NCBI GenBank assembly: GCA_902825775.1
Contig: CADECF010000003.1
Span: 77,088-111,699, forward strand
Direction of reading: 5' to 3'
DNA: 34,612 nt
Source of the DNA: an uncultured Lysobacteraceae bacterium
GTDB lineage: Bacteria > Pseudomonadota > Gammaproteobacteria > Xanthomonadales > Xanthomonadaceae
Part shown: positions 1-34,612 of the stretch, piece by piece
Numbering within the stretch: the first letter of the stretch is position 1
Layout of the letters: each line of letters opens with the position of its first letter
The notes under the pieces: generated by a model
Databases searched by the model: none
What the model was told of the DNA's origin: nothing
Seen by the model: only the letters and a program-made list of their open reading frames with translations
Program-made: the position numbers and the translations under genes

Positions 1-21
1 CGAAAGCCGCTCCCAGAAAAG

Positions 22-50
22 CGAAAAGCCCCGGTGTGCGGGGCTTTTCG
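22..50 (-). terminator. Rho-independent terminator of the first alanine-rich lipoprotein
   Basis: Two perfect 12-bp arms (22-33 and 39-50) enclose a 5-base loop. Read on the minus strand the hairpin lies 19 bases past the stop of the lipoprotein gene at 69-440, and the descending arm ends in a TTTT stretch. The window edge just before it carries a fragment (agccgctccca) of the hairpin repeat family seen elsewhere. Confidence 0.85.
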
Positions 51-68
51 TTGAGGCGATCGGACGTC

Positions 69-440
69 TTACTTCTTTTCTTCGGCCTTGACTTCGTCCG
101 CAGCCTGTTGCGCCTTGTCGGCCACATTCTTCGCGGCGTCGGCAGTGGCCTGCGCGGCGTCGGCGGTGGCGTCGTTGGCGGCGGCGGCGGCCTTGTCGGC
201 GGCGGCGTCTACGGCCTGGGTGGCTTCGGCGGCGGCTTCGCCGGTCGCGGCGGCAGCGGCGTCGGCGCCTTCGGCGACGGCAGTGCCGGCAGCGCTGGCG
301 GCATCGGCGGCTTCAGTGGCGGCCTGATCGGCAGCGGTGGCCGCTTCGCTCGTCTGTTGTTCGGCGGTTGCGGTTTCGTTCTTGCAGGCCGAGAGGGCCA
401 GGACGCCAGCGGCGAGCAGTACGTAGAGCTTGGTGTTCAT
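69..440 (-). CDS. Alanine-rich outer-membrane lipoprotein (first of a tandem pair)
   Basis: A 123-residue protein with a lipoprotein signal peptide: a short basic start, a hydrophobic stretch and a lipobox L-S-A-C at about residues 16-19. The mature part is almost entirely alanine with spaced Asp, Thr, Glu, Gln and Lys, as expected for one long amphipathic helix or coiled coil, and it ends in E-E-K-K. No enzyme domain is visible. It resembles the neighbouring gene at 570-959 in layout, so the two look like paralogues. Known short lipoproteins of this shape (Lpp, OprI) tether the outer membrane to peptidoglycan through a C-terminal lysine; a similar role here is only inferred. The low-complexity coding sequence makes long spurious reading frames on the opposite strand. 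Confidence 0.8.
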   Translation of the reverse strand: MNTKLYVLLAAGVLALSACKNETATAEQQTSEAATAADQAATEAADAASAAGTAVAEGADAAAAATGEAAAEATQAVDAAADKAAAAANDATADAAQATADAAKNVADKAQQAADEVKAEEKK

Positions 441-516
441 GGGCTACTCCGGTCGATGATGCGGATAGGGTGGGTGGCGCGACAGCGGTCGCAGCCTAAC
501 GCAGGCCTCGCAAAAG

Positions 517-546
517 AAAAAGCCGCCGGCGAACCGGCGGCTTTTT
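517..546 (-). terminator. Rho-independent terminator of the second alanine-rich lipoprotein
   Basis: Arms of 13 bp (517-529 and 534-546) pair perfectly around a four-base loop. On the minus strand the stem ends in TTTTT, 24 bases after the stop of the gene at 570-959. It separates the two lipoprotein genes into independent transcripts, so the downstream gene probably has its own promoter within 441-516. Confidence 0.85.
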
Positions 547-569
547 CGGAAAGACGAGATAAGAAGCGA

Positions 570-959
570 TTACTTCTTCTCTTCTTCCTTAGCAGCGTCC
601 TTAGCGGCGTCGGTGCCGGCTTCAGCGGCGTCCTTGGCAGCGTCGGCAGCCTGGCCAGCAGCGTCGGCGGCGTTGGCAGCGGTATCGGCAGCAGCGTCGG
701 CAGCACCGGTGGCGGTGGTGGCGGCGGCGTCAGCCGAGGTCGCAGCGGCGTCGGCGGCGGTGGCAGCGGCATCGGCCGACTGCTGAGCGGCGTCGGCAGC
801 CATCGTGTCGCCAGCGGCGGCAGCGGTGTCGGCAGCCTGCTGGGCTTCGGTCGCGGCATTGGCAGCGTCAGCAGCCGACTCTTCAGCCTGCTTCTGGTTG
901 CTGCACGCGGCCAGGGCCAGACCCATCGCCAGGGCGAGCAGAGCCTTGTTCATGGACAT
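570..959 (-). CDS. Alanine-rich outer-membrane lipoprotein (second of a tandem pair)
   Basis: A 129-residue protein, about 47 percent alanine (60 residues by my count). It begins with a lipoprotein signal peptide ending in L-A-A-C at residues 16-19. The remainder repeats an A-A-D-A-A-x pattern that should form a continuous helix, and it ends in E-E-E-K-K. The start at 959 is supported by a GAGGAAA ribosome-binding site seven bases upstream; a second ATG lies two codons inside. A TTGACA box on the minus strand at 1041-1036 could be its -35 element, but the matching -10 is weak. It has the same architecture as the gene at 69-440. No catalytic function is visible; a structural envelope role is an inference. 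Confidence 0.8.
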   Translation of the reverse strand: MSMNKALLALAMGLALAACSNQKQAEESAADAANAATEAQQAADTAAAAGDTMAADAAQQSADAAATAADAAATSADAAATTATGAADAAADTAANAADAAGQAADAAKDAAEAGTDAAKDAAKEEEKK

Positions 960-1082
960 AATCGAATTTCCTCGTCGTTTAGTTTAGGCAACGCGCAGAT
1001 GCGCGCCAATAACATGATGACAAGCCCACCGTATGTGTCAAGCGGTTGACCGCCTTTTTTTGTGTTATGCGTTTTTAACCTT

Positions 1083-2258
1083 TCACAGGATCTCCACGGC
1101 AACCGCGGTCGCTTCGCCGCCGCCGATGCACAGCGAAGCCACGCCACGCTTGCCTCCGCGGGCTTTCAGCGCATGGACCAAGGTCACCACCAAGCGGGCG
1201 CCGCTGGCGCCGATCGGGTGCCCCAGCGCGACTGCGCCACCGTTTACGTTCAGTTTCTCATGCGGGATGCCCAAATCCTTCATCGGCGCCATCGCCACGC
1301 AGGCGAAAGCCTCGTTGACCTCGAACAAATCGACGTCGCCGACCTGCCAGCCGGCCTTATCCAGCACGTTTGAAATCGCTTTCACCGGTGCCGTGGTGAA
1401 CCATTCCGGCGCTTGCGCATGGCCGGCATGCGCGACGATCCGCGCCAAGGGTTTGAGGCCGCGCTTGCCGGCTTCGTCCGCCGACATCAGCACGGTGGCC
1501 GCTGCGCCATCGGAAATTCTGGACGAAGAAGCCGCGGTCAGCCGGCCTTCTTTGCCGAAGGCGGGACGTAGGCCGGGGATCTTGGCGACGTCGATCTTGC
1601 CGGGCTCTTCGTCGGTATCGGCGACCACGTCGCCCTTCCGGCCTTTGACCGTGACCGGCACGATCTCGCCCGCGAAGGCGCCGCTGCCGATGGCGGTTTG
1701 CGCGCGCTTGGCGCTCTCGGCCGAATAAGCATCGAGCTGTTCGCGGCTGAAGTCGTACTTCTCGCAAGCCATGTCGCCGAACACGCCCATCGCCTTGCCG
1801 TCGTAGGGATTGGTCAGGCCGTCCCACGCCATGTGATCGAGGAATTCGGCGCTGCCGTAACGGATGCCGGTGCGAGAACCGTTGAGCAGATGCGGCGCAT
1901 TGGTCATCGATTCCATGCCGCCGGTGACGACGATCGATGCGCTGCCGGCTTTGATCAGGTCGTGGCCCAACATGATCGCTTTCATGCCCGAACCGCAGAC
2001 CTTGTTGACGGTGGTGCAACCGGCCGCATCGGGAATGCCGGCCGCACGCGACGCTTGGCGCGCAGGCGCCTGGCCCAGGCCGGCCGGCAACACGCAGCCC
2101 ATCAGCACTTCGTCGACCTGGTCGGCCGCGAGGCCGGCGTGTTCGAGCGCGCCGGAAATCGCAGCGGCGCCGAGGACGGGCGTGGCGACGCCGGTGAATT
2201 GGCCGAGGAATGAACCGATGGCAGTGCGCTTGGCACCGACGATGACGACTTCGGACAT
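1083..2258 (-). CDS. phaA: Acetyl-CoA C-acetyltransferase (beta-ketothiolase)
   Basis: A 391-residue thiolase that condenses two acetyl-CoA to acetoacetyl-CoA, the first step of PHB synthesis, or runs in reverse to degrade acetoacetyl-CoA. The catalytic residues are in place: the acylated Cys88 in NKVCGSG, the NEAFA motif, His347 in GHPIGASG, and Cys377 in CIGGGEA near the C terminus. These positions are within one residue of those in the Zoogloea thiolase. An upstream ATG would add 15 residues, but the start at 2258 follows a GGAGA box and gives the normal family start (MSEVVIVGAKRT). The gene lies 18.6 kb from the PHA synthase and is transcribed alone. Biosynthetic (PhaA) and degradative (AtoB) thiolases cannot be told apart here; the phaA name rests on the PHA synthase in the same window. 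Confidence 0.9.
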   Translation of the reverse strand: MSEVVIVGAKRTAIGSFLGQFTGVATPVLGAAAISGALEHAGLAADQVDEVLMGCVLPAGLGQAPARQASRAAGIPDAAGCTTVNKVCGSGMKAIMLGHDLIKAGSASIVVTGGMESMTNAPHLLNGSRTGIRYGSAEFLDHMAWDGLTNPYDGKAMGVFGDMACEKYDFSREQLDAYSAESAKRAQTAIGSGAFAGEIVPVTVKGRKGDVVADTDEEPGKIDVAKIPGLRPAFGKEGRLTAASSSRISDGAAATVLMSADEAGKRGLKPLARIVAHAGHAQAPEWFTTAPVKAISNVLDKAGWQVGDVDLFEVNEAFACVAMAPMKDLGIPHEKLNVNGGAVALGHPIGASGARLVVTLVHALKARGGKRGVASLCIGGGEATAVAVEIL

Positions 2259-2406
2259 GGGGGTCTCCGGATTTGGAATTACGGCTTTGAGCCAGTGACC
2301 CATTATCGCCCTTTATGCGCCGGGATGTTGCGGCGCGTCATAACCCGGTCAGAAGGGGGTTCTAGTCACGGAAGCGGCCATGAAGAATTGCCGCACGTCC
2401 CTTTGT

Positions 2407-2438
2407 GCTCTAAAACGGAAATGTTGCGCTCTAAAACG
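2407..2438 (+). promoter_or_regulatory. Two 11-bp direct repeats upstream of the autotransporter gene
   Basis: The sequence gctctaaaacg occurs at 2407-2417 and again at 2428-2438. The copies start exactly 21 bases apart, close to two helical turns, and lie 50-80 bases before the autotransporter start. A transcription factor binding the same DNA face is a possible reading. The AAAACG parts also stand out as AT-rich in a GC-rich region. Confidence 0.35.
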
Positions 2439-2488
2439 CAGACAACCGCTCGTGGGGCGGCTCTTCGCACCGAAATCGCCAGGGAACG

Positions 2489-5305
2489 ATGATGAACCAG
2501 CCGCTACGACGCCATTGCCGCCAATCCGCACTCGCTTTCGCCATGGCGACGGCTCTGGCCTTGAGCCAGGCCGGCTGCGGAGGCGGGGGCAGCGGCGGCG
2601 GGGTGCGGCCTACGCCTCCTCCGACGCCGAGCCGGCCCGCGCCGGCCATCGACGCGCACCTCTCGCTCACCAATACCGAACCTGCGCATGAGGCCGGATT
2701 CACCGGGGACGGCGTTGTGGTCGGCGTCATCGATACGGGCGTCAATCGCGACCACCCCGCGCTGGCGGGACGCGTCATACAGAATCTGACTTATGTCGAC
2801 CCCGCGGAAAATAATCTCAGCGTCGACGATGTCGCCGGACACGGCACCGCGGTCGCGCAAATCATCGCAGGCGAATCGGTCGGCGAATGGCCAGGCGGCA
2901 TCGCGCCCGGCGCCGAAATCGTATCGGCCCGCATCATCAACGACGATCCGCCGCCGGACGACGGCTCCGGGCAGGGCAACGAAGTGCCGCCCGGCGACGA
3001 CACTCCGGCTTTTCTAGGCGAAGTGAACGCAGACATGATCGCTGCGGGCGTGCGCATCACCAACAACTCTTGGGGCGGCTTGTACTGGAACAGCAGCCAG
3101 GTGACCGAAGCCTTCGCCCAGGCTTACACGCCTTTCATCATCGATCATGGCGGGCTGGTGGTGTTCGCGACGGGCAACGAAGGCAATGCTCAACCCAGCG
3201 ACACGGCATCGCTTCCCAGCCAGGGCGGCGCCAACGCTGCGGCGCTCGAAAAGGGCTGGCTCGCGGTCGGCTGGCTCAACAACGCCAATCCGACCCAGTT
3301 GGATCCGGACTCCAATGCCTGCGGTGTGGCGATGAACTACTGCCTGGTGGCGCCGGGCGGCGTGATCGTCACCGGCACTAATGACGCGGCCGGCAGCCCT
3401 ACCTATTGGCAATGGTTCGGCACTTCGCTCGCGACGCCGCAGGTCACCGGCGCCGCGGCGTTGGTTTGGGAAGCGTTTCCTTATTTCGACAACGATCTGG
3501 TCAGGCAGACCTTGCTCGGCGGCGCGACCGATCTCGGCGCACCGGGCGTGGATGCCGTGTTCGGCTACGGTTTGCTCGACGTGGGCAAGTCGATCGAAGG
3601 CCCTTCCAAATTGAACTGGGGCGATGTCGAGGTGATCTTCGACGGCATCAATTCGGTATGGGGCAACGACATCGCCGGCGCCGGCGGCATCATCAAGCGC
3701 GGCACCGGCACGCTCGTGCTCGAAGGCGACAACACCTATACGGGAAGGATGCGCGTATTCGGCGGCACGGTGCGCGTGACCGGCAGCAACGCGGCCTCGT
3801 TCGATGTCGGCCCGCAAGGCAATCTGACCGGCACCGGCGCGGTGGGCGGTAACCTGCAGAACCAAGGCGTCGTCACCCTGCAAGGCACTTCGGGGCTGAC
3901 GGTGCAAGGCAACTACGATCAGTCGGATACGGCACGCTTGGCCGTGGAACTGGGCAACCGCCTGACCGTCGGCGGCGATGCGTCGCTCGACGGCGAACTG
4001 CACGTGCTCGGCGTCAAGGACGGCTACGTTACCCAGAGCCGCGAAGTCGTGATCGACGCCGCCGGCGGCGTTTCGGGCACCTTCGACGAATTGACCGAAG
4101 CGCCGGGCGTGTTTCTGACCGCGACGCTGGGTTACGGCGCCACGCAGGCCTGGCTGGACATCACCAGCATCAGCGTCACCGCCGTGCAGGGTTTGAACTA
4201 CACCGCGGCATCGACGGCTTCGGCCGCGCGCGTGGAAAGCGCGATGAAGGCGATCGACAAGCAAATCGCCAGCGGCAATGCCGGTTCGATCGGCGGCGGC
4301 TTCATCGCAGCGGCAGGGGATTTCCAGCGCGCGCCGACCATGGCTGCAGCCGAAGCGTCGCTGGAAAGCCTGTCGGGCGAACTGCACGCCACCGCCGATG
4401 CGATGACGTACGAGGGCATGGAGGCGAGCCGACGCGCGTTGTCTTCGCGTTTCGACGCGCTCGGCGAACACCCGCGTTCGGTGGGCATGTGGCAGCACAG
4501 CCTCGAACAGAGCGGCGGTTTGTCGCGCTCGGGTTTCAGCGGCTTCGATTACGACCTCAGCGGCCAGATGACCGGTATCGATGTGCGCGTCGGCGAGCGC
4601 GGCGTCGCGGGCCTGGCCGGCAGCCATACGCAAGGCAACGGTTGGTTGGACCAGCGCAACGACCGCAGTCGCAGCCGCCAGAACGAAGGTCTGGTCTACG
4701 CCGGCCTGATCGGCGACCGGGCTTATTTGCAGGGCAGCGTCGGTTTCGGCCGCTTCGAACGCAAGATCGACCGCAGCATCCTGTTGGGCAGACGCGAGTC
4801 GGGCGCGACCACCGCCTATGCCGGCGATTACGACGTGACGCAATTGGAAACCGGTTGGCGCATGCGCATGGGCGGCACGCGCATCACGCCCTATCTGGGC
4901 AGCCAGTACGCGCGCATCCGCAACGATGGCTTCAGCGAGTCCGGCGCCGACGGTTTCGGCCTGAAGGCGCGCGCCAGCGGCAGCGAACGCTGGCAGGCGA
5001 TCTCCGGCGTGCGCGCCGACCATCAGTGGCGATGGGCGGGCGGCGGCTGGCTCGGTTTGGAAGCGCGCGCGGAATGGCAGAAGACCTTGTCGGCGAACGG
5101 CGGCGTGTTCGACGCCAGCTTCGTGGGCGTGGACCAGTGGCAGACGCTCGCCGGCATCGGCCTGGCCGATAGCAGCCGGGTGTTCGGCCTCGGCATGGAT
5201 TTCGGCTTCTCGGAACGCGCCAGCCTGCGTTTCGATGTCAGCCGCCGCTACGCACCGAATCTGGAGGACAACCAGGCTTCGATGCAGTACGCGATCGGGT
5301 TCTGA
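2489..5305 (+). CDS. Subtilisin-like autotransporter serine protease (type Va secretion)
   Basis: A 938-residue surface protease. Residues 1-30 form a signal peptide ending at Cys30, followed by a glycine stretch and a proline-rich linker as in lipid-anchored autotransporter proteases such as NalP; residue -3 is Gln, so lipidation is uncertain. The S8 peptidase domain (about 55-370) has the triad Asp82 in IDTG, His118 in GHGT and Ser313 in GTSLATP, with Asn230 as oxyanion residue. A passenger-associated repeat (GTGTLVLEGDNTYTG) starts near residue 400. The last 270 or so residues are an autotransporter beta-barrel ending in Phe. The ATG at 2489 is followed directly by a second ATG at 2492 that is better spaced from the AGGGA box. 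A hairpin terminator follows at 5330-5427. Confidence 0.92.
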   Translation: MMNQPLRRHCRQSALAFAMATALALSQAGCGGGGSGGGVRPTPPPTPSRPAPAIDAHLSLTNTEPAHEAGFTGDGVVVGVIDTGVNRDHPALAGRVIQNLTYVDPAENNLSVDDVAGHGTAVAQIIAGESVGEWPGGIAPGAEIVSARIINDDPPPDDGSGQGNEVPPGDDTPAFLGEVNADMIAAGVRITNNSWGGLYWNSSQVTEAFAQAYTPFIIDHGGLVVFATGNEGNAQPSDTASLPSQGGANAAALEKGWLAVGWLNNANPTQLDPDSNACGVAMNYCLVAPGGVIVTGTNDAAGSPTYWQWFGTSLATPQVTGAAALVWEAFPYFDNDLVRQTLLGGATDLGAPGVDAVFGYGLLDVGKSIEGPSKLNWGDVEVIFDGINSVWGNDIAGAGGIIKRGTGTLVLEGDNTYTGRMRVFGGTVRVTGSNAASFDVGPQGNLTGTGAVGGNLQNQGVVTLQGTSGLTVQGNYDQSDTARLAVELGNRLTVGGDASLDGELHVLGVKDGYVTQSREVVIDAAGGVSGTFDELTEAPGVFLTATLGYGATQAWLDITSISVTAVQGLNYTAASTASAARVESAMKAIDKQIASGNAGSIGGGFIAAAGDFQRAPTMAAAEASLESLSGELHATADAMTYEGMEASRRALSSRFDALGEHPRSVGMWQHSLEQSGGLSRSGFSGFDYDLSGQMTGIDVRVGERGVAGLAGSHTQGNGWLDQRNDRSRSRQNEGLVYAGLIGDRAYLQGSVGFGRFERKIDRSILLGRRESGATTAYAGDYDVTQLETGWRMRMGGTRITPYLGSQYARIRNDGFSESGADGFGLKARASGSERWQAISGVRADHQWRWAGGGWLGLEARAEWQKTLSANGGVFDASFVGVDQWQTLAGIGLADSSRVFGLGMDFGFSERASLRFDVSRRYAPNLEDNQASMQYAIGF

Positions 5306-5329
5306 CGCGGAATTCAGATGCCGTAGTCG

Positions 5330-5427
5330 CGTAGGGCGAAACCGCCGCAGGCGATTCCGCCAAATGTCGCGCGTCCCGCCATCGCATGCGGCGGAATCTG
5401 CTTCGCAGGTTCCGCCCTACGGTTTTT
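5330..5427 (+). terminator. Long imperfect hairpin with T-run after the autotransporter gene
   Basis: Arm 5330-5361 begins cgtagggcgaaacc and arm 5390-5421 ends ggttccgccctacg; the outer 14 and inner 9 bases pair with a mismatched centre. A TTTTT run follows at 5423-5427. It can end transcription of the protease gene. The sequence also looks like one more member of the hairpin repeat families in this genome. Confidence 0.6.
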
Positions 5428-5441
5428 GAGGCCGCGGCGGT

Positions 5442-6755
5442 TCAGCGCCAGAACGGAATCAGATACGGCGGCGGCGTCTCCCGCCGTTGCCGTTCCCTGG
5501 CCGATGCGGGGCGTGAGATCGACAGCACGTGCCGGCCCGGCCCGAGCGGGCGCACGTCGATCATCGCCAGCAGCGCCGGACGGTCGGTGCGCGCATCGCC
5601 GCTCATTTCGTAGGACAGGCCCGCCACCGGTTCGCCGTCCAATTCGACCGGATGCAGGCTTTGCAGGCAGTCGAGCAGCGCGATGGCCCGCATGGATGCG
5701 TCGCGCTGGACCGTTGCGCCGGCGCAGACGCGGCGCAACGCCGCGCCGTCGCGTTCGGGTTGGTAAGGCAGCATCAACCGCAGGTAGGGCCCGGTGACGA
5801 CCGCGCTTTGGATATAGGGGATCGCAGGATCGTGAGCGGCGCTGCGCTGGTCGTCGTAATGCGCGCCATCCACCGTGCGTGCCGCACCGACGCCCGGTTG
5901 CGGAAATAAAGCGTAGCTGCCGATGCTGTACGGGTCGCGCAATGCGTTCGAACTTAGCGTCGCCACCGCCAGCGCCGCGACGATGACGACGGTGGTGGCG
6001 ATCACGGTGCGCCGCTCGCCGCCGTGGCTGGCCAGCAGGCCGATCACGTTGGAGCCGCGGCCCATGCCGATGCGGCCGTAAAAGCGGAAGATCGCTTGCA
6101 CGGCGCGCAGCACGATGCCGTCGCGCAGACGGCTTCCGAAACGGCGATCCACCATCATCGCCGCCAGGAACGGCGCCATGATCAGCGCCGCGCACAAACC
6201 GAATACATCTTTGCCGGCCGGCCGGAACCCGGCCAGCAGCAAGGCGGCCATCGCTACGCCGAAACTCAGCGCGATCATCAGGCTCAGCAGCAACAGTATC
6301 GAAGCCAGCATGACGCCCATCGCGAAGACCGTGGTCGCGCGGTTGTCGGCGCCGTCGATGGCCGCGGCCGCATCCTTGAAACGCCCGCTTTCCACTTCGC
6401 GCTGGATCGGTCCCATCTTCAGGTTTTCCCAGCGCACGCCCTCGGGATAGACCGAATGCATGCCGACCAACGCGATCCAGCGCGCGCGCAACAGCAGATG
6501 GATCGAGAACGTGGTCGCCAGGATCAGCGCGGCGCTCTTCAGATACATGTGCATGATCTGCAGCGGCGTATCCCAATTCGCGTCGAAGCGCGGCGCCAGC
6601 CGCAGCAGCGCGTCGTCCAGCCAGCCCGGCAGTTGCAGCATGGCGAATACGGCAATGCCCGAGATCAGGAGCTCGACTTCCCAGGTCGGCGTCGTGCGGA
6701 CCGGCATGGCATGGGCGTCCGACGGGGTCGAGGAGGATTTCGCGTCTGCGCTCAT
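5442..6755 (-). CDS. Multi-pass inner-membrane protein of unknown function
   Basis: A protein of 437 residues if it starts at 6755 (MSADAKSS); an ATG at 6818 would add 21 residues, and neither start has a good ribosome-binding site. About five hydrophobic segments are visible: one near residues 20-45, one in the next 50 residues, a long double segment after an acidic stretch, and a final one near residue 260. A polar C-terminal domain of roughly 170 residues follows, with two cysteines (RRVCAG, LLDCLQ) that could be paired outside the cytoplasm. I do not recognise the family. It is divergent from arsR (start 6880) and shares a 124-bp intergenic region with it, so the arsR operators may affect its expression. 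Confidence 0.65.
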   Translation of the reverse strand: MSADAKSSSTPSDAHAMPVRTTPTWEVELLISGIAVFAMLQLPGWLDDALLRLAPRFDANWDTPLQIMHMYLKSAALILATTFSIHLLLRARWIALVGMHSVYPEGVRWENLKMGPIQREVESGRFKDAAAAIDGADNRATTVFAMGVMLASILLLLSLMIALSFGVAMAALLLAGFRPAGKDVFGLCAALIMAPFLAAMMVDRRFGSRLRDGIVLRAVQAIFRFYGRIGMGRGSNVIGLLASHGGERRTVIATTVVIVAALAVATLSSNALRDPYSIGSYALFPQPGVGAARTVDGAHYDDQRSAAHDPAIPYIQSAVVTGPYLRLMLPYQPERDGAALRRVCAGATVQRDASMRAIALLDCLQSLHPVELDGEPVAGLSYEMSGDARTDRPALLAMIDVRPLGPGRHVLSISRPASARERQRRETPPPYLIPFWR

Positions 6756-6831
6756 GGCCGGGACTGCTGACAGGACGCCGCAGGCTGGCGCAGCCGCCGC
6801 CGGCTTGCAAGCGGACATGCCGGAAAATGAT

Positions 6832-6847
6832 TCAACTTTATGGTTGA
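6832..6847. promoter_or_regulatory. Upstream operator (O1) of the arsR-SRPBCC operon
   Basis: The 16-mer TCAACTTTATGGTTGA is an interrupted palindrome (TCAAC/GTTGA) and overlaps the TTGACA -35 box at 6844-6849. It matches the second copy at 6872-6887 at 13 of 16 positions. Dimeric ArsR-type repressors bind such sites; binding by the adjacent gene product is inferred. Confidence 0.7.
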
Positions 6848-6870
6848 CAATCGCCGCGGCCCGGCATAAT
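6844..6870 (+). promoter_or_regulatory. Sigma-70-type promoter of the arsR-SRPBCC operon
   Basis: A TTGACA -35 box at 6844-6849 and a CATAAT -10 box at 6865-6870 are separated by 15 bases, slightly short. Transcription would start near 6877, only about three bases before the arsR ATG at 6880, so the message is essentially leaderless. Both elements sit between two operator palindromes. Confidence 0.6.
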
Positions 6871-6871
6871 C

Positions 6872-6887
6872 TCAACCACATGGTTGA
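6872..6887. promoter_or_regulatory. Downstream operator (O2) covering the arsR start codon
   Basis: TCAACCACATGGTTGA is a palindrome with 7-bp arms (TCAACCA/TGGTTGA) around two central bases. It begins 40 bases after O1. The arsR start codon at 6880-6882 lies inside it, so repressor binding here would cover the likely transcription start. Confidence 0.7.
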
Positions 6888-7251
6888 ACATAATTCTTCG
6901 AAGTTGGACCAGGTTTTCCGGGCGCTTTCCGATCCCACGCGGCGGGCGATGCTGCGCCGCCTGTCCGCACAGGAACGCAGCGTCGGCGAGTTGGCCGAAC
7001 CGCTGGAGATGTCGCTGGCCGCCGCGTCCAAGCACATCCAGGTGCTGGAGCGGGCAGGGCTGGTGGAGCGCGAAATACAGGGCCGCATCCATGTCTGCCG
7101 GCTTTCGGCTGCACCGCTGGCGCACGTCCAGGACTGGCTGAAATTCTACGAACGCTTCTGGAACCAGCGCCTCGATGCGCTGCAAGCCTTGCTCGAGGCC
7201 GAAGACGCGGCAGCGGCGAAGAAGCCGCGCAAGCGCAAAACCAAACGTTGA
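6880..7251 (+). CDS. ArsR-family winged-helix transcriptional repressor
   Basis: A 123-residue protein with the ArsR fold: FRALSDPTRRAMLRRL at residues 13-28, a recognition region with LAAASKHIQVLERAGL at 46-61, and the wing that follows. The C-terminal tail is very basic (KKPRKRKTKR). No cysteine pair for metal sensing is present in the helix region; the only cysteine is Cys73. It therefore belongs to the non-metal branch usually encoded next to SRPBCC proteins. The start at 6880 is chosen because the promoter ends at 6870; an in-frame ATG at 6817 lies upstream of the promoter. The SRPBCC gene follows after 18 bases. Autoregulation through the two flanking palindromes is likely. Confidence 0.9.
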   Translation: MVEHNSSKLDQVFRALSDPTRRAMLRRLSAQERSVGELAEPLEMSLAAASKHIQVLERAGLVEREIQGRIHVCRLSAAPLAHVQDWLKFYERFWNQRLDALQALLEAEDAAAAKKPRKRKTKR

Positions 7252-7269
7252 ACCCATAAGGAGTTCCGC

Positions 7270-7800
7270 ATGAACGACTACGGCGTCGTCACCGCCCCCG
7301 GCACGCTGCGCATAGAGCGCCTGCTGCCCGGTCCCATCGAACGTCTGTGGACTTATCTCACCGACGCTCAGAAGCGCCGCGAATGGCTGGCCGGCGGCGA
7401 CATGGAGCTGCGCAACGGCGGCCCGGTCGAACTGGTGTTCCGCAACGCGGACTTGTCCGACGGCGACGATCGGCCTCCCGCCAAGTACGCCAAGTACGGC
7501 GGCGAGATACGGATACGCGGTCAGGTCACCGCCTGCGAACCGCCGCGCCTGCTCAGCTATACCTGGGGCGATGAAGGCTCCGAGGTCAGCTTCGAACTCA
7601 CGCCGCGCGCGGAAAAAGTGCTGCTGGTCGTGACCCATCGGAAGTTGGCCACGCGCGGCGGCATGGTCAGCGTCGCCGGCGGTTGGCATGCGCATTTGGG
7701 TTTGCTGGAGGATCGCCTCAACGATCGTCCCGCCGGAAGTTTCTGGGCCACCCATTCGCGCCTGGACGCCGAATACGAGCGCCGCATACCGCCCGCATGA
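7270..7800 (+). CDS. SRPBCC (AHSA1-like) family protein
   Basis: A 176-residue protein with the START/AHSA1 pattern: an N-terminal strand (LRIERLLPGPIERLWTYLTD), a GGxxEL region, and a C-terminal helix (GWHAHLGLLEDRL). The fold binds a hydrophobic ligand in a deep cavity; the ligand is unknown. An AAGGA box at 7258-7262 precedes the ATG. It is the second gene of the arsR operon. In this widespread pairing the repressor controls the SRPBCC gene, and both are often linked to stress or small-molecule response. It converges on the hydrolase gene at 7842 with only 41 bases between the stops and no clear terminator. Confidence 0.88.
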   Translation: MNDYGVVTAPGTLRIERLLPGPIERLWTYLTDAQKRREWLAGGDMELRNGGPVELVFRNADLSDGDDRPPAKYAKYGGEIRIRGQVTACEPPRLLSYTWGDEGSEVSFELTPRAEKVLLVVTHRKLATRGGMVSVAGGWHAHLGLLEDRLNDRPAGSFWATHSRLDAEYERRIPPA

Positions 7801-7841
7801 AGTACCTGCAGAACCGGAAATCGTAACCAACGAAGTGCGTT

Positions 7842-9083
7842 CTAACTACGCGGGGCCGTTTTTTCCGGTTGCAGCCAACGCAGCAATTGCCGATATACCG
7901 CTGCGTCGCCGAGCAGTTGCAGGTGGTTGATGCCGTACCCGATCCAGCGCCGCGATGCGGGAACGCGCAAATCGAAAGCGGGGTCGGCATGCCGGCCCAA
8001 TGCGCTGGCGATCGTCACCAATCCATCGCTCTGCGTATCCGCCGAGCCGTTTTTTTTGCGCGCGCCTGTGTCGGTGGCGATGGCGTAGCAAGCGACGCCC
8101 TCGGGCAGCGGCAGCGGTGCGCGACCGTCGGCGATGCCATCGCCATGCGGGCCATCGTCAGGCCGCACATTGCCGTGGCGCAAATCCTGGATGCCGGCGC
8201 TGCGCAATTTGCCCAATCGTGCGAATGGCGCGCTGTAAGGGCTGAGGCCGATCAACCTGTCGATCCAACTACCGGCGCGCTCCAACGTTGCGCCATGGTG
8301 CGGCGTCCCGAGAAACACTAGTTTGTCGAGCTTCGAAAGCCAGGCGTGCTTGCTTTCGGCAGCCGCATGGCAGGCGCTGCGCGCGACCAGGCCGCCCATG
8401 CTGTGGCCGACGACGACGATCGATTCCACCGGTACCGGCCATGCGCGCAGCACTTTCTCCAGCGCGTCCGCGAAAGCGCGGCCGTTGTGCGGAATGCGCA
8501 GACCGGTGTTGTAGTGCAGGTCCAGCCGCGTGCGGCCCAGGGTTTGCGCGAGCGCGGTGCCATGGTCGTGCCCGCCGCGCCGCCACTGCCGGTCGTTCAT
8601 GCATAGCCCGTGCACCATGATCAGCAAATTTCCGTTGGCGTCGGGCAAAGCGGCGGCCAGGGCGCTGCGCTTCGGTATGAGCGCTTGGCCGTCGACCCGC
8701 AACTGCATATCGATCGCAAGCGGATTGCCGCTGGCGGCGAGATGGTCGCCGAGCACGCCGTTGAGCGCCGCCAGCAAGGCTTCGCGCTGCGGCGGCGCGT
8801 CCACTTTGGCCAGCGCAGGTGCGAGTCGTGCGAGTGCCGCATCCACGCCGCCGCCGACCAGGCGCGCCACGCCGCGCACGCTGCGGTAGACGAATCCCGG
8901 GATGCCGCGCGTCTGACGCGACGTGGATCTGCCCAGTACGCCCGGTAAGTCCAGCACGTTCGCATGCACCGCTTCGACAAGATCGGCGACGCCGACGATC
9001 GCATCCGTTGTCAGGCGATTGATGCCGCGCAGGTCGCTGCCGTTGCGCGAAGGCGCACGCGTCGTTGTGGCTGGCTTCGGCAT
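7842..9083 (-). CDS. Alpha/beta-hydrolase (esterase/lipase-like)
   Basis: A 413-residue hydrolase. The nucleophile elbow is G-H-S-M-G with Ser228, the oxyanion region is the HGLCMND stretch beginning at His158, and the C-terminal His387 lies in GINHLQLL; a candidate acid is in TQSDGLV. The first 120 residues form a helical extension typical of PGAP1-like hydrolases. No signal peptide is seen, so it is probably cytoplasmic. It starts 60 bases after the GntP permease gene on the same strand, so the two may be co-transcribed. The substrate is not known; given the neighbours a short 3-hydroxyacyl ester is possible, but this is inference only. Confidence 0.8.
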   Translation of the reverse strand: MPKPATTTRAPSRNGSDLRGINRLTTDAIVGVADLVEAVHANVLDLPGVLGRSTSRQTRGIPGFVYRSVRGVARLVGGGVDAALARLAPALAKVDAPPQREALLAALNGVLGDHLAASGNPLAIDMQLRVDGQALIPKRSALAAALPDANGNLLIMVHGLCMNDRQWRRGGHDHGTALAQTLGRTRLDLHYNTGLRIPHNGRAFADALEKVLRAWPVPVESIVVVGHSMGGLVARSACHAAAESKHAWLSKLDKLVFLGTPHHGATLERAGSWIDRLIGLSPYSAPFARLGKLRSAGIQDLRHGNVRPDDGPHGDGIADGRAPLPLPEGVACYAIATDTGARKKNGSADTQSDGLVTIASALGRHADPAFDLRVPASRRWIGYGINHLQLLGDAAVYRQLLRWLQPEKTAPRS

Positions 9084-9142
9084 GCGGGTCCGGCGGCTGA
9101 AGGATTCGTCTGCAGCCTACAGCATGCCATTCCGCTTCGATA

Positions 9143-10546
9143 TCAAACCCAACCGGTCAGATAGAACGCGCCGATCACGACGAACACCGCCGCGGTCTTG
9201 ACCAATGTGATCGCGAAGATGTCCTTGTAGGCCTGGCGATGGGTCAGGCCGGTGACTGCGAGCAGCGTGATCACCGCGCCGTTGTGGGGCAGCGTATCCA
9301 TGCCGCCCGAGGCCATCGCGGCGACGCGATGCAGCACCTCCATCGGGATTCCGGCCGCGTTCGCGTTGGCGATGAAAGTCTCGGACATCGCCGCCAGCGC
9401 GATGCTCATCCCGCCCGACGCCGAGCCGGTGATTCCGGCCAGCGCGGTGACGGCGATGGCTTCGTTGACGAGCGGGTTGGGGATGGAGGCCAGCGCATCG
9501 GCGATCACCAGGAAACCCGGCAGCGCGGCGATCACCGCGCCAAAACCATATTCGGACGCGGTATTCATCGACGCCAGCAGCGCGCCGCCGATCGCGGACT
9601 TGGTCCCTTCCGCAAAACTGGCGATGACCGGCTTCCAGGCGAAGGCGAGCACGCACAGGATGCCGACCAGCAGCGCGCCTTCCACCGCCCAGATCGCGGC
9701 CACTTTCGAGACTTCCTGCACTACCGGCGCGGCATTGCCGATCATGGCCGGCACGAATTCGTGGCTGCTGCCGTAAAACGCCGGGATCCATGCGGTGAGT
9801 AGCTTGTTGCTCACGCCGACCAGGACCAGCGGCAGTATCGCCACTACCGGATTGGCGAGCTTGCCGCCCGCGAACGGCGCCGGCTCGTTGATCAGCTTCG
9901 CCGGATCGCCATAGCCTTCGCCGGCCTTGAGCGCGCTGCGGCGACGCCACTCCAGATAGAGCAGCCCCACGATCAGGATGAAGACGCCGCCGAGCGTGCC
10001 CAGCCATGGCGCGGCCCAGGCATCGGTGCCGAAGAACGAAGTCGGAATGATGTTCTGGATCTGCGGCGTGCCCGGCAGCGCATCCATCGTGAACGTGAAG
10101 GCGCCCAGCGCGATCGTGCCCGGGATCAGGCGCTTGGGGATGTCGCTCTGGCGGAACAATTCCGCGGCGAACGGATATACCGCGAACACCACCACGAACA
10201 GCGACACGCCGCCGTAGGTGAGCAACGCGCAGACCAGCACGATCGACAGCATCGCGCGCTGAGCGCCCGCGATGCGGATGGTGGCTGCCACGATCGCGCG
10301 CGAGAAGCCGGAGATTTCGATCAGTTTGCCGAACACCGCGCCCAGCACGAAGACCGGGAAATACAGCTTCAGGAAGCCGACCATCTTGTCCATGAACAGG
10401 CCAGTGAACATCGGCGCGACGAGCGACGGGTCGGTGAGCAGCACAGCGCCCAATGCCGCGACCGGCGCGAACAGGATGACGCTGTGGCCGCGGTAAGCGA
10501 CCGCCATCAAGAACAGCAACGCGCCCAATACGATCAAAAACGCCAT
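9143..10546 (-). CDS. GntP-family permease, candidate 3-hydroxybutyrate transporter
   Basis: A 467-residue inner-membrane protein with about 12 hydrophobic segments. The GntP family imports gluconate and related hydroxy acids; one branch is annotated as D-beta-hydroxybutyrate permease. Family-like stretches include the glycine/alanine-rich ITGSASGGMSIAL and the MDTLPHNGAVITLL segment near the C terminus. The start at 10546 follows a GGAAGGAAG ribosome-binding site; a longer frame to 10654 lacks one. It is divergent from the TonB-dependent receptor (173 bp between starts) and precedes the hydrolase at 7842-9083. 3-Hydroxybutyrate is the preferred substrate because 3HB dehydrogenase and a 3HB-oligomer hydrolase lie nearby; other hydroxy acids cannot be excluded. 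Confidence 0.82.
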   Translation of the reverse strand: MAFLIVLGALLFLMAVAYRGHSVILFAPVAALGAVLLTDPSLVAPMFTGLFMDKMVGFLKLYFPVFVLGAVFGKLIEISGFSRAIVAATIRIAGAQRAMLSIVLVCALLTYGGVSLFVVVFAVYPFAAELFRQSDIPKRLIPGTIALGAFTFTMDALPGTPQIQNIIPTSFFGTDAWAAPWLGTLGGVFILIVGLLYLEWRRRSALKAGEGYGDPAKLINEPAPFAGGKLANPVVAILPLVLVGVSNKLLTAWIPAFYGSSHEFVPAMIGNAAPVVQEVSKVAAIWAVEGALLVGILCVLAFAWKPVIASFAEGTKSAIGGALLASMNTASEYGFGAVIAALPGFLVIADALASIPNPLVNEAIAVTALAGITGSASGGMSIALAAMSETFIANANAAGIPMEVLHRVAAMASGGMDTLPHNGAVITLLAVTGLTHRQAYKDIFAITLVKTAAVFVVIGAFYLTGWV

Positions 10547-10719
10547 GTAGCGGCTTCCTTCCTGGCTCAGTCGCCATTTCCCGAAAGCGAGTGTCGGCAT
10601 GCGGCCCGCTCCGGCCCATTGTCCGAAGGTACAGGTGCCGCGCGTCGCGTCCACTCACTAGTCTTGCCGGCATGGCGGGCAGCTTCGTCGGCCGACCGGT
10701 ACCCGTGAGGAGGGGAATC
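10547..10719. promoter_or_regulatory. Divergent promoter region between the permease and the TonB-dependent receptor
   Basis: This 173-bp gap must hold promoters for both genes. Visible elements are a perfect 10-bp palindrome gtcggccgac at 10687-10696, overlapping accggt and ggtacc palindromes at 10695-10704, and an imperfect ggtacaggtgcc palindrome near 10637. A GAGGAGGGG ribosome-binding site at 10707-10714 serves the receptor. No convincing sigma-70 boxes were found, which would fit activator-dependent expression. Confidence 0.4.
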
Positions 10720-12969
10720 ATGAACCGCAAAACTCTAAGCCTGGCGATCGCTTGCGCATTGCTGCCGCCCGTGGCTTGGGCGCAAGAGACAGCGCCTGCC
10801 GAGCCCGCCGATGCGCAGCAGGTCAATACGCTCGGCAAAATCACCGTGACCGCCCGCAAACGCGAGGAAACGCTGCAGGAAGTCCCGGTGGCGGTGACCG
10901 CGTTCACGCCGGATACGCTGGACAAGCTCAATGTCCGCGACCTCGGCGACCTCGACGCGCAGGTGCCCAACCTCACCGTCTACGCGGCTCGCGGTTCCAG
11001 CAGCACTATCACCGCCTATATCCGCGGCGTCGGCCAGTCCGATCCGTTGTGGGGCGTGGATCCGGGCGTGGGCTTGTACCTGGACGACGTCTATATCGCC
11101 CGTCCGCAGGGCGCGCTGCTCGACGTGTTCGACGTCGGCCGCGTCGAAGTGCTGCGCGGCCCGCAGGGCACGCTGTACGGCAAGAACACCATCGGCGGCG
11201 CGATCAAATACATCTCGCGGCCGCTGTCCACCGACTTGGAAGGCTTCGGCCAGGTCACGGTCGGCAACTACGGCCAGCGCGACATCAAGGCTGCGATCGG
11301 CGGCGGCCTAGGCGGCAACGACGCGCTGCGCGCGCGGCTGGCGGTCGCCGACCTGCATCGCGACGGCTTCGGCGAGAACATCGTCACCGGCGGCGACGTC
11401 AGCGACAAGAAGATCAAGGCGATGCGGTTCAACGTCGGCGCCTACGTCACCGATGCGGTCGACCTGCAGTTCGCGCTGGACTGGATGGAAGACACCTCGG
11501 GCGTACGCGGCGCTCAAATGCTCGCGCCGAATCCGTTCGCGCCGAGCATATTCGCGCCCAATCCGCTGGCGCCGGAGAACGCGCCGATGGCGGACCGTTA
11601 CGACGTGCGCAACGGCATGCCCAACATCAACGACACGTCCATGCACGGCATGTCGGCGACGGTCAATGCACGTCCGAACGAAGACTGGACGTTCAAGTAC
11701 GTGATCGCCCGCCGCGATTCCGATACCGAGACCAATATCGATTTCGATACCCTGCAGGCGAAAGTGGCGGACGTGAAGGCGTTCTATCGCGACCAGCAGG
11801 TCAGCCACGAACTGCAGGCCAATTTCGACTCCGGCGGCCGCGCCCGCGGGGTGATGGGCATTTATTATTTCGACGGCGAAGCCGGCGGCCAGGTGCTCAA
11901 CAATTTCTTCAACCTGTCGTTCGGCGACACCCAGGGTACGGTCTATACCGAGAGCTTCGCGGCGTATGCGGACTGGACTTTCGATCTCACCGACCAGCTG
12001 AAACTGGACGTCGGCGCGCGTTATACCGACGAAGACAAGCATGCCGTCGTGTTCAACCAAGGTTATCTGGACGACAGTTTCACCCGTCCCAGCGGCGTGG
12101 TCGTCGCCGATTTCGACAAGACGATCAATTTCAAGAACGTCTCGCCCAAGGTCTCGCTGGATTATCAGATCACGCCCGACATCATGGTGTACGGGCTGGC
12201 CAGCCGCGGTTTCAAGTCGGGCGGTTTCAACATCCGCGCGCAGGCGACCGCGGTGCCGCGATCGGCCGAACCGTTCGACGACGAGAAGGTCGACAGCTAC
12301 GAGATCGGCAGCAAGATGGGCTTCTTCGACCAGCGCCTGTTCCTGAATCTGGCCGCCTTCCACAACAAGTACGACGATATCCAGCTGTCGATCTTCACCG
12401 CCTACGACAGCAACGGCGACGGCAGCGAGGACGCATTCTTCGGCGACTTCACCAACGCCGGCTCCGGCACGGTGAACGGTTTCGAGCTGGAGTACCAATG
12501 GCTGCCGACCGAGCATTGGCTGATCTCGGGCAACCTGGCCACGCTCGACGCGAAATACGACGAGTACATGTTCAAGAACGTCAACATCGCCGGCCAGCAG
12601 GAGTTCACCAACGCCCCCGATTTCTCGGGCACGTTGAATCTCGAATACCGCACCGAACTGGCCGGCGGCGGCAACCTGTCCGCGCGCGTCGGCTACAGCT
12701 ACCAGAGCGATGTGGTGGCCACCACCGAGGTGACCCGCGATCCGGTAACCGGCGTGATCACCCGGCCGATCACTCAGGACGGATACGGCCTGGTCAGCGC
12801 GGGCGTTATCTGGAAAACCGGGTCGAACTGGTCGTTGTCGCTGCAAGGCACCAATCTGACCGATGAGCAATACCTGACCACCGGTTATGTGATCCCGGCG
12901 CTCGGTGTGCGCACCGGCTTCTACGGCGCTCCGCGCCAGTACAGCCTTTCCGCACGCTACGATTTCTGA
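10720..12969 (+). CDS. TonB-dependent outer-membrane receptor
   Basis: A 749-residue receptor that would import a ligand across the outer membrane using TonB energy. The signal peptide ends A-W-A at residue 21. A TonB-box-like ITVTAR stretch lies at 41-46, followed by the plug domain (about 50-170) with the conserved RVEVLRGPQGTLYGKNTIGG type motif. The rest is a beta-barrel ending in Y-D-F. No N-terminal signalling (STN) domain is present. The start at 10720 is set by the strong GAGGAGGGG box and the signal peptide. Ligand class cannot be read from the sequence; many such proteins take up siderophores or sugars. Its position between the permease and the 3HB sensor kinase suggests oligomeric 3HB or another hydroxy acid, which is inference. 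Confidence 0.9.
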   Translation: MNRKTLSLAIACALLPPVAWAQETAPAEPADAQQVNTLGKITVTARKREETLQEVPVAVTAFTPDTLDKLNVRDLGDLDAQVPNLTVYAARGSSSTITAYIRGVGQSDPLWGVDPGVGLYLDDVYIARPQGALLDVFDVGRVEVLRGPQGTLYGKNTIGGAIKYISRPLSTDLEGFGQVTVGNYGQRDIKAAIGGGLGGNDALRARLAVADLHRDGFGENIVTGGDVSDKKIKAMRFNVGAYVTDAVDLQFALDWMEDTSGVRGAQMLAPNPFAPSIFAPNPLAPENAPMADRYDVRNGMPNINDTSMHGMSATVNARPNEDWTFKYVIARRDSDTETNIDFDTLQAKVADVKAFYRDQQVSHELQANFDSGGRARGVMGIYYFDGEAGGQVLNNFFNLSFGDTQGTVYTESFAAYADWTFDLTDQLKLDVGARYTDEDKHAVVFNQGYLDDSFTRPSGVVVADFDKTINFKNVSPKVSLDYQITPDIMVYGLASRGFKSGGFNIRAQATAVPRSAEPFDDEKVDSYEIGSKMGFFDQRLFLNLAAFHNKYDDIQLSIFTAYDSNGDGSEDAFFGDFTNAGSGTVNGFELEYQWLPTEHWLISGNLATLDAKYDEYMFKNVNIAGQQEFTNAPDFSGTLNLEYRTELAGGGNLSARVGYSYQSDVVATTEVTRDPVTGVITRPITQDGYGLVSAGVIWKTGSNWSLSLQGTNLTDEQYLTTGYVIPALGVRTGFYGAPRQYSLSARYDF

Positions 12970-12994
12970 GTTCCGCTTCTGTGAGAGCGGCTTT

Positions 12995-13071
12995 GTGGGA
13001 GCGGCTTCAGCCGCGAGCTCTTTGTACGACGATGGCGACCCTCAAAAGCTCGCGGCTGAAGCCGCTCCCAC
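12995..13071. repeat. REP-type hairpin (GTGGGAGCGGCTTCAGCCGCGAGCT family)
   Basis: Perfect 25-bp inverted arms lie at 12995-13019 and 13047-13071, flanked on both sides by degenerate extra copies of the half-motif (gtgagagcggcttt before; gtcgctcccacgaaa and agccgctcccgc after). The element sits just after the receptor gene and can act as a transcription terminator or message stabiliser. The same arm recurs at 16557-16634. Confidence 0.85.
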
Positions 13072-13122
13072 AAAAGTCGCTCCCACGAAAAGCCGCTCCC
13101 GCAAAGAGCGCGTTATCCTCTT

Positions 13123-13144
13123 CGGGTGAAACCAAGATCACCCG
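13123..13144. promoter_or_regulatory. Inverted repeat before the sensor kinase gene
   Basis: CGGGTGA at 13123-13129 and TCACCCG at 13138-13144 are perfect inverted arms around eight bases. The site lies 34 bases before the kinase start, and a TTATCC -10-like box stands at 13112-13117. It may be an operator or a short hairpin in the 5' leader. Confidence 0.4.
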
Positions 13145-13178
13145 CTAGAGATTTTGCCGGACGGAAGGAGACCGCACG

Positions 13179-16100
13179 ATGCTGAGCATCGGCATCGTCG
13201 TGCTCGCCGCCTTGCTCTGGCTCGGTCTGCTGTTCGGCACGGCGCTGTACGCCGAACGCCATCCGCATACGCTGGCGCGGCAGTGGCCTTACGTCTATGC
13301 GCTGTCGCTGGCCGTGTACTGCACGTCTTGGACTTTCTACGGCACCGTCACCCAGGCCGCGCGCTACGGCTGGCCGCTGCCGCCGACGTTCGTCGGCACC
13401 ATCCTGCTGTACGTTTTCGCCGGCGCGGCGATGATGAAGCTGGTACGGCTGGCGCGCGAGTCGAATGCGACTTCGCTGGCCGACTTCATCGCAACGCGGC
13501 TGGGCAAGGACGGTTGGCTCGCGGCCACGGTGACCGCGGTGATCGCGCTGGGCCTGATCCCGTATATCGCCTTGCAGCTCAAAGCGATCGCGATGAGCTA
13601 CGCCATGCTCACCCGCGCCGATGGCGATGCGCTGCAACCGGCATGGCAGGATAGCGCCTTGTACGTCGCGCTGCTGATGGCGCTGTTCGCCATGCTGTTC
13701 GGCACGCGCCGGGTCAATGCCGCGGAACACAATCGCGGACTGGTGCTGGCGATCGCGTTCGAATCGCTGCTCAAACTCGCGGCGATGCTGGCGCTGGGGG
13801 CCTTCGTCTGGTGGGGTCTGGATTTGGGCGATGCGGCGGCGACGCCCGCGCCGCGCGCCGCATCCACTTCCGACGGCTTCGTGCCGCTGGTGCTGCTGGG
13901 CGTGCTGGCGATGTTCACGTTGCCGCACCAGTTCCACATGGGCGTGATCGAATGCCGCGATGATCGCCATGTGCGCACCGCGCGCTGGTTGTTCCCGCTG
14001 TACATGGTGTTGATCGCATTGCCGTTGCTGCCGTTGGCGCATGCCGGCGACGCGCTGCTGTCCGGGCGCGACGTGTCTTCGGATTTGTACGTGCTGGCGC
14101 TGCCGTTATCGCAAGGACAGGAAGGCCTGGCGCTGTTCGCCTTCCTCGGCGGCCTGAGCGCGGCCACCGGCATGATCGTGGTCAGCACGCTGACCTTGAG
14201 TCTGATGATCGGCAACCACTGGCTCGCGCCGGGCCTGTTGCGCGGCGCATGGTTGCGCCAGGGCGGCAGCGATTTGCGGGGCGTGGTGCTGTGGCTGCGG
14301 CGTGCGGGCATCCTCGCGATCATGCTGCTGGCCTGGATCTACAGCCGCCAGGTCGCGGGCAACGATGCATTGGCCGACGTCGGTGCGGTGTCGTTCTCCG
14401 CGCTCGCCACGCTGGCGCCCGCGCTGGCTTTCGCGGTGTGGCGACCGCAGACGCCGGCGCGAGCGGTGGTGGCCGGCATCGTGGCTGGTTTCGCGTTCTG
14501 GTGCTGGGCGCTGCTGGTGCCGGTCGCCAGCGAAGCGCGCGGCATCGCGCCTGCGTGGTTGCAGCAAGGCCCTTACGGCATCGGCTGGCTGGCGCCGGAT
14601 GCCTTGTTCGGCCTGACCGGTTGGAGCCGCCTCGGCCGCGCCGTGATCGCCAGCCTGTCGATGGGCACCTTGGCGACCGTGCTTGCGGCGACATGGCATA
14701 AAGCACCGCGCCGACGCTCGTCGCAACATTTCGATGCGCGCACCCTGCGCAATGCCGGACGCCGCTTCCTGCCGGCGCAGCGCCTCGACGAGTTGCTGCG
14801 CGATGCGCCGCAGGACGGTCCGGTGCCTGCGCAAATCGAATCCGCATTGGAACGCGAACTGTCTGCCGTGCTCGGCAGCGCCTCCGCACGCCTGTTGTTG
14901 GATGCCGCCAGGCGCGAAGCGGGGCCGGGACTGGATGCCGTCGCCGCGATCGTCGGCGAGGTTTCGCAGGATCTGCGCTTCAACCAACGCGTATTGGAAG
15001 CCGCGCTGCAGAACATGGATCAGGGCATCAGCGTGGTCGATGCGCAATTGCGGCTGGTGGCGTGGAACCGGCGCTATGCGGAGCTGTTCGGATTTCCGGA
15101 GACCTTGCTCGAAGTAGGGCGCCCGGTCGCGGACCTGACGCGTTGGGCCTTGCGCCGCATGCCGCCCCGCGGCGATGCGGAAGCCGCACTGCAGCGCAAG
15201 CTCGCTTTCATGCGCGCCGGCACGCCGCATCTTTCCGAACGCGTGTTCCCCGACGGCAGCATCGTGGAAATACGCGGCAACCCGATGCCCGGCGGTGGTT
15301 TCGTCGCTACGTTCACCGACGTCACCGCGTTCCGTCGCGCCGAGGCCGACCTGATCCAGGCCAACGAAACGCTGGAGCAGCGCGTCGACGAGCGCACCGC
15401 GTTGCTGCAAGCGGCCAAAGGCGAAGCCGAACGCGCCAACGACGCCAAGAGCCGCTTCCTGGCCGCGATCGGCCACGATCTGCTGCAGCCGCTGCACGCC
15501 GCGCACCTGTTCACCGATGCCTTGTCGCAACAACTCGACGACCGCCGCCAGCGCGATTCGGTCGTGCAGATCCGCGGCGCACTCGATTCCACCACCGAAT
15601 TGCTGACCGGTTTGCTGGACATGTCGCGGCTCGAAGCAGGCGGGCTGGTGCCGCAGCCGCGCGATTTCCCGCTGGCCGAAGTGATGGATCCGCTCGCTTC
15701 CGAGTTCCGCGCGCTCGCGGCCGAGCGCGGGCTGGCGTTCCGCTACGTGCCCACGCGCGCCTGGACGCACAGCGATCCGCAATTGTTGCGGCGGGTGCTG
15801 CAGAATTTCCTGGCCAATGCGGTTCGCTACACCCGCAGCGGCGGCGTGCTGTTCGGGGTTCGCCGTTACGGCGGTCGCGCACGGATCGAAGTGCACGACA
15901 CCGGCCCGGGCATCGCCGCCGAGCAGCAAGGCGCTATCTTCGACGAATTCAGGCGCGGCGATGACGAAAGCGGGCAGGGGCTGGGCCTCGGTTTGGCGAT
16001 CGCCGACCGCATCGCGGATCTGTTGCGGATGCCGCTGCAATTGCGCAGCAGGCAGGGCGCGGGTTCGATGTTTTCCGTGAGTGCGCCGCTGGCCGCCGGA

Positions 16101-16538
16101 ATGTCGACGGCATCGTTCTCTACTCGCGCCACGTTGCCGGGCACGAAAGTGCTGCTGGTCGACAACGATCCACAAGCGTTGGCCGCACTGCGCGAAGTGC
16201 TGGAAGGGTGGGGTTGCGAAGTCGCGGCCGCGCACGATCCCGAAAGCGCAGACGCGGCGTTGGCACGCATGCCGGCGGAATTCTGGCTGTTCGATTTCCA
16301 TCTCGACGACGGCGAGACCGGGGTCGGCCTGCATGAGCGATTGCAGCGCAACTATCCGGCGCGTCCGACCGTGATCCTCAGCGCCGACCAGGGCGAATCG
16401 GTACGCCGCGCGGTGCACGAAGCCGGTTTGTCGTTGTTGTTGAAGCCGCTGAAACCGTTGGCGCTGAAATCGGTGATGGATCGCCTGCTGGCGGCGCGCG
16501 GAGCGGATCAGGCACGCGAGCGGTCCTTTTCGGCGTAA
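13179..16538 (+). CDS. Hybrid histidine kinase with SLC5 transporter sensor (CrbS/MxtR-like)
   Basis: A 1119-residue membrane sensor. Residues 1 to about 500 form a sodium/solute symporter (SLC5) module of about 12-13 segments. A STAC-like linker (about 515-600), a PAS domain (about 610-720), a coiled coil and a HisKA domain with phospho-accepting His766 in GHDLLQP follow. The ATPase domain has Asn880 in NFLANAVRY, a DTGPGI box and GLGLGL. A receiver domain (about 985-1110) carries Asp1039. The start follows a GGAAGGAG box. Known relatives (CrbS, MxtR, CbrA) control use of acetate or other carbon sources. The likely partner is the LuxR-type regulator at 16651-17319, convergent and encoded with 3HB dehydrogenase. 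The ligand is unknown. Confidence 0.93.
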   Translation: MLSIGIVVLAALLWLGLLFGTALYAERHPHTLARQWPYVYALSLAVYCTSWTFYGTVTQAARYGWPLPPTFVGTILLYVFAGAAMMKLVRLARESNATSLADFIATRLGKDGWLAATVTAVIALGLIPYIALQLKAIAMSYAMLTRADGDALQPAWQDSALYVALLMALFAMLFGTRRVNAAEHNRGLVLAIAFESLLKLAAMLALGAFVWWGLDLGDAAATPAPRAASTSDGFVPLVLLGVLAMFTLPHQFHMGVIECRDDRHVRTARWLFPLYMVLIALPLLPLAHAGDALLSGRDVSSDLYVLALPLSQGQEGLALFAFLGGLSAATGMIVVSTLTLSLMIGNHWLAPGLLRGAWLRQGGSDLRGVVLWLRRAGILAIMLLAWIYSRQVAGNDALADVGAVSFSALATLAPALAFAVWRPQTPARAVVAGIVAGFAFWCWALLVPVASEARGIAPAWLQQGPYGIGWLAPDALFGLTGWSRLGRAVIASLSMGTLATVLAATWHKAPRRRSSQHFDARTLRNAGRRFLPAQRLDELLRDAPQDGPVPAQIESALERELSAVLGSASARLLLDAARREAGPGLDAVAAIVGEVSQDLRFNQRVLEAALQNMDQGISVVDAQLRLVAWNRRYAELFGFPETLLEVGRPVADLTRWALRRMPPRGDAEAALQRKLAFMRAGTPHLSERVFPDGSIVEIRGNPMPGGGFVATFTDVTAFRRAEADLIQANETLEQRVDERTALLQAAKGEAERANDAKSRFLAAIGHDLLQPLHAAHLFTDALSQQLDDRRQRDSVVQIRGALDSTTELLTGLLDMSRLEAGGLVPQPRDFPLAEVMDPLASEFRALAAERGLAFRYVPTRAWTHSDPQLLRRVLQNFLANAVRYTRSGGVLFGVRRYGGRARIEVHDTGPGIAAEQQGAIFDEFRRGDDESGQGLGLGLAIADRIADLLRMPLQLRSRQGAGSMFSVSAPLAAGMSTASFSTRATLPGTKVLLVDNDPQALAALREVLEGWGCEVAAAHDPESADAALARMPAEFWLFDFHLDDGETGVGLHERLQRNYPARPTVILSADQGESVRRAVHEAGLSLLLKPLKPLALKSVMDRLLAARGADQARERSFSA

Positions 16539-16556
16539 GGCCCGTAAATCGCTTTT

Positions 16557-16634
16557 GTGGGAGCGGCTTCAGCCGCGAGCTTCTATCGGCTAGATATCCG
16601 CGCTCGCAAAGCTCGCGGCTGAAGCCGCTCCCAC
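16557..16634. repeat. REP-type hairpin between convergent kinase and regulator genes
   Basis: Perfect 25-bp inverted arms lie at 16557-16581 and 16610-16634 with the same sequence as the element at 12995-13071 but a different 28-base centre. It lies between the stops of the kinase (16538) and the response regulator (16651) and could end transcription in both directions. Confidence 0.85.
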
Positions 16635-16650
16635 GAAAAGCGGAAGACCG

Positions 16651-17319
16651 TTACGAATCTTCCAAATGCCGCGAAGGATCGCTCAATTCCAACCCGCGCA
16701 GCACCACGCCAGCCTGCGTGCGATTGCGCACGCCGAGCCGGTCGAAGATCGCGGACAAATGCGCTTTGACCGTGCGTTCCTGCACATCCAGCCGGTCGGC
16801 GATCTGCTTGTTGAGCAGGCCTTCGGCGACCAGCGCCAATACGCGGAATTGCTGCGGCGACAGACTGGCCAGGCGCGCGGCGAGATCGGCGTCGTTGGCC
16901 GACGACTGCGCGCGCGCCACCGTAGCGCGCAACGTCGAGGGCAGCCATTGCTCGCAGGCCAGCACGCTGCGGATGGCGTCGCGCAACTCCTCCAAGCCGG
17001 AACTCTTCGGCAAATAGCCGGCGGCGCCGTGGTCCAGGGCGCGCAGCACCACGCGCGGATCGTCGTTGGCCGACACCACCACGACGGCGACGCCGGGATG
17101 CTGGGCGCGTATCGCTGCCAGTCCGGCCAGACCGTGGTTGCCCGGCATGTGCAAGTCGAGCAGGACCAGATCGATGCCGGGTTCGGATTCGAGCGTGGCC
17201 AGCACGCTTTCGAGCGAATCGGCCTCGCGCACCTGCAGGTCGGCGACCGCGTCCGCCGCCGCACCGCGCAGAGCGGCACGGAATAGCGGATGGTCGTCGG
17301 CGATCAGCAGGCTGGGCAT
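16651..17319 (-). CDS. LuxR-type (NarL/FixJ) response regulator, likely kinase partner
   Basis: A 222-residue two-domain regulator. The receiver domain (1-120) has Asp8/Asp9, phospho-accepting Asp55 in LLDLHMPG and Lys105 in YLPKSS. The C-terminal LuxR helix-turn-helix (about 150-215) contains NKQIADRLDVQERTVKAHL. It starts 17 bases after the stop of 3HB dehydrogenase on the same strand, so both are probably one operon. Regulators of this shape (CrbR, ErdR) pair with SLC5-type kinases such as the one convergently encoded here. Targets likely include nearby 3HB genes, which is inference; binding sites could be in the 18141-18250 gap and the 10547-10719 gap. Confidence 0.92.
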   Translation of the reverse strand: MPSLLIADDHPLFRAALRGAAADAVADLQVREADSLESVLATLESEPGIDLVLLDLHMPGNHGLAGLAAIRAQHPGVAVVVVSANDDPRVVLRALDHGAAGYLPKSSGLEELRDAIRSVLACEQWLPSTLRATVARAQSSANDADLAARLASLSPQQFRVLALVAEGLLNKQIADRLDVQERTVKAHLSAIFDRLGVRNRTQAGVVLRGLELSDPSRHLEDS

Positions 17320-17336
17320 GGCGGTCCGCGCGGGGC

Positions 17337-18140
17337 TTATTGCGCGGTCCAGCCGCCGTCGATCGGGATCGCCGCGCCGGTCATGTTGTGCGCCTCGCGC
17401 CGGCAGAGCCAGGTCGCCAATGCGGCGATGTCGTCGGGCAGCGACATGCGCAGGCTGGGTTGTTTTTCGCCGAGCAATGCGCGCACGCCGTCGTCGCGGC
17501 TGCCGCCGTTGCGGCGCGCTTCGATCTGCGGTTCGATCAGCGGCGTTTCCACCCAACCGGGGCAGATGCAATTCACCGTGACGCCGCCGCTGTCGCGGCT
17601 GCCGCTGCTGGCGTATTCGAGCGCGGCCACTTTGCTCATGCCGACCAGGCCGAACTTGCTGGCGACATAAGGCGCCTTCTGCACCGAAGCGACCAAGCCG
17701 TGCACGGATGCGATGTTGATCACGCGGCCGAAACCGCGCGCGGCCATACCGGGCAATGCCGCCTGCATCGTGTGGAAAGCCGCGCTGAGATTGATGGCGA
17801 GGATCGCATCCCAACGCTCGGCGGGCATGTCGGGGATCGAAGCGGTGTGCTGCACGCCGGCGTTGTTGACCAGTACGTCGATCGGCGACCAGGCTTCGAC
17901 CGCCTGCATCATCGATGCGATCCGCGCCGGGTCGCGCAGGTCGGCATCGAAATGGCGCGCGTCGGCGGCGCCGGCGTCGCGCACGGCCTGCGTCGCGGCA
18001 TCGATCTGGGCGGCGTCGCCCAGGCCGTTGATGGCCACGCGCGCGCCGTGGGCGGCCAGCGCGCGGGCGATGGCCAGGCCGATGCCGGAGGTGCTGCCGG
18101 TCACCAATGCGGTGCGGCCTTCGAGGAAACGGTCGTTCAT
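17337..18140 (-). CDS. bdhA: (R)-3-hydroxybutyrate dehydrogenase
   Basis: A 267-residue short-chain dehydrogenase that oxidises (R)-3-hydroxybutyrate to acetoacetate with NAD. The cofactor loop TGSTSGIG is at residues 14-21 and the N-N-A-G motif follows near residue 90. The active site includes Ser in NIASVHGLVAS and Y-V-A-S-K. Family hallmarks of 3HB dehydrogenase are present: NAGVQH, ICPGWVETPL, LLGEKQPS and a terminal DGGWTAQ. The start at 18140 gives the usual N terminus; a longer frame to 18329 is not supported. A short Gly/Ser/Asp insertion (SSGSRDSGGV) is seen where relatives are shorter. It leads an operon with the response regulator and is divergent from the oligomer hydrolase. Confidence 0.93.
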   Translation of the reverse strand: MNDRFLEGRTALVTGSTSGIGLAIARALAAHGARVAINGLGDAAQIDAATQAVRDAGAADARHFDADLRDPARIASMMQAVEAWSPIDVLVNNAGVQHTASIPDMPAERWDAILAINLSAAFHTMQAALPGMAARGFGRVINIASVHGLVASVQKAPYVASKFGLVGMSKVAALEYASSGSRDSGGVTVNCICPGWVETPLIEPQIEARRNGGSRDDGVRALLGEKQPSLRMSLPDDIAALATWLCRREAHNMTGAAIPIDGGWTAQ

Positions 18141-18169
18141 GGGGATTTTCGGCGATAAACGTGCAAGGA

Positions 18170-18180
18170 CGAACCGTAAC
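18170..18180 (+). promoter_or_regulatory. 11-bp motif shared with the phaE upstream region
   Basis: The sequence cgaaccgtaac lies 30 bases before the bdhA start and 70 bases before the oligomer hydrolase start. An identical copy stands at 20787-20797, 51 bases before phaE, in the same orientation relative to phaE as to the hydrolase. A common regulator of PHB and 3HB genes is possible. Confidence 0.4.
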
Positions 18181-18202
18181 AGGATTGCGCGACGGAAGCG
18201 TG

Positions 18203-18239
18203 GTACCAAAGTACGATGAAGGCCGGCGCCGGCTTTGCT
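18203..18239 (+). promoter_or_regulatory. Upstream elements of the 3HB-oligomer hydrolase gene
   Basis: An interrupted palindrome GTAC-CAAA-GTAC lies at 18203-18214. Downstream, 18224-18239 has the GG and GC spacing of a sigma-54 promoter (cGGCgCc-N4-TTGCT). If used, transcription would start near 18249, almost at the ATG at 18251. The sigma-54 match is partial and no ordinary promoter was found, so both calls are tentative. Confidence 0.3.
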
Positions 18240-18250
18240 AGTGTCGCCCC

Positions 18251-20101
18251 ATGAACCGATCCCGATACGCTTCAGCCGCAAGCCGCATCCTGGTTCCGCT
18301 GCTCGCACTGGCGCTGGCGGGCTGCGCAAGCGGGCCGCGGTCCGCCTCCACGGAGCCGAGCATGTTCACTTCGCCGCGCAGCAGCGAACACCGCGACCGC
18401 GACGACCTGCTCACGGCCGGGCTCGGCCTGGACGGCCTGCGTGCGATGACGCCGCCGGCCTTCGCCGACGCCGCCAATCCGACGCCAGCGGAATTGCGCC
18501 GTCGCGCCATCTGGAGCAACTGGCGCGGCATCGCCGATCTCGCGCCCGGTGGCGGTTACGGCGACTGGTACGGCAGTGTCGCCGCCGTGCCCGGCCGCGA
18601 ATTTTCGGCCTACGCCAGATTGCCCGGCGCCGCGCAGCCGCACCGCGTGCTGTTGCAATTGCCGGACAGCTTCGATGCCAAGCAGCGTTGCCTGATCGTC
18701 ACTGCGTCGTCGGGCTCGCGCGGCATCTACGGCTCGATCGCGGTCGCCGGCGCCTGGGGCTTGCCGAAAGGCTGCGCCGTGGTCCACACCGACAAGGGTA
18801 CCGGCACGGACTATTTCGATCTGGATGCCGGAACCGGCGTTCGCGCCGACGGCACACAGGGTGCGGCAGGTGCGAGCGACGATTTGGCCTTCGTACCGGA
18901 TGCGCCCGCTACAGGCAACGGTGTGGCGATCAAGCACGCGCATTCAAAAGACAATCCCGAGGCCGATTGGGGCCGCCACGTCAGGCAGGCGGCCGAGTTC
19001 GCGCTAAAGATGCTAAACGAGGCCTTGCCGCAATCGGCGCCTTTCACTTTCGAGAATACCCGCGTCATCGCCGTCGGCATTTCCAATAGCGGCGGCGCGG
19101 TGCTGCGCGCGGCGGAACTGGAAGGCGATTGGCTGGATGCGGTGGTCGCCGGCGAACCCAATATCTATGCGCCCGGCGAAGGCGCGCGGTCGATCTACGA
19201 CTACACCACCGAAGCCGCACTGGTGATGCCGTGCGCTCTGCTGCATATGAAAGGCTTGCCGCAACCGCCGCTGACCGCGCAAGTGCAGGCGATGGCGTCG
19301 GTTCGCTGCGCATCGTTGTCGAAAGCCGGTCTGCTGGAAGGCGCGGACACGGCCATGCAAGCGGCATCGGCGTATGCGCAGCTTCGTTCGAAAGGCTGGA
19401 CCGACGAAGCGCTCAAAGCGGGCGCGCTGACGACGGGCTTCGATGCATGGCGCGCGGTCGCCGTCACTTACGCTTCGGCTTACGGCCGTTATGGCGTCGG
19501 CGAACGTCCCTGCGGCTTCGGCTTCGCCGCGCAGGACGCGAAGTTGTCGCCGCGTGCCGCAACAGCGGCCGAACGCGCTGCATGGTGGTCCGATGCCAGC
19601 GGCATCCCTCCCGGGGCCGGAGTGGGCATCGTCGAAAAAAATCCAGAAATCGCAGCCGATATCGCCTACGGCGGCTTGCGCTGCCTGCGCAGCCTCTGGG
19701 ACGGGCAGGGCGCCGATGCCGAGCGCGTGCGCAAGGGCGTTGCGGAGACTAGGGCGTCCCTGCCTCGTAAAGGCCTGCCGATGATCGTCATCCATGGCGT
19801 CGACGACGGCCTGATACCGCAGGCCTTCAGCAGCAAGCCTTATGTCGCCTGGGCGAAAGCCAACGGCCGCGATGTGCGCTACTGGCAGGTGCGCAACGCG
19901 CAGCATTTCGACGCCTTCCTCGGGCTGCCCGATTACGGCGCGCGTTACGTGCCGATGCTGCCTTACGTCTACAACGCACTGGATCGCGTCTGGGCGCATC
20001 TGGAAAACGGCGCGGCATTGCCGGCGGACGCGGAAATCGCCACCACGCCGCGCAGCGCCGGCAAGGCGCTCTCTAAGGAAAATCTGGCGATACCGCGCTG
20101 A
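18251..20101 (+). CDS. 3-Hydroxybutyrate-oligomer hydrolase, lipoprotein form
   Basis: A 616-residue hydrolase of the D-(-)-3-hydroxybutyrate oligomer hydrolase family, which cleaves 3HB oligomers released from PHB into monomers. Residues 1-25 are a lipoprotein signal peptide with lipobox L-A-G-C. The nucleophile is likely Ser280 in the family S-N-S-G-G motif; Asp518 or Asp519 in IHGVDDGLIP and His552 in NAQHFDAF complete the probable triad. The lipobox places the enzyme on a membrane facing the periplasm or outside. No ribosome-binding site precedes the ATG, in line with a very short or absent leader. It is divergent from bdhA and is followed by the phosphatidyltransferase gene after 56 bases. 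Confidence 0.88.
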   Translation: MNRSRYASAASRILVPLLALALAGCASGPRSASTEPSMFTSPRSSEHRDRDDLLTAGLGLDGLRAMTPPAFADAANPTPAELRRRAIWSNWRGIADLAPGGGYGDWYGSVAAVPGREFSAYARLPGAAQPHRVLLQLPDSFDAKQRCLIVTASSGSRGIYGSIAVAGAWGLPKGCAVVHTDKGTGTDYFDLDAGTGVRADGTQGAAGASDDLAFVPDAPATGNGVAIKHAHSKDNPEADWGRHVRQAAEFALKMLNEALPQSAPFTFENTRVIAVGISNSGGAVLRAAELEGDWLDAVVAGEPNIYAPGEGARSIYDYTTEAALVMPCALLHMKGLPQPPLTAQVQAMASVRCASLSKAGLLEGADTAMQAASAYAQLRSKGWTDEALKAGALTTGFDAWRAVAVTYASAYGRYGVGERPCGFGFAAQDAKLSPRAATAAERAAWWSDASGIPPGAGVGIVEKNPEIAADIAYGGLRCLRSLWDGQGADAERVRKGVAETRASLPRKGLPMIVIHGVDDGLIPQAFSSKPYVAWAKANGRDVRYWQVRNAQHFDAFLGLPDYGARYVPMLPYVYNALDRVWAHLENGAALPADAEIATTPRSAGKALSKENLAIPR

Positions 20102-20157
20102 AGTTGCCGGCTTCACGCGGGTTTTGGCAGTCTGTCGCATCCGCAATGGAGCGCGAC

Positions 20158-20775
20158 ATGAAGCAACGCCATTTCTCGATGCTGCGCGACTTCCACCTGG
20201 CCGACTGGTTCACCTTGGCCAATGCGTTCTGCGGCACCGGCGCGATCTTCGCGGCGATGCGTTTCCTGCAGGAGGGCGTGGTCGCCGATTTGTTGATCGG
20301 CATGGCGCTGATTCCGCTTGCCTTCGTATTCGATGCGCTGGACGGCCGGATCGCGCGTTGGCGCAAGGTCGCCTCCACGCTGGGGCGTGAACTGGATTCG
20401 CTGGCCGACGTGATCTCGTTCGGCGTGGCCCCGGCCGCGCTCGGTTACGCCTGCGGCCTGCAGGGCGGCTGGGACTGGGTGGTGCTGAGTTATTTCGTGG
20501 TCTGCGGCGTCAGCCGCCTGGCGCGCTACAACGTCACCGCCGAAACGCTGGCCGACGGCGGCGACAAGGTGAAGTATTTCGAGGGCACGCCGATCCCCAC
20601 CAGCCTGGCGATCGTGGTGGTGCTGGGTGTCGCTGCCTGGCAGGGCCGCATCGGCGAATCGCTGTGGCTGGGCATGATTCCGCTCGGCCCCTGGCAACTG
20701 CACCCGCTGGCGCTGGTCTATGCCTTGTCCGGCTCGCTGATGATCAGCAAAACCCTGCGGATACCCAAGCCCTGA
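20158..20775 (+). CDS. pssA: CDP-alcohol phosphatidyltransferase, probable phosphatidylserine synthase
   Basis: A 205-residue membrane enzyme that transfers a CDP-diacylglycerol phosphatidyl group to an alcohol, most likely serine. The family signature D-G-x2-A-R-x8-G-x3-D-x3-D is complete in the segment starting DGRIARWRK. Several transmembrane helices follow. The start at 20158 is preferred because GGAG precedes it; an in-frame ATG lies 12 bases earlier and the open frame extends to 20104. It sits between the 3HB-oligomer hydrolase and phaE. The location may be incidental, although PHB granules have been described with phospholipid at their surface. The serine specificity is by family resemblance. 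Confidence 0.85.
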   Translation: MKQRHFSMLRDFHLADWFTLANAFCGTGAIFAAMRFLQEGVVADLLIGMALIPLAFVFDALDGRIARWRKVASTLGRELDSLADVISFGVAPAALGYACGLQGGWDWVVLSYFVVCGVSRLARYNVTAETLADGGDKVKYFEGTPIPTSLAIVVVLGVAAWQGRIGESLWLGMIPLGPWQLHPLALVYALSGSLMISKTLRIPKP

Positions 20776-20786
20776 TCGGTCGACCG

Positions 20787-20824
20787 CGAACCGTAACGTG
20801 CATCGGGCGGCCGGTTGCTATCAT
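20787..20824 (+). promoter_or_regulatory. phaE-phaC promoter region with shared 11-bp motif
   Basis: The motif cgaaccgtaac at 20787-20797 repeats the copy at 18170-18180. A TATCAT -10-like box is at 20819-20824; the position 17 bases upstream has no good -35 box, and the shared motif overlaps this spot. This arrangement suits a promoter that needs an activator bound near -35. Confidence 0.4.
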
Positions 20825-20848
20825 CGGTCCGCACCCACGGAGGCGGCG

Positions 20849-21862
20849 ATGACCCAAGCTGGAAACGCGATGCCCGGCGATTTCGAAGCGCTGGCGAAAC
20901 AGTACTGGAACGCATGGAGCGAGATGATGCGCGGCGCTGCGGTGCCCGGCGCGGCGACGTCCGGCGCGCAGGGTTGGCACGATGCGGTCGACGGCTGGAG
21001 CAAGCTCGTGCACGGCGGCCGCGAGGAAATCAACACCGCGGTGGAACGATTTAATGCGCAGGCGCGCGGCTGGTACGGGCAGATGCAACAAGTGGCCGCG
21101 CAGTTCGCCGGCCAAGACAGCAACGCGGCCGAAGTGGCGCGAGCCTGGAAGCAGGCGATGGGCGCGGTCGGCGAAAACCCCTTCCCGGAAATGTTCCGCT
21201 CGATGCGCGGACAGGGCCAACAGGGGTTGGAACAGTGGATCGAAGACGCTTCGCCGTACCTCGAGGCTTGGCGTCGCGAGAGCGCTTCTTGGCTCGGCAT
21301 GCCGGCATTCGGTTTCGCCCGCGAGCATCAGGAACGCTGGCAGAAACTGGCGCAGGCGCAACTGGACTACCAGGAACGCAACAGCGCCTACAACGCGCTG
21401 ATGATGAAAGCATCGCAGCGCGCCTACGAATTGTTCGAGGACAAGCTGCTCGAGCGCGAGGAGCCGGGCCGGCAACTCACTTCGGCGCGCGCGCTGTTCG
21501 ACCTGTGGATCGACTCCGCCGAGGAAGCCTACGCGGAGATCGCATTGTCGCCCGAGTTCCGGCAGGTGTACGGCGGGCTGGTCAACGCGCAGATGGGTCT
21601 GCGCAACGCCATCCAGAAGGAAGTCGAACAGGTCAACGCCACGCTCGGCATGCCAACGCGCACCGAAGTCGACGGCGCTCATCGCAAGATCGCCGAACTG
21701 GAGCGCGCGCTCAGCCGCTTGCGCCGCGCGACGGCTCCGCCGCCTTCGCCGAAAGCCGCGCCCGCTGCGGGAAAAACGGCAAGCAAGCCGGCTAAGAAGA
21801 AACCAGCAGCCGAGGCCGCCGCCAAGCGCGGCAACGGCAAGAACGCGAAGGGAAAGCGCTGA
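20849..21862 (+). CDS. phaE: Class III PHA synthase subunit PhaE
   Basis: A 337-residue helical protein of the PhaE family, the non-catalytic partner of PhaC in class III polyhydroxyalkanoate synthases. The N-terminal two thirds are rich in Trp, Gln and Glu and contain family-like stretches such as SAREALFDLW-type (here TSARALFDLWID) and YGGLVNAQMGLRN. The last 45 residues are Ala, Pro and Lys rich and very basic. The ATG at 20849 follows a GGAGG box. The gene is separated from phaC by a single base, so the two are translated together. It should act in the cytoplasm on nascent PHB granules. Confidence 0.92.
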   Translation: MTQAGNAMPGDFEALAKQYWNAWSEMMRGAAVPGAATSGAQGWHDAVDGWSKLVHGGREEINTAVERFNAQARGWYGQMQQVAAQFAGQDSNAAEVARAWKQAMGAVGENPFPEMFRSMRGQGQQGLEQWIEDASPYLEAWRRESASWLGMPAFGFAREHQERWQKLAQAQLDYQERNSAYNALMMKASQRAYELFEDKLLEREEPGRQLTSARALFDLWIDSAEEAYAEIALSPEFRQVYGGLVNAQMGLRNAIQKEVEQVNATLGMPTRTEVDGAHRKIAELERALSRLRRATAPPPSPKAAPAAGKTASKPAKKKPAAEAAAKRGNGKNAKGKR

Positions 21863-21863
21863 C

Positions 21864-22937
21864 ATGAACGGTCCGCTCAATTTCAGCGCCGACGCGCTGG
21901 CCCACGAAGCGCTGCAGATGCAGCAGAAGCTGTCGGCCGGCGTGGAGACGCTGCGCAACGTCGACGAGGTCGAGTATGGCGCCACCGCACGCCAGGAAGT
22001 CTGGCGCGACGGCAAAGTGGCGCTGTACCGCTTCGTCGGCGAAAAGGCGCCCACGGCCAAAGTGCCGCTGCTGATCAGCTACGCCTTGGTCAACCGCCCA
22101 TACATGGTCGACCTGCAGGCCGACCGCTCCATCGTCAAAGGACTGCTGGCGCGCGGCGAGGACGTTTACGTCATCGATTGGGGCTACCCCGACCGCTCCG
22201 ACCGCTTCCTGACGCTGGAGGATTACATCGAACGCTTCCTCGGCGGCGCGGTCGACCACCTGCGCGACGCGAACGGGCTGGATGCGATCAACCTGCTCGG
22301 CATCTGCCAGGGCGGCGCGTTCTCGCTGTGCTACGCGTCGCTGCATCCGGACAAGATCCGCAATCTGATCACGATGGTCACACCGGTCGATTTCCACACC
22401 CCGGACAACATGCTGTCGAACTGGACCCGGGGCATCGACATCGACCTGTTCGTCGATACGCTCGGCAACGTGCCGGCGGACCTGATGAACTGGTGCTACC
22501 TCACCTTGAAGCCTTGGCGGCTGTTCGCGCAGAAGTACGTGGGGTTGGTCGACATCCTCGACGACAAGAAAGCGGTCGAAGATTTCCTGCGCATGGAAAA
22601 ATGGATCTTCGATTCTCCCGACCAGGCCGGCGAGGCCTTCCGCCAGTTCATCAAGCAGTTCTATCAGGGCAACGGCTTCGTCGACGGCGGCATCGTCATC
22701 GGCGACAACGAAGTGCACTTGGGCCTGATCGAGATGCCGGTACTGAACATTTTCGCCGAGCAGGACCATCTAGTGCCGCCCGCGTCGTCCAAGGCTTTGA
22801 AAGGGCTCATCGGCAGCGACGATTACACCGAGCTGTCCTTCCGCGGCGGCCATATCGGCATCTACGTCTCGGGCCGGGCGCAGAAGGAAGTGCCGGAGAC
22901 GATCCACGGTTGGCTGGCGCAGCGTTCGCCGAAATGA
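21864..22937 (+). CDS. phaC: Class III poly(R)-hydroxyalkanoate synthase catalytic subunit PhaC
   Basis: A 357-residue alpha/beta-hydrolase-fold polymerase that joins 3-hydroxybutyryl-CoA units into PHB. The length and its PhaE partner define class III. The catalytic nucleophile is Cys148 in the lipase-like box G-I-C-Q-G-G, with Asp301 in AEQDHLVPP and His330 in RGGHIGIY. These match the Cys149/Asp302/His331 set known from Allochromatium within one residue. The start follows the phaE stop by one base, using a GAAGGGA box inside phaE. The stop overlaps the ATG of the next gene. No depolymerase or phasin gene is adjacent. Confidence 0.95.
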   Translation: MNGPLNFSADALAHEALQMQQKLSAGVETLRNVDEVEYGATARQEVWRDGKVALYRFVGEKAPTAKVPLLISYALVNRPYMVDLQADRSIVKGLLARGEDVYVIDWGYPDRSDRFLTLEDYIERFLGGAVDHLRDANGLDAINLLGICQGGAFSLCYASLHPDKIRNLITMVTPVDFHTPDNMLSNWTRGIDIDLFVDTLGNVPADLMNWCYLTLKPWRLFAQKYVGLVDILDDKKAVEDFLRMEKWIFDSPDQAGEAFRQFIKQFYQGNGFVDGGIVIGDNEVHLGLIEMPVLNIFAEQDHLVPPASSKALKGLIGSDDYTELSFRGGHIGIYVSGRAQKEVPETIHGWLAQRSPK

Positions 22938-23305
22938 TGCGTGCCGTTGCGGCGATTTGCGGCGTCGTGCTCGGATGGTCGCTGGCGCCCGCGGCCGCCG
23001 CTCAGACGGGCGCGCAACCGCAGATCGCCGGCTTGATCGAAGCGCTCGGCGACTCGGACTGCCGCTTCGAACGCAACGGCAAGTGGTACGCCGCCGCCGA
23101 CGCGCGCAAGCACCTGCAGCGCAAGTACGAGTACCTAAGCAAACGCGACCTGGCGGCGACGCCCGAGCAGTTCATCGAACGCGCGGCCAGCACCAGCAGC
23201 GTCAGCGGCAAGCCCTACCACGTGCAGTGCCCGGGCCAGCCCCGGCAGGCGTCTGCCGACTGGTTCAAACAACAGCTGCAGCGGTTGCGCGCAACCGCGA
23301 AATGA
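22934..23305 (+). CDS. Periplasmic DUF5329 (YfeK-like) protein
   Basis: A 123-residue small exported protein. A signal peptide of about 23 residues ends near A-A-A-Q. The mature part has the DUF5329 pattern: two cysteines (DSDCRFERNG and HVQCPGQ), a KYEYL segment, an EQFIERAAS helix and the SGKPYHVQC stretch. Two ATGs overlap the phaC stop (22934 and 22937), so translation is probably coupled to phaC. The function of this family is unknown. Its coupling to phaC may be positional only; the signal peptide puts it in another compartment from PHB granules. Confidence 0.8.
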   Translation: MMRAVAAICGVVLGWSLAPAAAAQTGAQPQIAGLIEALGDSDCRFERNGKWYAAADARKHLQRKYEYLSKRDLAATPEQFIERAASTSSVSGKPYHVQCPGQPRQASADWFKQQLQRLRATAK

Positions 23306-23345
23306 ACGGTTAGACTGGGCTCATCCAGCCAGTAATCCGAGCCCG

Positions 23346-23549
23346 ATGAACACGCCCAAGCACAGCCTCGCCCGTTCCATCAACGACCGCGTCCTGGCCG
23401 GGGTGATCGGCGGCATCGCCCACCGCTTCGGCTGGAATTCCACGCTGCTGCGCGTGATCTATGTGGTCTTGTCGGTCATATCGGTGGCGTTCCCCGGCAT
23501 CCTGGTCTACCTGATCCTGTGGCTGCTGATACCGGAAGGCAACGATTGA
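23346..23549 (+). CDS. PspC-domain inner-membrane protein
   Basis: A 67-residue protein composed of one PspC domain. It begins with a basic stretch (KHSLARSINDRVLAGV), then GGIAHRFGWNSTLLRVIY, a typical PspC core, and ends with a long hydrophobic helix (ILVYLILWLLIPEG). PspC domains sense envelope stress in the phage-shock system, but stand-alone short forms are common and their role is not established. The gene overlaps the following one, whose TTG start lies inside the last codons. Confidence 0.88.
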   Translation: MNTPKHSLARSINDRVLAGVIGGIAHRFGWNSTLLRVIYVVLSVISVAFPGILVYLILWLLIPEGND

Positions 23550-24010
23550 GCGATGCGCCGCGCTTGCCGATCGCCGCGGCCTGCGTGCTTGGCGCATTGT
23601 GGACGCTGCCCAATACGCTGCTCGGCCTGATCGCTGGCATCGTCGGCATCGCGTTCGGCGCGCACGCGCACTACAGCCATCGCGATCTTGCGGTCGTTTT
23701 CCATCGCTGGCCGTGGGGGCCGGGCGGGGCGCTGACGCTGGGGAATACGATCCTGCATACCGGCGATTCGCTGGATTCGCCGTGCGTCACGTACGCGCAT
23801 CGCGCCGGGCACGGCGACGAGCCTGCGATCCTGCTCGCCGACCACGAACGCGCGCACGTCTATCAGTACATGGCGTTAGGTCCGTTGTTCCTGCCGTTGT
23901 ATCTGATCTGCGGCGGGGTGAGCGTGCGCAACCGTTTCGAGCGCGCGGCGGATCGTTACGCACGGTACGGCAACGGCTGGTGGCCTTGGAAGGCGACGCT
24001 GCAGAAATAA
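23546..24010 (+). CDS. Small membrane protein with HExxH motif (unknown function)
   Basis: A 154-residue protein if it starts at TTG 23546, which overlaps the stop of the PspC gene and has a GGAAGG box about seven bases upstream. No ATG gives a full-length product without starting inside the previous gene. Hydrophobic segments lie at about 8-38 and 110-125. Between them is H-E-R-A-H at residues 100-104, a zinc-protease-like motif, followed by V-Y-Q-Y and G-P-L-F-L-P. The stretch NRFERAADRYAR near the C terminus could supply a further ligand. No protease family was recognised, so activity is a hypothesis. It probably forms a two-gene unit with the PspC gene. Confidence 0.65.
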   Translation: MSDAPRLPIAAACVLGALWTLPNTLLGLIAGIVGIAFGAHAHYSHRDLAVVFHRWPWGPGGALTLGNTILHTGDSLDSPCVTYAHRAGHGDEPAILLADHERAHVYQYMALGPLFLPLYLICGGVSVRNRFERAADRYARYGNGWWPWKATLQK

Positions 24011-24030
24011 TTTCGTCGCATGTCGGTTTT

Positions 24031-24061
24031 TTGACATCGAATTAACGCCGACTCTTGTAAT
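24031..24061 (+). promoter_or_regulatory. Promoter of the candidate non-coding RNA
   Basis: TTGACA at 24031-24036 and TGTAAT at 24056-24061 are 19 bases apart (18 if TTGTAA is used). They lie in an AT-rich stretch just after the preceding gene. Transcription would start near 24067, at the base of the first hairpin. Confidence 0.5.
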
Positions 24062-24065
24062 CTGC

Positions 24066-24307
24066 ATGCGTCGAAGAAAAAGCAACGACGCAAGTCAGAG
24101 CAGAAGCTTCGGCAACGAAGGCTCAGCCGATCAGGGAAACCTGAAAGACTGGGCCTTCACTTTTATCCGCGGTCGTCATCGCCAGAAAAATCCGTGGCTT
24201 GTGCTGCGGCATCGCAGTGGATTCTTCAATTCGCGCGTAAGCGGTTGATCGTGGTTCCGCGCTGCGCATTCATACGAAAAACGGCCCGCATGTCGGGCCG
24301 TTTTTCG
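24066..24307 (+). ncRNA. Candidate structured non-coding RNA of about 240 nt
   Basis: A 317-bp stretch without a convincing gene holds a promoter, several hairpins and a strong terminator. The visible structures are GCGTCG/CGACGC at 24068-24091; a 9-bp stem 24118-24126/24149-24157 with one G-U pair, which encloses TCAGG-GAAA-CCTGA at 24131-24144 with a GNRA loop; a competing stem 24105-24111/24116-24123; CTGCG-GCAT-CGCAG at 24204-24217; and the terminator at 24275-24307. A 60-codon frame (24066-24248) runs through it, but its third-position GC (about 57 percent) is far below the neighbours. I could not match it to a known RNA family (not tmRNA, SRP RNA, RNase P or 6S by eye). Confidence 0.5.
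24275..24307. terminator. Strong bidirectional terminator
   Basis: Perfect 14-bp arms (24275-24288 and 24294-24307) enclose a 5-base loop; the arms end in AAAAA/TTTTT so the hairpin works in both directions. It ends the candidate RNA on the plus strand and the DUF3011 gene (stop at 24328) on the minus strand. Confidence 0.9.
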
Positions 24308-24327
24308 TTCAGCGTTCGCGACCGCAG

Positions 24328-24954
24328 TCAGTAGACGGCGAACTCCGCGCGGCAACCATTGGTGACCCAGATCGATCCCGGTTGCGTGCCCCAGCTGGAA
24401 CCGTAGCGGCAAGGTGTGCCGCTGATCTGGCGGTACACCTCCACTGGACCGTTGCGCGGCACGGCGCAGTTGGTCAGGCCGTTGTTCCTGGATTCGCAGC
24501 GGATCACTGCGATAGGGTTGTAGCCGCCGCCGTAGCCCGGGGTATAACCGCCGCCGTAACCGGGGTTGTAGTTCTGGTCGTAGCGGTCGTCGTCGCGGTC
24601 CTTGTTCTTGTTGGCCAGAATCGCGGCGCCGATCAGCGCGGCGATCGCGACGCCCGCCACCGCGCCGCTGTTGTCGCCGGAACTGTGGCTGCTTCCGCCG
24701 ACGGTGAATTCCGCGCGGCAGCCGTTGGTCACCCAGATCCGGTTGCGGTCGTAGCCCCAGGTATCGTTCTGCCAGCAGCCTTGCGAGCTGAGCTGGCGCG
24801 ACAGGCGCACGCCGCCGCGGGTGTCGACGCCGCAGCTTTGGTAGCGGCCGCCTTGCGATTCGCAGCGGATCGTCTGCTGGGCGCGTGCTTCGCCGGCGAA
24901 GAAGGAGAAGCCGGCGATGGCCAGCAGGCCGCAGGTCAGGGTTAGGCGGTTCAT
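24328..24954 (-). CDS. Exported protein with two DUF3011 domains
   Basis: A 208-residue protein with a signal peptide ending A-R-A at about residue 25. Two DUF3011-type modules are seen, at about 28-85 and 148-208. Each has IRCES near the start, internal cysteines and the repeated IWVTNGCRAEF motif. The segment between them has a hydrophobic stretch rich in Ala and Gly, an Asp/Lys/Arg region and a Tyr/Gly repeat (NPGYGGGYTPGYGGGYNP). The function of DUF3011 is not established. Its ATG overlaps the stop of the upstream EF-hand gene (ATGA), so the two are co-translated. Confidence 0.85.
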   Translation of the reverse strand: MNRLTLTCGLLAIAGFSFFAGEARAQQTIRCESQGGRYQSCGVDTRGGVRLSRQLSSQGCWQNDTWGYDRNRIWVTNGCRAEFTVGGSSHSSGDNSGAVAGVAIAALIGAAILANKNKDRDDDRYDQNYNPGYGGGYTPGYGGGYNPIAVIRCESRNNGLTNCAVPRNGPVEVYRQISGTPCRYGSSWGTQPGSIWVTNGCRAEFAVY

Positions 24955-25367
24955 GGCTTGGCCTCCTTGGCATGGCGGCGGGCCTGTGCGAGCGCTTCGA
25001 CCTCTGCACCCGCCAGATGGCCGTCGCGATCGGCATCGAAGCCCTCGAATACTGGCTGGATCGCTGCGCTGAAATCTTCAAGCTTCACTTCGTTGCTGGC
25101 GCCTTCGCTCTTGCTGACGACGATCGAATGCGTGGGTATCTCGTCGCCGCTCAGCACGCCGTTGTTGTCGGCATCGGCCGCCGAGAAGCGGCGCATCATC
25201 GCGTTGCGGAATTCTTCCTGGCCGACCTTGCCGTCGCCGTCGCGATCCATGCGCTTGAGGATGCTTGCGCTGGTGACTTCCGCACTTTTCTTTTCCTTGG
25301 CCTGCGCCTGCATGGCCAAGACGGCCAGCAAGGCGACCGCCGCACACCATCCCCATCGGTGCTTCAT
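24951..25367 (-). CDS. Exported EF-hand calcium-binding protein
   Basis: A 138-residue protein with a signal peptide (about 1-23, ending Q-A-Q-A). Three EF-hand loops are seen: DRDGDGKVGQEE at 41-52, DADNNGVLSGDE at 65-76 and DADRDGHLAGAE at 111-122. The first two form a close pair. The start at 25367 follows an AGGACC box; longer frames to 25547 are not supported. It shares an operon with the DUF3011 gene through a 4-base overlap. Calcium-dependent signalling or storage in the periplasm is plausible; partners are unknown. Confidence 0.88.
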   Translation of the reverse strand: MKHRWGWCAAVALLAVLAMQAQAKEKKSAEVTSASILKRMDRDGDGKVGQEEFRNAMMRRFSAADADNNGVLSGDEIPTHSIVVSKSEGASNEVKLEDFSAAIQPVFEGFDADRDGHLAGAEVEALAQARRHAKEAKP

Positions 25368-25488
25368 AGGTCCTGCCCCCATAGTTTTCGGCATCGATAT
25401 GCCATTTCCGAGATTCGGCGGTGTCCGGTTAAGCCCGAATGAAGGCCGCCGGCTGCGGTATCCGCCGCGTTTTCGCGACCGGATGCGG

Positions 25489-26286
25489 TCAGGCGGCGCG
25501 GGGCGAGATCGGCAGTACGGCGAGGCTTTCCCCCAGCGGCGTGGCATTGGGGCCGAAACGGCGCTCGGCGAAGACCATCCGCTCGCGTCCGATCAGCACC
25601 ACGCTGCTGCAACGCGTGCCGTAGCGGTCGCTGCGTACGAAAGGCGGGGATAGAGCCCGTTCCAAATCCAGGCCTACGCCGGTGTCGGGCAATGCCTCAT
25701 CCGGGGCGGGCGTGGTGTCGGCCAGCGCATCGAGCAGCGGTGCGATCGTCGCCGGATCCTGCTCGGCTTCCGAAGCCGGCGATTGCAGCCAGGCCGTCAA
25801 TGCCCGGGTGGCGTGGCCGCTCTTCGGCCACGGCGCATCGAAGGCGCCGTTGGACATGGCGTGCAGGCCAGGGGCGACGGTCCGCATCGCAAAACGCGGG
25901 TGGTTGCTGGCGAAGGCCAGATCGGTGCCGTCCCATGCGATCAGGTTGAAGCGACCGTATTCGGACGAGGCGCTGCCGATGTCGGCCAGATACTCGTTGG
26001 AAGATGTTTCGCCGCGTACGAAGTCGCGCACCAGAGCGCCGCGCGAGCGAGGCAGCGTCTCCGCGGACAGGCCCGCACGTACATTGGTCACGGCCGCCAG
26101 GCGGCCTCGGGTCGAAGCCATCAGCCAACCGCCGCCGGCTTGCAGGTCGCGGCCGCCATAGACCTCGGGCGCGTCGGGATCGGCGCCGGCGGCTGCGGTG
26201 GGACGGCTGTGCAACTCGTCGCGATTGGCGATCAACGCCAGCTCGTAACGCGGATGGACACGCCAGGCGAGCGCGATCAAGCACAT
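25489..26286 (-). CDS. NRDE (TANGO2) family protein
   Basis: A 265-residue protein starting M-C-L-I, so Cys2 would become the N-terminal residue after methionine removal, as in Ntn-type hydrolases. The defining N-R-D-E motif is at residues 21-24. Other family stretches are [21 protein letters not shown] and the late [10 protein letters not shown]. Members are called NRDE or TANGO2; the human relative affects heme and lipid handling, but the bacterial activity is not known. It is monocistronic, and a perfect palindrome lies 28 bases upstream of its start. Confidence 0.9.
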
Positions 26287-26313
26287 ACGCCATGCTAGCC
26301 CATCGCCGAAGGG

Positions 26314-26329
26314 GTAGGAAATTTCCTAC
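26314..26329. promoter_or_regulatory. Perfect 16-bp palindrome upstream of the NRDE gene
   Basis: GTAGGAAATTTCCTAC reads the same on both strands and is AT-rich in its core. It lies 28 bases upstream of the NRDE start codon, in the 223-bp gap to the divergent gene at 26510. The rest of this gap shows no other clear signal. A dimeric regulator such as a LuxR-type factor is a possible binder. Confidence 0.5.
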
Positions 26330-26509
26330 AAACGCTCGGGCAGTCCACCGATGCCGCAAGCGTGACGCAGGACGCAATCTGCGCGTGCCCCGGCAGCACG
26401 GCTTGATGCACTGGCAACGGACGCCGCTCAGCAAAGGAGATTAGCCGCCACCTTGAGCAAGTGGAAAGCAGGGCCGGGGCGCTTCTTTTAAAGCTTGTGG
26501 GAGTCGGCC

Positions 26510-26722
26510 ATGGAACGCACGCTATATACCGTGGAACCCACCGAGCCAGGCTGGCAGGTCAGCGTCAGCGGCAAGCCGCTCGAACATTTCCGTCTCAAGA
26601 TCGCCGCCCTTTGCGCGGCGGAAACCTTCGCCCGCATCCGCTTCCACGCCACCGGCGAGCCCACCGGCGTGCATATGCGGATGCTCTGCGGCGATCGGGT
26701 GATGCTCGGCAAGCACGGTTAG
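26510..26722 (+). CDS. Small hypothetical protein
   Basis: A 70-residue soluble protein. It begins MERTLYTVEP and has an alternating pattern (GWQVSVSGKPLEHFRLKIAALCAAETFAR) that suggests two or three strands and a helix, reminiscent of DUF2188-like small proteins, but I cannot assign a family. The start at 26510 follows a GTGGGAG box. It has no signal peptide. It converges with the cation-efflux-like gene, whose stop is only 14 bases from its own. Confidence 0.6.
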   Translation: MERTLYTVEPTEPGWQVSVSGKPLEHFRLKIAALCAAETFARIRFHATGEPTGVHMRMLCGDRVMLGKHG

Positions 26723-26735
26723 CCGGCGCCCGCGT

Positions 26736-27359
26736 TCAGCCGTAGCCCGACGTCTTCATTCCCAGCAACGACGCGCGGAACACCCGCAGCGACGATCGCA
26801 GGAACATCGCCAGCAAGGCCGCCGCGATCAGCAGATCCGGCCAGCCGCTATCGAACAGCCACACGCCCAGCCCGGCGGCCAGCACCGCGAAGCCTTCGCC
26901 GACGTCGTTGCGCGAGCACTCCCAGGCCGAGGCCATGTTCACGTCGCCATGGCGATACGGATGCAGCAGCCGCAGGCAGGCGATGTTCGCGACCAGGTTG
27001 ATCAGCGCCGCGATGCCGATGGTTTCGAAGATCGGCGTGGCCGGGTGCGCCAAACGCCAAACGATCTGAGCCGCAACGGCCAGTGCGGCGAACAAGATAA
27101 GCAAGGATTTCAACAGTGCGACGCGCGCTTTGATCCGCAGTGTCGAGCCCACCACCGCGAAGCTGACCGCGTAGGTCAGTGCATCGCCCAGATTGTCCAG
27201 ACCGCCGGACAGCAGCGAAGTCGATCCGCCCTGGACCGCGGCCGCCACCATCAATACGAAGGTGGTGAGGTTGATCGCAAGCACGGTCGCGAGCACCCGA
27301 CGTTCCTGGCGACGCAGTGCGTCGGCGACGATCGCCTTTTCGCAACAATCCTTAGACAT
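26736..27359 (-). CDS. Cation diffusion facilitator-like membrane protein
   Basis: A 207-residue protein with about five or six membrane segments. The second segment holds Asp55 and Asp59 (GGLDNLGDALTY), and the fifth has Asp152 in SRNDVGEG, matching the metal-binding aspartates of CDF transporters. A Cys-Cys pair is near the N terminus (SKDCCEK). The usual cytoplasmic C-terminal domain is absent, so it is a short form. Export of a divalent metal is likely, with the ion unknown. A REP-type hairpin lies upstream, between this gene and dbpA. Confidence 0.8.
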   Translation of the reverse strand: MSKDCCEKAIVADALRRQERRVLATVLAINLTTFVLMVAAAVQGGSTSLLSGGLDNLGDALTYAVSFAVVGSTLRIKARVALLKSLLILFAALAVAAQIVWRLAHPATPIFETIGIAALINLVANIACLRLLHPYRHGDVNMASAWECSRNDVGEGFAVLAAGLGVWLFDSGWPDLLIAAALLAMFLRSSLRVFRASLLGMKTSGYG

Positions 27360-27434
27360 CGACAGGCGTATTTCCTAGGTCTGGCTCGGATATTACGCTC
27401 GAGATCGACAGACGATCGCTTCGGCATCGCTTTA

Positions 27435-27490
27435 TGTGGGAGGGGCTTCAGCCCCGACAAGCTTTTGTCGGGGCTGAAGCCCCTCCCACA
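27435..27490. repeat. REP-type hairpin (GTGGGAGGGGCTTCAGCCCC variant)
   Basis: Two perfect 26-bp arms (27435-27460 and 27465-27490) enclose a GCTT loop. The sequence is a covarying version of the 12995 and 16557 repeats: AGCGGC...GCCGC becomes AGGGGC...GCCCC. It lies 58 bases after the dbpA stop and may end its transcript. Confidence 0.85.
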
Positions 27491-27548
27491 AGATCTGCGG
27501 GCGAAATAAGTACTGACGAAAAAGTATGGACTCCGCAGGCGCAGCCGA

Positions 27549-28922
27549 CTAGATCTTCCGTACGCGGAGCCTGCGGCCCTTGATGCCGCCATCGCGCAAC
27601 TGCGCGACGGCATGATCGGCTTCGGCGCGCACGACCGCCACATAAGCGCGCGTGGCGAATACGTCGATCTTGCCGACGGCATCGGCCGGCAGGCCCGCGC
27701 GGCCGGTCAGTGCGCCCATCACATCCCCCGGCCGCAGCTTGTCGGTGCGGCCGGCGTCGATCTGCAGCGTGGCCATCGGCGCCTGCGGCGCATTGCGCAC
27801 CTGTTTGCCGGCCAGCGGAGCGCGACGCCAGCGCAGCGCAGCGCCCTGCAATTTCTCCAGCGCCAGCGCGCGCGGGATTTCCGGCGGCGCGCACAGGCTC
27901 AAAGCCAGGCCGCTCCGCCCGGCGCGGGCGGTGCGGCCGATGCGATGGGTGTAAACGTCCGGGTCGGTCGGCAATTCGTAATTGATCACCGCGCCGATGT
28001 CTTTCACGTCCAGCCCGCGCGCGGCCACATCGCTGGCCACCAGCACGTTGCAACTGCGATTGGCGAACTTCACCAGCACCTCGTCGCGGTCGCGCTGTTC
28101 CATATCGCCGTGCAGCGCGAGCGGCGAGAAGCCGTATCGCATCAGTTCGGAGACCAGCGCCTCGGTATCGCGGCGCATATTGCAGAACACCACGCTCGAT
28201 TCCGGCCGGTGCTCGATCAGCAAGCCTGCGAGGGCGGCAGGCTTTTGCGACGCATCCACTTCGTAGAACCATTGTTCGATGGCGGGCGCCTCGGATTCGC
28301 CGCCGACCGTCGCTTCGACGGCATCGCGCAGCATGCGGCGTCCGAGGTCGCGGACCGCTTCAGGATAGGTCGCGGAGAACAGCAGGGTCTGCCGCATTTT
28401 CGGTGTCTTGCCGACGATCTCGCGGATCGCTTCTTCGAAACCCATGTCGAGCATGCGATCGGCTTCGTCGAGCACCAGCGTGCGCACGCCCGCCAGGCTC
28501 AGCGCCTGTTTGCGCAGCAGCTCCTGGATGCGTCCCGGCGTACCGACCACCACGTGCGGCGCATGCGCCAGCGATGCCAGCTGCGGTCCGAGCGGTATGC
28601 CGCCGCACAGCAGCGACAGTTTCAGATTGGGGATGCCGACCGCGAGCCGGCGGATCGCCTTGCCGACCTGGTCGGCCAATTCGCGGGTCGGGCACAACAC
28701 CAAGGCCTGCGTCTGGATCAGCTGCGGATCCAGGCGCTGCAACAAGCCCAGCGCGAAAGCGATGGTCTTGCCGCTGCCGGTGGGGGCCTGCGCGATCAGG
28801 TCGCGGCCGTCGAGAATCGCGGGCAGGGCTTGCGCCTGGATCGGCGTCGTATCGGCGAATCCGAGCGATTCCAGGCCTTGCAGCAAGGCGGGGGACAGGG
28901 GCAGGGCGGCGAATGCGGTCAT
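27549..28922 (-). CDS. dbpA: DEAD-box ATP-dependent RNA helicase DbpA
   Basis: A 457-residue helicase, the same length as the E. coli protein, that acts in assembly of the large ribosomal subunit. A Q-motif (TPIQAQALP) lies near residue 25, Walker A with Lys52 in APTGSGKT, DEAD at 152-155, SAT at 183-185 and HRIGRTARAG in the second RecA domain. The C-terminal DbpA-type RNA-binding domain (about 385-457, ending DGGIKGRRLRVRKI) is present; in E. coli it recognises hairpin 92 of 23S rRNA. The start at 28922 is preferred over a longer frame to 28958 because it matches the family N terminus. It is monocistronic. Confidence 0.93.
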   Translation of the reverse strand: MTAFAALPLSPALLQGLESLGFADTTPIQAQALPAILDGRDLIAQAPTGSGKTIAFALGLLQRLDPQLIQTQALVLCPTRELADQVGKAIRRLAVGIPNLKLSLLCGGIPLGPQLASLAHAPHVVVGTPGRIQELLRKQALSLAGVRTLVLDEADRMLDMGFEEAIREIVGKTPKMRQTLLFSATYPEAVRDLGRRMLRDAVEATVGGESEAPAIEQWFYEVDASQKPAALAGLLIEHRPESSVVFCNMRRDTEALVSELMRYGFSPLALHGDMEQRDRDEVLVKFANRSCNVLVASDVAARGLDVKDIGAVINYELPTDPDVYTHRIGRTARAGRSGLALSLCAPPEIPRALALEKLQGAALRWRRAPLAGKQVRNAPQAPMATLQIDAGRTDKLRPGDVMGALTGRAGLPADAVGKIDVFATRAYVAVVRAEADHAVAQLRDGGIKGRRLRVRKI

Positions 28923-29118
28923 GCGACATGATCGCAGGATTAACGCCATCGTCGGCACTCTGGGCGCGATTTCGGCCCGAATGCCGGTGTCGGGCGCCGG
29001 AAATCGCCTCGACGAGAAGAATCATCGGGAATGTCGAATTCGATCCGCGCCGAACGTCGTATCCGAAAGGGCGGCTGTTTCGGGCGTCTTCCGTTCCACC
29101 ACACCCGCAGGAGGAGTC

Positions 29119-29475
29119 ATGAGCTACGTCGATGGATTCGTGGTACCGGTGCCGAAGAAGAACGTGGAGGCGTACCGCAAGTTTTCCCGCAAAGCGGGCA
29201 AGATATGGATGGAGCACGGCGCGCTGGAATACATCGAGTGCGAAGGCGACGACGTCCCGCCGGGCAAGATCACTTCCTTCCCGATGAGCGTAAAACTGAA
29301 GAGCGACGAGGTGGTGGTGTTCTCGTGGATCCTTTACAAATCGCGCAAGCACCGCGACGCGGTCAACAAGAAAGTCATGGCCGATCCCCGTCTCGCGAAG
29401 ATGGGTCCGGACAACCTTCCCTTCGACGGCAAGCGGATGATCTACGGCGGCTTCAAGCCCATCGTCAGTCTCTGA
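29119..29475 (+). CDS. DUF1428 family protein
   Basis: A 118-residue small soluble protein of the DUF1428 family (dimeric ferredoxin-like fold). Typical stretches are MSYVDGFVVPVPKKN, the GALEYIECEGDDVP region and a C-terminal MIYGGFKPI. The start follows a strong AGGAGGAG box. Its biochemical role is unknown. Such proteins often occur near YciI proteins and ECF sigma factors, both present here at 30198-32154. It is followed by a hairpin repeat at 29529-29560 before the DHFR-like gene. Confidence 0.88.
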   Translation: MSYVDGFVVPVPKKNVEAYRKFSRKAGKIWMEHGALEYIECEGDDVPPGKITSFPMSVKLKSDEVVVFSWILYKSRKHRDAVNKKVMADPRLAKMGPDNLPFDGKRMIYGGFKPIVSL

Positions 29476-29528
29476 GCGATTAGTCCGTCGTCCCGGCGAA
29501 AACCGGAACCCCGCGGCTTAGCTCCGCT

Positions 29529-29560
29529 CTTTGTAGAGCGGAGCTTGCCTCGCTGCTTTT
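29529..29560 (+). repeat. Short hairpin repeat (CTTTGTAGAGCGGRGCTTGC family), copy A
   Basis: The element ctttgtagagcggagcttgc followed by ctcgctgctttt recurs at 33853-33881 and, inverted, at 34017-34052. The centre AGCGGAGCTTGCCTCGCT forms a short hairpin, and here gctccgctc at 29521-29529 also pairs with gagcggagc downstream. It ends in TTTT on the plus strand and may stop transcription after the DUF1428 gene. Confidence 0.65.
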
Positions 29561-29608
29561 CTGCGGTGGGTATTCGGCGCGGCCGATTTGCGAGAAGGAG
29601 CATTCGAG

Positions 29609-30190
29609 ATGAGCAAAGTCGTACTGCATTTTTCGATGTCGCTGGACGGCTTCATCGCCGGTCCGGACGTAAGCGTCGCCTCGCCGATGGGCGAGGGCGA
29701 AGACGGCCTGCGTTTGCACGATTGGATTTTCGCCAAACCCCAAGACGCGACCGATGCCGAGGCGGCGGCGCAGATGCGGGCCGGCACCGGCGCCGTGGTC
29801 CTCGGCAGGCGCACTTTCGATGTCGGCATCGGCGAGTGGAAGGACGTGCCGTATCCGGTGCCTTGTTTCGTGCTGACCCATCGTATGCACGCGCCGCTGC
29901 CGCAGAAAAGCGGTTCTTTCGCCTTCGTTCTCGACGGCATCGAAAGCGCGATCGAGCAAGCGCGTGCGGCGGCCGGCGAACGGGATGTCATCGTGATGGG
30001 CGCCGATACCGCGCAGCAGGCGCTCAAGGCCGGACTGGTCGACGAACTGAAACTGCAAGTGATCCCGATCCTGATGGCGCGCGGAGTGCGGTTGCTCGAT
30101 CGTCTCGGCGCCGATGGCATCGATCTCGAGCTGGTGCGGCAGGCGCAATCGCCGCTCGTCGCCCACCTGCATTACCGCGTCCTGAAATGA
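29609..30190 (+). CDS. Dihydrofolate reductase-like (RibD C-terminal domain) protein
   Basis: A 193-residue protein of the DHFR/RibD-C fold. The start SLDGFIAGPD at residues 11-20 is the family nucleotide-binding signature, and VVLGRRTFDVG and VIVMGADTAQQALKAGLVDELKL follow the same fold. An AAGGAG box precedes the ATG at 29609. This stand-alone YwjB/YyaP-like group is of unknown substrate and is not the essential folate enzyme. It converges on the sigma factor gene, with only seven bases between the two stops. Confidence 0.88.
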   Translation: MSKVVLHFSMSLDGFIAGPDVSVASPMGEGEDGLRLHDWIFAKPQDATDAEAAAQMRAGTGAVVLGRRTFDVGIGEWKDVPYPVPCFVLTHRMHAPLPQKSGSFAFVLDGIESAIEQARAAAGERDVIVMGADTAQQALKAGLVDELKLQVIPILMARGVRLLDRLGADGIDLELVRQAQSPLVAHLHYRVLK

Positions 30191-30197
30191 TCCGCGG

Positions 30198-31478
30198 CTA
30201 AGCCTTGCCGGCGATGGCCGCGGCCGCCTCCCTCGCTCGCTCGAGCAGCAGATCGCGCTCGCGGGCGTTGCGGGTGAGCGAAGCGGCGCGTTCGAATTCG
30301 ATGCGGGCCTCGTCGAAGCGGCCCAGCTTCTTGAGCAGGTCGCCGCGCACGCTCGGCAACAAATGGTAATTCTTGAGCGCGGGTTCCGACGTCAATGCAT
30401 CGACCAGATCCAAACCCGCGGCCGGGCCGAACAGCATCGCCAGCGCGACCGCGCGATTCAATTCCACCACCGGCGAAGGCGCAAGTTCGGCTAATGCGCC
30501 GTAAAGCCCCACGATGCGCGCCCAATCGGTCTGGTCGGGCGTCAGCGCGCGCGCATGGCAGGCCGCGATCGCCGCTTGCAACGCGTAAGGCCCGCGCGCG
30601 CCGCCGAGTTTTTCTGCGCGTTCCAATGCGGCCAGCCCGCGCTGGATCAGCAACCGGTCCCAATGTGCGCGGTCCTGGTCCAGTAGCAGAATCGGCTGCC
30701 CGGATGGCCCCACGCGTGCGCCCGCGCGCGAGGCCTGGATTTCCATCAATGCGACCAGCCCATGCACTTCGGGTTCCGACGGCGCCAATTCGGCCAGGAT
30801 GCGGCCCAGCCGCAAGGCTTCGTCGCAGAGCGCCGGCCGGAGCCAGTCGTCGCCGACGGTGGCCGAATAGCCTTCGTTGAAAATCAGATAGATCACGCCG
30901 AGTACGGACGACAGCCGCTCGGCCAACTCGGGTCCGCGCGGCACTTCGTACGGCACCTGCGCATCGGCCAGCGTGCGCTTGGCGCGGACGATGCGCTGGG
31001 CCACCGTCGGCTCGGGCACCAGGAAGGCGCGCGCGATTTCTTCGGTGGTCAGGCCGCCCAACAGACGCAGCGTCAGCGCGACCCGGGCTTCGGTGGACAA
31101 CACCGGATGGCAAGCGGTGAACACCAGCCGCAGCAGATCGTCGCCGATATCGTCGTCGACGAAATCCTCGATCTGGGTCGCCGTGGCTTCCTGCTGCTCC
31201 TCCAGCTCGTAGCCGACCTCTTCGTATTTGCGCTGCTGCAGTTTGCTGCGGCGCAGGCGGTCGATCGCGCGATGCTTGGCGGTGGCCATCAGCCAGGCGC
31301 CGGGATTGTCGGGCACGCCGGTGTCCGGCCAGCGCTCGAGCGCGGCGACCAGCGCGTCCTGGGCGAGTTCTTCGGCCAGACCGACATCGCGCACCATCCT
31401 GGCCAGGCCTGCGATCAGCCTGGCCGATTCGATCCGCCAGACTGCATCGATGGTGCGGTGGGTGTCGGTCGCCGTCAT
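30198..31478 (-). CDS. ECF42-type RNA polymerase sigma factor with C-terminal extension
   Basis: A 426-residue sigma factor. Sigma region 2 (about 20-80) has ELAQDALVAALERWP and PGAWLMATAKHRAIDRLRR; region 4 (about 115-175) has LTLRLLGGLTTEEIARAFLVPEPTVAQRI. The long C-terminal part (about 185-426) is a helical repeat region with INRAVAL-like and DYHLL-like stretches (here LNRAVALAM and NYHLLPSVRGDLL). This is the ECF42 type, which uses the C-terminal extension instead of a separate anti-sigma factor. An in-frame TGA four codons upstream fixes the start at or after 31478, and no ribosome-binding site is seen. Its usual partner, a YciI protein, is encoded upstream at 31732-32154. Confidence 0.92.
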   Translation of the reverse strand: MTATDTHRTIDAVWRIESARLIAGLARMVRDVGLAEELAQDALVAALERWPDTGVPDNPGAWLMATAKHRAIDRLRRSKLQQRKYEEVGYELEEQQEATATQIEDFVDDDIGDDLLRLVFTACHPVLSTEARVALTLRLLGGLTTEEIARAFLVPEPTVAQRIVRAKRTLADAQVPYEVPRGPELAERLSSVLGVIYLIFNEGYSATVGDDWLRPALCDEALRLGRILAELAPSEPEVHGLVALMEIQASRAGARVGPSGQPILLLDQDRAHWDRLLIQRGLAALERAEKLGGARGPYALQAAIAACHARALTPDQTDWARIVGLYGALAELAPSPVVELNRAVALAMLFGPAAGLDLVDALTSEPALKNYHLLPSVRGDLLKKLGRFDEARIEFERAASLTRNARERDLLLERAREAAAAIAGKA

Positions 31479-31731
31479 GGCGACCGATCAGACCATCATC
31501 GATGAGGGCGCGCAAGGCCCGGAACGTCAGCGATCCGCGCAGTCCGGGCCGATCTGGCGATGCGGCGCATGATCATGGATGACGCAACCGGCGTGCCCAA
31601 AATCAGTCCCTTGCGCATTCCTTTCTGCGAGATCGCGCGGTTCGTGCGCCGAAACGGCTTGCTCGCGCTCCTGGTCCGAAGCGAGGGGATCGCGGTGCAA
31701 CAGCAGCCAGAGCATCGACATATCCGACAGC
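31479..31731. other. Intergenic region between sigma factor and YciI genes, no supported gene
   Basis: This 253-bp stretch separates two genes that are usually adjacent. Reading frames exist on both strands (for example a 64-codon frame ending at 31527 on the minus strand) but none has a ribosome-binding site or recognisable product. It may contain the sigma factor promoter or remnants of a lost gene. Confidence 0.4.
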
Positions 31732-32154
31732 TTATTGCCGGCGCGCGACTTCGGCGCGCAGTCGTTCTTCCTGCTCGCGCAGTTCGGGCGTGAATTCGGC
31801 GCCGAAATCCTCGGCTTCGAACACCTGCCTGATCTCGACTTCGGCACCGCCGTCGAACGGCGCGCGCTTGAGCCATTCGATCGCCTCTTCCTTCGATCGC
31901 ACCTGCCAAAGCCAGAAGCCGGCGACCAATTCCTTGGTTTCCTGGAATGGGCCGTCGATCACGGTGGTGCGCTTGCCGCCGTGGAATTTGACCCGCGCGC
32001 CCTTGGAGCTGGCCTGCAGGCCTTCGCCGGCGAGCATCACGCCGGCCTTGACCAGTTCTTCGTTGTATTTGCCCATTTCGGCGAGCAATGCCTGATCCGG
32101 CAGCACGCCGGCTTCGCTGTTCTGGTCGGCTTTGACTATCACCATGAAACGCAT
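31732..32154 (-). CDS. YciI (DGPF-domain) family protein
   Basis: A 140-residue protein of the YciI/DGPF family, with the D-G-P-F motif at residues 67-70, an N-terminal MRFMVIVKAD strand and the ELVAGFWLWQV stretch. The C terminus has an acidic extension ending REQEERLRAEVARRQ. An AAGGAGA box precedes the ATG at 32154. YciI proteins are the standard neighbours and likely targets of ECF42 sigma factors. Enzymatic activity is known only for distant members, so the role here is not assigned. Confidence 0.9.
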   Translation of the reverse strand: MRFMVIVKADQNSEAGVLPDQALLAEMGKYNEELVKAGVMLAGEGLQASSKGARVKFHGGKRTTVIDGPFQETKELVAGFWLWQVRSKEEAIEWLKRAPFDGGAEVEIRQVFEAEDFGAEFTPELREQEERLRAEVARRQ

Positions 32155-32308
32155 CGTCGTTCTCCTTCTGTCGGTCGAGGGGGAGGCGGCTGCAGCATAT
32201 GCGTCAGCACTGCCTCTTATCCCATCGACGAACGGGAGACGGCGTTATCGACAAGTTCCCGACGCCTTTTTCGGCATCGTCTAAGTGTCTGTACTTGCTG
32301 GTTTTTTA

Positions 32309-32344
32309 GGCATGCGGCCGACGCCCTTGCGGCGGCCGCATGCC
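32309..32344. repeat. Inverted repeat after the HAF-repeat gene
   Basis: Perfect 12-bp arms ggcatgcggccg (32309-32320) and cggccgcatgcc (32333-32344) enclose 12 bases. It lies five bases past the HAF-repeat protein stop. The T-run next to it is on the wrong side for that gene, so it is a stable hairpin rather than a standard terminator. Confidence 0.6.
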
Positions 32345-32349
32345 GGCCA

Positions 32350-33561
32350 TTAGCGGGCGCTGAGGAACGGCGTGGCTTTGAACGCCACGGTCTGCCCGGC
32401 CACGCTAGCGGTGCCGGTGATCCTGCCCAGATTGTCGATATCGTTGGCCGCGGTGAGCACTGCCGTATGTCCCGGCGAGATCAGCGTGTTCAGATCGCTG
32501 GGCACGCCGTTCTGCCAGATCACGGCGCGGCAATCGCCGCCTGCGCTGTTGCAGGACTGGCCGACGATCTGGCGCCATTCGTTGATGCCCAACGCCTGGC
32601 CGCGGCCCAACTGTTCGGCGTCGTGCGCGGGCAACAGATCGAGCCGTTTGATCGGTTGGCCTTTGATCCACAGGAACGCGCGCGGCCTGAACGAAGTGCC
32701 GACATCGGCCGAACGGTTGGCGAAACCGATCACGTCGCCGCGTTGATTGATCGCCATCGGCGTATTCCAAGCGATGCCGCCGAAATCGCCGATGTTCTTG
32801 GCAACGCCGTTTTCCCACAGCACGTTGCGTTTGGCGCTGAGCCCGCCCACCGCATTGCTGCATGCGCCCGAGATGCCGACGACCTGGCCGCGGTCGTTGA
32901 TCGCGGTGGCCGAGCTCACGCTGTCGCCCGGCAGCGGCGGCAACTCGCGCAACTGATGCTTGCCAGGGCCCCACACTGCGGCGCGGAACTGCAGCACTTG
33001 CGGCGCTGTGCAACTGGGATCGTGCACGCCGTTTTCGGCCCAACCGACGGTCTGTCCCCAATTGTTGGTGCCGGTAGCGAAGCTGTGCGTGCCGCCGGCG
33101 AACGGCGCCAGGCGCGTCATTACGCCGTTCTGCCATTTGAAACCCATGCAGCGCTTGCCGGTGGCGGTCGCTTCGGGGAAGAAGAAACCGCAGCTCCAGA
33201 TTTCGTTCAACGGATCGGGTTCGTCGGTCTGGGCGATGCCGCTGACGATGCCGACGATGTTCTTCACCGGCCACAGCACGGCGCTATTGGTACCGGCGCC
33301 GCCGAGCGTGCCCAGGTCGGTGCGCGCGTTTCCTCGCCACAAGACCGCATGCGTGACCTGTTCGCCTTCGAAACTCGACTGGCCGGCGATCCAGCCGCGG
33401 TCGTTGATGCTGGTGCCGGCAGTCGCGTTGCCGCCGAGCGTGGACAACAGTTCGAGCCTGTAGCGGATTTGCAGATTTTGCGCCGCCGCGGAGTCCGCAG
33501 CGTGGGCCGGGCCGGCCAGCAACGCGACGGACAAAGCGGATATTGCGATCGAAATCTTCAT
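32350..33561 (-). CDS. Exported HAF-repeat protein
   Basis: A 403-residue secreted protein with a signal peptide ending A-H-A near residue 21. It contains several HAF-type repeats of about 40-50 residues, each with an A-I-N-D-R-G-x-V-V-G core; clear copies begin TSINDRGWIAG, TNNWGQTVG, AINDRGQVVG, AINQRGDVIG, GINEWRQIVG and NDIDNLGRITG. Such repeats are thought to fold as a beta-propeller. Six cysteines are spread through the middle of the protein. The start follows a GGAGG box. No enzymatic or binding role is known for the family. The upstream 33562-33852 region shows no clear element. Confidence 0.85.
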   Translation of the reverse strand: MKISIAISALSVALLAGPAHAADSAAAQNLQIRYRLELLSTLGGNATAGTSINDRGWIAGQSSFEGEQVTHAVLWRGNARTDLGTLGGAGTNSAVLWPVKNIVGIVSGIAQTDEPDPLNEIWSCGFFFPEATATGKRCMGFKWQNGVMTRLAPFAGGTHSFATGTNNWGQTVGWAENGVHDPSCTAPQVLQFRAAVWGPGKHQLRELPPLPGDSVSSATAINDRGQVVGISGACSNAVGGLSAKRNVLWENGVAKNIGDFGGIAWNTPMAINQRGDVIGFANRSADVGTSFRPRAFLWIKGQPIKRLDLLPAHDAEQLGRGQALGINEWRQIVGQSCNSAGGDCRAVIWQNGVPSDLNTLISPGHTAVLTAANDIDNLGRITGTASVAGQTVAFKATPFLSAR

Positions 33562-33852
33562 GGGGCCTCCTTCGGGCCGAGCGAACCCGTGCGGCTGCGC
33601 TGGCGCAGCCGACAGATGGGAGCGAAAACCGCTTCCAATTCCGCGCAACGAGACATTCGTGCGCAGCGACGGTATGCCATCGCTGCGTGCGGGTTGCTCG
33701 CCGTTTCCGGACAGGTTTGCCCGCGTGAGCTTTGCGCCGCGCGCTTCGTCGAATGCTTAGGATTCGGTATTCGCGAGCGTTTCGCGATGCGCGCCACGCG
33801 CCAACCGATGTCGCGGCATCGCAAGTCGCGGGCGAGGCGATATCTGGCTTGT

Positions 33853-34052
33853 CTTTGTAGAGCAGGGCTTGCCCCGCTGCTCCTGGCTTTTTTGCAGGAG
33901 CGGCTTCTGCCGCGTCCCGAATGAAATGAGGGATCTGTTGTCGCTAGCTCTAAAGAAGCAGATCCGTCGCTGCGCTCGGGACGCGGCTGAAGCCGTTCCT
34001 AAAAAAAGCCAAAGCGAAAAAAAAGCAGCGGAGCAAGCCCCGCTCTACAAAG
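33853..34052. repeat. 200-bp nested inverted repeat (possible non-autonomous mobile element)
   Basis: The ends are inverted copies of the ctttgtagagcRgggcttgc repeat (33853-33881 and 34017-34052 reversed). Inside them ggcttttttgcaggagcggc at about 33886 pairs with gccgttcctaaaaaaagcc ending near 34010, and cgcgtcccga with tcgggacgcg. At the centre ggatctg at about 33929 pairs with cagatcc near 33960. The whole block can fold into one long imperfect hairpin with no coding capacity. It occupies most of the 503-bp gap between the HAF-repeat gene and the NTF2-like gene and resembles a MITE or a cluster of REP elements. Confidence 0.65.
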
Positions 34053-34064
34053 TGGGTTTGCGGC

Positions 34065-34511
34065 TCAGGGCGCAGGCAGCCGCGACGCATGACTGGCCAC
34101 GATCACCCAGCCTTCGGGCTTGCGGATGAAGGTATCGGTGAACTGGAAATCCAGCACGTAGGGCTTGCCGTCGCTTTTGCCTTCCACGCGGGTGATGCCG
34201 GTGGTCACGGCCGCGTCGCCATAGAACCTGATCTTGGTGCCGCGGTTGCGGAATACGTCGTACCGGGTGCCGTTGCGCAGGTCGGCGACCTCATCGGCAC
34301 GCGTGGTGACCTTGCCGGTCGAGCTGGTCAGCGTGAACGTCGGATCGAGATGTTTCTCGAGCCAATCCGCATCCTCGCGTTCGAAGGCGGCGCAGATCTC
34401 GCGCTCGGCCTGCAGGATGGCCCGGGTGTCGTCGGCTTCGGACGCGCAGACGGGCAGGCAGGCGAACAGGGCGGCGACGATCGGCAGCGACAGGGCGAAA
34501 CGGTTCGGCAT
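34065..34511 (-). CDS. Exported NTF2-like (SnoaL/DUF4440) protein
   Basis: A 148-residue protein with a signal peptide ending C-A-S-E at about residue 23. The mature part has the cone-shaped NTF2-like pattern: an N-terminal helix (ADDTRAILQAEREICAAFEREDADWLEKHL), then strands with FTLTSSTGKVTTR, YGDAAVTTGI and a final GWVIVASHAS. Such folds act as small enzymes or as ligand-binding domains. Its substrate is unknown, and the periplasm is the expected location. It is a single gene; its stop is 12 bases from the large inverted repeat. Confidence 0.85.
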   Translation of the reverse strand: MPNRFALSLPIVAALFACLPVCASEADDTRAILQAEREICAAFEREDADWLEKHLDPTFTLTSSTGKVTTRADEVADLRNGTRYDVFRNRGTKIRFYGDAAVTTGITRVEGKSDGKPYVLDFQFTDTFIRKPEGWVIVASHASRLPAP

Positions 34512-34583
34512 GCGGGTTCTCCGGCGATGGCGTCAATTTAACCCGGCCTCGCGCGCGCGCGAAGCGGATCGGCGCTGCTGAAA

Positions 34584-34609
34584 ACCACCCGTGTGGTGCT
34601 TGCTTTTTT
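34584..34609 (+). terminator. Weak terminator-like hairpin at the window edge
   Basis: A 5-bp stem accac/gtggt (34584-34588 and 34593-34597) is followed by a T-rich run ending at 34609. There is no plus-strand gene before it in this window, so its meaning is unclear. Confidence 0.25.
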
Positions 34610-34612
34610 GCA

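Follow-up and report, generated by a model that had tools for sequence, protein, structure and literature searches.

The closest described counterparts of the regulatory genes studied here are the CrbS/CrbR (MxtR/ErdR) systems of Vibrio and Pseudomonas, which share with them an SLC5-fused hybrid kinase, a LuxR-type regulator, a convergent arrangement of the two genes and an operator with an AC-N4-GT core upstream of a promoter. They differ in that acs takes the place of the 3-hydroxybutyrate (3HB) dehydrogenase gene bdhA found here, and in the operator, which is GAC-N4-GTC rather than GTAC-N4-G[GT]AC. The RpuS/R pyruvate system of Sinorhizobium likewise has an SLC5/STAC kinase and a LuxR-type regulator beside a transport gene, but its target is a pyruvate symporter, its kinase and regulator are predicted to form a single operon, and the portion of the published account at hand describes no receptor or hydrolase (PMC9100948).

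On the transport side, a permease 72-76% identical to the one studied here adjoins 3HB dehydrogenase on plasmids of Cupriavidus, Azospirillum and Klebsiella (three of the four homologue regions opened; the fourth, from Mycetohabitans, has no 3HB dehydrogenase neighbour). Unlike in our locus, the regulators in the three plasmid regions are of sigma-54-interacting, Crp/Fnr or LysR types, and neither a receptor nor a 3HB-oligomer hydrolase (3HBOH) is annotated in the stretches shown. The carbohydrate utilisation (CUT) loci of Xanthomonas combine an outer-membrane TonB-dependent receptor (TBDR), an extracytoplasmic hydrolase, an inner-membrane transporter and a regulator. All of these parts are found at the locus described below together with a common palindrome; it differs from CUT loci in its proposed polyester-oligomer substrate and its transporter-type kinase sensor, and nothing in it points to carbohydrate.

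Gene Content of the Locus

The locus lies in a 34,612-nt stretch of DNA (the window; contig CADECF010000003.1, positions 77,088-111,699), and the coordinates in Table 1 are positions in this window. Every gene named in the first-pass annotation (GntP permease, TBDR, SLC5 kinase, LuxR-type regulator in an operon with bdhA, 3HBOH and PhaE-PhaC) was confirmed. The regulator and bdhA, separated by 17 bp on one strand, form an operon-like pair. A scan of positions 16500-23400 revealed no sigma-70-type promoter, and terminator-like sites there were no commoner than chance.

Table 1. Genes and putative operators of the locus, in window coordinates.
Feature	Position	Strand	Basis
GntP-type permease, proposed 3HB importer	9143..10546	-	69-76% identity to proteins annotated "GntP family permease"
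Putative operator 1 (GTACCTTCGGACAATG), GntP/TBDR divergent promoter	10617..10632	-	GTAC-N4-G[GT]AC
TonB-dependent receptor (TBDR), proposed 3HB-oligomer receptor	10720..12969	+	Pfam PF07715 Plug, PF00593 barrel
SLC5-PAS-HisKA-HATPase-REC hybrid sensor kinase (pair B, CrbS paralogue)	13179..16538	+	Pfam; 10ed match
LuxR/ErdR-type response regulator (CrbR paralogue)	16651..17319	-	Response_reg + GerE
3-Hydroxybutyrate dehydrogenase (bdhA)	17337..18140	-	NCBIfam PRK12429
Putative operator 2 (GTACCAAAGTACGATG), bdhA/3HBOH divergent promoter	18203..18218	+	GTAC-N4-G[GT]AC
Lipoprotein 3HB-oligomer hydrolase (3HBOH)	18251..20101	+	PF10605 489 bits; lipobox
CDP-alcohol phosphatidyltransferase, PssA-like	20146..20775	+	PF01066
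PhaE, class III PHA synthase subunit	about 20849..21862	+	TIGR01834
PhaC, class III PHA synthase	21864..22937	+	TIGR01836

The permease matched no Pfam or NCBIfam model and nothing in a PDB sequence search, and its GntP name comes solely from identity to annotated proteins. In the PDB the receptor matches TonB receptors for pesticin, haem, colicin I, vitamin B12 and iron, plus unnamed ones, so that its ligand cannot be read from the sequence. The bdhA product exceeds the cut-off of PRK12429 (280 bits against 258) and falls just under that of TIGR01963 (282 against 307). 3HBOH matches PF10605 nearly over its full length (489 bits, cut-off 27, profile positions 13-654 of 688), with no match in a PDB sequence search. 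It carries a lipobox (LAGC in the window; a simple test finds one in 52 of the 79 members of its cluster) and a G-x-S-N-x nucleophile box, GISNSGG in the window and GISNGGG in 53 of the 79 cluster members, whose serine we take to be catalytic. PhaE (TIGR01834, 218 bits, cut-off 155) and PhaC (TIGR01836, 540 bits, cut-off 365) qualify as a class III synthase. The PssA-like gene between 3HBOH and PhaE, overlooked in the earlier annotation, scores 101 bits with the pssA model (cut-off 107).

Residues 7-456 of the kinase match PDB chain 10ed (E 1.7e-49), which is listed as "histidine kinase" and which we take to be the SLC5 kinase CbrA. By this match, and by alignment with an acs-linked kinase of the same genome, an N-terminal SLC5 domain is fused to HisKA, HATPase and REC domains, as defines SLC5/STAC kinases. 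Residues 1-574, including the stretch where a STAC linker would lie, gave no Pfam match in a search that used no STAC-specific model.

Conservation of the Locus in Relatives

Since a search for related loci with the kinase yielded just five, with one full-length relative (L002, Lysobacter sp., 76%), the census of relatives was made by genome searches. Of 149 genomes sampled from the family, 107 carried the kinase of the window pair (kinase-B); a class-wide search of 274 genomes at E ≤ 1e-200 found it in six, three of them outside the family (39-44% identity). Kinase-B and 3HBOH occurred together in 103 of the 149 genomes and were both missing from 37, while four had the kinase alone and five 3HBOH alone.

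Gene order was compared in 100 related loci from 99 genomes, which are themselves related, so that the counts are not independent. The first-pass annotation had named absence of the receptor and permease beside these genes in relatives as refuting its proposal; both were retained, the permease in 86 loci and the TBDR in 88. The regulator was present in 86 and 3HBOH in 81, and permease, receptor, kinase, regulator and 3HBOH occurred together in 70. Lower counts were obtained for bdhA (44), the PssA-like gene (41) and PhaC (39, partly a limit of the length of the fetched stretches). The proposal of a system scavenging 3HB oligomers is partly supported: by the conserved receptor and permease, by promoters sharing a genome-rare palindrome (see below), by the permease homologues that adjoin 3HB dehydrogenase and by a PHB-depolymerase-like protein in some relatives. 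Support from bdhA and PhaC is weak.

A chance neighbourhood of unrelated genes can be rejected as next to impossible. Genes in view past the permease are indeed not conserved (per 100 loci, esterase 5, AHSA1 1 and ArsR-type 1), but the order of the locus is kept in most of the 100 loci and the palindromes are common to them. The thiolase and protease genes at the far left of the window lie mostly beyond the stretches fetched from relatives, where their absence is uninformative.

The slot of bdhA is variable. It is filled by two Bdh subfamilies, and Bdh is not found between the regulator and 3HBOH in 41 of the 78 loci having both; moreover, no bdhA homologue was detected at E ≤ 1e-40 in 17 of the 20 genomes searched, all 17 of which carry the locus. 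Because Bdh is missing from so many loci and genomes, oxidation of 3HB by Bdh is not universal among carriers. The link to PHB storage, through the PhaE-PhaC genes adjoining in the window and PhaC in view elsewhere, is looser. An inverse association between slot Bdh and PhaC was also considered and is unsupported (Fisher p 0.17).

One can also imagine that the locus mainly serves the cell's own PHB, with 3HBOH and Bdh mobilising PhaE-PhaC stores and the receptor and permease recapturing leaked monomer. PhaE-PhaC follows 3HBOH in the window, 14 of 19 further stretches likewise have PhaC downstream of 3HBOH, and intracellular 3HB-oligomer hydrolases are known, judging by titles cited in PMC7830162. 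We nevertheless consider this improbable, since 3HBOH is predicted by its lipobox to lie outside the cytoplasm, an outer-membrane receptor would be needless for internal stores, and PhaC is in view in a minority of the loci.

A Palindrome Common to Two Divergent Promoters

The top gapped dyads, derived separately from the permease/receptor and the bdhA-regulator/3HBOH divergent regions, are variants of one another. The pattern GTAC-N4-G[GT]AC is present in 76 of 86 regions of the first set and 57 of 71 of the second, the window included in both, and absent from the remaining 10 and 14. With near-palindromes scored on both strands, there were 132 matches in the 36.9 kb of both promoter sets against 39 in the remaining 1.886 Mb of fetched loci. 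A longer form has three exact matches in the whole genome, two at the divergent promoters of the window and a third (C15) with no clear gene context. Family-wide, 86 among the 150 genome matches listed fall outside the locus. In the window, no match precedes pssA/phaE.

The pattern also accompanies 3HBOH elsewhere. We examined 19 stretches in which 3HBOH lies away from any visible kinase-B or whose genome has none. The pattern stood just upstream of 3HBOH in 12 of the 17 from genomes that carry kinase-B and in neither of the other two; it was missing at five of the 17, one of them in fragments.

These promoters bear on whether the receptor belongs to the system at all. The receptor slot is filled by two groups, found in 77 loci (window included) and 12 loci, and the permease/receptor promoter retains the pattern with either (65/73 and 10/12). 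In 17 of the 100 loci, a gene for a protein of one further sequence cluster lies between receptor and kinase, and the one member scanned has a PHB-depolymerase esterase domain. It is conceivable, but in our view unlikely, that the receptor is a stable neighbour concerned with, e.g., a siderophore or vitamin, and that the 3HB unit comprises the permease, regulator pair, Bdh and hydrolase. Most of its PDB relatives are receptors for siderophores, haem, colicins or vitamin B12, the receptor group switches in 12 loci, and short 3HB oligomers might pass through porins. Against this stand the palindrome-bearing promoter shared with the permease and kept in both groups, the PHB-depolymerase-like gene next to the receptor and the retention of a receptor at this position in most loci.

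Relationship to the Acetate Switch

A second kinase/regulator pair (pair A) in the same genome adjoins acs and has the published ACTU-type site, GAC-N4-GTC; in the window pair (pair B), bdhA occupies the position that acs holds in pair A. The two kinases are 42% identical, and pair-B kinases fall on a separate side of a tree branch with support of 100. The best NCBIfam model for the window regulator is ErdR, with 214 bits; the acs-linked copy scores 254, likewise under the cut-off of 390. By sequence comparison, the window kinase and regulator are paralogues of the CrbS/CrbR acetate switch, a relationship that had gone unnoticed in the earlier annotation. A plain CrbS/R acetate switch is rejected as their identity: the hallmark of acs linkage plus GAC-N4-GTC belongs to pair A, and the operator of the window pair differs.

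Of 33 genomes, 15 did not show the pair-A kinase and acs on a single stretch. Among the 18 genomes in which acs is in view, 17 have the pair-A regulator on the same strand as acs. GAC-N4-GTC was found upstream of acs in all eight family genomes with that upstream region in view (9/10 with two from outside the family), and the pair-B pattern in 0 of 10. The pairs thus differ consistently in both operator, around a common AC-N4-GT core, and recognition helix, which reads SEAT in 12 of 12 readable pair-A rows (11 genes) and QERT in 79 of 85 pair-B rows. Of the 151 fixed SLC5 columns, 33 hold a fixed difference between the pairs, whereas the kinase core has four among 75 (p 0.001). This excess hints only weakly at a new ligand, because catalytic cores are usually more constrained.

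Pair B could still be a second acetate (acetyl-CoA) switch, drawing in 3HB-type substrates on an acetate signal rather than sensing 3HB. Acetate utilisation is the published role of CrbS/R (PMC5715377), the kinase core is almost unchanged between the pairs, and the operators share their core. This seems to us a poor prospect, however, given that a pair with an ACTU-type site is already at acs in the same genome, that helix and operator are consistently unlike, that the SLC5 domain holds most of the fixed differences and that 3HBOH is found in 103 of the 107 kinase-B genomes.

Proposed Working and Implications

We consider it likely that a system of the CrbS/R type has been re-targeted to 3HB here and governs the uptake and cleavage of 3HB oligomers. 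The sequences show which genes are present and in what conserved order, the palindrome common to both promoters, the paralogy with the acs-linked pair, and operators and recognition helices that differ consistently between the two pairs. For the receptor, permease and kinase, we infer 3HB-type ligands: oligomers would cross the outer membrane via the TBDR and be cleaved to 3HB by lipoprotein 3HBOH, in some relatives also by the PHB-depolymerase-like protein, and the GntP-type permease would bring 3HB in. The SLC5-fused kinase, reacting to 3HB or its metabolism, would phosphorylate the LuxR-type regulator. We further infer that the regulator binds GTAC-N4-G[GT]AC and acts positively; from the palindrome in both divergent promoters it would turn on the permease and receptor together with 3HBOH and the bdhA/regulator unit, activation of its own unit constituting positive feedback. 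The 3HB may then be oxidised by Bdh where present, or enter PHB via the neighbouring PhaE-PhaC.

Our judgement is evenly divided on a fuller claim, namely that this is a dedicated polyester-utilisation locus in which a TBDR for 3HB oligomers is joined to a new, 3HB-reading branch of transporter-type kinases, paralogous to the acetate switch. On this claim, helix and operator would have changed in concert, insulating the two switches in one cell.

A full-text literature search found no description of such a locus; nor is an outer-membrane receptor for PHB breakdown products described in the literature searched. Many bacteria store PHB, which is also sold commercially as a bioplastic. Many Lysobacter-like bacteria carry a compact gene set that probably serves to sense, take up and cut PHB fragments under a re-targeted relative of the acetate switch. 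In one testable unit, the locus supplies candidates for the receptor, the importer, the sensor and the operator. It is also a naturally occurring example of paralogous two-component systems, two in a single cell, that differ in sensor domain, recognition helix and operator.

Gene Content and Conservation of the Locus

Open reading frames and family scans of the window recovered every gene named in the first-pass annotation, whose list did not include a PssA-like gene; the features, which include a 3-hydroxybutyrate (3HB) dehydrogenase gene, bdhA, and a 3HB-oligomer hydrolase (3HBOH), are collected in the table.

Genes of the locus (window coordinates)
Feature	Position	Strand	Basis
GntP-type permease	9143-10546	-	ORF; name from protein identity
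TonB-dependent receptor (TBDR)	10720-12969	+	ORF and family scans
SLC5 hybrid kinase (kinase-B)	13179-16538	+	ORF and family scans
LuxR-type response regulator	16651-17319	-	ORF and family scans
bdhA	17337-18140	-	ORF and family scans
3HBOH	18251-20101	+	PF10605, 489 bits
PssA-like gene, between 3HBOH and PhaE	20146-20775	+	
PhaE	about 20849-21862	+	ORF and family scans
PhaC	21864-22937	+	ORF and family scans

Kinase-B (at least 49% identity, fragments included) was found, by our own reading of the search result, in 107 of 149 sampled family genomes spanning 42 of 54 genera (counted by hand), with a Lysobacter MAG as the nearest named relative. From 99 of the 107, 100 loci were fetched, the eight left out being the window's own genome and seven with fragmentary or contig-end matches. 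Since the fetched stretches, which begin about 8 kb left of the kinase start, end about 12 kb to its right, counts of downstream genes are lower bounds. By tblastn, the permease and receptor are kept beside these genes in relatives, as their grouping in the first-pass annotation implied (GntP in 86 and TBDR in 88 of the 100 loci); the regulator was found in 86, 3HBOH in 81, Bdh (3HB dehydrogenase) in 44, PhaE in at least 43, PssA in at least 41 and PhaC in at least 39. The five core genes (permease, receptor, kinase, regulator and 3HBOH) are co-present in 70 loci. DUF5329 occurs in 14 loci, a PGAP-like esterase in 5, and ArsR-type and AHSA1 genes in 1 each, as do a thiolase and a protease further left, which mostly lie beyond the fetched stretches.

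At the genome level, 3HBOH is present in 108 of the 149 genomes: 103 carry it together with kinase-B, 4 carry the kinase only, 5 the hydrolase only and 37 neither, counts that are not independent events because the genomes are related. Both genes are missing from two of three genomes of the same genus.

Several features flank these genes. A PGAP1-like alpha/beta hydrolase (window 7842-9083; 5/100 loci) adjoins the permease, and the regions retrieved from relatives mostly stop short of an S8 subtilase autotransporter (2489-5305). On either side of the kinase gene is a REP-like inverted pair of AGCGGCTTCAGCCGCGA (13000-13066 and 16562-16629); directly downstream of this gene, 16 of loci L037-L136 encode a protein of ~162 aa, NUDIX-like by eye. 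A protein resembling, by eye, a sigma factor (30198-31478) lies near a small, putatively YCII/DGPF-like protein (31732-32154).

A Candidate Operator in Both Divergent Promoters

A gapped-dyad search was run separately on each divergent promoter set, window included. The GntP/TBDR set (operator 1) had GTAC-N4-GGAC among its top dyads, and the (bdhA-)regulator/3HBOH set (operator 2) likewise had GTAC-N4-GTAC. The joint pattern GTAC-N4-G[GT]AC is present in 76/86 GntP/TBDR and 57/71 regulator/3HBOH regions; with near-palindromes scored on both strands, it gave 132 matches in 36.9 kb of these promoters versus 39 in 1.886 Mb elsewhere in the fetched loci. The 3.76-Mb genome contains three matches to the longer form, GTACNNNNGKACRAT; the divergent promoters of the locus account for two. 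Alignment of 57 regions revealed a conserved -10-like TGnTA element at fixed spacing downstream of operator 2. Among the 150 operator matches listed family-wide, 59 are near kinase-B, 5 directly upstream of 3HBOH elsewhere, and 86 elsewhere.

We also inspected 19 stretches, selected by eye and not exhaustively, in which 3HBOH was out of view of the kinase stretch or the genome was without kinase-B. The candidate operator lies directly upstream of this 3HBOH in 12 and therefore tends to go along with the hydrolase gene. The seven stretches without it comprise two from genomes without kinase-B (G028 and G060) and five from genomes with it, including G120, where kinase-B is present as fragments. 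In 11 of the 19 stretches no more than 2 kb separates 3HBOH from the B-type regulator, and 14 have PhaC downstream.

Relationship to the Acetate Switch

The window's kinase and regulator (pair B) have a counterpart, pair A, in the same genome (stretch L001), where the kinase and regulator genes converge and the regulator comes after acs. TAGAC-N4-GTCTA, found upstream of this acs, fits the ACTU motif, described in PMC5715377 as the site of CrbR targets. Pair-A stretches of 33 genomes were used as a control. Among the 18 with acs in view, regulator and acs share a strand in 17; in the remaining one, G189, no regulator was seen in the stretch. The stretch end truncates acs in 8 of the 18, and among the 10 with its upstream region in view, GAC-N4-GTC is present in 9 (8/8 in the family, 1/2 outside) and the window-type operator pattern in none. 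Pair A is judged to be the acetate switch because of the acs linkage, the regulator strand and GAC-N4-GTC upstream of acs. In the window's genome this switch occupies L001 9519-17903, with a DcaP-type porin divergent.

Pair B is alike in layout, but has bdhA where pair A has acs. The best NCBIfam model of its regulator is ErdR (CrbR), with a score below the strict cut-off; the N-terminal part of kinase-B resembles chain 10ed and is followed by PAS, HisKA, HATPase and REC parts. By sequence comparison, the window's sensor is thus classed as a paralogue of the known CrbS/CrbR-type switch.

Kinases A and B of the window's genome are 42% identical. A quickly built tree of 60 kinases, firm for the B and family-A splits and not for the deeper order, separates the 32 B rows from the rest by a branch with support 100 and does the same for the 17 family A rows (support 100). 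The recognition helix reads SEAT in 12/12 readable pair-A rows (two rows being one gene of another family, and two further rows unreadable) and QERT in 79/85 pair-B rows, window included, with SERT and QLRT in 3 each. Among columns fixed at 90% or above in each kinase, those that differ between the two number 33/151 in SLC5, 5/20 in STAC/linker, 6/41 in PAS, 4/75 in the kinase core and 3/20 in REC, domain limits being partly hand-set. The contrast between SLC5 and kinase core has a p of 0.001; the SLC5 excess may reflect stronger constraint on the kinase core.

Substrate Clues and the Fate of 3HB

The permease gave no match with Pfam or NCBIfam, and takes its name from proteins in plasmid records (103 found) that carry the annotation "GntP family permease" and are 69-76% identical to it. 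In three of four records opened (Azospirillum, Cupriavidus and Klebsiella) a 3HB dehydrogenase accompanies the homologue, and in the fourth, Mycetohabitans, it does not; this neighbourhood supports 3HB as the putative substrate. Two TBDR groups, of 77 (window included) and 12 loci, occupy the receptor slot, and the candidate operator is found in 65/73 promoter regions of the larger. It is retained in 10/12 of the smaller, to which L047, L069, L079, L085 and L101 belong. PDB relatives of the receptor give no hint of a 3HB ligand, and the ligand specificity of the locus is something we infer.

By a simple test, a lipobox is present in 52/79 members of the 3HBOH cluster and in 13/17 depolymerase-like proteins. 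The cluster of the latter occupies the gap between the receptor and kinase genes of 17 loci, and one scanned member matched PF10503 (Esterase PHB depolymerase). The nucleophile box of 3HBOH reads GISNSGG in the window and GISNGGG in 53/79 cluster members.

As a member of the locus, bdhA holds for the window and only in part for relatives. Bdh lies between regulator and 3HBOH in 37/78 loci having both, and next to GntP, on its strand, in four. Two subfamilies fill the slot: a scanned member of the window-like one scored 274 bits with TIGR01963 (cut-off 307), and two of the other 356 and 360 bits. Of 20 genomes, mostly picked because Bdh was absent from the slot, 17, all carrying the locus, yielded no homologue with E ≤ 1e-40; a more diverged Bdh could escape this limit, since two of the three matches scored 1e-51 and 1e-40. 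Two genes for CoA-transferase subunits are present in the window's genome.

A full-text search (titles and abstract openings; few subscription papers covered) returned, among the matches listed, no description in which 3HB or its oligomers are assigned a TonB-dependent receptor or an SLC5-type kinase. In the main text of PMC5715377, PMC8402216, PMC9927547, PMC5436829 and PMC9100948 the word "hydroxybutyrate" occurs 0 times.

The genes noted earlier form a real locus, more coherent than the reading of the window alone had shown. Genome comparison points to a conserved unit with its own candidate operator, probably run by a paralogue of the acetate switch.
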